Part shown: in pieces, positions 1 to 64,000 of the stretch | How the letters are laid out: each line of letters starts with the position of its first letter | Numbering within the stretch: position 1 is the first letter of the stretch | NCBI GenBank assembly: GCA_037833965.1 | Contig: AP031352.1 | Span: forward strand, 29,762,501-29,826,500 | Reading direction: 5' to 3' | From: Marchantia polymorpha subsp. ruderalis | Taxonomy: Eukaryota > Streptophyta > Marchantiopsida > Marchantiales > Marchantiaceae | DNA: 64,000 bases | The notes under the pieces: generated by a model | Seen by the model: only the letters and a program-made list of their open reading frames with translations | Told to the model about the DNA's origin: nothing | Databases searched by the model: none | Made by a program: the position numbers and the translations under genes

Positions 1-702
1 CCCTATGCGCAGAAGGCGCCGATGTCTCCAGAAGAAGACAGGCGAACTGACAGTCGGCCGACTGCGAGTCGGGCGACTGAAAAACGGCCAACTGAGAAGC
101 GCGTTGAACCAGACAGCAGGCCGGAAGCAGAAGGGAGTTTGGCTGAAGAGCCAACAACTCTCAGAGGGTCGTCTTCGGCAGAAGGCGCTTCTGAGAAAAC
201 GCCTCCAGCAAGCCGGCCAAGTAGAGTAAAGACGCGCAGGGTGGATCCGACTGCCAGTCGGACAACTGCGAGTCGGCCGACTGCGAGTCGGTCAACTGAG
301 AGTCGGCAAGAGTCGCCGACTGCGGATCGGACCAGGCCGGCGACCATTGTGCGGGCGCCTTCGGCAGACACACCTCCGGCGAAGACATCTTCCGCGCAGA
401 TCGCGCCGGAAGAGCAGGCAGTAGAAGCGGACGGTGCAAGGGTGACAAAAGTAACTGCGGAGCCGACCCCTTCGAGAACCGAAGATCGAGCCGGAACAGG
501 GGCTCAGGCAGTGGGATCCCCCACTGCCTTGGATATTTTAGCAGGGAGTGGAGCGGAAGTCGCGGCGGAAGCTGCCGCGCGCCACAGTTCCAGAGAGTCG
601 CCAAGAGATTCTGTGGCGACTCAAATCCTCGAAACAGAGGATGAGACGAGTTTGGAAGAGCAGGAAGCGGACTCTGTGCAGAAGAGGTGGAGATGCAACT
701 AG
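1..702 (+). CDS. 5'-partial GC-rich low-complexity ORF, probably retrotransposon-derived
   Basis: The frame is open from the window edge; the first ATG inside the window is at 22 and the stop is at 700-702 (about 226 residues from that ATG). The product is extremely rich in Arg, Ser, Thr, Glu, Pro and Ala and contains a degenerate repeat of the type TASRxTASRPTASRSTESR near residues 80-95, encoded by tandem copies of a GCGAGTCGGNCGACT-like unit (about 60-80 and 255-310). No catalytic motif, signal peptide or membrane segment is visible. It overlaps the next ORF by 16 nt in the -1 frame, so the two probably once formed one reading frame or are joined by frameshifting. LTR-like, TATA-containing DNA follows. 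I do not recognise the family; a mobile-element origin is an inference from repetitiveness, composition and context. Confidence 0.4.
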   Translation, partial: PYAQKAPMSPEEDRRTDSRPTASRATEKRPTEKRVEPDSRPEAEGSLAEEPTTLRGSSSAEGASEKTPPASRPSRVKTRRVDPTASRTTASRPTASRSTESRQESPTADRTRPATIVRAPSADTPPAKTSSAQIAPEEQAVEADGARVTKVTAEPTPSRTEDRAGTGAQAVGSPTALDILAGSGAEVAAEAAARHSSRESPRDSVATQILETEDETSLEEQEADSVQKRWRCN

Positions 703-1088
703 CAGAGGTGGAAGGCAGCAGCCGGACGCGAGAAGAGTTGGTGACGCGGGTGACTCACTGTCTAAGAGGATACGCCCACTGGGAAGTGGCGGCACAAGAG
801 AAGATCACGCTAAGGGAGTTTGAGCTTCGGGCGGCGGCATTGACGGAGAGTGACAGTCGGAGTCGGCGGCGAGTAGCGAGGAAATTAGAAGCTTTCTTGT
901 CGGGTGCGCGCGACACTATGGCGCACTTGGAGTCGGAAGTGACTGCAGTCCTTCGGCGGCTGGGGTTGCGCAGCCGGTCGGAAGATTGGCAGGGTAGAGA
1001 GAAAGTGCGAGGCAGTCCGGCGCGCAGGAGGCGCAGTACCGGATCTGCAGAGTGCAGTAGTGTAGTTTGGTTTCGTGCAAGATTTTAG
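687..1088 (+). CDS. Small helical ORF continuing the GC-rich ORF in the -1 frame
   Basis: This 133-residue ORF starts at an ATG 14 nt before the stop of the preceding ORF and lies in its -1 frame. The frame is open upstream only back to a TGA near 642, so the switch would have to fall between about 645 and 700. The first 90 residues look like genuine helical protein (EELVTRVTHCLRGYAHW, ITLREFELRAAAL, an Arg-rich SRSRRRVARKLEAF segment). The last 40 residues are basic and low complexity. It may be the C-terminal part of a retroelement polyprotein separated from the first ORF by one indel or by programmed frameshifting. I cannot assign a family. Confidence 0.35.
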   Translation: MEMQLAEVEGSSRTREELVTRVTHCLRGYAHWEVAAQEKITLREFELRAAALTESDSRSRRRVARKLEAFLSGARDTMAHLESEVTAVLRRLGLRSRSEDWQGREKVRGSPARRRRSTGSAECSSVVWFRARF

Positions 1089-2569
1089 AGTAGCAGGTAG
1101 CGCAGCGTAGTGTTAGTTAGGACCTTAGAGGGTATAAAGTAGTTCAAGGCGTTTTGCCTTGGGACTCTTCCAGTTTCGGAAGTGCAGATCAGGAACTCAC
1201 TTTCTCGGCGTGTTTGTGCATTTGGTCCTGGCACCACGTAGAGGAGCTGCAGCATAGTGAAGTTACCGCATGTTGTAGCTGAAGGCCTTCGGCTGAATGT
1301 TCAGAGCTAGTACACCGGTTAGAGACTCGAGTAGTGCGGATCTGCACCTGCGGGTGATTTTTGATGCTCAGAGCCGGTTGCGAGTTAGATACTTGAACAG
1401 TTCCCCCTTACTCCTTCGAGTGACATATCCTGATTGTACTCATACGGGAAGTTTCCCCTGAATGCCAAAGTGAAGTTTTGTTACTTCGTGTAAACCTTGG
1501 TTATCAATTCAGGTTATGTGTGTGTGTTACTGGATTGTGTCTCAGTTGAGTTCTCAGTCAGACCTGTACTCTCTGCGCTTAGTGTGAGTCGAGGGTGACG
1601 TCCACCGCGTATGAGGGACTTCGTTCCGAAGTGGGAAGTCCAATCCGGGTTCCCTACGCTAGCAGAAACTGGCGGAAGGGCTGTAAAAGCCGGAGTGGAG
1701 GTCACTACCTGCAGAGCCTCTGAGTGAACTTTTGAGATACTTTCCCCCTGAAATCCTAAGCGGAGGTCCTGACCGACCTCCGAGCTGTGCTTTTCCAGTT
1801 TCAGGTGTGTGTGTGTGTGTGTGTGTTGAGTGACTTACGCTGCACTGTGCATCCTCCGAGCATCCTCCGAGTCGAGCATCCTCCGAGTGACCTCCGAGTC
1901 GAGCATCCTCCGAGTGGCCTCCGAGTCGAGCACTGCAGTATTTCTGGGAGTGACAGTCGCCTGAGAATTCAAACTCTCCAAAAGTCTGTTAAACGTGACA
2001 CTTTGTACTCTGTGTGTTGCCTCTGTCCCTGTGGGTTCGATCTTTTTACCACCATACTGCAGTTTTAGCCTTTGGTGGGTTATTACACAACACGCAGGTC
2101 CCATGATCCGCACAAGTCCCAGTCCCATGAGTGAGTCCGATGGTTTTCGAAGATTCGCAACCACCAAGTTTCTCAAAGATTCAGCACAATTCGAGCCAAT
2201 TTCGGGATTGAAAAACACAGCGACTTCACTCTGACATTCTGGGATACTGTTTGGATTTCAACTCATTGATATGAGTGAAAGATTTTGGCAGTCCTACGAG
2301 TACATTGAAGCTGTGATTATGAGCTGCGAGCTCTTGGGACTTTATACACCAGTTTGGTGGAAGTGAAGGAAGCGGTGGTGAAGAATTCATCGCACCTGCA
2401 GTAGCTTTTACCGGATCCTATTCCATAAATCAAGCTTGAAGAGAAGGGCTTTTCCAGACAGGAACACCCATTGCCAAGTAAGCGTTTGGCCAAATGATGT
2501 CACGCAATTCCAGTCCCGCCTTCATGTACGACTCGAAGACCATACGAGGCAATCCGAAATGCACTAGAG
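1089..2569 (+). other. Non-coding, LTR-like region
   Basis: No convincing gene is present. A TATA-like box (GGTATAAAGT) lies at 1131-1140, just downstream of the retroelement-like ORFs, as expected for a 3' LTR promoter. A (GT)n tract lies at about 1807-1829 and a tandem array at 1850-1930. A TG start at about 1111 and a CA end at about 2090 would give a 0.98-kb LTR, but the second copy is not in the window, so the boundaries are guesses. On the minus strand 2430-2624 reads as a 64-residue ORF with coding-like character that crosses the repeat edge at 2570. Confidence 0.3.
1850..1930 (+). repeat. Short tandem array of a CATCCTCCGAGTCGAG-like unit
   Basis: Four to five imperfect units built from CATCCTCCGAG and GACCTCCGAGTCGAG alternate over about 80 bp, directly after a (GT)n microsatellite. 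The array sits inside the proposed LTR downstream of its TATA-like box. Its function is unknown. Confidence 0.75.
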
Positions 2570-2681
2570 TGTCGTGCGACTCAGTATCGCCATACATCAT
2601 ACATCGCTGACATGCTCTACTCACAACTCACACATACATATACAAGGAACGAGAGTGTCCACACACAAAGGTATCACAACT
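2570..2681 (-). repeat. Second copy of the putative LTR start (repeat B1)
   Basis: This segment is nearly identical to 2974-3085 (one visible change in the CATACATA/CATACACA region). On the minus strand it begins AGTTGTGATACCTTTGTG, the same LTR-start sequence that follows the polypurine tract at 3086-3096. The two copies flank the 292-bp repeat A, giving the order B-A-B. This could be a tandem or partially duplicated LTR, or an insertion within the LTR. Confidence 0.8.
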
Positions 2682-2972
2682 AAAAATGTCGAAACACAAA
2701 TACACGAAGAGTCGAGCCAAACTCACTACTCGTAGGTAGACTAAAAGTCGAAGCTAAGGGGAAAAAACCCCGACGCGTAAGGCTCAACTCGAAGAACTGA
2801 CAGTTCTTCGAGCTAGCCTTGACTATAACCCGCGGTCGACGACCCCAACGTGCATGGCGTCCCAACGTGCAGGGCGTTCCAACGTGTACTGCGTCCCAAC
2901 GTGTATCTACCCTCAAACTCAAATATAACGTGCCTGAACTCAAATCCACACTAACGTCTCGAGCCATGACAG
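2681..2972 (-). repeat. Repeat A, left copy (LTR-like), with 17-bp tandem units
   Basis: This segment is a direct repeat, about 90 percent identical by eye, of 13106-13379. On the minus strand it starts TGTCATGGCTCGAGACG and ends in GTTTCGACATTTTTA. It contains four 17-bp units of the form CCCAACGTGCATGGCGT (about 2842-2911), each with an ACGTG core; the right copy has three. With B2 (2974-3085) it may make up a 403-bp LTR. Confidence 0.75.
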
Positions 2973-2973
2973 C

Positions 2974-3085
2974 TGTCGTGCGACTCAGTATCGCCATACA
3001 TCATACATCGCTGACATGCTCTACTCACAACTCACACATACATACACAAGGAACGAGAGTGTCCACACACAAAGGTATCACAACT
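2974..3085 (-). repeat. Putative 3' LTR start of the gypsy element (repeat B2)
   Basis: On the minus strand this sequence begins TTGTGATACCTTTGTG directly after the purine run at 3086-3096, the configuration expected for a polypurine tract followed by the 3' LTR. It duplicates 2570-2681. No copy was found to the right of gag, so the assignment as an LTR end is an inference. Confidence 0.6.
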
Positions 3086-3243
3086 CGCCCCCCTAGCTGG
3101 CGGTCAGGTCCCTCTGACTCCCAGGTAGCCCTATCTACAACTACATGCTATGCACCTTCGTGGGTGCGCAAACCAGTAGGCCGGGTGCTATGTCGCCCCA
3201 TCGTTAGTCGCCTATCTGCAATTCATAACATGTGAAGATCAAG

Positions 3244-3750
3244 TCATCTACCCTCTGAAGTACATCGAGGACAAATCCACCGTCCAGTAGGAACAACATC
3301 GATAGGTGGAGTCAAGCACAACATGTGCCATCCCCTAGAACACCTATCACACACCAACATATGGGCCGCCTGATCAATTGACCCACATAACATGCACCTC
3401 AAGCCGGCACGTACAATCGCCAAGCTTGGGTCCATAGTACCATCCACGTTTGGGAGGTGGCATGGCGCACAGTTGCGCACATGATCCCTATAAACGACAC
3501 CGTCACGACCCTCCAACATGAGAACTCCAGAAGGTAACACCTCTCGCACTCGCAAAATAGTGCGTCCTGCTGTCACATCCAACGTAGTCTGCAGTCTGCT
3601 GTAAGTAGACGTAGTCTCCCACACGGAACCTACGAATCGATGGTCAATAACCTCCTCCCCGGATGGTTGCATACCGCAACGTATCCCGGTGCTGAGCAAT
3701 CGCAAGGTTCTCAAACGCTGCAGGCATAACTCTTTGAAAGAGCACTGCAC
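3244..3750 (-). pseudogene. C-terminal part of the retroelement polyprotein: post-integrase linker plus PHD finger
   Basis: This frame continues the polyprotein beyond the integrase core after a frameshift near 3750; only part of its first residues is in the authentic frame. After a linker resembling the usual integrase C-terminal SH3-like region (about residues 60-105), residues 119-163 form a complete C4HC3 PHD zinc finger. Its ligands are CMLC, CDRC, HMLC and CPRC, with the conserved Trp before the last Cys pair (WICPRC); the PHD codons are 3396-3262. PHD fingers commonly read unmodified or methylated histone H3 tails. In many plant Ty3/gypsy elements a chromodomain occupies this position, so the PHD may direct integration to certain chromatin. 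The frame ends in TGA at 3244-3246. The PHD call is firm from the ligand spacing; the targeting role is inferred. Confidence 0.85.
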
Positions 3751-4755
3751 GTTGAGAACACACTATCACCCACATATCTGGATCATCAAGGTTCACCACC
3801 TCGCTAGACTCACGACGAATCGCTGCCGGCAAGTCTGGATCTCGGCCGTACAATAGAAAATATGGTGAAAACGAAGCCAAGGATGTTTGACGACTGAATC
3901 GATATCCCATGGCCAACCATGGTAACTGAATATCCCAGTCCCCAAGATGCCCCTTCTGTAGGCCATACTTGTGCAACGCTCTCTTCACCGTCTGTACCAT
4001 CCGCTCAGCCAAACCATCCGCCTCTGGATGATCTCGGGAAGTAGTCCGGTGATCAATCAGCGTCTTGTCACACAAGACTTGAAACTCACCCTGAAACTCT
4101 GTCCCCTGATCGGTCAACACCTCAGCTGGTGCACCAAAGTGACTAAGCACCCTGTCAAGGAAAGCATATGCTACTCCCTCACTCGCCTTGTCAGGTAATG
4201 CCACCAACTCAATCCACTTGGAGAAATGCTCCACCATCACCAACACATACCGATGATGTCGTGCATTCAAAGGTAGTGGTCCAGAAAGTCCAAACTCCAA
4301 CGGTAACCCAATCCCATGATAGGTAAAGGATGTAACTCTGGTGTCGGGGCATTGAACGATGCCCTCACTCAATCACAAACCATGCAACGTGATACCAACT
4401 GCTGTACCTACGTATGCATACCACGCCACCAATACTGACCTAGGAGTAAGCTATACGTACGCTTTACTCCAAAATGTCCCAACTCCTCATGAGCATGCCT
4501 CACAATGCGTGCTCTCTGAGTTGGATGCGGTACTACTCGTACCCTACCGTTCTCCCACACTCGGAGAACATGTGCTCCCTCCAATCGGTATCTCTTCGCC
4601 CGCTGGAGAACACGATCTCGCTCCTTGGCATCCACTGTGCCTGGCACCATACTGGTCCGTAAGAACTCCAACACCAACACATTATCGTGAACATCACGCT
4701 GGTCCACACCACCATCCTCAACCTCAGGATCCGAAGACTTACTATCTACTCTCTA
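3751..4755 (-). pseudogene. Integrase (HHCC zinc finger and DD35E core), degenerate
   Basis: The zinc-binding domain shows HAHEELGH with a following YWWRGM (codons about 4497-4411) and then CMVC (Cys codons 4386-4384 and 4377-4375). It is interrupted by TAG at 4408-4410 and TGA at 4369-4371. The first catalytic Asp lies in WSLDF in one frame; a frameshift near 4285 moves the rest of the core into another frame. There the second Asp is in LTDQGTEF (codon 4111-4109) and the Glu in DGLAERM (4006-4004), separated by exactly 34 residues, the DD35E spacing. The YGRDP motif typical of gypsy integrases follows. The enzyme would insert element cDNA into the host genome, but this copy cannot be translated as one protein. 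Confidence 0.9.
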
Positions 4756-6375
4756 ACTAGAGTAAGATGTCAAGTGATCCTCACTGCTAGAGGCTCCACA
4801 AAACCAACACATGAAGGCAGATGCATGCCAACCGGGCACCATCTCCTCATCAATCTCACCATGCCACCTAGCTCCAGTGTCATCCTCCTGGCTAGTGCAT
4901 GGGTTCCGACTCAAACCGTCGGCATCCAGGTTCGCAACTCCAGGCCTATGCACCACATGAAAGTCGTACTCCTGTAAGATGATAGCCCACCGTGCAAGCT
5001 TCCCTATGAGCTTGTCAGACTCCATCAACCACTTGAGCGATTGATGATCGGTAACAAGGGTAAACTGCGAACCAAACAAGTAATACCTGAAGTGTGCCAC
5101 AGCCCACACCGCTGCCAAACACTCTCCCTCGTACGAACTATACCGCGACTCTGCTGCATTGTTCGAACGACTAGCGTACGCAATCACAAACTCCTTGCTC
5201 TCATCATCACACTGCGTCAACACCGCTCCAAGTCCCAACATACTCCAATTAGTGTGCAACTGGTATGGTCGACCTCTGATAGGTCTCCTCAAGATGGGAG
5301 CGGCCACCAACCTGGCCTTGAGCTCAACAAAAGCTCTCTCCTGCTCATCTCCCCATTGCCACTCCTGATCCGACTTCAACAACTGGTTCAAAGGCTTCGC
5401 TATAGCACTGAATCCCTTCACATATCTCCGGTAATAGTTCGCCAAATCCATGAACGCACGAACTCTACTCACATCCGCTGGACGAGGAATGCGTGCAATA
5501 GCCTCCACCTTTGCTTGCTGAACTCCCAAACCACCTGGGTAGATCACATGACCCAAGTACTCCACCTTCTCCTGGAAGAACCTACACTTCCCAGGATGTA
5601 ACCGCAGACCATGAGCCCTCAACCGCTCAAGCACAATCTGCAAATGTATCTGGTGTTGCTCCACCGTGTCGCTAAACACCAAGATATCATCGATGTAACA
5701 TCTGACGAAATCTAGCCCCGCTAGAATCCTGTTCATCACTCTCTAGAACTCGGCAGGTGCATTCTTCAACCCAAAGGGTAAGAATCGCCACTGATACAAA
5801 CAATCCTTGCCGTGCGAGTTGACACCCTAAAACGCTGTCTTGGCCTTGTCCTCCTCCCGAATCGGCAACTGATGGTATCCCGCCCGAAGATCCAAAGTAC
5901 TAAAAATCCTCGCATGTCCACCACATCGAAGATCTCCTCAGGTGTAGGCATGGCATACTTATCGGCCTTCGTCTGCCGATTGATAGGACGGTAATCTCCA
6001 CACATTCGCCTATCCGTGTAGTTGCCATGTACATCCTTCTTCGCTGGCATAACAGTGGCTGAAGCATACTCACCATGCGACAACTCCACTAACCCAGCCT
6101 CCAATAACTCCAACGTCCGACTCTGAATCAAGTCCCTTTCCATCACTATATCGATAGGGACGACGGAAGATTGGCGTATCACTAGCCAACTCTATCCGTA
6201 TGCCGGGTCCAATCAAAGTACCCAACTCCTTCATACTGAAGGCAAAACAACTCCTATAGTCACGTAGGAATTGTATCAACCGTCGCCTCTCTCCTCCGGT
6301 GATCTGAGAACCAATCGATGGCTCCCACTCCTCCTCCATGGACCCACAAGAGGGAGGCGATACTGTCACTGGTTG
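4756..6375 (-). pseudogene. Reverse transcriptase and RNase H of the Ty3/gypsy element, degenerate
   Basis: The RT shows in order a GDYRPIN motif, an LDLRAGYHQ motif, FLPFGLKNAP, and the catalytic YIDDIL (codons about 5697-5680). The connection domain has the gypsy ANYYRRY motif (about 5440). The RNase H contains SYEGE and VTDHQSL and ends with the LDADGLSR motif. Its first catalytic position reads LHTNWS at about 5250, where Asp is expected, so the active site is damaged by what would be a GAC to AAC change. Frames change near 6190 and 5890, and TAG stops lie at 5827, 5743 and 4753. RT would copy element RNA to cDNA in the cytoplasmic particle. Identification of the family is secure from the motifs; activity is excluded. 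Confidence 0.93.
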
Positions 6376-7566
6376 CTATGACACCTCCTCCAAAGGAGGG
6401 TTCTCCGTACCCTCCTTCGTAGCAACCTCCCCGTGACCAACATCTCCAACTGCATGGGCGTATACTCTCGCAAGTCCTCTCGTCACGTCCCATGAACTCC
6501 AAGGATGACGAATATCTTGCAAGTAGCCCCCAGCCATTGCCACTACCGTCCCGGTAGGCAATGAGCTAATAAGTGGTGTAACAACCATCAAATCTGCGCG
6601 CAAACGGCGTTGCTCGGCCAAACCCAAGCTCACAATCCACGTCAAGCAGTTCATGTCCATAGCTTGACCCAAAACCTGACGACGTGATGCATCTGAAACT
6701 GAAGAAGCCGCGGTCACACCAGTAAGAAATCCCATCGCACGCTCTCTTTCATCAGCGTTGAGCTCCACCAACTGATGTAGGGTACTGTCCCACAGTAGTA
6801 CAGGTCTCCCATCACGATATGCATGTGATGCCGGATAACTGACCAACGTAGGCAAAGCCATCCGAGGCTGACCTACGTGGTTCACCGATGCCATGGGTGA
6901 GCTATCCGCCACTCTCACCACCTGAGAGGTTCGAGAGACATCTAAGATCCTGTCAACGGTGAGGGTATGATCACGATGCACAGAATCATACGCATGACGC
7001 AATATCTCTCGTGGTACAAGGTTGGTCCATCACAAACGTGCACGATGAGCACGTGAACCAACCCTCGCAGCATCCAACAACACTGCTGATCCAATACATG
7101 CCCTGACCTCATGGACACTCGCCATCAACTGGGCCCGAGTGTCACCCAACAATGGTACGTTCTCTAGAATGTATGCGGGAGAACGTGTCTACTACTCTTG
7201 GAGATGACGTAACACTCGTAGCAACTCCCAAAACATCCAAGATCTCGGGTCATGTAACCTTGCTCCATGCCCAGCGCGTGTGTGCCCCTGACATGGCCAT
7301 CCCGCAATCACCAAATCGATATGTCCAACTCGATCGAGGTCTGGCGCCCCCAGCAATGAAATGTCTGAAGGCAACGCCTTCCGGTATCCTTGAACAGCTG
7401 ATCGCGACAACAACAAAGGAAAACGCTGCATCAACTGTGTAACATGTCGTGAAGAAACCCGACGTGCAGTCTCGTCCTTCTCCACGTACAAGAATACCTG
7501 ACTGCAACATTGCAGCCAAACCCGTGCTGATCCCTCCAAAATGATCCAGCAAACAAACACCCTCTG
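6376..7566 (-). pseudogene. Cytosine-C5 DNA methyltransferase domain inside the retrotransposon, degenerate
   Basis: The conserved C5-MTase motifs occur in the standard (non-permuted) order. Motif I is LLDHFGGISTG (about 7551-7519) and motif II VEKDE (about 7490). Motif IV is GWPCQGHTR with the catalytic Cys codon at 7293-7291. Motif VI is the canonical ENV (7164-7156), followed by RAHRARL-stop-WTNL (7050-7018), which resembles the AHRxRYxW segment of DNMT3/DRM enzymes. Late motifs are ERERAMGF and LGQAMDMN with TWI (about 6770-6635), corresponding to IX-X. The domain would transfer methyl from S-adenosylmethionine to cytosine. It is broken by a frameshift near 7492, TAG TAG at 7194-7189, TGA at 7032-7030 and a later TAG at 6376. 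It lies between protease and RT in the pol reading direction, so it was part of the polyprotein. The non-permuted motif order argues against plant DRM and for a DNMT3-like or DNMT1-like origin; the exact source is unresolved. Confidence 0.88.
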
Positions 7567-8695
7567 GGGAATACTCCCATACGATAGATGTAGTAACTAA
7601 TGGTGATAGGGTGCTAAGACCACATACTAGCCGACCACCTGAGACTCGCTCTGCCTCTGCTGGTAAAGAGGCCTCACCCCAAGCCTTCTTCACCAACCTA
7701 TCAACCTCCTGCTGTAATGCGTGGCAAGAACCCCAAAGTGGAACATCCAAAGATGATGACACTGCCGCTGCGAGACTCACCATCTCCTCCACCTCCTCAT
7801 AGACTGGAGTATCCTCGGCTGACCTGTTCCCCTCCAACAAGTCATCAGGCCAAGTGAGCACTCCACTGAAACCCGCAATAGAGGCTAAAACTGCAGGAGA
7901 AGATCCAAGAGGTCGATCTCGAGAAATGAACCTCACAGGCAACTCACTCATACGTCCATCACCGGACTCCCAACCAGGGCGATAAGCTGCCGACTCCGTC
8001 CAATAATCCATCCGAAATCCCATCGGATATAACACCGCTCCACCAACAAGCACATCATATGACTCAACTGATGTCACCACCGCTCGAACTCCAAACTGCG
8101 AGCTATCCTGAGCATGACCATGCTTCAACTGCACTGATATGCGCTCTCTGGTCATCCTGTACGACCTGTCGCTGGTGCCACCGAGTGATGTCTGAATCTG
8201 GAACGGACAAGGCTCCAACTCGGACCTCCGAACTCCCAAACTAATGCATGCAATCTTGCCCAACATCAAAGGCTGTGCACCAGAATCCAGCAACACTCTG
8301 GCTGGGACATACACCTGCCCTGTAGCACTCACCAAGCGAAATACACCGCTCCGGTTGTCCACCATACACACACCAAGGACAACCCTCTCCCTATCAATGG
8401 CTGGTCGGGCTGGCAAAGACTCCATCCGTGCCGTTGCCGCCTGCCATGTCGACTCATCGCTCGATAAAGTCGTAGAGGATAGCTCCTCACCAATAGTCTC
8501 GCCTATCTCGGCACTCGTAGCAGTGATACTCCCACGTTCACAGAACGTGGCTGCTGCACAAAAAACCCGAGCCAAGTCAATCCCAGAGTCCATCAGCTCC
8601 ATAGCTGAAAATAATGGAGATCTCATCACTGAGCTAGCCATCCGCGTCACTGCACTAGATGGTGTGTCCGTGTCCACCACACGTGACGTAGATGT
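7567..8695 (-). pseudogene. Retropepsin-like aspartic protease and linker of the gypsy polyprotein
   Basis: The frame shows the retropepsin active-site motif VLLDSGAQ (DSG codons 8287-8279) preceded by beta-strand sequence YVPARVLL, with a downstream SYDVLVGGAVLYPMG segment like the flap and second strand pair of Ty3 proteases. It would cleave the Gag-Pol polyprotein. It is in the same frame as Gag and is separated from it by TAG codons at 8774-8776 and 8696-8698. About 200 residues of unrecognised linker lead into the methyltransferase without a stop. Confidence 0.82.
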
Positions 8696-8776
8696 CTAAG
8701 TCCTCCCACTAAGGTCACTAGGTGGTACAGGTCTCATGGATGAAGTACTGCCCACCTCTGACAACAAAAACGACTA

Positions 8777-9433
8777 GGGAAGTCTGGCCTGATGCCCACC
8801 CTCACCCCTCTGAGGATCCAACTCCCCTGTCGCACCGCGTGGCTCTAGAGCTCGAGCTGCACCTCTAGTCACTGCAACCGATGCCTCCACCTGTGCTGCA
8901 CTCGCTAGATAAGGGAAATCCTCTTCCTCGTAAGAGGTGGAAGTGCTCGCCCCAGAACTCACCATAGCAGCAAGCCTCTGCTCCAACTGCTCAATACGAG
9001 CAGCCATCGCGCTCTCTGTGGACGAAGTAGCACTCGCTATAGGACGTCCAACTACACCGGCACCTCGACCACCTCTACCAGCACGGTCACCTCGGCCTCG
9101 AGAAGCATCACCACCACGACCTCTACCACCAGATGTCAACTCTGGATGAAGATCAAAACATCGATCTCGAGTATGACCTACTCGACCACAGTGGTCACAC
9201 ACCACCTGTGCTGACTGGGGTTTGGCCTGTGAACTCCGATCTCCGGCCTCCTGGGGACAATCTCTCCGCCGATGATCCCCTCCACATGTCCAACATGCTG
9301 GTCCCTGCTGCTGGCCAGCAAATGAGGGCACTAGTGCACGTGCCCCTATATCTCTAGCGGCTGTCTGGTGTCGTGTCTGCACTCCGCGACCCCCACCACT
9401 ACCACCATCAAAGGGTCTAGACTGTGCCGTGCT
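8777..9433 (-). pseudogene. Gag C-terminal nucleocapsid region with two zinc knuckles
   Basis: Directly after the TAG at 9434-9436 the same frame continues with a first knuckle, CWTCGGDHRRRDC (CX2CX3HX4C, 9295-9257). A second knuckle, CDHCGRVGHTRDRC (CX2CX4HX4C, 9199-9158), follows. Next come a Gly/Arg-rich stretch (SGGRGRGGDASRGRGDRAGR) and a short coiled-coil-like helix with EQLEQRLAAM. This is a typical RNA-binding nucleocapsid arrangement. The same-frame continuation shows that the TAG is a nonsense mutation (for example from CAG) or a readthrough stop, not the natural domain boundary. Confidence 0.85.
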
Positions 9434-10411
9434 CTACGGGACACGAGAGTTAGTGGCTGCGTCTCTAGTGAATGAAGAAGTCACCACTCTCTCCTCCACT
9501 ATGTTAAGCTCAATCTTCTCAGAAAGAGCAAACACATAGGCCAATGTCGGTGACGCATCGCTCAAGAGGGTAGCATCCTGAACCCTCCGCCGTAGCTCTC
9601 TGTCCAGTATCCTGTACCAATACTGGACCGCCTGTGCCTCAGTTACACCGTGAGTAACTGAGATCAACCGCCGCATACGCGTGTATGCCTCCCGAAGACT
9701 CTCACCAGTCTTCCGCTCAAACTCCTTGAGACTCCTCAACTTCTCCGTCCTCACCCCCTGATAGTTCTTCCTCAACCTCTTGAAGAACTCAAGAATGGGG
9801 CTGAACGAAGGTACGCCAGTAGTCTCTCCACTCGTGCTGGCAACGCCAACAGCACCGCTGGTGGTACCTGCTCCATTAATAGCATCGGTGATGCTACCAC
9901 TCGCACCTCCACTGGTACCAACACCATCCTGGGTGATCGACATATAGTTTGGAGACCAATGACGCCTCCATGCGTCAATCTCCACAGCATACTCTCTCCC
10001 AAACTCATGGTAGTCATCCATGGGAGGCCCCTCTAGATGCTGAAACAACCCCTTCCATGCAAAGAAGGGTGTAAACAACGTGGGGTTACGCAAGAACTGC
10101 ATATCGCACCACGTGTCAAACTCCTGGATGAAATCATCCAACTCAATGGTGCCCACTGCACCAGAGTACCGCCGTGGGCCCTTCATGGCCCCGTACATAC
10201 CGTCCATGTCCCCAGTCCACGAGTGTGGGACCCTAGATGATATCACCACCAAAGATCCGCTATCTGCCACACCCCACGCCTCTGCAACCACTGATGCGCT
10301 AGGATGAGGTAGCCGATACCTCAACCCACTCGGCGTAAATCCTCCACGGTCCTCAACGGAACCACCAAACTCCTCCGTGATGACTGACTCACCAACCGGC
10401 ACCACTGCCAC
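9434..10411 (-). pseudogene. Gag capsid region of the gypsy retrotransposon
   Basis: The 325-codon frame starts with an ATG at 10411 and stops at TAG 9434-9436. The region around residues 205-290 (FKRLRKNYQGVRTEKLRSLK, FERKTGESLREAYTRMRRLI, AVQYWYRILDRELRRRV) matches the helical retrotransposon Gag capsid fold (the retrotrans_gag type), and the nucleocapsid knuckles follow in frame. It would form the virus-like particle. A Ser/Thr/Gly-rich insert at about residues 160-195 (TDAINGAGTTSGAVGVASTS) is low complexity. The upstream region to about 10.96 kb is probably 5' untranslated sequence. Confidence 0.85.
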
Positions 10412-13105
10412 AACTCCACCTGCCCTCGTCCCTGCACTAACCTGCTCTAGCCCTACTGACTATGGGTATGGGCAACCTAACCTGTCATCACCGCAAGAAG
10501 ACTCTCATGGTCCACTGGTCATCACTCCAGTCTCACCATGAGAGAAACAAAGATAGACGCCGGTGATCAAATCCAGCCGCACTATCGACAGCACACTGGA
10601 GTAAAACTACTCCGGAAATCAACGTCAACCCAGACATGGGCGCGCATCAAGAAGCCAGACTGGAGAGGATCCAAACACAAGAAAAACGGCTAGCAACGAC
10701 TCTCCAGCCGAAATGAAACACAACACAACACAGAACAACACAACACACGGGACATCGCCTCGCATCGCGACCCCGAGTCGAACTCCATCGCCTCCTATCA
10801 TCCTCCGCCTCTCGCGCCTGCAACGCTATCTCGCTCATCCCGTCGCAAAAAAGGGAATCCACGCCGAGCTGATCCGTACTTCGCCTCATACCTCCACTTT
10901 TTACTATAAATAGAGGCAAGAAATGTAACAAGCGTTCATCTACTCTAATCGTTCCCATAAGAAAAGAGATAGGGATAAAGTATGTGCTTTCATCACTTCA
11001 ACCAACACATACACTAATCACTAAAAACTCTAATATAATGTTGACCACGTCATATATATAGGAGTACAATGTTTTCGCAATCAAAAAACCATAGTAAGTG
11101 AGACGAGTGCAAATTCTCAGTCTCTTCAGAATACTACTCTTCTCTCTTCTTTTATATATATATATATATATATATATTTCGTTAATGTTTTTTTTTTCTT
11201 AAGATAAGAATGAGAATAATTCTTATACAAGAAAGCCTACATTATACGCTGTCCCAAAAACTGTGCACAACGGTTGACCTCACTTCTCAAGTTCCTATCT
11301 GGACTCCAAACCTGTTTTATTCTTGCTCAAGAACAAACCACGGTTTTTCCACGGCAACCTCTTCTGTCTCAAATATTAGTGTTGCAGTACACTCAGGTTT
11401 GTTTTTTTTGTTTTTTTGTTTTTTTTTTTGTTTTTTTTGTTTTTTTTTATTTTATTTTCTACAGCGAGAGTACAGAAACAACTTCGCTTCGCTCCCACCA
11501 CCTTTTAGTTCGCTATGCGATAAATTTCAAATGCACAATGAAGTGCCTTGTCAGCGTGCGTTTCCTTACAATCCTAATATTTCCTTCTCTTCATAACTAG
11601 ACTCAAAAGTTCATTGGCTCTTCCCTGATCTTCCTCTGTTGACGGTGCAGGCATGCAGCACGAAGCCATGGTCAAACAAAGGCTACTTGTATTTCCAATC
11701 AGCGGGTATCTTGGGTATACATAGGCCTGTGAAGCTGCTTCTTCAAATCACGAGAATATACCTCTCAAATCATAACTGTGAAATCCGCTGTCGGCTGTCA
11801 AAACCATGCAAAACCATCTTCACTTCATGCCTACGACCCAGCTTAGGCTCAAGCATCGATGCTGCATTGTTCCACAACAAAACAAGGTCTCATCTGGGAG
11901 ATTATATGTGTTGAGTAAAGTACACCATGAAAATTCGAGGAGATCGGATGACTGCTACTAAAACAGATTTCTGAATATTTGAGAGTTGATATTCCGGTGT
12001 AAAAGTAACTCCTTGCTACACCAATCCCAAGAAGCCGAGGGCTAAACACGACTTGTGTCACTAACACTGAAAAGCATTACTTTTGGTGAAGATGGCGGCC
12101 TCCAACTCGGAAGAGTTCAGGCTCAGCTATAGATAATATTTGAAAATCTCAGCCTCCATGTCTGAGCTGCAGAAATTTCAGCTTCTGATTGGTGGTGAAC
12201 TTTGTCACTGTATAAACCTTTGCTTTCGTATATATCTCGTCGGCGGATCAAACAAGCATTGGACCAGCTTAGTCTATGATCCCAGGCATCGAATGAAGGC
12301 ACACCGGGGCACCTTGGGCAAGCAGAGTTGGTGCTCGTGGTTCGCACCCGCACCTTAAAGACTGAGGTCGATCATCAACAGTAAATCTACCAGCAAGATA
12401 CGATCTTCACCACCATTTATTAACTTCACTTTGCGGGATATTCACTCCTTGCTCAGCTCATTCACACCTTCGGGTTTGACTGATCGATACACGGTTCAAC
12501 CCAAACCTGCGAATGTGGCAACATCCTTCGCAAGCTTTTCCTGCCTGCTATTCACTGTCTTCCACGCTCAGCGGTAATGCAAGATCACCTAGTGTCTAGA
12601 CTATCGAGAGGACTTGCAAATAGCAGGATGGGTTCTCAGAATGGACTGTGCTACACCGCCATTGATCTGATGCGTTTCTTGACACCATGACGTCGAAGGC
12701 GATGGAGAGGAGAACGAGATGAGTCCCAAGAATCTCTTCGTTGTGCAGAGTCTTTCACCTTTGAAGACGACGATGTGGGTGCTCCTTCTGCTGCTGCGTT
12801 GTCAGAGCAAAACAAGACAAAATCCTCCGCGTGCTCAAGATCCTCCTTTTTTGAAGGCGAACCCCAACATTAAATTGCAGGCTCTGTCAGTGATGTCGCC
12901 ACTTGCTCATCTCGTCCCCTCCCCATGCTTGTCGAACTCCCCCTCATCTTGTCAGCTCCGTCACGCCATTCCGAACCTCGGGTCTGTCCAAATGCTGAGC
13001 AGAAAATTCGGAAAATTCTAAAATGCTACGCTCTCTAGCAAAAACTCCAAACACTGTCACGAAAACTCTCTAAACACGAATACGGGAGATACGGAGTTCT
13101 TCGAG
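10412..13105. other. Non-coding: retroelement leader, simple repeats and unrecognised DNA
   Basis: A plus-strand TATA-like box (CTATAAATAGAG) occurs at about 10906-10917. A (TA)n tract lies at about 11154-11177 and a T-rich tract (TTTTTTTG units) at about 11399-11456. No copy of the LTR-start repeat and no initiator-Met tRNA primer-binding site was seen next to gag. A possible gene remnant at 12.66-13.02 kb is listed separately. Nothing else could be supported. Confidence 0.5.
12660..13030 (+). pseudogene. Possible fragment of a host gene next to the right repeat
   Basis: One plus-strand frame reads coding-like, acidic and Ser-rich sequence (DESQESLRCAESFTFEDDDV from about 12717, then SAAALSEQNKTKSSACSRSS). 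It reaches a TAA at about 12870 and continues in the same frame with further coding-like sequence to about 13020. No domain is recognisable. It abuts the retroelement repeat beginning at 13106, so it may be a captured or disrupted gene piece. The evidence is only amino-acid character. Confidence 0.22.
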
Positions 13106-13379
13106 TAAAAATGCCGAAACACAAATACACGAAGAGTCGAGCCAAACTCACTACTCGTAGGTAGACTAAAAGTCGAAGCTGAGGGGAAAAACCCCGACGC
13201 GTAAGGCTCAACTCGAAGAACTGACAATTCTTTGAGCTAGCCTTGAATATAACCCGCGGTCGACGACCTCAACGTGCATGGTGTCCCAACGTGTACCGCG
13301 TCCCAACGTGTATCTACCCTCAAACTCAAATATAACGTGTCTGAACTCAAATCCACACTAACGTCTCGAGCCATGACAG
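13106..13379 (-). repeat. Repeat A, right copy (LTR-like)
   Basis: This is a direct repeat of 2681-2972, 10.4 kb away and in the same orientation, bracketing the gypsy element. It has three rather than four of the 17-bp ACGTG-containing units. The flanks differ: the LTR-start repeat B, present on both sides of the left copy, is absent here. It may be a remnant of the 5' LTR or a solo insertion of a related element. Confidence 0.75.
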
Positions 13380-13411
13380 GAGTCAGATGGTATATTTCAC
13401 GCACTTCAAGC

Positions 13412-13442
13412 TGTCTTGTGAGACACTAAGTCTCACAAGACA
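13412..13442. repeat. Perfect 12-bp inverted repeat
   Basis: Arms TGTCTTGTGAGA and TCTCACAAGACA are separated by a 7-nt loop, 33 bp to the right of repeat A. It could be a short hairpin or the footprint of a small fold-back element. Confidence 0.8.
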
Positions 13443-15089
13443 ACTCTGGCTAGATTTTGTGTTTTGCTGACTATTTGTGAATTCTAGGCCATATAAAGAG
13501 CTTGAATCAGATCAGAGTAGTAATGGAAAGAGACCATATAGAGCGCTGTGCATGGAAACATATGAAAAACATTAAGGTCAAATCCCGAGTTGGAACTGTC
13601 AAATCCACTAGAGCTGTAAGCCTAAACCCACTTGTATGTGCGGGATTTTCTGCAAGATGGAATAATTGGAGGAAACTGGTTCTTCTAGTTGAAATGTTAG
13701 TCCATGCATATGACCCGTAGCTACAAGAAGAAACTTGTAGCGAATCAAGATGGGGACAGAGCCCAGTGTCTCTTGCACATTGACGTCGCATGGTCATTTT
13801 GAAAAAAACTTGAGCTAGACTTGAGAAGTGATAATCCAGAATTTGACGGAGGCTTTGATCTCATTCATAACATTTGATTGTTTTGGAGGGTGTGAAATTA
13901 AATTTATTGTTATTTGATTATCTTTATAATAATATTTAAGTCATTTATATGATTTTATTCCATCTAATGCATCAAAAAAATATTCAATCTAATTGAATTT
14001 CATGTCATAATCTATTAAAAGACGATGAATTACTTTTTAACTTCCTATAAAAATTTCGATTTTAAGAAAAAATATTTTACGATTTTTGAAATAAGTAGTA
14101 ATTTATAAAGGAGGTATAATATTTATTTATATAATATATATTTAATTGGTTATTTGATATATCAATAATATATAGATGAGTATTTCTATTGCAATTATTT
14201 TTTAAAGTTATTACAAAAAATATGCATATCATGATAGAGAAGAAAAAAGTTGTGGTTCATTTTGATTGGCGGTACTTCTGAAAAATACATATGTTTTCCT
14301 GAAAATGCTAAATCATGTATAAAAGAAAAATACATAATCACATAAAATTTAAATTTTACATTACAACAGGCTTTTTCCTATTTTGACATTATCAAAATTA
14401 CATTAACTTGAGTTTTTTACAAAATTTTTCTTCATTTATATTTTGAATTATCAAAACCTTCAAAATACATATCATTTTTATAAAAATTCATAGAAGCAAA
14501 CATTACACATGACCTTAAGTATACAATAAACTTCTTAGACTTAAGCTGAATATAATGCAAAATGTAATATAATCATATTATAAGATAAAAATTTGCTAGC
14601 TTATAATTTTTGTGCTTTTTATTCAAAGTAGTTAGCACAAAATCTGCTAAAATTTTAAAGGAAAAAATTTTGATCTATGAATCAGATGTATTATATTTCA
14701 ATCTTGGTTAATTCAATATTTTTTATTTGAAGCACATATTTGAAAACATTACATAAATTATTAATGTGTTTCATACTAGAATGCATCATTTAATTTATTG
14801 CAACATTTAGATTGCATCTGAATATTAATAACATGTTGTTTCAATCTCAGTTTAAAGATAAATTCATTCAAAACATTATACACCTTGTTGTTTTTTCTTT
14901 TCTTCGTTGACTTAAAAGTATTTTTTCCAAATAATTATTCAACTAACGTATACAATCCAATGCATTCATGTAACAAGTTAAAGTTCTTTTTGGTTTTTAA
15001 ATCTTATACATAGTGATTATCAATGTATCGAAACAAAAATATGTCATTGTACAATAAAATTTCATGAAAATTATCAGCCGATACATTTA
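13443..15089. other. AT-rich DNA without a recognisable gene
   Basis: From about 13.86 kb the sequence becomes strongly AT-rich with frequent stops in all frames. No RNA gene, conserved domain or long repeat was recognised. It is continuous with the degenerate copia element to the right and is probably further decayed element DNA. Confidence 0.5.
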
Positions 15090-17110
15090 GAAACAGGTAG
15101 ATAAAAAATCATGTGTAAAAACATGAGAGAGACACTCATGTAGTTTATCACATAAATAATTTACAATGTTTGAGGCACCAAGATCTAACTTTAGACAACT
15201 AATCATATGAAATCCCACCAACAAGGAATAATCCCAACAATTTAACTTTAAACACAAATTGCAAGACAATAACCTACTTATCCTATCTAAAAATTGACTG
15301 GAAATCTCACAAATGACTTTCTTTATTCTAGAATTAATTAAAACTAATTCGTAGCTAAAACATAGTAGAGTATAAATATATAGAGTTGACAAAAAAATAC
15401 TAGTAAATTTTATTTGTGCTCCTCATGCAAAATCTGCATAATAGCACAATGTCACCTAAAACATTAGCTTTGGTTAACGCATCTCCTAGATTGAATTACC
15501 GTCAAACTTGACTAGCTCAATACTTTTATCAAAAATAGTGTACCATGTCAATCTTATCCAACTAAATAGCTTCATTTGGTGCTTTTTAAATAGCCACTAC
15601 ATACAAATACATGCTCATATTGCTTATAGCTAAAGCAATATCAAGCTTTGTGCACACTATCAAATACAAGAGACTCCACACGATTTTGTCATAGGATGCA
15701 GATGACATCTTTCTTTTTTCAATGACATCAGCTGTACATTGAGCTCCAAAAATTTTGAATTGTGATGTCAAAGTGTACATACTCTTTTGAATACTACCAT
15801 GTTACACATGTCAAACAAGTTAAATGTAGTTGACTTGATTCAACCATAAAGTATTTTTCATCAAAACCTTATGAATATCCATACTTAATATCTTCTTGGA
15901 ATTATCCAAAAACTTTATCTTAAATGAAAACTTCAACTAGTTTTTACATCTATGGACGTCAAATTAGGTTTTTGCCAAGATTAGCATATCATTCATGTAG
16001 AGTGTTAGAATAATAAGATTAAAAATATCATTATCCATCTTCTTCATATATACACAAAGATCACACATACTCACTAAACAATACTTTGCTTTCATGAACT
16101 CATCAAATTATGCCATTCATTTTATTTGAACTTGCTTTAATCCATATAATGATATAAAAAATCTACAAACTAACTTATCTTGGATTTTTTTCAAAGAAAA
16201 CTAAATTATTCTTGTAGAAATACATAAAAAATACTGTAATTACGTCCATCGATCTCATTCATAATAATACTAATTATTGTTGCAACTGCACATACAAATT
16301 TTACTATACTTTGCTAAAGGTGATATTTTTTTTAATTCACAACTTGATACTTGAGTTTTATCAACAATAAAATGTTTTGTCAATTTTTGTTGTTCAATAA
16401 TTTTCTCCATATGTACTGGAATGTCACATCATTAATAACATAATGATCAATCTTCACCTCAAACAATATCTGTGAGTGAAAATTCTTCCTTGTAAGTAGT
16501 GGAAGTCTTTCAATCATCTGTATTCATCAAAGTAAACATTCCTACTACTGACAATAATGTTACAATCTACTAGATATCATATTCTATAATTATTTACACC
16601 ACTAACATATCCAAGAAACAAAAAATCTTGTATGTGTGATCTAACTTGGTTATATTTTACTTAGTTATGAAAGTACAATCCGTACAATCAAAATACTACA
16701 ATAAGCCGTGTGTTTGTGCTCTATATCAAACGGTGTCAAAAACTTGATTGCATTAGAAGAACAAAAGTATACTAAATACATTGAGATATTTACAACTTCA
16801 ATCCAAAATCCTTATGTTAAATCAATTTGTATCAACATACTACGCAACTTCTCCAATCCAATTTAATGGAGACGTTTATAAACAACAATATGTTGCGAGG
16901 TATAAATGGTGGTGAGATTATGAGTAATAACCTACTCTTTGCAATAACGTCAAAACTACTCAAAAGTATATTACATGCCATTATCAGTAAATAAATATCT
17001 CATTATGTATACAATCAATTGATTGACAAATTGTACGTGAATTTTTTGGATTTTCAAAACTTGGAATGTTTCATCTTTACATTCAACCACATTATAACAA
17101 AAGTTATAAA
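15090..17110 (-). mobile_element. Highly degenerate Ty1/copia retrotransposon remnant
   Basis: Minus-strand fragments in shifting frames, read right to left, match the copia order integrase then RT. An integrase-like piece with TDNGM, YTFE and an HNLTTIYTSQH segment lies at about 16870-17000. An RT piece starting at MDV and a KSLYGLKQ-like region lie at about 16080-16260. The YVDD box appears as YMNDMLI at about 15975-16015. A segment like the KILGM and LWLSQ region lies at about 15810-15900. A YASAVGSLMYAMVCTRPDIA-like region (SLLYLIVCTKLDIA) lies at 15600-15720. Many stops and frame changes make it non-functional. The strong AT bias is consistent with methylation-driven C to T decay. RNase H and LTRs could not be delimited. 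Confidence 0.72.
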
Positions 17111-18500
17111 AAAATATTAGCACATCTGAAAAATGGAAGTAAACCATCATAGTGTTAATGCTTTAAAGGAGATGCACAATTGCTATAGACAAGTTTTGTG
17201 ATTTCCATAACGGTTTGCGCGAGGAAAAACTAATTAATTGGATAAATCTCACATCGATGTATCAAAGAAATTAAATAGTTAGAATTCTTCGCTTCTCTTC
17301 CGAGCGAGATCGACAAGCTACCAATGGGTGACGCGCTCTTTCTTGGTAGATTTCTCACAACCTTTTAAAGTTTATTCACCGTTCATCTAATGATTTTCGT
17401 ACTATAACTAGTCTGGCTGATTTGCACGGTGTCAACCTAATGATCTTTTCTTCAAGTGAAGAGAACAAACCAAATTCATCATAACGTATTTCAAAGGAAA
17501 GAGTTCATACTCCTTCATCTGGAGTATGGAGAAAGTGAGAAACCTTGTGATGATGTGATTGCTAGAAAAACGGACTGCGCTGAAATTATGTTGGGACCTC
17601 TTTGCTCTGTTTACAGTCTTGCGCTTCCCGACGACGTAAAGAACCGTCCGGCCGATCAGATGGATCAATCTGTTTATGAGCTGTTGTTGTGTTTGACTTG
17701 ATGTGCAAGGGGCGTTTGCATCTTGTACAGACGGCGTGAGTCTCGTACCTATTATGACTGATCTCCGATGGTGGCATAGCCCTCTATTTGGTTCCACCGG
17801 ATGTACATTGCTCATATTTACTGTTTTCTAATTTATATCATTGGATCTCTGCAATTCTTATGCTCGAGCACGAAGAGAAGCTCGCAGAAAAGAAGCTCAA
17901 TTATCCTTATGGAGATGCACCACATCATGTCCTAAACACAATGAAGGAGAAGGAGATAAAATGAAGGAGATATACTGCCTGTGGCAGTAAGTTGGTGTAT
18001 AACAACGCGAGCTTCAGTCTGGGGGTAAACTTGTACAAGTATTTGTCTATTACGATCCCGGCATTCTCAGGAATAGAACTGAAGTGGAATTTCGGAGTTA
18101 CAAAGCCGACAACCTGAAGGACCAATGATGGCAATCGAAGAAATGCATCCAGTAAAGGAAAATGATATTGATAAGGTCTAGAGTCGTCCAACATTCCTTC
18201 AGAAGACAGTTAAATTCCATTCTTTAGGAGTTCTGATGTCTATAGAAGTCCAATTTCTGGCCAAATTCGTCGTCGTTAGAATTACAGCTTAATGAGGCAT
18301 AGGGTTCGATTTAAATACACTCTGGCCCTTTGATTACATGTACAATTTCTTGCTCAGCTTGATTCTAGAAACCCAACACACGGAGCCTTATCACCTTGTG
18401 CATTGCCTACCACTAAAGAGTGACAGAATCTCCCTGACAAGACATAACAGAAGGCGCACCACTATGATACAGTTGTTATGAATATGAACAGATCAGATAA
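17111..18500. other. Intergenic DNA between the copia remnant and the TPR gene
   Basis: No gene is supported. Composition recovers to near average after 17.3 kb. Open frames at 17432-17815 and 17925-18194 (minus) and 17456-17701 (plus) show no recognisable domain. Sequence just left of 18507 is presumably the 3' untranslated region of the TPR gene. Confidence 0.5.
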
Positions 18501-18506
18501 AGTTAC

Positions 18507-21500
18507 TCATTGCCACCAGCTTCTGGAGGGCCTTTCGTCGCTCTCTTCTTCCTCAAATTGCATCTCTTCAAACCTCTGTAATTCTTGAAACTCGGCCACA
18601 ACAGCTGCCACTGCACCTCTAGCTTGGCCGTTGTTTGGATCCAAACGCACTGCATCCTGGAAAAGTTCCTTGGCTTGAAGCAAAAGTTTGACTCTCTCTC
18701 TATCACCCATTGGTCGAAGTCTTGAGCGATCTTTCATGGCCAATCCCCAATTGTAAAGAGCTGCAGTGCACAATCAGAAGACCAGGCCTCAGTGCACACA
18801 TAAGCTGAACCTAAACAGCTGCATAAATTGACCATTACTTCGCTACTTGCTCCTACGAAGACGTTGCACTAGCACAAGCAGAAACAGTGGAAAAATCAAC
18901 TGCTTGAGATAGTAAAACACAGTGAGAAACGAGGTCATGAGCCTCACTTCTACGTCCTGCTAACCATTACGGCATTGAATGTCGCCTATAAAAGTCACAT
19001 TGCTAATTCATAAACCAGCTCTACAATCATGTTACTGTGGATCCAGGACAATAATCACATGAACCTGTAAAGTTCATTGTCTAAATTAAATCAAGTCCAT
19101 TCTGGGCTGTTTGTCAGCGGCAGAGATATAAGAAAAGCAAATAGTACGTTAGATGTGTATCTGATAAGTGAGTTCAGTCCTAGCTGGTGATAAAACGAGT
19201 CGAAAGAACGGAGGGGAAAGATAGTGACGAACCACCACCAGCATACTCCTGACTGAGTCCCAGCATCGCTTCAAACTTGTCTATTGCCGCCAGATACACT
19301 TTGTCAGCATCTTGGATCGCCCTCTGCGTAGAGAAAAGTCGGCGGTGGTAAGCTTTTCGATGCCTTGATTCCAACTGAATATAGTTGAAATTTATAAAAA
19401 GCACAGTTTAAAGCTTCAAAATCGATTAAAGTCTACAGCAAGGGCTACGGCAAAAGAGCAAACCTCTCCACCCTCGTCGGCAATCAGCTGACCACGATAG
19501 CACAGGGCTAGACCCCAGTTATAAAGTGCTCTCATATCTGCCCGATCTAGAGTTAGGGCCGTCCTGTACTTTCTGCCAGCATCCACCAGGAGTTCTTCAC
19601 ATTCTTCACAAACGTTCTGCAAAGTCAACTCCAGTGACTCTCGTTGCTCGTCCCGCCCCGCCCTAGCTCTCGTCATGGAGTAGGATGAGTTCGAAGACGG
19701 AATCATACTCCTCAACTGCTGGCTAAGTTTAAGCTTCAGCTCTCCATGCACCAACAGTGTGTTGCCCCAATATCCCATTGCAATTAGGCTGGAAGGATTG
19801 ATTTCAACGGCTTCTTCAAACAAATTCGCAGCTTCATACAACATACGCTCTGCGACACCAACCTCAATTCGTCCTTCTAGCCCTTGCATCCCTTCCTCCA
19901 GCAAAGCCTCTCCCTCATCAAGCAGCCTGTCAAACTTCTCCAGTTGCATGCGGTTGGGCTGTCTTACAGGCAAGTTCCTTTGTGCAGGCTCAACCTCACT
20001 CTCACCATATGCAGGTGAATCAGAATTTCTTAGCGTCGATTCTGAACCGTAAGTTGAACCTCTTTGCACCTCCCTTCCTGAACTTTGGGGCCCTGCCCAA
20101 CTCTTTCTTCCAGTGCCATACTGAGTTTCTTCCTCTTCCATGCTTCTGGCCTCCTTCAGGTATCGAGTTTCTTCGTCTTCATAGTCATCTTCTTCCTCAA
20201 CTATCTGTTTCGTGCTTCGAGAGTTAACAGGGACTCTGGAGCTTGAACTCGTCCTGTTGAAGGAATCATAATTCCCATTCAGGTCCCTGCCACTCTGGGA
20301 CGCACCTTCCTCATCATACAGTGAGCCCCTCCTGTCACTGCCAGAATACTGTTCTAAGTCTGTGGCATTCCTCTCGTCGAGAATTTCCTCTTCTTCTTCT
20401 TCATATATTATCCGTCTACCGCTTCGTTTGCTGTTGGGCACCTTGGATCTGCTTGTCTCCTGAGAACCGTATCTGCCATCTGGGCTACTGAAACTCTCGT
20501 CATCGCCTGCTTCCCCGAAGTTTTTTCTTGGATATGAACCCCTTCCGCTGTACTCACCGGCAGGAACATTCCTCATGTTAATATCTCTCTCATCTTCTTC
20601 GTACATCCGTGCTCCTCCAAACGATCGTTTGCTTGATGTAGGTTCATCTATCACAGAGTTGTAATCCCACTCTTCTCGTTCTTCTGGCACATACTGCTTA
20701 CCAGACATGATTGCCTGCCCAGATCTCTCTGCTGGGTCTTTCCTTCGCACCTGTCCTTGGCTCAACTGCTCATCCTTCCAAACACCTCCTCGTCTTCGAG
20801 GCAACTCATTGTCCACGTTATCTACCGATCCCACACTGCCTCTACGAGTGGAGTTCATCTGGGTCAGCGTACCCCGCTGAGTCCTACCTGCCTTTGGACT
20901 ATTGTTGCCCCAAAGGTCCACACTGAGCTTTGGATTCCCTCTTCCTGCCGAGCTTACATAGAGAGCAACATCCCTGTCATCCTCCCCCCACCTTCTGCTG
21001 GAAGCGCCTGCAGGTGTGTGCTGTGTGACTACAGTCTCCCATGGGAGAAGTTCATTCTCATCGATGGTGACATATTCTGAACCCGGATTATAATCATCAC
21101 GCCATGGATCAGGTGATGCCTTCTCCATGACGATCATATTCATGAGCTGGCCCCCTTTGCTGAAATCGTTCATAGGAGTAGGCTCCTCGACCTCGATACT
21201 GTTAACAGGAATGAGAGCTTCTAGCTCAAGAGAGGGAAAAACCTCTCTGATTGTTTCTTGTTCCGTTGGCAGTACAGCAGTTTTCAGCCCTGCAATATCT
21301 GTTGCAGATTCATCTGCGCTATCAGAGACCAGCTTCATGCTGTTCACCTGTTCTTGTGAATGACTACTATCCAGCAAATTGGCTTGTCCAGCCCTGAATC
21401 TCCCAATGTCGCCATCACCTTCTCGAGTTGTCACTTGGCTCTCGATGCCACTTGCTGAAGCAAGTGATATAGGGGCCACGGGGGTGAACTCCGCCACAGT

Positions 21501-22841
21501 TTCCAGTTCGTAATCTGTAGTGATGACTTGATAAGTGCCAGCGCCTTGGACACCTTCCTTGAGTGCAGCGCCTTCGTTAGAACGCTCCAGTGGTTCCCGC
21601 AGAAGGTCACTTGAGTATGAGGGATTCATGCTCACAACATTCCTTCCCTCTTCTTGTGAACCCAGGTCGACTCGTTTTGATTCGCTCCAATTTAGGAGCG
21701 ATGATTTATCTTCATACTGTGAATTCTCCTCAAAGCACCTCTCAAAGTTCACTTCGACCTTGTCTAGAGGCATCTGAAAAGCCATGCCATCACCTCTTGT
21801 ACGCTCTTCGACGGGCACTGTGTCCAGCACTGCAGCACGCTGCAGCTTGGACTGTAGAAAACTTTCTTTGGCGTGCAGCACGGATGCGGCTCTATACAAA
21901 TCCTCGCGAAGCTCACTGAAGCCCAATTGTAGCTTCATCATATCATTCACAGATTGCAAATCTACAGCAGCCATCTCGCTGCCTAGATTGTCAATAATGC
22001 TCGTCAGGTGGTTTACACACTCAGCAGCATCCTTGACGTTTATCGATGGACCAGCTTCGACGGTCCCGTTGGCTGTTCCAGAGGTTTGAGAGGTAGGCCA
22101 ACTGCTAGACAAGTTATACAATCCATTCGCTGGTGTCGTCCTCAGTGCTTGATCCTTGAAGCTGATGGGCTTAAGACGGGCAGTCCTTATAAAACTTCCC
22201 TGGAGAAATTGCAGCTTCTCGCTCAAGATGAAAATTATGGGTTTTAATCTTTGGTGGAATCCACCGAGACAGAGGAACAGGACGATCGCACCTACAGAGA
22301 AGAGAGAAGAACCTCTCAGGACTCGGATCGCCGCCAGTCCTGTGAGTGCCAGGATCCCCAAAAAAGCCAGTCGTTCTCCACTGCTCGTGGGCTTAAGATC
22401 CCAGGCCGTCCAAAAATCCGTCCGATTTTGCACACCATCTTCCCACCTACGGCTCGATTCCCAATCCCCAGCTCCTCCCGTAGCTACCGCTGCTCGAGGT
22501 GTACGACAATTCCTTCCTCTCTCGAAATGGCCAAGTCCGTCAGACCATAATCTGCGAGAATTGAAGCGCTTGGAGCTCCCACACTGTATCGCAAAAGAAC
22601 TCCTGCTCAGCTCAGAAATTCTTACCCCTCCAGACATGAAGAAATCTACTCCTACGCGTCGTATGCCATATGCTCTTCTTCGGCCACGATTTTTCTCGGA
22701 ATTCAGAGGAACACCAACCAAGTAACCAAGGCCCGACATTGGCTGCGGAGGTAAACATCCGCTTGCAAACCGCAGGAGATTCACAGAAGCAGGAGCAGCA
22801 GCAGCCATGGCTGCTGGCTCGGAGCAAGAGATTCGACTCAC
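18507..22841 (-). CDS. Large TPR protein with plastid-type N-terminus and two membrane segments
   Basis: There are three exons: 22841-19464, 19323-19236 and 18760-18507, with GT-AG introns and consistent phases, giving 1239 residues. The second intron donor could lie 3 nt further right (exon end 19239), which would remove one Gly. The N-terminus is rich in Ala, Ser and Arg with few acidic residues for about 110 residues, as in plastid transit peptides; a second Met is at residue 12. Two hydrophobic segments follow at about 158-174 and 180-194 (LAFLGILALTGLAAI and FSVGAIVLFLCLGG). The centre, to about residue 970, is a long Ser/Glu/Arg-rich probably disordered region. The C-terminus holds TPR-like helices (ALYNWGLALCYRGQL, ALYNWGLAMKDRSRL, FQDAVRLDPNNGQARGAV) that would bind partner proteins, ending in an acidic tail. 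Localisation to a plastid membrane is inferred. I do not recognise a specific gene. Confidence 0.88.
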
Positions 22842-24415
22842 TCCACAGCTACAGGTCCCTCAGAGCTCATCCGGTCTTCCGATGGATGATTTCTACACCT
22901 GGGACAACAACCGGCAACCACGTCGCTCGATACTGACTACAAATTTTTCTTCACAATCTCAGACGAGCAGACACACAGTTATCTGCTCGGTACAGATCCA
23001 CGACGGTCGGACGGAGGGAGCTCCGGAACCCAGTATCTCCTTCGAGCTTCGATTCATGCTCCATCGATTCATTCGCTCTCGGAGCTCGTAGTCCGCGGTC
23101 GATAATATCCGGTCGGTCCGCCTCTCGTCCACAGCCCCATTCACCCCATTCGTTCAAACGCAGCCCAAATCAGGCCCACACTCACGAGCACGACAGCCAT
23201 TCTGTTCATGTCCAGTCACTTTTTGGAACCTTCAAACGAACAGATCGTCTTCTTCGTAAAGCAGCCAGAGGATACTTCGGTCGTCGTCGGCACTAGTTTT
23301 TAACACTGTCATTGTAATCCTCATTTCAGTTTGAGAAATTTGGTTTATAAAATTATGTGCTTCAGTGGCTGCAAATCTCTCAGCTAAATAGGGAGATACA
23401 CGAGCCGATGATACATAGAACGAAAAAATTGTTTTCCAAATTAAAATTTGATCCTTTAATCTATAGCCCTTTCCTGGTTGATTGGAAGTATCTCCTCCAA
23501 TTAAATATACTTTGTGGTGCCCTCTCTTTGAGAAGTGACTGTTAATTTCCCTGATGTATTCCAATCTAGCAAGAAAGGATCCCTTGGCAAATACCCTCTA
23601 AACTATCATGGATATGTTTCACATTTTTTTTTATACGGCTGCATGTTGACACTGCGCAGCACCATGAATGAGTCTTAGGTTAGGGGCACCAATATTCACT
23701 TGGACATGTTAATTTTCATAGCCATCCCATTATTTTTCTTTTTCGTGCCTAAGTTAGTTTCATGTCTACCACTAATCTTTCTCTCTTACAAGTCTTTGCC
23801 TTAATCTACAAAGACATTTTGTTTAGTTCGTTTCAGTGTGTAGTACAAGTTGCGTGACAATATGTACACATTTATCATGACATTGAAAGCTATCATGAAT
23901 AAAGGGTGACAGAGCATGCGTTAAATGTGAAGTGTTACGAGGTTAATTACCACACACGCTCAATTTAGGTGTGCGTGATAACCAAGTACATGAATATCTT
24001 TTTAACATGTCACAGAAATGCACTCACAGTGTATTATGCGCACAAACTGTGCCTGAAAGGTAAATCAATTGTTGTCCTTCAAAACATCTTCTCCAACTGA
24101 ATTAAAAACCATGAATTTAATATTTCTAACCTTCTTGTTGCTAGAACCTATTCTGTTGTGCTCATTTACAGTGAGTACTCTAATCCTTCCGGATACCTTC
24201 ACTCCATCTATAACGACAGTAAAAAATGAACTCTATTCCCCTTTTAAAATCTGGTGTAAGCGATGTCTGGACATGTACCTTCAATCCGAATGAAAAATTG
24301 GAAAAAAAGAAAAGGAGATAAATGTAAAGTTTATTTGGACTATGCCGAGGGAAAAAAGTTAGGAAAACGAAAGGATTCCGGGACTTAGTAGCTACCATAA
24401 TCATCAGACTTTCCG
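22842..24415. other. Intergenic region upstream of the TPR gene
   Basis: The first 350 bp is GC-richer and presumably contains the 5' untranslated region and promoter of the minus-strand TPR gene. No clear TATA box was found. The remainder to 24.4 kb is moderately AT-rich with no supported gene; a 110-residue minus-strand open frame at 23232-23564 has no recognisable features. Confidence 0.5.
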
Positions 24416-25219
24416 TTACGTAATTACCGAATCTGAGAATCTAACGAAAATGTAGAGAGTGAACTCCATCGGAAGGTGGGGATTGTAAACTAGCACATCT
24501 TGCAGAGCCTCGGACGGATTCGGCTTTGGGTACCGGCAACTCGATGGGTTCATGACAGGTGCCGGTCGGCCCACGAGAGTTTCGAGTCCGGCTTTGGGGG
24601 TGATGTGGTCAGCGCAGAACTGATTTCTCATGTCAACAAAGCGTCTTCTTGATGATGCACTTTGGTCGTCGATCGTCTTCTTCCATCGATCGCGGACCTC
24701 CTGTAAGTGAGAATGCAGATTCTATGCAGATTTTGAAGTATTGAATTAAAGCCGAGTTTAACGGTCACCGTTTGATGGATTTTGTCAGCGAAATTTTTTT
24801 TTTGCCAATTGTTTCCGGACGATGAAAGCTTGAAAGCTTGCTCCAACGAATTCAATTGCTGGTAGTTCCTGGAAATATCACTGTCGTTAATTATGTTTTC
24901 GCGTGCGTTGAGCGAGGAATCTACTCGCTTGCTTTCACTCGCTGTGTCCGAGAGCCTCTGCACAGATTGCACAATCGTCCGTTGAGCCTGAAGTAGCTCG
25001 ATCACAATGTCACTAATTCGTGATCTTTATGAATTTTCAGTGCAGAAATCGTTTCGAACAGGTCGCAACGCATTTTTGTCTGTGATGACTGTGTGGGTTC
25101 ACTCGAAAGCAAGTCTTTCTAGCTATCTCAATGAAAGTGATTGTACTAACATTGTCTGTTATCTCCAGATACCAAGTCTGGAAGCATCTGGAGGCGTGCT
25201 GTAACATCACTGAACGCAT
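24416..25219 (-). CDS. Unrecognised small protein, nearly head-to-head with IFT139
   Basis: The proposed exons are 25219-25173, 25012-24769 and 24700-24416, with GT-AG introns and matching phases, giving 191 residues. The middle and last exons have a clear coding character: a helical, coiled-coil-like region (VIELLQAQRTIVQSVQRLSD, SLEQAFKLSSSG) followed by EVRDRWKKTIDDQ and a Pro-rich segment (VGRPAPVMNPSS, RYPKPNPSEALQDV). The first exon is the weakest part; it was chosen because no in-frame ATG precedes the middle exon and because it joins in phase. Its ATG is only 69 bp from the divergent IFT139 ATG, so the 5' untranslated regions would overlap or the true first exon lies elsewhere. The shared promoter region raises the possibility of a ciliary function, but that is only inference. 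Confidence 0.45.
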
Positions 25220-25288
25220 GATCTTTGCCTGTGGTTTCTGAGCCACTTGATTTTATTCAAGTTGCACCGAAACCCCTAGCAACTGATC
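25220..25288. promoter_or_regulatory. Very short divergent intergenic interval
   Basis: Only 69 bp separate the IFT139 start codon from the proposed start of the minus-strand gene. No TATA box is visible. If both starts are right, transcription must begin inside the partner gene or from a shared core promoter. Confidence 0.3.
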
Positions 25289-28200
25289 ATGGCAGACGAT
25301 GTGCAAGCCATGATATTTTACTATGCGCGGATTGGATACGGCCAACACATACAGAATTTATGTTCTAAACACCTCCAGAAGCGCCCGAAGGATGCGGTGC
25401 TAATATTTTGGCATGTACGAATTTTGTGAATCTCGGGCTTTCTTCGGTTTCCTCTCCATGATCTGCAGAATGTGGCCCCAAGTTCTATGTTCTGTTGTTT
25501 ATGCATCTCCTGATGATAAATAATTATCAGTTGTCTCTTCAAACACTTGAATCTCACCTCATCCTTAGACACTGAACGATCTGCTCATGAGAGGCCCTTC
25601 CAATGAAAATCTGATGTGGTCATGGTCTTAGCTTTCCCCCTGTCCAAGATTCTGGGCTGATGATTGAAGTTTGCCTGGGAGCCTGGGTTCTTTGTCACCA
25701 TTCCATGGCGCAAATGCAGGCTTTGCTGCTCAAGCTTTGTAGCCTCGCTATCGTGTTTGTTGCTTACAAGGACGGCGATCCATTCTGGTGTTGTAGGCCT
25801 TTGGACTCATCTTGGAAGGTTCCTACGCTGACGCCTTGCAAGAACTGCAAGGGGTAAGTGAGCAGAGGGATGTTGAAGTTGTTGCGGTCGCTGCAATGCT
25901 CCATGCACACCGTCTTTGTGCTAGCGTTGACAACGAAGAAGTCGAAAAGCTCGAGCAAAGATTGCGGGTTGTCGAGAAGTGCGGTTCGGAAAGGGCACTC
26001 TACCTTGCTGCAACGCTGTACCTATATCTCGGCGGAACGAGCAACGTGAAAAAAGCGAAGGAGCTAACAGCTAAGTAAGTGCCCATATACTGCGGCTAAA
26101 TGTATGTGGAATCCAAGTACACCCAACCTTGCTCATAGACAGGTGAGTCACGGGCTTCTATCATCCTGCCCCCATGGAGATTTTGAGAACTTTTATCGCC
26201 GTCATTGACAGGTGTCCTCCGAAGGTACGTTTCCAGCAGAACATCCTACGTGTTCTGCAGATGGTCAAATCACTGATGGTATCACAGGAGCACGTATGGA
26301 ACATTTGTTGCGTCCAGCTGATTGCCCGACGTGTAACTTTGAAATCTGGAAGATTATCGTAAACAATCAGAGGCCGTGTATTGGGTCGAAGATTAGAATC
26401 TTTTACATTATGGTTCTAGATCTGATCGTTATTTTGAGAAGTACTCTAAAATATGATGACTTGTTTTGTCTAAGGATATTACAAATCCAGCCACATTATG
26501 TTCCTTTCGAGTGCTTGTCAGCCTGGATTGGACTTGAGCTGGAAAGTGAAAGAAAGAAGACTTCCGAGAATACCAGTCAGAGCCAGAGACTGGATTCGGA
26601 TTGCATGGAGGCTTCCCTGCATGTGTTTGATGAAGTGCTTGGACGAGGGAACTGCATTGATGCTCTTATTGGAAGAGCTTACTATTATGAGCTCAAAGAT
26701 GAGTTTGCGAAGGCGATAGATGAGTTGAATCAAGTACGGAAGATTCGCAAAAACATCAACACCTATATACTTTTCAGAGTTTTGAGACTAAATTTATGGA
26801 TAACCTGTAAGGAAGTCCCCTTAGATTCAAGAAGACCATGAGCCTCAAAGAATAGTCAATGTTTACTGTTTGAAGCAGGGAGCATAGGAAGGTAATCAGT
26901 TAATCTTGGAACTGAGTGTGGCAGGTCATTGTTGCATATCCATGGTATCTACCAGCCTTGTGTGAGAAAGGAAGGTTGGGAATGCTGCTCCAAGACTGGG
27001 ATCTCGTACAGGAAACATCACAGCTCATTCTTCAGAGGGTAATCTGTGTTGCTCTTGATCGAACCTGTTACAGAGCATCTCACCATTAACACTCTGCGTA
27101 CAAAGGAAGAATGTTTTGTGTATAGGAATCACTATTTTAACACTTTCCTCGACCATATTCTGATGAACATATGCTTGACTGAGTGAGGATGATTACGTGA
27201 GGAGTGAACGTTTTAGCCGTGACCTGACCCATTTGCCCACAGGTTTGAGTGTAAGCAATAAAGAGTGTAGCTAGTGAACTTTGGGTCTGTTCCTTGTCAT
27301 AGTACAATTGAAGATCTAGAATCTCACAAACTTGTGATTAACCCTTCGATAGGATCCCCACAACATCGAAGGTTTGCGCTTGACCATCCACGTGATGCTA
27401 TGTATTGGGACTGAGGCAATAAATGCCACAAACGTACTGGACAAATTACTAAGGACTATTGAAGAAAGAGAAACGTGCAATGGAAATCTTTGTCTTCAAG
27501 GTATTTCCGTCATTGCTTCAACTGTAAATGGTCCTTCATACGCGTTACATTTGAGATGAATATTTATTCAATCTCAGCGGCTATTTGTATCAAAATATAC
27601 GACATTCTGAAATCTCTGGAGACTTTTATGACAACAAATTTTGTCTGTCCGCGGATTTTAACAACAGGAGAAGAACCTTGTTGTGGCCTGGAATTGCTGC
27701 TATCTAAAAAAGTGACTCTGCGAGGTTGACGGTATCCAGTCTGGACTAAGTGCAAGGTGTATGTACATTTGCAGTTTCGGCCCCATTGGCAAGAATCGCA
27801 GGAAGAGGCTGCCCATCTGTCTTGCGCAAAACTTTGGCTCTTATCAAGAGAGCAGAAGGGCTGCTACCGAAGCATGCGCAGCTCTTTATGGAGATGGCAG
27901 ATCAAAACTTTTTGGTGGGAGATTATAAAGCAGCACTCGAGAACTACAGGTGAACCTTATCGTGCGATTTGCTTTGAGAGAAACCCAGGGCGTTAACTTT
28001 GAAGAAGATGGTCCTTCGTTGTTATCGAAAATATAATTCTGTTCACTCGAGATCTCCAGAATCCCTCTGTTCCAGAAGAGGTTACTTTGATCATTTAGTG
28101 AAGCACTGAAGTCTGGAACCATCTCGGAATACAGGTTAGCGTCTCAACTGGATGAGCTGAGTATGGAACCCATGTATGGGTCCGTTCAGTGTCTACTTGT

Positions 28201-31200
28201 GCTTGGTGAGGTTGAAGAAGCAGAGCAACAGCTTGAACTCCTTGTGGAGATTTCTGTTTCAATGGGAAAATCAGCTAGTCTTTGTTACGTCATGGCTCAA
28301 TTGGTTTGGAAGAAAGAAAAAGATTACAGCCGTTGTCGAGACCTCCTAGCCGAGACTATCGCACTGCAGAGTAAGGTGAAGCAACTAGTGTTCAACTTGT
28401 TGCGTGTTAGCAAGGACGTGAAAGATTCTTTTAACCTTGTTCTTCCTCATAGCAGCAAGTGGTCGATAGGCTAGTGTGATATATCCTTCAGGAGAGGGAC
28501 CATGCCTTCATAGCGTCAATTTGACAAATTTGGCTCCCTACATTTCAGTTGTAGTTACTATAGAGTTAGGTACACCCGTTATCGCAGTATCATATTGTCG
28601 CAAATACGCGCTTTGTTGTTTACATCAAGTGCAACATCGTAAACCATTTCTCTACACGGCTGCAGGTCACGACAAAGAGAAAAGATTACAGATTTTACAC
28701 CGAATTGAATCCTGATAGGCTTCGTAGCATCGCAAATCTCTTCTTGGTCCTGTCCAGATATGTTTGCAAGGGTATATGCGTGGACCGAAGCTTCTGTTTG
28801 CAGCAAAGCGTGCTTCTGCTGGAGCTGGTCCTAGATATTATACCCGGCCATTTGACAGGGTACCTTATGCTTGCTGAAGTCCAAATTCAACTCGATGAAT
28901 TCGACTCAGCTCAATGCACTCTGCAAGCAGCTCTTGGCCTCGATCACACGTTTGCAGCTGCTCAGCTTCTACTGTCCCAGGTCTGTCTCTTAGACCGTCG
29001 TGGTTTAAGAGAGAATCACCTGATTGTGACGTTTATGGTTGAAAGCAACAGATTTAATTGGTAAGAGCGGCCGCTTGATCCATCGGAGAATGTTCTTTGC
29101 CCGTCCATTAACAGGTACAAGTCCAGCTTAAGAATTTTGATACGGCCAGGCAAAGCTTGGAACAGGCTTTGAGTGACAATTTCATGGTTCGTGAGACCGT
29201 GAAGTACCATGTAATCCAAGCCCATATACTTTTACATTATAAGGAGAACGAGGAAGCTTTGAAGGTAATTCCATTCTATCGCGGACCACGTCTATGGTAG
29301 AAAGAAGCCATTACATAATGTGTTTCGCAGCTACTTGATGGAAAACTAATATTCAATAATTTAGAGAGACTCCATGTATATTTCGGTCTTTCTGTTGCAT
29401 TGACGTACGTCTGTACATACTGACTACGACTCCTTCCATAATACTTCCATTATATCTTCCTCGTGAAATAAAATTTCTTAGCAATCTCAGTTCCTGATAG
29501 GTAGATTAATAAGACGACACCCAGTACATCTGGCTTGCTTTTCTAGTCGGGTGACAAAGCTCTTCTCGGTTGTTAAAAAAAACTGGCATTGACTTGTGAC
29601 AGGTTCTTGAATCAGCGATGTTCCTACAAGGAATGAAACAGGTCTCCACAGACATGTACGAAGCCTACTATTCAAGTACTGACCTAAACGCATTGGGACA
29701 AACAGCTGACAGTGATCGTGTGCTCGTGTACTTGCTGTTAGCTGACGTTCACATGCGATTTGGCCATACACTTGAAGCTACGAAAACCATCCAAGATGCT
29801 ATGAATGAGTTTATGGGAACTCCCGAAGAGGTAGTGGCAATCTTGTGCTGCACAGCTCCGCAAGCAGTGCTGGGTGATGCTGTGCATCTTATGTCTTCGT
29901 CTCAACAATGCTCTGTCGAACTTACTCTCAGCAAAGCTATATACTATTATACTTAATTGCAGAAGAGACAAATCAGAGCAGACCACTTAGATGGGATGGG
30001 TTTTGCAGACTGCGAGAAATGGAAGTGCACAGTATATTTCTAACAAATATCTAAACCGATTGTCACCCGGTAAAAAATCGTATAGGTTAGTTTGGCTTTT
30101 TCTGTCTTGTCTCATTTTAATCTTTACACCTGATCTGTGCAAGTGGTTTCGCTTAGTTGCTAACAAACAACATATCCACCGTTAAAGGGTATTCACATGC
30201 GTGGCAAAGCAGGCGCAAGTTGTTATTGCTAGTGCCAAATTGGCTCTACAAAGAGACGAAGTGAGTAAGGCTCTTGCTATACTCAAACAGGTAAAACTCG
30301 TTGTGTGGATCCTCTTTGTTAATTTATTCTTCGCGAACGTTCTTACCGTCTGTTATACCACCCTCTACTGGTCAATGCTTAAAAGCATTGTGCGAGGTTT
30401 CACCGAAGGCATTATGCGTTTTTTAACAGGTTCCAGTCGAGAGCATATACTTTATCAAGGCAAAGGTGACTATGGCAGACATTTACATCAATCACTGGCA
30501 TGACAAAGCCATGTACGCAAACTGCTACAGGGAATTGGGTGAATTCTTTCCTAGTGCCAAGGTTATTCATTATCTTCACTCTCGTGCTCCTTCTGCCCTT
30601 TTTTTGTGTTTTCTTTTCGCTTCATCAACATGTTCTGGATGTGGATCATAAGCAGCTTGAGTATAAGGTTTTCAGTCCAGCTCTGCATAAGCTGATTGTT
30701 CCGTCTTGCTTGTTGTATTAACTTGTGACTATGAGTTATCCAGACATTTCTTATGCTTGGTGAAGCGTACATGAAAGTCGATGACTTACATAAAGGAGTT
30801 GAAGCATATGAGTCAGCGATGAGAGAAAGCCCCAAGGATGGTAGCGTAGCAGCTCAAGTTGGGAAAGCTCTATTTACAAGCCACAACTACGAGAAGGCCA
30901 TTGAACACTACACTGCCGCCCTGCAAACCGTTGATGAGGGGGTTTGGAAACTTGTATTATATTATGACCTAGCAGGTAAGGATTCATGATATAAATCATC
31001 CAAATTTAGTGTGCTTACTTTTATCTTTGGCGTATCTTCTTGCAGATAACTCAGAGCGTTCAAAAACCCTTCGACCAATGTGACTCACCCATGCGCTACT
31101 TCATTCAAATAAGTGAACTTTTCACCAAAAAAAAATTAGTAGTAGCAGGCGTTGTCGGCTGTTCTTTATTTTGTACGTCGGCGCCTGCATAAGATTGTAG

Positions 31201-34200
31201 ATATGTAAAACTTATGAATGTATTTCTGTCAATCTTTACCTCCAAGCTGAGGTTGGTATGGAATTCACCATCTTTCTGTAATTACTTTCATTACAGCCTA
31301 GGAGTTGCTGCTTTGTCAGAATCATATTACAAGCTGAAGAAGTATGGTCAAGCTGAAGCTTTGCTTACTGATATGCTGGCGAGAGCGGATATCGATAGTC
31401 CACACAAGGAGTCGAGAAAGACATCATCTCTTATGCTCTGTCTTAAGGGTTCTCTGCTTCTATCCAAAGTACAGAATCTTCTAGGGACATCTGGAACCTT
31501 GGCTGAGGTGCTTAACTCCCTAAGATTCTATCTTTTATGATGTTCAAAACTCGGGCTTTATTATCAACCCAAAGAACCTAGGACACCAGCATTGAAAATC
31601 GCGCCACATTCATGAAGGTAAGTAATTTCTTCACAGGAGAGCAGGCGCGGTCGAGCATTTTGTCAAGGTACCTGCATCATTACAAGGTATATTGCGTTGC
31701 CTTGGTAATAAATTGCTCACTTTTCCTTCCTCCGACTGCTTAGCGACCCTGAGAGGCGGTTGCACAGAGGTATTATAACTTAGAGATATGAAATACACTT
31801 TCTGCTGACATCGTGGCTTCTCGAGCTTATGTACTCGAGCAGCCACGTACCACAGTCCAGCGCTTCATTTAAATAAATCGATTCTACTTATCGAGTCCTC
31901 ATCCACTGTTCTCAGTATTAGCTCATAGCCGTCGAGGCATCTTCTCACCTTCGTTGAGGGTACTCTCGAGGTGATCTGGGAGAGCTTTGCGATGTGGCTT
32001 AATACCAGGGAGGTTCAAGCACCATCAACATCCACATCGAGGTGTTATGAGATAGACCTTAGTCTGTATAACTAGTCAACCTCGTATACCTGACTGTCAA
32101 AACTATTTAGCAGGTAGTTAAGATTCTGCGGATGTCGTAAAAAAGGTTTTCAGAAGCAGATTTGTGGGCTTGGAATGGTCAGGTCATGTCAAGCGTAAGA
32201 AATCTTCAATCTCGGTTACTTCCAAAACTCCACGGACAGCATGGACTCATTAAGGAGGACGCTATTAAGGAGCAGAACTGTGTTGCTGCTGACATCTACT
32301 ACCAATTCGCAAAGGTTTGTTTGCGTTACCTGTTTTACAACTACGTATTTTATTTCTACCGGTTGCTAAACATGTAAGAAGTAAGCTTGATCAAAATTGT
32401 CAAGGTGCTGAGTGTTTTGTAAAATTTTCAGGAATGTGAAGCGCGAAGGGACTTAGATAAAACAGTAACTCTTCTTCATGAGGCCTTGAAGTGCAACCCA
32501 GCACACAATCAGGCTATTTTGGCACTTGCAAGAATTCATCTATCCAGGTTCAGGAGTTTGCCGATCCGGTTGTGGCTTCTCGGTGGAGACATCAGTAAAT
32601 ATGAATGGGAAAGAAATATAAGTCACTGCTGTAATAGAGCTATCTAGATTATCCCTATGCCGTTGAATAAGATCTTCTGACACAAAGTAACTTGGGTGCA
32701 AAACTTTTAACATGCTATTCCTGATCAATAGGCGATTCGTATCTCGATGTTTGAGATGACTGTGTATACTTATTGCTTCTCATTCTTGTAAATTTGTCAC
32801 TTCTGACATGTCTACGATTGGCAAACCTGCAGTGGGGACATAAGTGAAACTGAGCAGAAATGTGCATCAATTCTTAGGGCTGATCCTTTCAATTCAGAAG
32901 CGGGGGATATTCTTGTTCGTTTGATGCTGAACAAAGAACACTATGAGTCGGCAATTATCCACTTCAAGCAAAACCTGGAGAGGGATCCAAATCACTACTT
33001 TTCTCTAGCACAGGTAGATGACAGGAAGCCGGGAAAAACCACTTTTCCCACTTTATGTCCGTGTTAGACAGGTCTGGTGACAAATACCAAGTTTTTAAGT
33101 TACAATGTATCATACGGAAGATGATCGAAATTTGGTACTGACTTTCTGCTATTTTTATTCTACCATATTCTATGCAAAAGAGATGAGTTACTCACAGATA
33201 TGTTGAATGTGTCAGCTCATAAGGCTTTTACGATGTGCTGGACAAAGTGATGAAGCTCAACAGTACGTGCTCATCGCGCAAAAAGCATCGTCAACTTCTC
33301 ACACGCATGCTGGGCTATACTACTGCAAAGGATTGCTTGCTCGCTACTTGAACAACCCCCATGAAGCTGTTCAAGTCAGTATTTATTTCTGAGGAGTTAC
33401 CTCTCCAATTCAAGAGGACAGCTAGGATATTTCAGTTATAAATATTTATCCTTCCAATGTTGCAAACTGGGTCAATGCAGACCACAACAGTTTAATTGAG
33501 ACGAGGTTAGTATTCATGACCTTTTAATTATGTTGAACGTTTATGTAGATGCTGAATCGTGCACGTTCAGATCCCGAATGGGTGAAGCCAGCAATTTGCC
33601 TTCTCATTGAAATATACCTCAACATCGGTAATGAACTCGTATGGGAAGAAGTGAACTTGGAGGGAACCAATCCTAGTAGTGAAGAAGGTATCAAGGCTGC
33701 GTGGAAGCTTTTGGGCGAAAACAGGTACCTTTCGGATTATTTCGTTGACGCCCATGACTTGCCTTGTAATGAAGATTGTAGTTTCAATCGTTTTATTATT
33801 TGCTTGTCAACATCAGATGCTGACCTCGCATGCACTTCGGGTTTTGTCCAGTCCCTGAAGGAAATTGACTCAGCTGATATCTTCCTTATCATTATCTCTC
33901 ACTCCTCAGCAGTTACGACACACTTCTTACAGCTATCAGCATTCAACGACACGTTGTAAGGTTATTTTAGTTTCACAAAGCAGAGGGAGGTAGACTAAAA
34001 TTCTCAGCCAACTTCTTGAAGAATTCTTCATCTTCTTCCGTGAAGAAGAATTTTTTCGTGCAGCATTATACGCTCCTGCGAGCCCTTTATCCATTGCAGT
34101 TCACTGCAGTGGAGGCAACCGGTTGCCAAAAGGTGCTCCCCCCACAAGTGTGTAAAGCGTGAGACTCGAATACAGGGCCTGGTGTGAGCCAGGCAATCTC

Positions 34201-35688
34201 AGCTCACTTGGGAATAGATCCATCTTGATGTCTTGGTTATTAGGCAACCCAAGTGAATATACACTGTGTTGACATTTGAGTTTAATCGCATTTATCAACC
34301 GACGTACAGTACTGTTCGTCTTTACTTGGGAAGTTTCCAGTTTTCACGTCTTCTTTTTCAGAGCGATGTTGAAAAGGTTTACGCCAGTGTTTTTGCCTTT
34401 CAAGCAGACTATTGGACGGGCAGTCCATCAATCAACTGGTCCTTGAGTGCTACGGAACCATGGCAACGAGGCAAAAAGCAGATATTGAATTCGCCCTCGG
34501 AAGGCTGACCGAAAGTGTACCGAAAGAAGAACAAAAAGTCTCGGTTTTACTGGCTATGGCAACTGGATTGACTTTGCTCAAGCAGACGGCTAAGGCTAAG
34601 AATCAGCTTCGAATAATCGATCGAATGGTGTACAAGTGGGAAGATGGCGAGGCATTTGAGCGTGCATGGCTCATGCTCGCTAATATACTCATGCAGGTAC
34701 ATGTACATTGCGATGCGGCAAATGTGAAGTTTGGCGAAGTTTGGCAAATTTGGCGACCTGAAGTTTTTCAAAGAATATGAATTGGGAACAGAGCAAAGAG
34801 GTTTTGCGTGGCCTCGTCTTGGTACTAACAGGAAGTCAATGGTCGTATTCGACTCTAATATTGGAGTTGGAACGATCATCTACATGAATAATCTTTTCAG
34901 TGTTGATGCGTAATGTACATGGAGCCCATGCATTAAGGACCGGAACATGCTTGAAAATGCACTCATCGAAATTCAGTATCCGTATGTGCTACAAGTGCTT
35001 ACCACCAAAAAAATAATCACATCTAGAAAGTAATGCCTTTTTCGGCGTTGAAGTATGGGCAACAAAGTTTTCCGTTCGATCGATAACATCTATGTGGTCT
35101 CGGACTAAAGTTAATAACAAATGGGAATTAATCCCCATAACAATACTAGTAACACGATTGCATTGTATTCCTTCTCCACAAAGTCCAGATTATTGATATC
35201 ATTTCATATATACGAAATGGATAAGAATTGTCCCATGTGGATGAGGATTGCAGATTTTTCTATAAGTTCATTACGAGTCGTTGCCGCAATTGGAAGCAGG
35301 TATGAAACTGTGGATTTCTCTCTCTAAACCTCAGATGTCACTTACAAAAGCGAAACTGTTGCAGGGTGGAAAGCTTGATGCAGCAGAAGAGCTGTGCCGA
35401 AGGTGTTTAAAATACAACAAAGATTGTGCCAGAGCATGGGAGTATTTGGGTATCATGTTGGAACAGGGACATTGCTATGGTGACGCTGTGGTCTACTTCG
35501 AAAATGCCTGGAAATGCCACAGAGAATCATCTCCATCGGTTGGATATCGCCTGGCTTTCACCTACTTGAAGGAGAAGCGTTACCTCGAGGCTATAAGTAT
35601 TTGCCACAAGGTGTTGAAATCTTTTCCGAACTATCCTCGGACAAAAAAAGACATCCTTGACAAAGCTCGTCTTTGCGTTCGGCCATAG
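25289..35688 (+). CDS. IFT139: Intraflagellar transport protein 139 (TTC21B), IFT-A subunit
   Basis: There are 21 exons: 25289-25414, 25797-26074, 26475-26733, 26925-27038, 27353-27500, 27775-27949, 28135-28375, 28666-28980, 29115-29264, 29603-29830, 30213-30290, 30430-30561, 30744-30975, 31320-31507, 32183-32314, 32432-32547, 32833-33013, 33216-33374, 33549-33724, 34408-34696 and 35365-35688. All introns are GT-AG and the phases close to 1346 residues, close to the animal protein length. TPR helices run throughout. Family landmarks are the N-terminal MIFYYARIGYGQH, the MADIYINHW segment, LGEAYMKVDDLHKGVEAYE, YCKGLLARY, LLKQTAKAKNQLR, AWEYLGIMLEQGHCYGDAV and the C-terminal ISICHKVLKSFPNYP. 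The IFT-A complex drives retrograde transport in cilia; in a plant this means assembly of sperm flagella. The start was chosen because the first exon aligns with the family N-terminus. Confidence 0.95.
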
Positions 35689-37890
35689 GTTCCTCACTTA
35701 ACAGGCTTATGAGGTATTACATCAATTTCTAACAGTGAAGCAAGTACATTAGTACGAAGCGCAGTGTTTGAAATAGAAAACTTATTTCCTTTACAGAACA
35801 TGGCGCCATCAGTCATTTAATTCACTGATCGTTGCAGCAGAAATCATGACCTTTTGAATCACTGTAAATCAAGCTTCAAGATTTTCTGAAGACATTGTGC
35901 ATAAGTTTCTCCCAAGTAGCGAGGTATATGTGCTTGATATGTTTCATGCTATGAGCAGATTTATAGTATTGCCCAGAGCCTCGAAAAGAGAAGTAAAAGT
36001 TTTTGTATCTGACAGATGACCTAATGAACTCAAAAATAAGAATGAAATTCAATCTCATGCATTCAATTTCGTTATCATATTTTTCTAATTTCATGAAAGA
36101 ATAGAAGATAATTTTGTTGAATAAATTAAAAAATAGAGATAATGATTAAACATGTATGGTGACTATTATTATGATCAATTCATATCGAGTAATCGTTGCA
36201 TTCTAATATGCACAAAATTGTCTTTGTGATTTACAACAGTGCATTATTATCAGTCTATTTAACATTACTGTCAATTGTCAATATATATATACACTCTCTC
36301 AAGTATAATTATTCTCGTAAATCTTTTCTCTGTGTGACGTTTTTTGCTGTTTTTCAACAAATGAAAATTCTCATTCATTATGTGAGAAAAGTATCTGATT
36401 TTTTTTCAATAATTTAGAATTCAATGCAACAGTGAAATGTGAATAGATTAGTCTTAAATATTAACCATATTCTTCTGTACAATTTGCTTTTATCATAAGA
36501 GAACAGATTGTAAGAAAATATGTGTACACAAAATTATTGAAATTTTTTGAAAAAATTTAATAAGTTTGAAATTTTGTTTTATCATATCTTACTTTTTGTT
36601 TTTTCAATCTGATTGTAATTTAAAAAATAGAAATCTTGAGCTGTATATATATTTTCTTTGTATATATCATCTTCGGTTATATTTTATAATAGTTGTGTAT
36701 GATTTTTCCCATACCTGTTGTATTGAAATAATGGTGACTAAAATTTAAAATAAAACATGAAAGTGATTAAAATATATATATTGGACACAATCGTTGTAAC
36801 GAAGAGCGAGCGCTAACGTTAGAGCAGTCTAGGTACCTGAAGGAAAGCTGGACCATTTTAACAGTACTCACTATAAATGATGTACCTGATGATGTCACAA
36901 AAGACGTATTGGATCATACGTCTTTTGTGGTTATATTTCCGTCATGAGGTTTATCCTATAATAGATGTTTACATCTTCAAAAACTTTCACCATCTCACAC
37001 GAATGAAAAGTTTCTATACTTTTCTATGGAGGCGCTGGCTTAGATCAGATTTAATCGGATGCTTGTTACTTGAAACTCTGACATAAAAACGTAAACTTTG
37101 TTCGCAGTGTTTCTTCTAGCTAAGACCACGAGTACAATCAGATTTCATGCAGAAAATTTATTGTCATGAGAAGAAGACCAGCGACCTGTTTCAATCCATT
37201 ATTCGTCCATGTCGATGATGACAGAGGGCGCATACTCATTGGGAAAGTAGCAAGGAAGGAAGTAACAATTTATTTTGATATATACACCGCGACAGGTGAA
37301 GATTGTTCCTAATACATACAGAAGGCAGCTTCTCTGGGTATAGACTCATCTCCGCAAACATTTTGTCAACTTTTTCCCACCGTTCGTCCTTCGCGTCGAC
37401 TCAGAAGTAATTGGAAATCCCAAAGACGAAACTCTGAAGAGTGCTACAAGTCTCCACCATCCAGGATTGCAATGCTAGTGTGAGCAACACCTCTCGTCAC
37501 AGAGAGAAACCTCGGAGGCTCGAAAAATGCCATCTGAATTGAAATCCACTCGTCATTGAAGTTAAAAGACTGCAAATAGTTCATTCGAACGCGTAGCTCG
37601 TCGAGAAGACAGCCCCACGTGTTGTACTAAACTCTCATCTAATACACCAGAGATGATGACCCAGGCGGAGATGCCCCTCGACCGATCACAGAACACATTG
37701 TCCAAACAATTGTAGGTAACGGAACAACAACAACAGAAGGACCTCCTGGAGGGTGGGGCGTACCTACTGAATCTAACTGAACGAAGATCTGCTGCTAGAT
37801 AAATACCACCCTCGTCAGAATGAGTCCTCGACGTTGATGGTTCACAGATTCAGACAGCTGAAGCTAGCGAATCTCTGATGGATTCGGCGG
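35689..37890. other. Intergenic region between convergent IFT139 and LRR genes
   Basis: The two genes converge here. 36.0-36.8 kb is very AT-rich with short (TA)n runs. A hairpin lies at 36896-36929. No gene is supported; 37.1-37.89 kb is probably the 3' untranslated region and flank of the minus-strand LRR gene. Confidence 0.5.
36896..36929. repeat. Perfect 14-bp inverted repeat
   Basis: Arms CACAAAAGACGTAT and ATACGTCTTTTGTG flank a 6-nt loop (TGGATC) between two convergent genes. It may be a fold-back remnant or a transcription-end hairpin. Confidence 0.85.
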
Positions 37891-40800
37891 CTACTGGCCC
37901 ACCAGCACTTTATCGTACTTGTCAAAGGTGACGAAGTCATTGAGCTTCGACGAGTTCCCCAGATCCTGAGCTGACGAGACCGACTGCCTGTGTTCACGGA
38001 ACAGGGCATCATCGCTCCTCACTCTTGGCATCATGGAGAACTCCATCCGCTCGACGGGACGACCCTTCCTGTCGACGAGAGGAGGGTACGCAGACTCCGG
38101 CAGTGGCACAAAGCCTTTGCGAGCTTCCTTCGAGGTCGAGACCTTGTCGGGCAGTCGGGAGTGATGCGCCTTGCGGTGGTACCCAGGGTCCTGGCTCACA
38201 AGAACAGGGGACAGAACGCCCTTGCTGGCCGGCTTGATTTTGCTGGCACCTCCGCCGCTGTGGCTGCGGCGATGGCTGCTGGCGGCCGAGTGCCCGGCTG
38301 CTCGCTTGGACGGCTTGGCCAGGGCCTTGCCCCCGGCACTCTTGCCCAGCGCTGCGCGCGCGACGTTGTTATCGACTGCGTCTCGGTTGGACACGGTCTT
38401 CAAAGGTTGTTTGTTCAAATAAAGAATCTGCGGGCACACTCCCGTGATCATGCGCCTCATGTGATCATCTCCCAGGTTCGACTGCACTGGGTTCCCCAGG
38501 AGGTTCAGCGCCTGAAGCGACTTGTAATTGGCTGCTAGCTGACCGAGACTTTTCGTGGTCGTAACCTTGTTAAAACTCAGGTCCAGGACACTCAGCTTCG
38601 ACAATCGGTGAAGCCCCTCCAGCTCGCTGATCTTGTTTCCCGACAAGTAGAGTTCCTTCAACGACATACAGTTCGACAGCCCTGTGCACAAGAGCAAACG
38701 CACCGAGACGATCAGATCAGATCAGATTGAATCAGATCCTCGAATTATTATTTCGACACGTTCCGACGTGTGCATGGACTCGAAACCGGTGGCAGTCAGT
38801 CAGTTGGGCCAGATTCGTACGAGCACGTACCATTGCCAATTCGAGTGATCCTGTTAAATGATAAGTTCAATGCACGAAGGCGAGTAAGCTCGCGGAGTCC
38901 TTCAATCACGACGATCTGGTTCCGGGACAGATCCAGTGTGTGAAGGGATTTTGGGAGGCAGCCAGGCGTGATTCGAACTGCAGAGACAGAGGACCGAACG
39001 TCAGATGCATGGAATAAAATGCATGGAACGGAATGGAGTGCATGGAATGGAAGAGAATAGAATGGAATCAAAGCCAGCTTCTCGACGTGAGCTGGACTCG
39101 TGAGAACGAACCAGACATGCGCAGCCACCAGCAGCTGGACCATGACGACAACTCAGCCAGCGAGCGAGGATTCCGACAAAAGCTCTGGGCCCGTCGTGGA
39201 GGCTCATGTGGCAGAAGAACGTGGAAGGCAGGATTGGGGCCAGCAGGACGACTACTCACCGAAGCTGTTCGCCGAGAGGTTGAGGGTCTTCAAGCTGCCG
39301 AAGATCCCCAAGCTCGGCATCACCTTCAATCCGACGCCGGAGAAGTGAGCCACGGTCGACAGCGGATTCACCGACCGGACGACCCTTCGGGCCATCTCGG
39401 CGTCGACGTCCAGCACGCCGTCGCCGCGAACCAGTCCATGCTTCTCTTCCGCGTCGGCGAACGGCGACTCCTCGCCCAGCTGAGCGAAAAATGCGGCCGC
39501 TGGCGCCGTCGGAGACTCGGGCACGATCTCGGCCCCCTCCATCTGGTCCTCGTCCAGCGTCGGCGCCAACGGGTGCACATTGCTCACCCACTCCTCGACG
39601 CGACTGAGACCGGTCTTCTCGGTGAACGCATCCCACCGGCGGGCGGTGATCGACGAGGGCTTGCCCGTCCCGGGGGCGGCCACGAGTTCGTCGGAAGCCG
39701 ACTCCGGGCCGCCTCCCGACGACTGCCGATACAGATCCTGGTCGGAAAAGCTGCTGCGGAGCATAAGCGATCGCCCCACCGCGCCGTTGCAGTTGTCGCC
39801 GTCGGACGCGCCCTCGATCTTGTTCGAAGGCGACGAGCTCCGTCCGCTCCGCGCCTCGCCGTCCGACATGTAGCCGTTGAGCGGCGACAGGCTGCGCCCG
39901 CCGTCGCCCTCCGCCAGCGGCCCCAGCGCATCGCGGTGGATGTTGCGGTGCGACACGAGGAACACCTTCCACCACGGCTTCCTTTCGCTCGACGCCCCGA
40001 ACTTGTACTCGTACGCCGCCTCGGACTTGGGGCTGCCCCCGGGCGCCAACCGGCCGGCCCCGTCGCGCACCTCACCCGTGGTCGACGAGCCGCTCTCGTA
40101 AGACAGCCCCGCCGTGGTCTGAGGCCCCGAGAGCACGCTGCTGTTGTCCTGATTGCGCCGGTCGCGGTCGCGCTCGCCATCGCCAGCGTGGCTCTGCTGT
40201 TTTCGTTTTTCTGCGACTTCGCGCCCATCGAGCATCGGAGAGCTGCACGACGACTCCAGCAGGCATTTCGGGTACACGCCGGGATCGCTGACGTGGCCAC
40301 TAGCCATCTCCAGGTCGCCGAAGGAGTGCTCATCGCGCCGGATGGAGCCCGGGCCTCCTCCGCTGGTGGAGAATTCATCGTAATATCGCGCGCAGTCGTT
40401 ATCCAGCGCCTCGGCGTGCGACGACGAGTCGTCTTCGATCCGGATTGGCTCGCTCCGCGCGTCAGTGGATCTTCGCGCGCCCCTCGCGCTGGCTCCGGTC
40501 ACATCCTCTTCGTCCTCGCCATCGCCTTCACCCTCACCCTCGTCCTCGCCTTCGTACTCCGCGTCGCCCAGCCCGTTCACGGAACTGGATCTCGTCACGG
40601 GCTTGGTGATCGCGGCGTCGCATCTCGTCATGGCCTTAGGGCTTGGCGAGTCCGCGGCCGAGGCCGTTGTCGCAACAAACTCCCGGGCGAATCGCGACTC
40701 CGCGTCCGCTGCAGCAGCATCTGCGGCTGGTACGGTCTCCACAGACGCGACGACGACATCTTCCGGCTCGGCGCACACGTGCGTCCGCCCTTCCCCGACG

Positions 40801-41223
40801 TGGTGCACGCTTCCTTGACTCCGGAAGGCGATCACGTCGTTCGCGACGGTGATGATCCCTTCCTTGCCGCTGGCGAAGAAGCTCACCGAGTACTCCTTGT
40901 ACGCCGTGCCGTCGGTGACCATGTTGTCATGACTGCCCTTCTTGGCGACGATCGCGTCGTCAATTATGGCCCTCTGCGCAACCACACGGCAAACGAGGTC
41001 AGCGGCTTCGCGATTGCGCCATCGAATTCCGACCAATTTCTGCGAGCAAATTTGCGAATCGAGATGAAATTGGCCGAGGGGGGACAAGCGCCCGAGGCTG
41101 TCAGTGGCAAGGCGAGTACGGACGGAATTGACCAGCGGGGGGGCGATCAGGGGAAGAGGTCCGTACCTTGACTTTGTTCCTGCGGCAGAACATGCCCCCG
41201 AGGCAGGTTACTCCTCCCTTCAT
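37891..41223 (-). CDS. Leucine-rich-repeat protein of the plant outer arm dynein light chain 1-like family
   Basis: There are four exons: 41223-41167, 41039-39260, 38977-38831 and 38681-37891, with GT-AG introns and consistent phases, giving 924 residues. The first 590 residues are mostly low complexity, including a basic start (CRRNKVK), an acidic run (EGEDEGEGEGDGEDEEDV) and Ser-rich stretches; EEWVSNVHPL precedes the repeats. SDS22-type LRRs follow, with the units FSGVGLKVMPSL, LHTLDLSRNQIVVIEGLREL, LRALNLSFNRITRIGNG, LKELYLSGNKISELEGLHRL, LSVLDLSFNKVTTTKSLG and LQALNLLGNPVQ, capped by an ILYLNKQPLK end. This matches seed-plant proteins annotated as outer arm dynein light chain 1-like (for example Arabidopsis At1g78230, from memory), so the family is not confined to ciliated plants. 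The C-terminal tail is basic and Ser/Ala/His-rich. Its molecular role is unknown; LRRs bind proteins. Confidence 0.9.
39004..39070. repeat. TGGAA-type pentamer array in LRR gene intron
   Basis: Degenerate ATGGA/GGAAT units (GGAACGGAATGGAGTGCATG, then GGAATGGAAGAGAATAGAAT) fill part of intron 2 of the LRR gene. The motif resembles (TGGAA)n satellite DNA. Confidence 0.7.
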
Positions 41224-44100
41224 GGTGACGGCTGAAACTTCACTTCACACACTCCAAACACTCGGCGTCCGGCGGGAGCAGGGCGCACGAGCGAATCGAG
41301 ACAACAGATCCTTGCGCAAGATAGACTATCGCAGGCGCAAGAGGCCGTCGAAGATTCCTCTAAGTTCTTGATCTTGTTTCTTAGGAAAATTTCACTACCC
41401 AGCATAATCCTCACTGTTCTGATGGCTTCTAATGAATTTAAAAAATGAATCGGAACACCAAAAGAGTACCGAACGGCAAAGCAGCCCGAGGAGAGATGTG
41501 GCAAGACGGGATCCCAACCCAACACTACGAGAAATTGACTACATCGATGAGGCTTTTCGATCTTCTGCCCTTGATCTACATTAGCCGTAGTCTACGGAGA
41601 GCCCCTGCACCATGCGGCAGGTTCTCCAGACCTGCGAATGTCGAGATTGTGAGAGACCAACGATGGCTGGAGAGAATCCAGCTCGCCCCCACACCTGCGG
41701 GGAGGTGCGAGAACGCTGGATTGTAGACGCTGCCAGAGTGAACTGTCAGAAGATCGGTTGGGTAGCCCGTCCCTCAGAAATCCGCCGCGGCCTTCCTGCA
41801 ATCGCCCGGCACCACAATGAGTCAGATTGATTGCGCTGCGCTTCGCTTCCACGACGCCTCCGGATGCACACACACACACACACAGAACCCTCGCTCGCTC
41901 GAAACCGCAACTGGCTAGAAACAGAACATTCTCACGCGCAACACTTCGACGACGGCGGGGCATGGGACAGCGTCCGGGCCCCCGCCCGGGACGATTCAAG
42001 CACACGAAAATGCGACACGACGTGCAGAGAGAGAGAGAGAGAGCCTCGGGACGAAACGTTCGACGGGCCAGGATTCCGACAGACGGCAAGGGCATGAAAT
42101 GCAGAGAAAACGACCCTTCGGAAATGGCAAGTGGGTCTTGCCTGGGCACACAGGCAGCCTGAGCAAACACCCCTTCCCGAAACATTATCCCTCTTCTCCA
42201 ACACCATCCAAGGTAGACTTCACCAAAAGGTTCGAAACCTTTCTCAGTGCCCTGTTTGAGCAAAAGAAGGAAAAGAGCAGAGATGTCGCAGGTTCAGCAC
42301 ATCATTCACTCCTCACAGCAACACCTCGGCCAATCTACGGCGGTCGTCCGGGCGAGCCCCGGGTTTCCACCTCTGTCCAGCAACAAAAATTCCCCTTTCG
42401 ACAACACGCACATAGCTCGACTCTGTCACAGGCTACCCTCACGACCCGTCGTCGGCTGCAGGCCACCATTTTTAAACACCGACGCCCGAAATGGTGCCAG
42501 CGACTGCGGCGCAACGGCACCTCATGCGACAGCGCAGACAGGATCCCAGACGACTCAGACTCAGGCCAGTACGTTGGGCGACCTCAAGATGGCACTATCT
42601 CGTTACTGCAATGAACCACTCGGAGTCAACCGCCTGCACCAGAAATCAGGAGCAGAGGCTCGGCTGTTCGAGCTCGTGGGGACGACGAGGAAATTGCCCG
42701 CAGGCGAATGGCGGGCGCAATGAGGACTCGCGCGGAATGCGCGACGCATCTCCTGCCATCACGATCCCCGGGTCCGTTGGACCGAGTCAAAAAGTCGGCG
42801 GGTGACTCGAGCCCACTGGACGAGGGAGGAGCGGAGGGCACATGATGCAGGGCGGCGATCACCAGCGGCTACGAGGAGGGCCTACGAGCGGCGCAGTCGA
42901 GGAATTATGCCCTCAGATGGACGGACCTGCTCGAGCCGCGTAAAGAGTCGCCTCCCAAGAACCGCGAGAGGTACGTACGACGAGGAATACTACCGCTCGA
43001 TCGACATGAACACAATCACGACACGACACATGAACTGCGACGAGCCCCGGCCACTGACGACAGATTTCAAATTGTACGTTGCAGAAATGCAAGAATCCTA
43101 GCGACTGAATCGCACAGGAGGACGAGGACGAGGACGACGAAGAGAAGGTGTGTACCTCGCAACTGCAGAGTCTGAAACCACTGATAGTCCGACCAACAAA
43201 TTTCTACGAGGACACGCCCCGATCTCGGATTCTCCCTCCTTCGCCTCTACGTCCGCACCGGTTTGCCTGCCTTCGCTTCCTGCATAAGCGCCTCTCTATC
43301 TCTCTTTCTCTCTCTGTCGCTGTCTGCCTGTCTCTGTCGCTATCTCTCAATCTCTCTGTCTTCAATCTCGACGTCTGTCGCTCTCCCTCGAAGGCTTCTC
43401 TCCTCTGAACTAAACTCAACTCCAACTCGACTCGATTCGACTCGACTCGAATCGACTACTGCCCTCGCTAGCGATCTTCCTTGCCTTCAAATGCTGTGGT
43501 CGGGTCTCATCATAAAGAGTTGTGTGTGGGGGACTGAATCCCTTCACGCCCTGGCCTGCGTGCCTGCCTGCCTCCGCCTCTGCCTGCCTCGGCCTGCCTG
43601 CTTTCCTGCCTGCCTCTTACTGTGTCCCTTCTCGCTCACTTACCTTACCCTACTTGGATCCTAACCAGATGGAACTACTAACCTCGACGCGGTCGTTCCC
43701 GAGGGACCGCACGGCTTTCGGGGAAAGGCTGGGAAAGGCTGGCACGACGCGAGGTCCGAATCCGATTCACCTCTACATCTGTCGGCGGTTCTAGCTCGAC
43801 CGGATGTTAGGTTGACTTGCTACGTTAGGGTTATTGTTCTTACTGCCCGTGGCGATTCCCGAGGATTGACAGGGATCTGTAGCTTCGCTATTGAAGGACT
43901 GCCACCGCTGAAAGCGAAGCATCTGGGCTCCTCTTTCCGAGCCCACAGGCACCAATAAAGTAATTTAATAAATTCCCTATTAATAATATAAAAACCTTCT
44001 CACGTACGCTTCATGACTGGGCAGTGCAGGAAATTAGTAGTTGTGAAGCATGCTGTAAGATGTAGCTTTCGATACTCGTTTTAGTGGCTAATTTTAGAGA
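41224..44100. other. GC-richer non-coding region upstream of the LRR gene
   Basis: No gene is supported. The region presumably includes the LRR gene promoter and 5' untranslated region. It holds a (CA)n tract at about 41868-41883, an (AG)n tract at about 42027-42047, a long pyrimidine-rich CTCTCT/CTGTCT tract at about 43285-43385 and a (CGACT)n run at about 43425-43460. The open frames here (for example 42247-42723) are made of simple-sequence or basic residues without recognisable domains. Confidence 0.5.
43285..43460. repeat. CT-rich microsatellite followed by CGACT repeats
   Basis: About 100 bp of TCTCTC/TGTCTC sequence grades into CGACTCGATTCGACTCGACT. It is simple-sequence DNA on the plus strand. 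Confidence 0.85.
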
Positions 44101-44103
44101 TAG

Positions 44104-44442
44104 GTAAGTTCATCGACCGTTCTCCTCACCTCCATATCGTAATTACAATCGATCCGCCGAAACTCCTTGAGCATGACCTTCTATGTACGAGAAACGAATG
44201 CCAGACGTATCCAACTCAATCGTCCAGCACAAGTAGATTAGAAAATGAAAAATGTTTTAAATTGGATGTTCTGGTAGGTTCATCATCCGTTGTCCTCACC
44301 TCCAGATTCGTAATTACAATCGATTCGCCGAAACTCCATGACCTTCTATGTACGAAAACGAATGCCAGAGATATCCAACTCGGTCGTCCAGCACAAGTAG
44401 ATTGAAAAATGAAAAGCGGGTAAAATTGGATGTTCCAACCAG
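44104..44442 (+). repeat. Tandem duplication of a 170-bp unit
   Basis: The block starting GTTCATCGACCGTTCTCCTC recurs about 174 bp later as GTTCATCATCCGTTGTCCTC. The shared parts include CGTAATTACAATCGAT, CTTCTATGTACGA and GTCCAGCACAAGTAGATT. The copies are diverged by scattered substitutions and small gaps. No coding function is evident. Confidence 0.85.
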
Positions 44443-44979
44443 TACTAAACAGAGCGACAAAAAGAATTTGCCGTCTTGCTTTTATTATTATGCAGTTATG
44501 AAAATGTAAATTAATTTTGGAACCGTAGTGGAACCCAAAATAATTGTTGAGACTCAACACAATTCACCGTCATATTCCATCGTCGCCTATTTTTCAATAG
44601 GATTTTGTGTAAACCGATAATAGTGTGGGGGAATGAATGCCACTATTGGATCAAAGTGTTCTCACGGTTCTACCTCGTTCATGAGGTTGAATTGTTATCA
44701 TTAAAATCTATAATTAATTTTTAAGTGTTATCATGAAAATCTATAAATACTTTTAGTGACGAAATGCAATTCAAAATAGCCAGAAAATTCTTGATGTCGG
44801 CCGACTAGGGTGTATTGCCATGATTAATACCGAAATCGCAAATCTCCGTCTCCTAGGTCACGGCGTGCGGCAACAAGACGCCTTCCAGATTCTTATGGCC
44901 GCCCGGCATCTTTCACTCTCGGAGTTGCGCAATTCAAGTACTCCGTTATGACAAGAGATATCTTTTGTAACTCGCTGAA

Positions 44980-45432
44980 ATTTCCATACCAGATCACGGT
45001 ACGGAGTCAAATTATCATCCTAGATGAGAATATGGATCATTAAGTGATTTCGTATGGGAAGCTCACTACCTTTTAGGCGGTGGTTCTGATGACATTAACA
45101 ATATGCGTTGTGAATAAAATAAGGGAGGATTGATTGCTAGCCCGGTGACGAAGAACGAGCTCATGGAATGGCAACCGGCGAGAAACAGATGTCCAATTGC
45201 TAGCCCGGTGACCGAGGACGAGCCCATCGAGTGGTTGTCAACGGAGCTCAAATTCGAGCGTGAGTTCAATTGATGCATAGAACAACAAGCAGTACATCTT
45301 TGACTTCTGACGAGAAGATGTATCGTTCGGTGATTTCAGATGAAAGCTCATGCTGTTTCAAGCGTTGGCTATTATAACATTAACAATGTGCTTTGTGAAT
45401 CAGGTTACAGAGCATCGATTCAATTGTAATGA
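44980..45432 (+). repeat. Diverged direct copies of the fold-back arm sequence
   Basis: Two partial copies of the arm unit precede the inverted repeat in direct orientation. They share the motifs GACATTAACAATATGCGTTG, ATTGCTAGCCCGGTGACG (twice, about 45133 and 45196) and CATTAACAATGTGCTTTGTG (about 45381). Confidence 0.8.
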
Positions 45433-46294
45433 TTAGATGCTACTAGGCTTAGTAATGTGAGAGCGATCTCAAGCTAAAGTTAAAAAAGAAAAAAATTCAT
45501 GTCACAGTTTGTTCCTTGCCATAGTGGTAGGATTGAGAAGATGTATAATTTGGTGATTTCGGATTAGAAGCTCACGACGTTCAAGTCTTGGCTAGATGAC
45601 ATTAACAATGTGCGTTGTGAATCGGGTGACAGAGTACTCATTGCAAACTCGGTGACTAATTACAAGCTCATGGAATGGCTGTCGACGGGAACACAGGTCT
45701 AATTGCTAGCCGAGTATCGGAAGTAGAATTCATGGATGGCTGCCATCGGATCAAATGTCAAATTGCTAGCCCCGTGACGGAGAACTAGTCTATCAAGTGG
45801 TGCTAGCGAAGGCCAAATTCTAGTCTGATTTTGGCAGTTTGCTCATCCAGGTCAAGATTCCCTAATTGTGGTAAGTCAAGATCAACACGAGCTCAAGCAC
45901 CATGAATTTGGCCTCCGCCGGCAGCCGTTCAATTGTCTTGTTCTCCGTTACCGAGCTAGCAAATTGACCTTTGATCGAGCGACAACTACTTCATGAGCTC
46001 TTCTTCCATTACCGGGCTAGCAATTGAATCCGTGGCCCCATCGACAGCCATTCCATGAGCTTGTACTTTGTCACCGAGTTAGCAATCGGTACTCTGTCAC
46101 CTGATTCACAATGCACATTGTTATTGTCATATAGCCAAAGCTTGGAACACCGTTAGCTTCCCTTTCGAAATCATCAAATGATACATCTTTTCAATCCTAT
46201 CACTATGGCAAGACACAAACCGAAAAGTGAACTTTTTTCTTTTTTAGCTCTAGCTCGAGATCTCTCTCTCATTACAAAGCCCATTAGCATCTAA
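45433..46294. repeat. Long fold-back inverted repeat, arms about 390 bp
   Basis: The left arm at 45433-45821 and the right arm at 45904-46294 are inverted copies separated by an 82-bp loop. Matching landmarks are AGATGCTACTAGGCTTAGTA versus AGATGCTAATGGGCTTTGTA, CTTGCCATAGTGGTAGGATT versus CTTGCCATAGTGATAGGATT, and the repeated ATTGCTAGCCCGGTGACGGA-like block. The arms are about 80 percent identical by eye and have no open frame. Transcription would give a long hairpin RNA. It may be a fold-back transposon or a rearranged repeat cluster. Confidence 0.85.
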
Positions 46295-49130
46295 TTCTTG
46301 CAGTGGAATGTACTCAAGCCGGAGATAGTTATAGATAATAAGTGATTGTGTGTTACATGGCTCTCGTGGAGTGTTCCATCAGTTTCCATGTGTTGGGTTT
46401 CAACAAGTGTTTGGTTGTTAACGTTTACAAGATAGCCATGAAGTTAATTTCTCATTCTAAATAGAGTATTACAATTTGATTATTCTGCATTAAAAAGTCA
46501 CAAAGACAAACATATGATATAGATTATTTCCATCCAAACATCAAGAAAATCTATGAAGAATGTCCATAGTATTGTATGTAATCTTTTGAGTAAAATCTTT
46601 TGAGTATGTAATGAATTAAAAAATTAATATCACATAAATAATATTTGACCATTGATTTGACAATCAATGATCAAATATTTTAAACACATTTTTGTTTCAA
46701 CACTTATACATACTTAATTTATGTACAAGTCAAGTATATTTATAATTTAAATAACCAAAAAATTATTTTATTAAATATTAAAGACTCGTTTTATGTAATA
46801 GATATTTTAGATCAAAAAGTTAAATCAAATTATCCATACGTTTTTTATGTCAAAAGAAATTTTTAATGATTATTCAATGCATTGAGCTAAATATCGCAAA
46901 TGATACATTAAATACATTGTTATGATAAATATTTTTTATTGAAGATTGATAAGATAGAAACAAAATGAATAAAAAAAATTATGTATGTATAAATTCTTTA
47001 TATTTGAACATATAAATTATTCTATGTTTATCATTGTTAATTGTGCGCATGAACCTTATTGTTCTTAATAAAATAGTACTGAAGTATCAACAACAATCAT
47101 CGAAACATAGTTATAATTAAATATTATATATATATATATATATATATATCATCTGAACATAATAATTAGTGTATATGTGTCAACATGATAGAGTAATTTA
47201 CACTTTTGTGTGTGGAGATGTTGTATACTGTAATTGCTATTGACATTGCTTTTGAAATTGATATAATATTGATTTTATATTATATAAAATAAACAAAATT
47301 TGTTCTAATTGTGCTTCCAATTTATTTTATATATTTATTTATTATTATTTTGATCCATTATTATTATTTATATTATTGTGGATTATTAAAAAAATATTTT
47401 TAATACTAAATATAAATATAAATTTTTCTTTAAAACATATATAAAGAATTTTTAAAGTACAAATGGAAATTTATAAGGTGAACAATATTCAATTGAGCTT
47501 ATAAAAAATAAGGTTTATTCATTATATTAAATATCAGTTGTATAACTATGTATTCTACGCTGTATTCCTTGCAGGGTTGATTCCATAATTTTGATTGTTG
47601 AAGTATCTCTAGTGTGTATTTGCATATTTTGATCATCAATAATGGAAGATTATACCATAAGAGTTAAGAATAATTTGACAATTTACAATTAATGTTCAAG
47701 TTTATATACATATTAAAAATTATCAAACTTTGTGTTTGACTCTTTGTTAATTATACATCTGACTTCTCTGATTAGATATCATGATGACTGAACAATAAGT
47801 TGTAATAATCGAAAGGTACTCGCGGAAATTAACAAAAGAGAAAAGATTTCGGCAAATTTGGCGAGGTTTTTTTCAAGGCAATGTGAAGTATCTTACATTT
47901 TTTGTTTACGGTCCTTGTGGATGGTGAAGTGACAAGTCTGGAATAACTTTCGCCCTAGGGGATGCTCCTACATTACTAAGCCCTCACGGTAACGGGTTCT
48001 AATGCATTTTACAATGACAAATCATAAGCTTTTTATTACAAATAAAGAGTACAATCTTAAACCGATATCTGGTAAATTCCAAATATACATCAACAAAGAT
48101 GCATAATTTATTTCAAATATATATTGTTGGATTTAGTTTAATCAACGCTTTAGAATTATTTTTTAATTGTATTGAGATTGTAGAAATCTTCCGCTTCATG
48201 ATTTGAGAAAAAATTTTTTAAGAGATGAATTCTTTTCAATGTGATTATATTATTATTAAATAGATGAAAAACGTGATTTGCAGAACAATTGTATCTTTGT
48301 TGACTATATTTGAAAATTCTTAAAAGGGTAATCATATATCGAAAGTCCAAACAATTTCTTTCAAGGAATCCAACTAAGTCTACTATCTACTAAGTGTATA
48401 GGAGCTCCAAATAAATGAGCTTAATATATGATTTTGTTGAGGAAATTAGTGACTTATATGTTTGTTTGATTGTTCTTTTATATGCATAACGTTTAAATGA
48501 GATATATATAATGTCTTATGTTTTGACAGATAAGATGTTTTACTTGTAATTAGCTCATCAATTATACATCTTTCCCCCTCATACATATAAAAATAAACCT
48601 CAGCAAAAGGCTATCATACTCTTCTCTTTTTTACCAATTTTAACATTTCTGGACATCCTTAAAGCAATATCAGCAGGTGTTTATGTTTTATTTAATTGTC
48701 TGTGTAGTTCTTAAGTTCACAAATTTCCTTCTTGGAATCTTCTCAACATACTATGTAGTTTGAGAAGATTGGGGATATGACATATATCTTGTGCTTATTG
48801 TTAGTCAGAGCTATAATTTAGATACAGTCATATAAAATTATGCTTGTAAGTTTTTACTGATGAATACATCTGCTTGGTGTCATATGACTGGTTTGGAAGT
48901 CAAGTTATGTAAAGAGAAAAGGATATAACTTATATCCTTTTCTCTTTATATCATATTTCATATAAGAAACATGTTTCACGTGTGACATTAAAGACAGACT
49001 TCCAACTCACGTTATCTGTTCAGTTGTGCTCATATCCTCATGAACCTCCATTACATTGAGATACGACGTGATCGATAGCAAAAATCGCATTTACAATGCT
49101 GCAAATGTGTTTAAATTTAGAGGCGAATTT
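46295..49130. other. AT-rich region without recognisable genes
   Basis: The region is extremely AT-rich from about 46.45 kb, with a (TA)n microsatellite at about 47127-47149 and a perfect hairpin at 48910-48948. No domain could be recovered in any frame, unlike the copia ruin at 15-17 kb. Confidence 0.5.
48910..48948. repeat. Perfect 18-bp inverted repeat with 3-nt loop
   Basis: Arms TAAAGAGAAAAGGATATA and TATATCCTTTTCTCTTTA are separated by ACT. In RNA or single-stranded DNA this is a near-continuous hairpin. Confidence 0.9.
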
Positions 49131-51428
49131 CCCCCTAGGATTGCGACAGTCTGAGCACCTAGATCCGCGCACTCCACGTTTACTTGCAAGTGACAGATGC
49201 GTCTCGTACGAGATTACAAGGGAAATTACTCACTGTCTTTGGCAAACGCGCAGTTTGCGTTGATGTCCTTCGAAGAAAACAGCTCATATACGTTCACAAC
49301 GTCGTCGGCCTTGGACCAAGTCTGCTTTCTTATTCTACTCTCTACTTCAGTTTCAGAAAAACAGTGTTGAATAATATCTGTTTGCTCAACCAGCTGATGA
49401 TACTGAATTTAAGGATATCGTTATACACCAAAAATAATAACTGTCAGCATCCGAGGCGGTGACATTTTCTCTCAATTCCTGCACGTACTATGTGATAAAA
49501 AGCCTCCTTGTTCTTTCGTGGAGAGATTAGACGTGGGTCAGTTAGATCAGGTCAGGTTTCCCCAGTGTCCATCCTCAGTACCGCTTCAGGTGGTCTATCG
49601 TAGCCGGTGAGTCAAGGATAAGGAAAGTCGCCTGCTGTACTGTTTGTAACAAGAGACAGAGCCGAACGCATCGAAGGAAGGGTAATAATTTTCTCACAAT
49701 GTCTATATCTTGCGTGCGAGATGTGTTAAGGTGGTGCTCTATGTGTCCAACGAACTATATAATGTGCTATATCTGAGTGCGCTGTAGTTTACAGTAAACG
49801 AATTTTATCATACATGGAAGTTTCTCTTTTGAGCAACAAAACTCTTGTATTCTTTGTGTACAAATACTGGACTCTACAATGCTTGCTCATACAAAGCACA
49901 ATGAAGATGAAGATTTTAAGAATACCTCATAACTTGTTCACACAACTTTTGAAATATCCTAAAAATTCTCATCTTCATATTGATGTTATGTAGTAAGAAG
50001 TTTACACAAATAACGAGGAATCCACCACCATTTTCCTTGTGTCAGACTCTTCTTATCTCGAGCCACTTAATTTCAGTGATAAGAATGTGAGTGACTTAGG
50101 CATCTAGAAACGCCATCCATAAATTTCACTTTCTTGGAATATATCAAGACAACCAGAGGATGTCTTGATATATCACGTCTATAAGTAATGGAAAATTTTT
50201 CCCAATTTTATATACCAAAATAACAGGTCGGAGGAAGATGTCAAGTAAACGTTCCCTCTTCTCAAGATGTGATATTTACTTGGTGACTAGCCTCATAACC
50301 TCTGGCTTAGCCACATACTGCGCAAATAAGTACAGTAGCACAAGATATGGGATCTCTAGATATGGCGGAACGTGAGATTCTAGAAACTAAAATTCCAGCC
50401 ACCATGCTGGGTGGCTGGGTTCCAGAAGCATATGCAAGGAGAAGAAGGTTCAAACGACCCTCATGATAGGCGTTTTCACGGACCTTGCGAAACGCGAGCC
50501 CGGGTGGGCCGGCCCCACGGCAGCAGCAGAGAACAGCACACTGACCGAGCAGCCTCAGATTGTAAGAAACCGCGTACACTGAGTAATCACGTGTTTGTGG
50601 GGAACGAGCAGCAGCAGCAGGCCAAAGTGAACAGGGGAGCAGTGAAGGTGTGGTGCGTATTGAAGCAACGACTGAGTTGTGGAACATGAGTTCGGCTGAC
50701 CTAGCAGAGTGCACTCTCTCTCTCCCTCTCTGTCTCTCTCTTGTCCCACAAGTCCCATTGCCAAATGCCCCACTTCGTCGTCTTTCAGCCCATTTCGGCC
50801 GCTTCCAGATTCCACTGATTTGGTTGCCCCGTGGAGTTTTCTCCCGTGTCCGATACGGGAATATTGAACGAAATCACAAGCCGTCTGACTTTGTGGCTGT
50901 TAAGGGGCCCGTAAAAGATTCACGTGCACGTGGAATGGTCCGCTTTCCAGCATGGGATTCAAATTCTAATCGCTCTGTCGGTCACTCTATGGTTAACATC
51001 TACTTCGTGAAATTCCTAAATCTACGCGGGGGGCCGTTGCCAGAAGCCGAGATAGAAAATGCTGAGCGTGATCCTCAGCCCCGTAATCCGAGCTTCGAAT
51101 CGGACCATCTCAAATGAGTGGTGAGCGAGGTTACCACAGGTCTGGACACAAGTCGGGGATGAATCTCATGAAGTTCACAGAATCTCTAGAAACACCGCAC
51201 TGTCGGAGATATCCATAAACTATGAACTATGCTTCTAGCGTTTCCGCCCCTTTCGCGTTACAGTAGGTCAAACAGAGCAGCGCAGCTGCTGTATTGGAAC
51301 TTTTGCGAAAAGTGTGTGGATTGTCGACATATCGGCCTCGAATTACTATTGCACTGTGAGATATAGATGACACAGCTCTGGCGAGATATTTTCCACGCCG
51401 AGGCTCCTTACTTCACTGAAGTGGCTCA
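49131..51428. other. Intergenic region of average composition
   Basis: No gene is supported. Open frames at 49184-49462, 50307-50714 (minus) and 50650-51117 lack recognisable domains or convincing splice context. A 13-bp inverted repeat (ATATATCAAGACA and its complement, 9-nt loop) lies at 50139-50173, and a CAG-type run (GAGCAGCAGCAGCAG) at about 50608. Confidence 0.45.
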
Positions 51429-51821
51429 TCACCTGAACTTTTCAAAAACGATTTTTGCTCCACACGTGTTCCTTAGTAATTTTGGTTCTTTTGCAGCATT
51501 ATATAAATCTGCAGGTCGTCCTCGCTGAGCTTGAGAGGGCACATAGAAGTACGGTAGAGGAAAAGCTTTTTTGATGAGCCCCTTTGCTCTTAAGTCATCT
51601 GTGCCATAACTTCTCGCATAGATCTCGAAAATCTGAAAAAGAAAGTTCCAAAGTGATTTCATTCCTATCGTTTTCAGACATCAGATGAAGACGACACTTT
51701 ATGAGACACTGGTATTTTGAAACCCGGGCGAATATCGATCAACATATTTCTGAAAAGCCTCGGTCGCTGCTGTGCTTACCCCGGCTTTCAGCAATTTTAC
51801 TCCTGCGGAAAAGTGACGCAT
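51429..51821 (-). CDS. Weak two-exon candidate for a small protein
   Basis: Exon 51821-51780 (from ATG to a GTAAGC donor) and exon 51632-51429 (after a TTTTTCAG acceptor) join in phase to give 81 residues. The second exon reads coding-like (IFEIYARSYGTDDLRAKGLI, then PLPYFYVPSQAQRGRPADLY). No domain is recognised, and no further exons or expression signal support it. It could be a chance frame or a fragment of a larger gene. Confidence 0.28.
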
Positions 51822-54199
51822 GGGTCCGAATCACAGGATGACAACCGAGTACTGTACTCCAGTCAGGATTACTGGACCACTCGGGTCACCATGGCGAGAA
51901 ACCATGGGCCAGGGGAAGCTCAAGAGAAAAGCAGGCAATTGAAAAGCTAGATCTCTAAAGCTGGAAGTCTTTTCATGGAGTCATCTTCATTTGTACGAAA
52001 CTCATACACACTCTTCTATGAAAAGCGAACCACATGAGCACTCTGTGATAATGATTATCGTCCTAAGATCTCTCCCTATCTCTCTCTTTGCTCAGCATGC
52101 TGGGCCCGATACGTGACTTCGGCATAAATCAAGACCCAGGTATCGAGTTGAAGCGTCGAACACAGTCGAATGGTCCTTGATCTTATTGGCATGTTCACAT
52201 TCATGTCAAGTGTTATATAGTGATGCGTCCATCTTCAGCTCTAACTAGTATTAGATCTCCTACCGAAACCCTATTTAACTCATATGAATCTCCAATGAAA
52301 TTAAACCTACAAATAACTAGTCAATAAAGATATAGCATCCATGTAAACAAACTACTAACTATTCTAAACAGATAAGAATGAAGATAATTTATTGATTTAA
52401 ACGTAATATTTATTTATTTATTCACATAGTTTTATAATTCTACCACATTCACGAGGAGTAACTATCAAAATGCGTTGGCGATCCAGTTCCATGGAGCCAG
52501 AACACGAAGAAATAAAACGGGGTACCTGGCGGGCAGAGGATGGAGGGGGTTGCCATGGAACCACAGCTGGTGCTCGCAAACTCCCGACAAAAGTTGACTT
52601 ACGAATAAGAACAATCCATGCAATCGTCTACAAGGGGATGGACATGCATCCGGATACATCCATACACATGGAATGACGATGTACAGGAAAGAATACACGC
52701 GCTCATAATTGGACGTCCATTATCCGAAGTGATACGCGCCCATCTCTTTCCTCCCCTCAACGCAGTCGGGCGTCCCCACGTACCGCGTCAAAGGCGACAG
52801 GGTAGCGCAACCCATTATTGAAGCCGCAGTGTCAGAGGGCAACGGGGATCAGACCTCCGCGGTAGGGGTCGTGGTGGGGATTGGCCGCGGTCCGGCTGCT
52901 GGCACTTTGCTTCAAGAAGCCTCGCACAGCCAGGAACCGCTGCTTTCGGGACAGCGCACCTGCCATGAGGTACAGTTTGTCGCTTCTGTCGTACAAACTA
53001 TCGTCTGACAGGCGTACCTTATTGTACCTTTCGCGCACGTTGGGTCCTCCTCCGTCCTACGGACGGCACCGGACTCAGATCGTACCGATAGGCAAGTACT
53101 TGACTACTGCGAGGGGGCTAGGGGCTGATGGAGGCTGACGTCGTGAAGCCCGTCGTCATTCGACGCGCGCGAGCTAGGGCGCCAATACTGTACTGTACAG
53201 GAGCGACGTCTCCGTTCGTTATTCGGCGGAGGCGGACAAACATTCCCTCGAGGCTCGAGCGCACATTCAGCCAACGAAGTCATCTTCCGTCCGCCACGTT
53301 TTACGTCACGGAGACTGCTAATCATGTGGACGTGGATCGGTTAATTAACGACCTCGTTGGTACTAGGAGACTCGGACGCTGGAGCATGGGACCTGTTGAC
53401 CTGAGAATCACGGCACAAGGACAGAATGTACGAGTTTAGTACTTTGGGTGTAAAAGTCCCTCTCGCTACGTGGTTGCAAAGTGCCCGGCAGTTGGTGGGA
53501 TTGGCATGGCAGATTCGTCTCATGATCGCATCGCGCACTCTATCTTTCGAACTTGGATACGAGACGCAAGGGCGAACATCATAAATTATGAGCTTCGGAT
53601 GGCTCTCGATTATACCTCAGGGCTGCTGCCATGATATCTCTCGATTTGCTGAGAGGTGTGGGCCCAGCGCGTAAGGGAGAGGGGGCTCTTTTTTGTATGA
53701 GCATGTGAAAACTCTGTCATTTTCCTACCCTTTTCCTCCTTTCTTCTTCGTATCTTCTCTACCGCGTAGCACGCTTTATGCAAGAAAAAACGCTCAATGC
53801 AAACCCATCACTGGACGTCCGCAGGGGTCATTATCGGGCCTACTATGGGTCACCGTAGTGCGACATCTGATTCGAAAGAAGCGAAAAAGTTCATCTTTTG
53901 AATATGAATCTAAATAACCTCTACTCGTTAGTTACCCTCGTGAAGACGATGGAAATCTAGCTAAAAGTTTACGTCTCGTAGATGCTTGTGGTCAAGCGAT
54001 GCTGTAGATGTTACCACATATTTAGCAAAACAACGAAACGTTACACTGTTTGATGTTTGCATGAAACATGTTTCTTTTTCAGCTGGAGTTAAATTCCATT
54101 GGGGTCGCAAACCAGTTCCAGTACGTTATACCCTGTGCTACCATAAACTTACGTTCATGATATATCTAAAAACAGCAAAAGGCATACTAAGGATTTGAC
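51822..54199. other. Intergenic region with a GC-richer block
   Basis: 52.46-53.65 kb is GC-richer than its surroundings and has many short overlapping open frames on both strands, none with a recognisable domain. No RNA gene was recognised. Confidence 0.45.
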
Positions 54200-56350
54200 T
54201 CAGTGCAGCCAGATGAAGAATAATAGCATTACTATTACAAATGAGAGTAATTATTGTAAATAACAATTGCAATTGCTTAAAATAACAATTTGACCTGGCG
54301 TTGTCTATCCACCACAAAGCCATGAAGTTTGAATGTATATGCTTTTCAATTATTGGGTATGGTTTTACTTTCATTGAATTTGGGCAGTTTTTGAAAAGGA
54401 CATCCGATCTGTGAAAGTGATAAACCATGTTGAATATTAATGGCATATGTGTTGTTACACAAAAGACTTTGTGTTTTACTATAATTCAAATGTACAGAAG
54501 ACTATACCACAGATTTATAGCAACTTTATAAGCTTTCAATGCAAAAAAATGCAAAAATTTATGCAAAAAAATGTTTGATAATCATAAAGCTTATCTACTA
54601 CATAAAACATATGGCCGAATTATATTAAATCTCATTTTCTAAGATGAACTGAAATATTTTATCTAATTACTGAATACATCTATATCACATTAATCTGACT
54701 TAGATCTCTCTTTAAACACGAATCAAACTCAAAAATGATTAGGAGCGTACAAATTATTTTTAAAATCACATTAGATATAAATTTGACATGTTCAAAGCCC
54801 AGTATGATATTTTCTTTACAAGTATTTAAGATTCATTTCTAAATAGTGGACATTCAAATAGTGCGAGTCAATCAAAGCTGAATATGAATACATTAAAATG
54901 ACTCTTCTGAACACACTTCTTCCAGCTGAACGTAATAAGCATTACTACACAACTTAAATTCCTTTATGAATATAAGATAACATATGTTTCGAGTTAAGTT
55001 TTTTCCTCTGAATTCTGTGGACTCTAAACTAGTATACTACTGATGATCTAGAAACCAATAAAAATACAATTATATTCAAGAAATTAAACAGATGATAAAT
55101 ATAAGACTAATGATATTTAATTAGTTTTCTAATCTTACAAACGTATTATTAAGTTGGAAACGTATTGAACACATACAAAACTTTTTAGCAAATATCATTG
55201 GACAGTAGGTGCTGTTAAAAGTATAAAGAACGTAATAGAACCATCTCAGTAGATTATTGTGAATTCATTAAAGAATGTTTTAGAGAACTCTTTTAATAAC
55301 ATATAATTATAGACTGTATAAAAGAAGTTACACAATTAAAATATATTTTAAAACGTAATGAGAGATTACATAGAAATTCCAATTCCAGAAAACATACATA
55401 TATGAAATTTTTTATATAACATGACAGAATGTACTTTTTTCTCACTATTTTTTCACTGATAAACATTAAAAATTTTTTAATAAATTTTTTCTTTTCATAT
55501 ATAATTATTTCTGAAATCTTTAAAAAAAATTTAATTTTTCTCCTGTATTCGAATTATATTATTGCAATTAGTAAATTTTTTATTATAAAGTTTTTATTGT
55601 ATTTATCTTTTGAATTAAACTAGTCTATATATAAAAAATAAAACCTAAATGTTATGGTACATAATTTTCAGAATTTAAATCGAATATATGAAGATTTTAC
55701 AGTATGTTTTATGAAAAAAATTTGAGATAATAAAAACTGTTATATTTATGATGAAAATAAGTGTGAGTTGAATCAATTGATGGATGAAATTTAAGTACGA
55801 TTAATTTTTTTGAGTAAATTGAGGTTTCTCTAAGATGAATGCAGAGCAGAAAAAAGTAATCAAGGAATTGCTTGATTATTAAAAAATAATACGATCAAAA
55901 TAATATGAAATATAAAGTGAAGATGAAATAAATATTCATGATAATTTTTTCCTAATATATTTATGATCAAAAATTGAATTCATACTCAAATCGAAATTAT
56001 ATATTTTATCATGTATAATTTTATACCATAAATAATCATAGTATATGACCTTAGTACACTATATTTCCTTAGAATTCGGTTGGAATTATGGTCATTATAT
56101 TTATAAGCTAATACCAACCTATGAGCAAATGATAAATTGTAATAAGATCAAAATTGTTTCTTTCTGAATTATTAATATTATTCAGAATATAATAAAATAA
56201 TCAATATATATATATATATATCACTGAATGCCTTAAATTTCTTGTTAAAACGATTTCAAACGCTAGATCAAGTTTTCATTTTGAATCTATATAAAATTGA
56301 AAAACTTGGTAAATTTGAAGATTTTATCCATATCAAAATCATTTGGTCCT
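54200..56350. other. AT-rich region without recognisable genes
   Basis: Strongly AT-rich DNA with homopolymer runs and a (TA)n tract at about 56205-56221. A 64-residue plus-strand frame at 55429-55623 consists of Ile, Phe and Leu encoded by AT-rich codons and is not credible as a gene. Confidence 0.5.
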
Positions 56351-56359
56351 TAATAGCTT

Positions 56360-56875
56360 CAGCCGCCAAAATCACTGCCTTGAACCGTAAGGCACGAGGC
56401 TGAACTGGTTCAGGTTGTTGTCGATAACTAATCTTCTGATGTTGTACTTGTCATTTGACAAATGAAACCATACCATCTTGGAAAATGTACTCACAAAGCT
56501 GGGCCACGGATCCTCATGATGTTGCGGATCATTCGCAGAGCTCCTCGCATCCGCAAAGGTCACTGTCTTCCAGGTTTAATCCTACTCGATTGCCATTTAT
56601 GTCAAAGTTGATTTCCTCGAGTTGCTTAGCATCTTGCTCGACAGCCAAAGTCGATTTCACTTCCTGACGGTTGTCCTTGTACAACCTGAACACCATCATT
56701 AGCACAACATTCCATTCTACTAAAAGAGTCTCTCTCTTCTACTGAAACATTTTCCTTGTTCAGTGATCTTTGTCGTGCGCAACAAGCGACACGTGTTACG
56801 GATATTATAAAATAATTGTGCATCTCGAGGCATGAGGAACTAGAAGCAATCAAGATAGGGTATAAGGGAGTCACT
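56360..56875 (-). pseudogene. Possible decayed coding sequence
   Basis: Two minus-strand frames read like protein in succession: SLNKENVSVEERDSFSRMEC in one frame (about 56780-56720), then VKSTLAVEQDAKQLEEINFD with NRVGLNLEDSDLCGCEELCE to a stop (about 56665-56540) in another. A third piece, YNIRRLVIDNNLNQFS, lies at about 56440. They might be exons of an unrecognised gene or a frameshifted remnant; no family can be named. Confidence 0.22.
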
Positions 56876-57402
56876 GGACAAATAGGTGACAGCTCTAAGT
56901 TCCTTGCAGCGTTGGCGTAAGGCTTGAGTGGCGCGCCTATGCCAACTTGTCTAGATATAACCTTGGGCTTCTTGGACGCTACAGTCCGGGTTTAAATCCG
57001 GAATAAGTTAGCTGGTTTGATGGGTTGCAAATATATGGAACCCGCCTCACATAAACCTACAGACAATCAATCGGAGTGCTCTCGACCCCAACATTCATCC
57101 GGGGCGCGATTATTACTATATCCACTCGGTTTTATTCCGGAAACATCACCAAACTCGCACTAGGTACACCTCTGCTGCATGCAACTCTGTCGTTACGTGA
57201 ATACACTAAATCTCTTGAACTGGATATCTTAAGGTCAACCTTGAAATATCCACTACGAGAAAACATATCCACGCTCGAAAATGTCTGTTTAATTGGAAAG
57301 GTGGGAAAAAAAAAACCCGCAATAATATCTCTTCCTTAAGAGCTCGATTCTGCATGGGGCTAGGCATAAAGTTTCGGCTAAACCATTGGGACGTCTTCGT
57401 TG

Positions 57403-57735
57403 GAACCGCACTATTGGCAAGTGTTCCAAGGTTCCCTCTGGTGGTGTTATATCTTCCATGAGGTCTCCGTTGTCAACCTGGTTGAACCCGGGTTCGGCCA
57501 CTTGTTCGAACCGCACTACAGATTGGCAAGTGTTTGGAGGTTCTCTCTGGTGCTGTTATATCTATGAGTGCTACGTGAGTCACCATGGTTAAACCCGGGT
57601 TACAGATTCGCCCACTTGTTCGAACCGTACTATTGGCAAGTGTTCGGAGGGTCTCTCTGGTGGTGTTATATCCTCCATGAGTGCTCCGTGAGTCAACCTG
57701 GTTGGACCCCGGTTGGACCTGGTTCGCCCACTTGT
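57403..57735 (+). repeat. Three-unit tandem array, 105-114 bp per unit
   Basis: The units begin at 57403, 57508 and 57622 with GAACCGCACTATTGGCAAGT or a close variant. Each contains a CTCTCTGGTGGTGTTATATC segment and ends with a CCCGGGTTCGCCCACTTGTTC-like block. The array ends about 70 bp before a TATA-like box. Confidence 0.88.
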
Positions 57736-57803
57736 CACAAGGCGTGACTTGGCGGAGTCCATCCAGCCACAAGCGAGTCCACGATAATCCGTGGCCGGGC
57801 CCA

Positions 57804-57816
57804 CGGATATAAGACA
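57804..57816 (+). promoter_or_regulatory. TATA-like box downstream of the tandem array
   Basis: ACGGATATAAGACA lies after the three-unit array and before a T-rich segment. The layout of repeated upstream units then a TATA box is typical of the U3 region of an LTR, although no matching LTR partner or coding region was found. Confidence 0.35.
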
Positions 57817-60600
57817 GAAGCCCCGTGTTCCTTGTTTTCCCTCTGGCCAAATCGAAAAGTCTTACCAACTGCCGCTATACAGTTTTGTCTGTTTGTTTTC
57901 TCGGCATGTTTCGATCTCGAGTTTTGGTGCTCTTGAAACGCACCGATTATCCCTTCGTTGATTCCGTGGAGGACAGTGCAACGAAATTACAAGATTATAG
58001 AAGTAAGTCAACTATAAAATCTAGCCAAAAGTATGGGAATACCGGATGAAAAGATGAAACACCAACGGGTATATGTGTCTACGTCCCATTCTTATAAAAT
58101 TTATTATCTCATATGTATAATCATTTTATAATATATAATTTTATCATATTAAAATTAAAAAACCATTGAGAACAAAGTTATTATCAGTTTGACCTCTTTT
58201 ATAACCAAATTGGCTCCATCCACTCTTCCAGATATAAAACTAAATTAGATATATTGATTTTTCACTATATGTTGATTTTGAGTTTAAATCAAATAAAAAA
58301 ATTAATTTAAATTGAAGACTGAAATTTTTTTAAAAAATTTACAAATTTCTTTAGCACTCCGAAAGAATTTTTCGTGTCAAATTCTTGATATCCAACTTCC
58401 TATGACTTGCTTAAATGATAATGTTAAATTATCACTCAGGTATTGTAAGTTGTTACAATGAACAAGTTGATGGAGATAGAATAAACAAAATTGAAACACT
58501 GCTAAATTTGATATCAATCCGTAAGACAAAATTGAAAGAATAATATGATTAAAAGAGCTTGATGTTGCATGATGCAATGAAGAATATCTTCAAATAATAT
58601 AACTAAAAATCTTTATCCTTATTCTTATATCGATTCCACTTTGATCAAACTAGCTGAAACTAGATCAAACTTGCTCTTTAGTCGACTGCCAAGGAGCTGC
58701 TGATTTATCTATCAAAATCAAGTTATAAAATTGAGAAGTCTAAAATAATATCTTTTGAAGCCTTATCAACACAATGATAATACTAAGCTGGTCCATATTT
58801 TTAAACTTCTAATAATCTTAAAATGAGACCTTACTCTTCCTAAGCTAATGAAGATGATTCAGTTACAAACTTCTCCTGGTAAAAACATCGGAACAAAACA
58901 TTTTACTTTCCAACTTGTTCCAAGAGTCTAAAATTGTCTAAAGTATGATATGACTGAACTTGTTTCATAATCAATGTGTTTTGTAAAAACTCTGTAAGCA
59001 CTTCAGCTCATGCTTTCAATCTCTAAAGTCTAGCTGCCATCTTGCTATGTCTAGCATACATTCCAATATAACGCAGAGACCACCATGGACGTAATATTAT
59101 AAAAGATTATGCTAACCCATTGAGAGATCACATGTCAAACGATAGAGGGATATGAATAAAACCTCGTCCAGTCTAATCATGAAGCGCTCAACATAGGCAT
59201 GCAACAGGTGATTATGTGACCTTGTCCCAAATATCACAAAAGTTAAAAATGATTGAAATGCTAATCACTTTCTACAAACCTGGAACGATGAAAGAAGGGT
59301 TCAACTCAGTCCGTATGATATCTAGAGTGACAAATGTTATTGTAACTGTTCATCATTTGGACATTTCAAATGATACTAGGATAGTCTTCGTCCAATTTTT
59401 TCACATGGATATTTATCCCTTTTGAGAAAAAAGTAACAAAATCACACACTTCTCTAGATAACATCATGGGAAGGATTGAAACTAAAGCTAGCACAAAAGA
59501 ACAAAAGATTACTCATAACCTATTGCAAAAAATAAAATAAAATTCGGATTTTCGTTTGTTAAAAATCAATGGAAGTTACTCGAAGCGAAGTAAATGGTAC
59601 CTAGCTTGCTTATAGCGTCATTTTCTTTCAATGTTTTGACTAGATTATCGTACACTATTGAAAGCGGTTGGTGCTGAAGTTTCTATCTAGACTTCTCCAG
59701 ATCTCTATCTCCTCTCAAGGTCCAGCAGAATCATAGAGGCACACCCGGATTTTATTTTCCTTTCCTTGTGCTCTGCGGTAGAGTGATTCCCTTTATAAAA
59801 CTGCCATAAATCATGAGCATCCAGACGCATCCAGACGTTAAAGCAATGGCAGCTGATATTTGTACTCTCTCACACGACCTCAACACTCTTCACGGTCAAG
59901 CAAGTAAGAAGAAACTCCTGTTACAGGTAACAGATCTGTCTCGTAGAGGTACGTGTGAGAAAGTGGTTATTTAATATATTTTTTGGTCAAACTATATGTG
60001 TTTATCGCTATCTGTTACTAGGGAGTACATAGTTGTCAGCTCACCAGATTGAGGATATCCTCAGATGCTGATACTTTCGTCTTTAAGATTATCTCCTTAG
60101 ATTCCGAGTGAGGAATGCGCGTGGTGTCACGGTTCACATATATGTGCGTAAGCTTCCAATTGTTGAGAAAGTGGAACCAGTCGGCATTTGTGCTCTTTAG
60201 CATTGTTCGAAAGAGTAATTCTCTGAAACTTCTATAGTTTCCTCGGAAGAAGAAAAATTATCAAAAAATTGGAACACCTGCTCATGCCATATTTCTTTCG
60301 TATTATCTCATAGCAACCACTGGGACGAACATTAAATAAACAGTCACCTCAATATGGTTCCTTTCGGTATTTTTCGTCACTTAAAATAATTATTTTTAAA
60401 AGCATTGTTCGTCACTTCTTCTAATAGGATACGAAATATTGGCAATTATATTTCAAGCGCAGATTTTTAGAATTTAGAATTTAATTCAAATATAATAATT
60501 TAAATTAAAAACTTATTTAAAAAAATTAATTATTTGTTACGCGACAATTTCAATATAGAAAATTGATTATCTGATGATTGAAGCATTCATATATATAAAA
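57817..60600. other. AT-rich intergenic DNA
   Basis: No gene is supported. 58.08-58.62 kb and 60.36-60.6 kb are very AT-rich. The 69-residue plus-strand frame at 59216-59425 is not recognised and is flanked by stop-rich sequence. Element-derived sequence is possible but no domain could be read. Confidence 0.45.
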
Positions 60601-63600
60601 CTGCGTGGCTTTACACTTGATTCCATTCATATGGAATCGAGACCAACGAAGGCCAAGAAGGCAATACTTTCTTCTGTCCGTTCCCTCAATCTTATTCCCA
60701 CTGTTACCAGATTTATAATCTGAAATTTTTAAAAGGTCGATTTGCCGAAACTTTCGGCGTTGTGTAGACTCTTAGGCTGTACAGATTTCCTTGTACTTTA
60801 TGTACCTTCTTAGATTTGAATAATATTTCTTTAATTTCCTCACAGGCAATTCTGTCAGTACTCAAAGTACTATGGTAGTTCAAGAAAAGAGGGTCTTCCA
60901 AACCTGATGAAGAAATGATTTACATAGTAGTTGAACAATGTAACAAGTTCTGCAAAAGGACTACTATAGTTGTTGTGCACTGTGTTTGGATCCTTCTGCT
61001 GGTTCTGCACGAGTCAGTGAAGTGTTCATGACGAGGTGTAAGAGCCAGAGTCTGCACAGCAGGTGAACTTTGATGCTGAATGTCGTGATACTCATTGCTT
61101 TCAAGCTTTAGTGTTCTGGAAACAAATTTATTATGCAAATTCCTACGAAGCAGATGCTTTGGGTCCCTGCTGTGTGAGCTGATGCAGTCATCATAGTATG
61201 ACTTGTAGACTTAATTGAAAGCATTTTGTTCCCTAGCACTCAGAATGTCTTCATTTGAAGATACCTCATGTGATTCATGATGGCGCTTCTGCAGGCACCC
61301 AAAAACTTTACAGCCATTTGGACCCCACTCGGACGATCAGTTCTTGCCGATCGAGATCGTTCCATGATTTTACGTTGTAAATGAAACTTTTGCGTGGCTA
61401 AGAAGATTTCTCAAATCTGTTCAAAAAATCTTATGCCTGTTTCAAGCCGTCAAGCAAGTTATTTTCCAACGTCGGGCCCAGCTGAGCTTCTCAATCTGAA
61501 TTCCTGGTCTACCTACGAATAGGCTGAGGTAATCATTATTCTATCATCTAGACAGCGGATTTTCCTTCACAGGTACTGCTAAGTTATGAAATTGCTGAAT
61601 GTGAACGCATGTTTGTTTAAACAAGTTACGAATATGAGCTGGACCGACATCTGCCATGATATGCAAAAGGTTTATGGTCCATATGCTTATGATCATCTGT
61701 GGTGGATCCTAGTGACAATGTGCATAGTTCACTTATCACATATGATCCAAAAGGAAAACTCAATCATACCAAAGAAACTTACGAGCTACCTGATTTTCCG
61801 AGACAACTGATAAGCAAAATTTGTTTGTATTACTAAGGTGCGTCTGCAATTCAGATCATGAAATAAAGAGCACTTGTCTCAGGCTGAAATCTGAGTACTT
61901 GTACTTGAAGAACACAGGCATATTGCATCTGCCCGCAGTTGAATAATTGCGGTTAGTGGCCCATCTCTTAACATTTACATATTACTGATGATATAGATCC
62001 ACCAAAAGAGAGTGAAAGAAAACTCACGGACTAAACTGTATCTGTCCTACCCGTGATGTGATCCAGCTAGTTACTACCGCGATCTGATGTTCTACCACTG
62101 GCTGGCTCTCGCGATTTGTTTAGGAGTCGCTGTGGGTACAGGTTCACTGTAGGTAACTGTACAGAGAAGCACGAAAGCCAATGTGAAGGCAAAGCTTTCA
62201 TTCTTGAGAATTCAATAATACAATGTCTTCGAGAACATAAATTGGCTAATGGTTCATGCACAATGCGTTGCCGAACGTAAGGTCCTCTGGTCGAAGCTAT
62301 ACTGCAGTAGACAATATCCAAAAAGGATGCTCCAATGGCTGCAAAGGCTGAGAATCGCACTAACAAAGTGAACCCAATAGCTGTCATGGACGGCGAAAAT
62401 AAGACGAGGGCCATTGACGCATCTGATCTTAAAGAAGAGCCTTGGAGACTTTTCTATTTCCAAGAAATTTGAGTGGATGAGGGGACTTGCTGTACTCTTG
62501 AAAGACGGCTTTTTCTCTCTCTATATAAAAAAATACTGGTAGAAGAGTCCTCATATTCTCCTATGACTGAAATTGTAAGTGCTGTCGTCAGAATTCTGTT
62601 CACTGCTGATCAAGATGTGGTCCGATATCTGAGCTATCACGATTGTGTGCCACTCGAAAGTGATCATACGCAAGTATGCTGCGCTAAGTTCACTTTACTG
62701 AAACCAGTTTGCCTCCTCTGGCTACTGACAAATCGTAAAGACTAAGGCCTAGACAAGAAAAAGGCCCTTGCTACATGACTCAATCGAACTCAGATTCCGT
62801 TTGTTCGACTTTATGTGATGTACAATCAATTTATTAGTAATAATATGACATTCAACATTTTAGTTTTCTCTCTGTCCACATTTGCTCGCTCTCTTGAAGT
62901 TTACTTGACGAGAAACGCAATTCATATGTAGAATGGGTTCACTCGTTTACTGATTGAATCCCCGCACATGGCAACTTACGTAAATGAAGTAGGAGTAGAA
63001 GTAGATTCCATCCTTATCATATACTTATTCTGTACTTGTAGTATATGTGCAAGAAACTTCGTGAACGTACTCTGAGCCTCTAACTTCTAACTTCGCTGAC
63101 TCTCAACTCCCAAGCTCGTTCTCAATGGAAACTTCCAATATATACATGCACAGACATTGGTCAACATACAAGACTGAGTGATCCCAATGCCTGCAGTGTC
63201 AAGTCAAATGTCATGAAAAATCGTCAACTGATCGCTTCTGATCAACTCCGTGCTCAGTTGTACTGCGAATGTACTCACACGTACGAAGGAGATGGAGGAA
63301 ATAGAGCAGCCTGTGTCCTGCATTCACTATACTTGAAGATCCTTCTTCTGTATGTATAGTTTAGGCTCAACAAGGGCGCTGTCAATAAATTCTACAAGCA
63401 CATCTTTGAAATGTGAGCAATCACATAGTCCTTGGAACATGCTAGAGCTAAATGTAGATGTAGATTTGAGTTATAGCAGATGTTCATCCTCTCGGAACTA
63501 AACACCAAAAATCTCCGTGAGGAAAAGGCCGTCATAGGGAATCAAGGTTTCTACGGATCATTATTTGCTACGAGGTTTGAGAGTGTAAAGTTGAAGTAAA

Positions 63601-64000
63601 ATTCAGCACTCTTAAGAAAAAATAATTCAATCATGCATTACTGAAGTGACTCTAAAGCTTCCTAAAATTAAGATCACGATCTGCTGCATACGGTATTTGA
63701 CAAGTATGAATGGAGAAGCACTGTTCTTCACCCAGATTGCAGTGAATCTACTCAGATGACTGGCTCAATCTGACACTGGAAAGTCTGATTAGTACCGACC
63801 TATCTATAATATTGGATATAAGGATTTCCAGACTGCTTTTAGAATAAGATTAACTCTCTGGGTGCACCTATATTGTTGCACACACGAAATAAGAAGTTTA
63901 TCACCAAGTACCGGGTTTGATGAATCGGTCATAACTACCGAAAGACACGAGTTTCATGTTCAACTCCAATTGTCGAGAAATCTGAGATTTTGTTGAACTC
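60601..64000. other. Intergenic DNA to the window edge
   Basis: Composition is moderate and several short open frames exist (minus 60920-61138, plus 61586-61810, minus 62067-62414, plus 62473-62745). None has a recognisable domain or phase-consistent neighbours. An exon of a gene extending past 64000 cannot be excluded. Confidence 0.4.

What the first reader, a model, noticed from the sequence alone, without database searches (positions are those of the whole stretch)
3244..10411. Ty3/gypsy retrotransposon that combines a DNA methyltransferase with a PHD finger
One minus-strand polyprotein contains Gag, protease, a C5 cytosine methyltransferase, RT, RNase H, integrase and a C-terminal PHD finger. 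A DNA methylation writer and a chromatin reader in one element suggest that it could both choose its chromatin target and modify methylation of its own or host DNA. Methyltransferase-bearing retrotransposons are, from memory, known in dinoflagellates and the streptophyte alga Klebsormidium; I know of no described element that also has a PHD finger, or of one in a sperm-bearing land plant. All the domains are read directly; the biological meaning is inference.
Basis: partly seen in the sequence, partly recalled or inferred. Interest (0 to 1): 0.95.

Follow-up and report, generated by a model that had tools for sequence, protein, structure and literature searches.

The report
Liverwort retroelement with methyltransferase and PHD
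A family of jumping genes in a Marchantia liverwort carries both a DNA-methylating enzyme and a chromatin-reading domain, has end repeats that suggest it inserts from DNA circles, and often carries pieces of the plant's own spliced messages near its front end.

Summary
The window carries an old, broken copy (about 2570-13378, minus strand) of a many-copy Gypsy-type retroelement in a Marchantia genome. Better copies encode Gag-protease-Dnmt3-like methyltransferase, one in-frame UAG in a tobacco-mosaic-type readthrough context, then RT-RNase H-integrase-PHD. Both extra domains are under purifying selection (dN/dS 0.12-0.19 between subfamilies). The combination is not unique: 126 of 276 proteins scanned carry both, several from green algae, though no paper found describes it. 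Closest described element: KnitGypsy-Dnmt3 of Klebsormidium.

(1) There are no ordinary LTRs but DIRS-like split repeats, A-body-B-A-B. The polypurine tract precedes B, a likely self-priming site follows A, 20 of 21 B|A junctions read GACA-GC-TGTC, and 14 of 15 copies have exact 4-bp target duplications. The inserted form is thus a circular permutation of the expected cDNA, suggesting that the integrase opens circles at an internal palindrome. (2) Between primer site and gag, 4 of 5 examined copies carry host sequence as exon-like blocks; missing canonical introns were verified in two. Functions of methyltransferase and PHD remain inferred.

The parts
13379..13382 (-). upstream target-site duplication, CTCC on the element strand (3 of 4 bases match the downstream CTCT)
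13106..13378 (-). A1, left split-repeat arm, starts TGTC on the element strand; contains a hairpin with AGTTCTTCGAG
   Evidence: 91% to A2
13095..13105 (-). putative self-primed primer-binding site CTCGAAGAACT, reverse complement of an 11-mer inside A1
   Evidence: 11 nt, 0 of 2000 random positions as long
11662..13051 (-). cargo made of host transcript fragments (blocks from three host loci; 12320-12988 from one locus lies inside a second)
   Evidence: GT-AG introns missing at 3 of 3 junctions tested in this copy
10460..11132 (-). 5' leader, conserved in large part among copies
9440..10174 (-). Gag
   Evidence: (weak Pfam match)
9101..9265 (-). zinc-knuckle stretch (two Cys/His motifs read by eye)
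7961..8350 (-). aspartic protease (DSGA motif, recalled; no Pfam match here)
6595..7570 (-). C5-cytosine methyltransferase, Dnmt3-like; PCQ, ENV and RxR motifs; broken frames in this copy
6376..6378 (-). in-frame UAG between ORF1 and ORF2, followed by CAACCA (fits CARYYA)
5359..6195 (-). reverse transcriptase
4939..5358 (-). RNase H
3980..4548 (-). integrase (zinc finger plus rve core)
3247..3411 (-). PHD finger at the polyprotein C-terminus
3086..3094 (-). polypurine tract GGGGGGCG immediately before B1
2974..3085 (-). B1 repeat, ends GACA on the element strand
   Evidence: 99% to B2
2972..2973 (-). GC spacer in the palindrome GACA-GC-TGTC between B1 and A2
2681..2971 (-). A2 repeat
2570..2681 (-). 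B2 repeat, right end of the element (GACA); base 2681 can belong to A2 or B2
2566..2569 (-). downstream target-site duplication, CTCT on the element strand

Best explanation
This is one decayed copy of a large Gypsy-type retroelement family with a Dnmt3-like methyltransferase and a C-terminal PHD finger. SHOWN: the domain order, the UAG, the repeats, the 4-bp target duplications, and introns missing from host sequence in the leader. INFERRED: the transcript starts in A1 and primes itself, its 5' part annealing to the site just after A1; plus-strand DNA starts at the polypurine tract before B1. The cDNA therefore has B-GC-A repeats at both ends. It becomes circular, and the DDE integrase cuts GACA^GC^TGTC inside a repeat. 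That gives 3' CA ends with 2-nt 5' overhangs, like ordinary integrase 3' processing, and inserts A-body-B (one-repeat circle) or A-body-B-GC-A-B (two-repeat circle) with a 4-bp duplication. Template switching during reverse transcription adds spliced host mRNAs beside the primer site. The MT lies before the probably leaky UAG, so it should be made at Gag levels and packaged, to methylate the new cDNA; the PHD, fused after integrase, should guide insertion to a histone state.
For: Split repeats: A1-body-B1-A2-B2 in L031, L034 and the window and, once A1 was located, in L036 and L037, so 5 of 5 copies studied. Within a copy A1/A2 are 99% (L031), 91% (window), 88% (L034) alike, against about 73-82% between these three; within one subfamily different copies are 89-100% alike. 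Of 30 PHD-end loci 27 had the tract-B1 anchor and 20 of these a B2 (B1/B2 83-100% alike); 20 of 21 B1|A2 junctions have GC, one AC. Duplications exact in 14 of 15 copies for which both ends could be read, 3 of 4 bases in the other, 3 of 4 in the window and L034. Five A-body-B copies have exact duplications. Self-primer match 12, 12 and 11 nt, 0 of 2000 controls as long for each. UAG in all 22 alignable MT loci of 30 (one of them is L036) and in L031, L034, L037 and the window. dN/dS of L031 against L036 or L037: MT 0.12-0.13, PHD 0.16-0.19, RT 0.08-0.10. Missing introns: 7 of 10 junctions GT-AG, 2 CT-AC, 1 neither; displaced controls give 0.106 and 0.042.
Against: No circle, transcript start, protein or methylation was observed. 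A-body-B copies could also arise after insertion by recombination between B1 and B2. In L034 the primer site and A1 changed together, but both changes are CpG transitions and so weak support. L031 has CAACAA after the UAG (5 of 6 of the motif). Cargo of L036 shows no clear exon pattern; for L034 and L037 the introns were inferred from gaps, their host letters not being held. For the close pair L036-L037, with few changes, dN/dS is higher (MT 0.26, RT 0.69). The Pro of the MT's PCQ motif is often Glu in distant relatives. C-to-T change at CpG (0.035) barely exceeds that at other C/G sites (0.029) between L031 and the window, so no sign of strong CpG methylation there.
Confidence: 0.72

Rival explanations
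1. An ordinary LTR element whose repeats were scrambled by recombination between neighbouring copies; the split arrangement is an accident.
For: Rearranged copies exist (L032, L033 align to L031 over only part of their length).
Against: Same arrangement in 5 of 5 copies studied, including two subfamilies with very different A; polypurine tract before B1 and primer site after A1; target duplications at A1 start and B end.
Confidence: 0.05
2. A DIRS/PAT-type element inserted by a tyrosine recombinase, with the integrase only a passenger.
For: Split direct repeats A-body-B-A-B are typical of that group; de Mendoza 2018 made the same comparison for KnitGypsy-Dnmt3 (PMC5890265).
Against: No tyrosine recombinase (PF00589) among matches up to E 0.1 in the two ORFs of L031 and L036; 4-bp target duplications, which that group is recalled to lack; integrase constrained, dN/dS 0.07-0.08 between subfamilies.
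Confidence: 0.05
3. Integration from linear cDNA: the integrase trims both internal GACA-GC-TGTC sites of a linear B-A-body-B-A molecule to give A-body-B, and A-body-B-A-B forms come from concatemers or later recombination rather than circles.
For: A-body-B copies with exact target duplications exist (5 copies).
Against: 20 of 27 anchored loci carry a B2 after A2, which needs end-to-end joining of cDNA ends before insertion.
Confidence: 0.18
4. The 5' cargo is host DNA acquired by DNA-level events, not captured mRNA.
For: One of ten junctions shows neither GT-AG nor CT-AC; L036 cargo blocks are single.
Against: Nine of ten tested block edges coincide with canonical introns missing from the cargo, against about 0.11 sense and 0.04 antisense in displaced controls; L037 has five consecutive blocks at 98-100% on one locus, L034 two.
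Confidence: 0.05

Closest known systems
KnitGypsy-Dnmt3 of Klebsormidium nitens (de Mendoza et al. 2018, PMC5890265; section 9 and passages seen)
   Same: Gypsy enzymes, Dnmt3-type methyltransferase in the polyprotein, repeats arranged as in DIRS (their Fig. 4 legend), purifying selection on the MT.
   Different: Its main text does not mention PHD, Marchantia or readthrough; in the parts seen the repeats are noted but not explained. No K. nitens sequence was compared here.
SymbioDIRS-Dnmt3 of Symbiodinium (same paper, passages)
   Same: Dnmt3 in pol and A-coding-B-A-B repeats.
   Different: Tyrosine recombinase instead of DDE integrase; DIRS class.
Chromoviruses (Gypsy elements with a chromodomain after integrase; PMC6317226, passages)
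   Same: A chromatin-reading domain fused to the integrase C-terminus.
   Different: PHD instead of chromodomain, plus a methyltransferase and split repeats.
Tf1/sushi and Tcn1 self-primed elements (PMC6317226, passages)
   Same: Primer-binding site complementary to the element's own 5' part.
   Different: Those have ordinary LTRs (recalled); the start of this RNA is unknown.
Gene-transducing plant LTR elements such as maize Bs1 (PMC7264820, passages)
   Same: Host gene sequence carried inside the element.
   Different: Here different cargo sits at the same place, near the primer site, in several copies.

Membership tests
Ty3/gypsy (Metaviridae-type) retrotransposon | RT-RNase H-integrase order with H2C2 and rve domains | tested here: met
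   L031 and L036 ORF2
Ty3/gypsy (Metaviridae-type) retrotransposon | identical LTRs on both sides, primer site after the 5' LTR, polypurine tract before the 3' LTR | tested here: not met
   A1 alone on the left; tract precedes B1, not A2
Ty3/gypsy (Metaviridae-type) retrotransposon | RT groups with Gypsy in a tree | not tested
   no reference set was fetched
DIRS/PAT elements | split direct repeats | tested here: met
DIRS/PAT elements | tyrosine recombinase and no DDE integrase | tested here: not met
DIRS/PAT elements | no target-site duplication (recalled) | tested here: not met
   14 of 15 exact 4-bp duplications
KnitGypsy-Dnmt3-like elements | Dnmt3-type MT in a Gypsy polyprotein | tested here: met
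   best solved match DNMT3A, E 5e-8. No MT tree was made
KnitGypsy-Dnmt3-like elements | DIRS-like repeats with Gypsy domains | tested here: met
   wording of the Fig. 4 legend
KnitGypsy-Dnmt3-like elements | common descent with the K. nitens element | not tested
   no entry named Klebsormidium in the listed hits
Chromovirus | chromodomain after integrase | tested here: not met
   PHD and no chromodomain in L031 and L036
Tf1-like self-priming | primer site complementary to the RNA 5' end | tested here: inconclusive
   complement lies inside A1; RNA start unknown

The most novel reading that the evidence does not exclude
A green-lineage clade of MT/PHD Gypsy elements integrates from closed circles: its DDE integrase opens a palindrome inside the repeat (GACA^GC^TGTC), doing with an integrase what DIRS elements do with a tyrosine recombinase. 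In the same cycle it routinely captures spliced host mRNAs next to the self-primer, and it methylates its own circle before insertion under PHD guidance.
Probability: 0.4. Interest if true: 0.9.

Novelty: new variant of a known kind. Interest (0 to 1): 0.76.

Why it matters
Circle junctions were once proposed as retroviral integration precursors and then dismissed (recalled); this family leaves a sequence record that fits integration from circles by a DDE integrase, testable in a plant with good genetics. It also suggests that DIRS-like repeats need no tyrosine recombinase. A methylation writer and a chromatin reader in one element in Marchantia allow a direct test of whether elements methylate themselves. 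[quoted passage not shown] a liverwort has them in number. Some Marchantia gene models contain this MT (for example Mp_4g09160 and Mp_8g17980), which may inflate counts of host DNA methyltransferases. Repeated mRNA capture would make the family a source of retrogenes.

Tried and rejected
The 292-bp repeat pair with a 112-bp duplication around one copy looked at first like a stray repeat or solo LTR; comparison with other copies showed A and B of a split repeat. A recurrent 'TAG inside' in PHD hits appears to be the normal ORF end falling just inside the query. The MT as nested insertion was rejected. CpG decay as a sign of methylation gave nothing clear. Viral contigs gave no match. The cargo was translated and no long intact host frame stood out. 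Structure prediction was not run. The ten paper searches gave, in the listings and passages seen, no MT-plus-PHD retroelement, no split repeats with a DDE integrase other than PMC5890265, and no account of this family in Marchantia; several listings were partial (25 of 59, 12 of 66, 15 of 20, 10 of 34, 12 of 137) and most subscription journals are not held, so this is no proof of absence.

Limits and dropped rows: both copy lists are capped (150 of 850, 123 of 290 scored), so unlinked hits are partly an effect of the cap. In one search, 8 of 30 MT loci had no alignable stop region. In one search, 3 of 30 loci lacked the anchor; the 7 without B2 are the five A-body-B copies, L005 (ends after B1, duplication not checked) and L007 (A2 present, no B2). 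L026 and L027 share flanks and are not independent. The 15 copies were those for which A1 was listed (40 scored of 270) and both ends could be read. Of 382 hits only the best 120 were listed and used. The count 137 of 276 for MT plus PHD includes short and spurious MT matches; 126 have an MT match of 200 residues or more, and that is the number reported.
Full report
WHERE IT IS. The window lies in a 241.5-Mb genome of nine contigs. A protein named Marchantia polymorpha (Mp_4g09160) is 100% identical to the MT of copy L031 over the query, with many more Marchantia entries below it, so the host is a Marchantia liverwort, probably M. polymorpha; subspecies was not determined.

WHAT THE WINDOW COPY HOLDS. 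Pfam finds PHD, rve, RT_RNaseH, RVT_1, DNA_methylase and a weak gag in separate pieces. tblastn with pieces of L031 lays the order on the minus strand as Gag, zinc knuckles, protease, MT, RT, RNase H, integrase, PHD between 10174 and 3247. The reading frame is broken repeatedly.

BETTER COPIES. L031 has two same-frame ORFs of 1362 and 1045 codons with one stop between; L036 has 1358 and 1042; L037 has the same arrangement, its ORF1 being open from the edge of the fetched stretch. ORF2 of L031 and L036 gives RVT_1, RNase H, Integrase_H2C2, rve and PHD; ORF1 gives DNA_methylase. The stop is UAG followed by CAACCA in all 22 alignable MT loci of 30; by their flanking letters these look like the L036 subfamily, and one of them is L036 itself. 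It is also UAG in L034, L037 and the window, with CAACCA, and in L031 with CAACAA. CARYYA after a stop is the tobacco-mosaic-type readthrough context (PMC4132726, passages). The expected outcome, abundant Gag-PR-MT and a rarer extension with RT-IN-PHD, is inference.

THE TWO EXTRA DOMAINS. The MT's best solved matches are DNMT3A and DNMT3B (E 5e-8 and weaker). Among 81 homologues the catalytic Cys, the ENV Glu and the second Arg of RxR are at 100% (rounded) of those not gapped there; the Pro before the Cys is not. The PHD matches PHDs of CHD4, PHF12, DPF, KDM5 and ATXR5; a C4HC3 pattern was found in 127 of 133 relatives. dN/dS of L031 against L036 or L037: MT 0.12-0.13, PHD 0.16-0.19 (only 16-17 changes), RT 0.08-0.10, IN 0.07-0.08, Gag 0.12-0.19. 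The close pair L036-L037 has few changes and higher ratios (MT 0.26 on 18 changes, RT 0.69 on 7).

LINKAGE. 60 of 123 MT hits have a PHD hit 3.56-4.85 kb downstream on the same strand, and 60 of 150 PHD hits an MT upstream, both lists being capped. Of 10 unlinked MT hits probed, 6 have the PHD, 1 only the integrase end, 3 neither; of 6 unlinked PHD hits, 3 have the MT. Some copies are rearranged or may lack a domain.

SPREAD. Three protein searches gave 274 listed relatives; with the two L031 ORFs, 276 proteins were scanned. 126 carry an MT match of at least 200 residues and a PHD; 209 of 228 with integrase carry PHD. The searches were seeded with this family, so these are not a census. Volvox reticuliferus P0040, Monoraphidium neglectum P0220 and Chlamydomonas eustigma P0255 have both; Sphagnum fallax P0149 and Closterium P0161 have MT, with no PHD in the protein listed. 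The MT precedes RT in Marchantia, Sphagnum and Closterium proteins and follows it in 87 RT-MT-IN-PHD proteins, so it moved or was gained more than once. MT and integrase identities correlate at 0.59 over 7140 pairs of 120 proteins, compatible with largely shared descent.

TERMINAL REPEATS. Not LTRs. L031: A1 and A2 (298 nt, 99%), B1 and B2 (113 nt, 100%), as A1-body-B1-A2-B2; the same in L034 and the window. L036 and L037 have B1-A2-B2; their A1 was not within the 3 kb first fetched but lies further out (C8:3093804-3094097; C1:1928347-1928638, 100% alike to its A2). Of 30 PHD-end loci, 27 had the tract-B1 anchor and 20 of those a B2; 20 of 21 B1|A2 junctions have GC and one AC. Target duplications of 4 bp are exact in 14 of 15 copies and 3 of 4 in L018; window CTCC/CTCT and L034 CAGC/CAAC are 3 of 4. 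Five copies (L012, L020, L021, L025, L029) end after B1 with exact duplications. One at C5:31853 has a third A and B: A2|B2-GC-A3|B3 was read, B1 before A2 is inferred from spacing, and its duplication, GACA, equals the element's own end. The polypurine tract lies before B1. An 11-12-nt sequence right after A1 is the reverse complement of part of a hairpin in A in L031, L034 and the window; the hairpin persists in L036, whose A is only partly alignable to the others.

MECHANISM. From the priming signals, the cDNA repeat should be B-GC-A. The inserted ends, TGTC and GACA, lie inside that repeat, so the inserted element is a circular permutation of the cDNA. Opening a circle at GACA^GC^TGTC on both strands leaves CA 3' ends with 2-nt 5' overhangs, as integrase 3' processing does (recalled). 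A one-repeat circle gives A-body-B, a two-repeat circle A-body-B-GC-A-B. That the DDE integrase does this is inference; the geometry is shown.

HOST mRNA CAPTURE. Between primer site and conserved leader, L031, L034 and the window share nothing, although the rest of the element is 91-95% alike. The L031 segment matches three host loci in blocks, one of them at 97-100%; the window segment three loci; L034 one in two blocks; L037 one in five consecutive blocks at 98-100%, inside the element since A1 lies beyond; L036 shows no clear exon pattern. So 4 of 5. Of 10 block edges in L031 and the window whose host DNA was held, 7 are GT-AG introns in sense, 2 CT-AC (antisense capture), 1 neither; with displaced coordinates the same test gives 0.106 and 0.042. 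The first host block starts 3, 12 and 43 bases after the primer site in L031, L034 and the window. In the window two host loci overlap by 11 nt at a switch point, as expected of template switching.

LITERATURE. PMC5890265 (abstract, section 9 and passages): Dnmt3-bearing Gypsy in Klebsormidium with DIRS-like repeats; no PHD or Marchantia in its main text. PMC6317226 (passages): plant Gypsy classes, self-priming; no PHD, methyltransferase or Marchantia in the main text. PMC6338049 and PMC7264820 (passages).

VERDICT. A real element with real, selected extra domains, a new variant of the KnitGypsy-Dnmt3 kind; the combination is widespread in databases but apparently undescribed. The repeat logic and the mRNA capture are the more surprising parts.

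Noticed in passing
window 11662-13051: Blocks of three host loci in one retroelement leader, one inserted within another with 11 nt of overlap; a match at C4:17695834 shares the segment at 95%, so the cargo probably moved on with the element.
   Followed up: partly
L038:1120-3000 (upstream of L031): Cargo includes one host transcript that seems captured antisense (CT-AC at 2 of 3 junctions) beside sense ones.
   Followed up: partly
relatives P0158, P0220, P0255, P0149, P0161: MT lies between RT and integrase in many algal-type proteins but before RT in streptophyte ones: the domain changed place or was gained twice.
   Followed up: partly
P0250: A metagenome polyprotein whose precomputed Pfam list holds methylase, chromodomain and PHD together.
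   Followed up: no
L026 and L027 (C5:12423167, C5:12477347): Identical right flanks about 54 kb apart: probably a segmental duplication carrying the element.
   Followed up: no
L032: Copy aligning with L031 only from RT on, with repeated sequence upstream (525 bp twice, 99%) and an A match about 14 kb upstream of the PHD end.
   Followed up: no
window 26209-29064: Exons of a TTC21-like (IFT139, name recalled) ciliary gene (PF25062 below its cut-off, PF25060), fitting a host with motile sperm.
   Followed up: partly
window 37891-38721: Leucine-rich-repeat frame on the minus strand (LRR_4).
   Followed up: no
window 45-307: Short imperfect repeats (44 nt, 68-84% alike) in an open frame.
   Followed up: no
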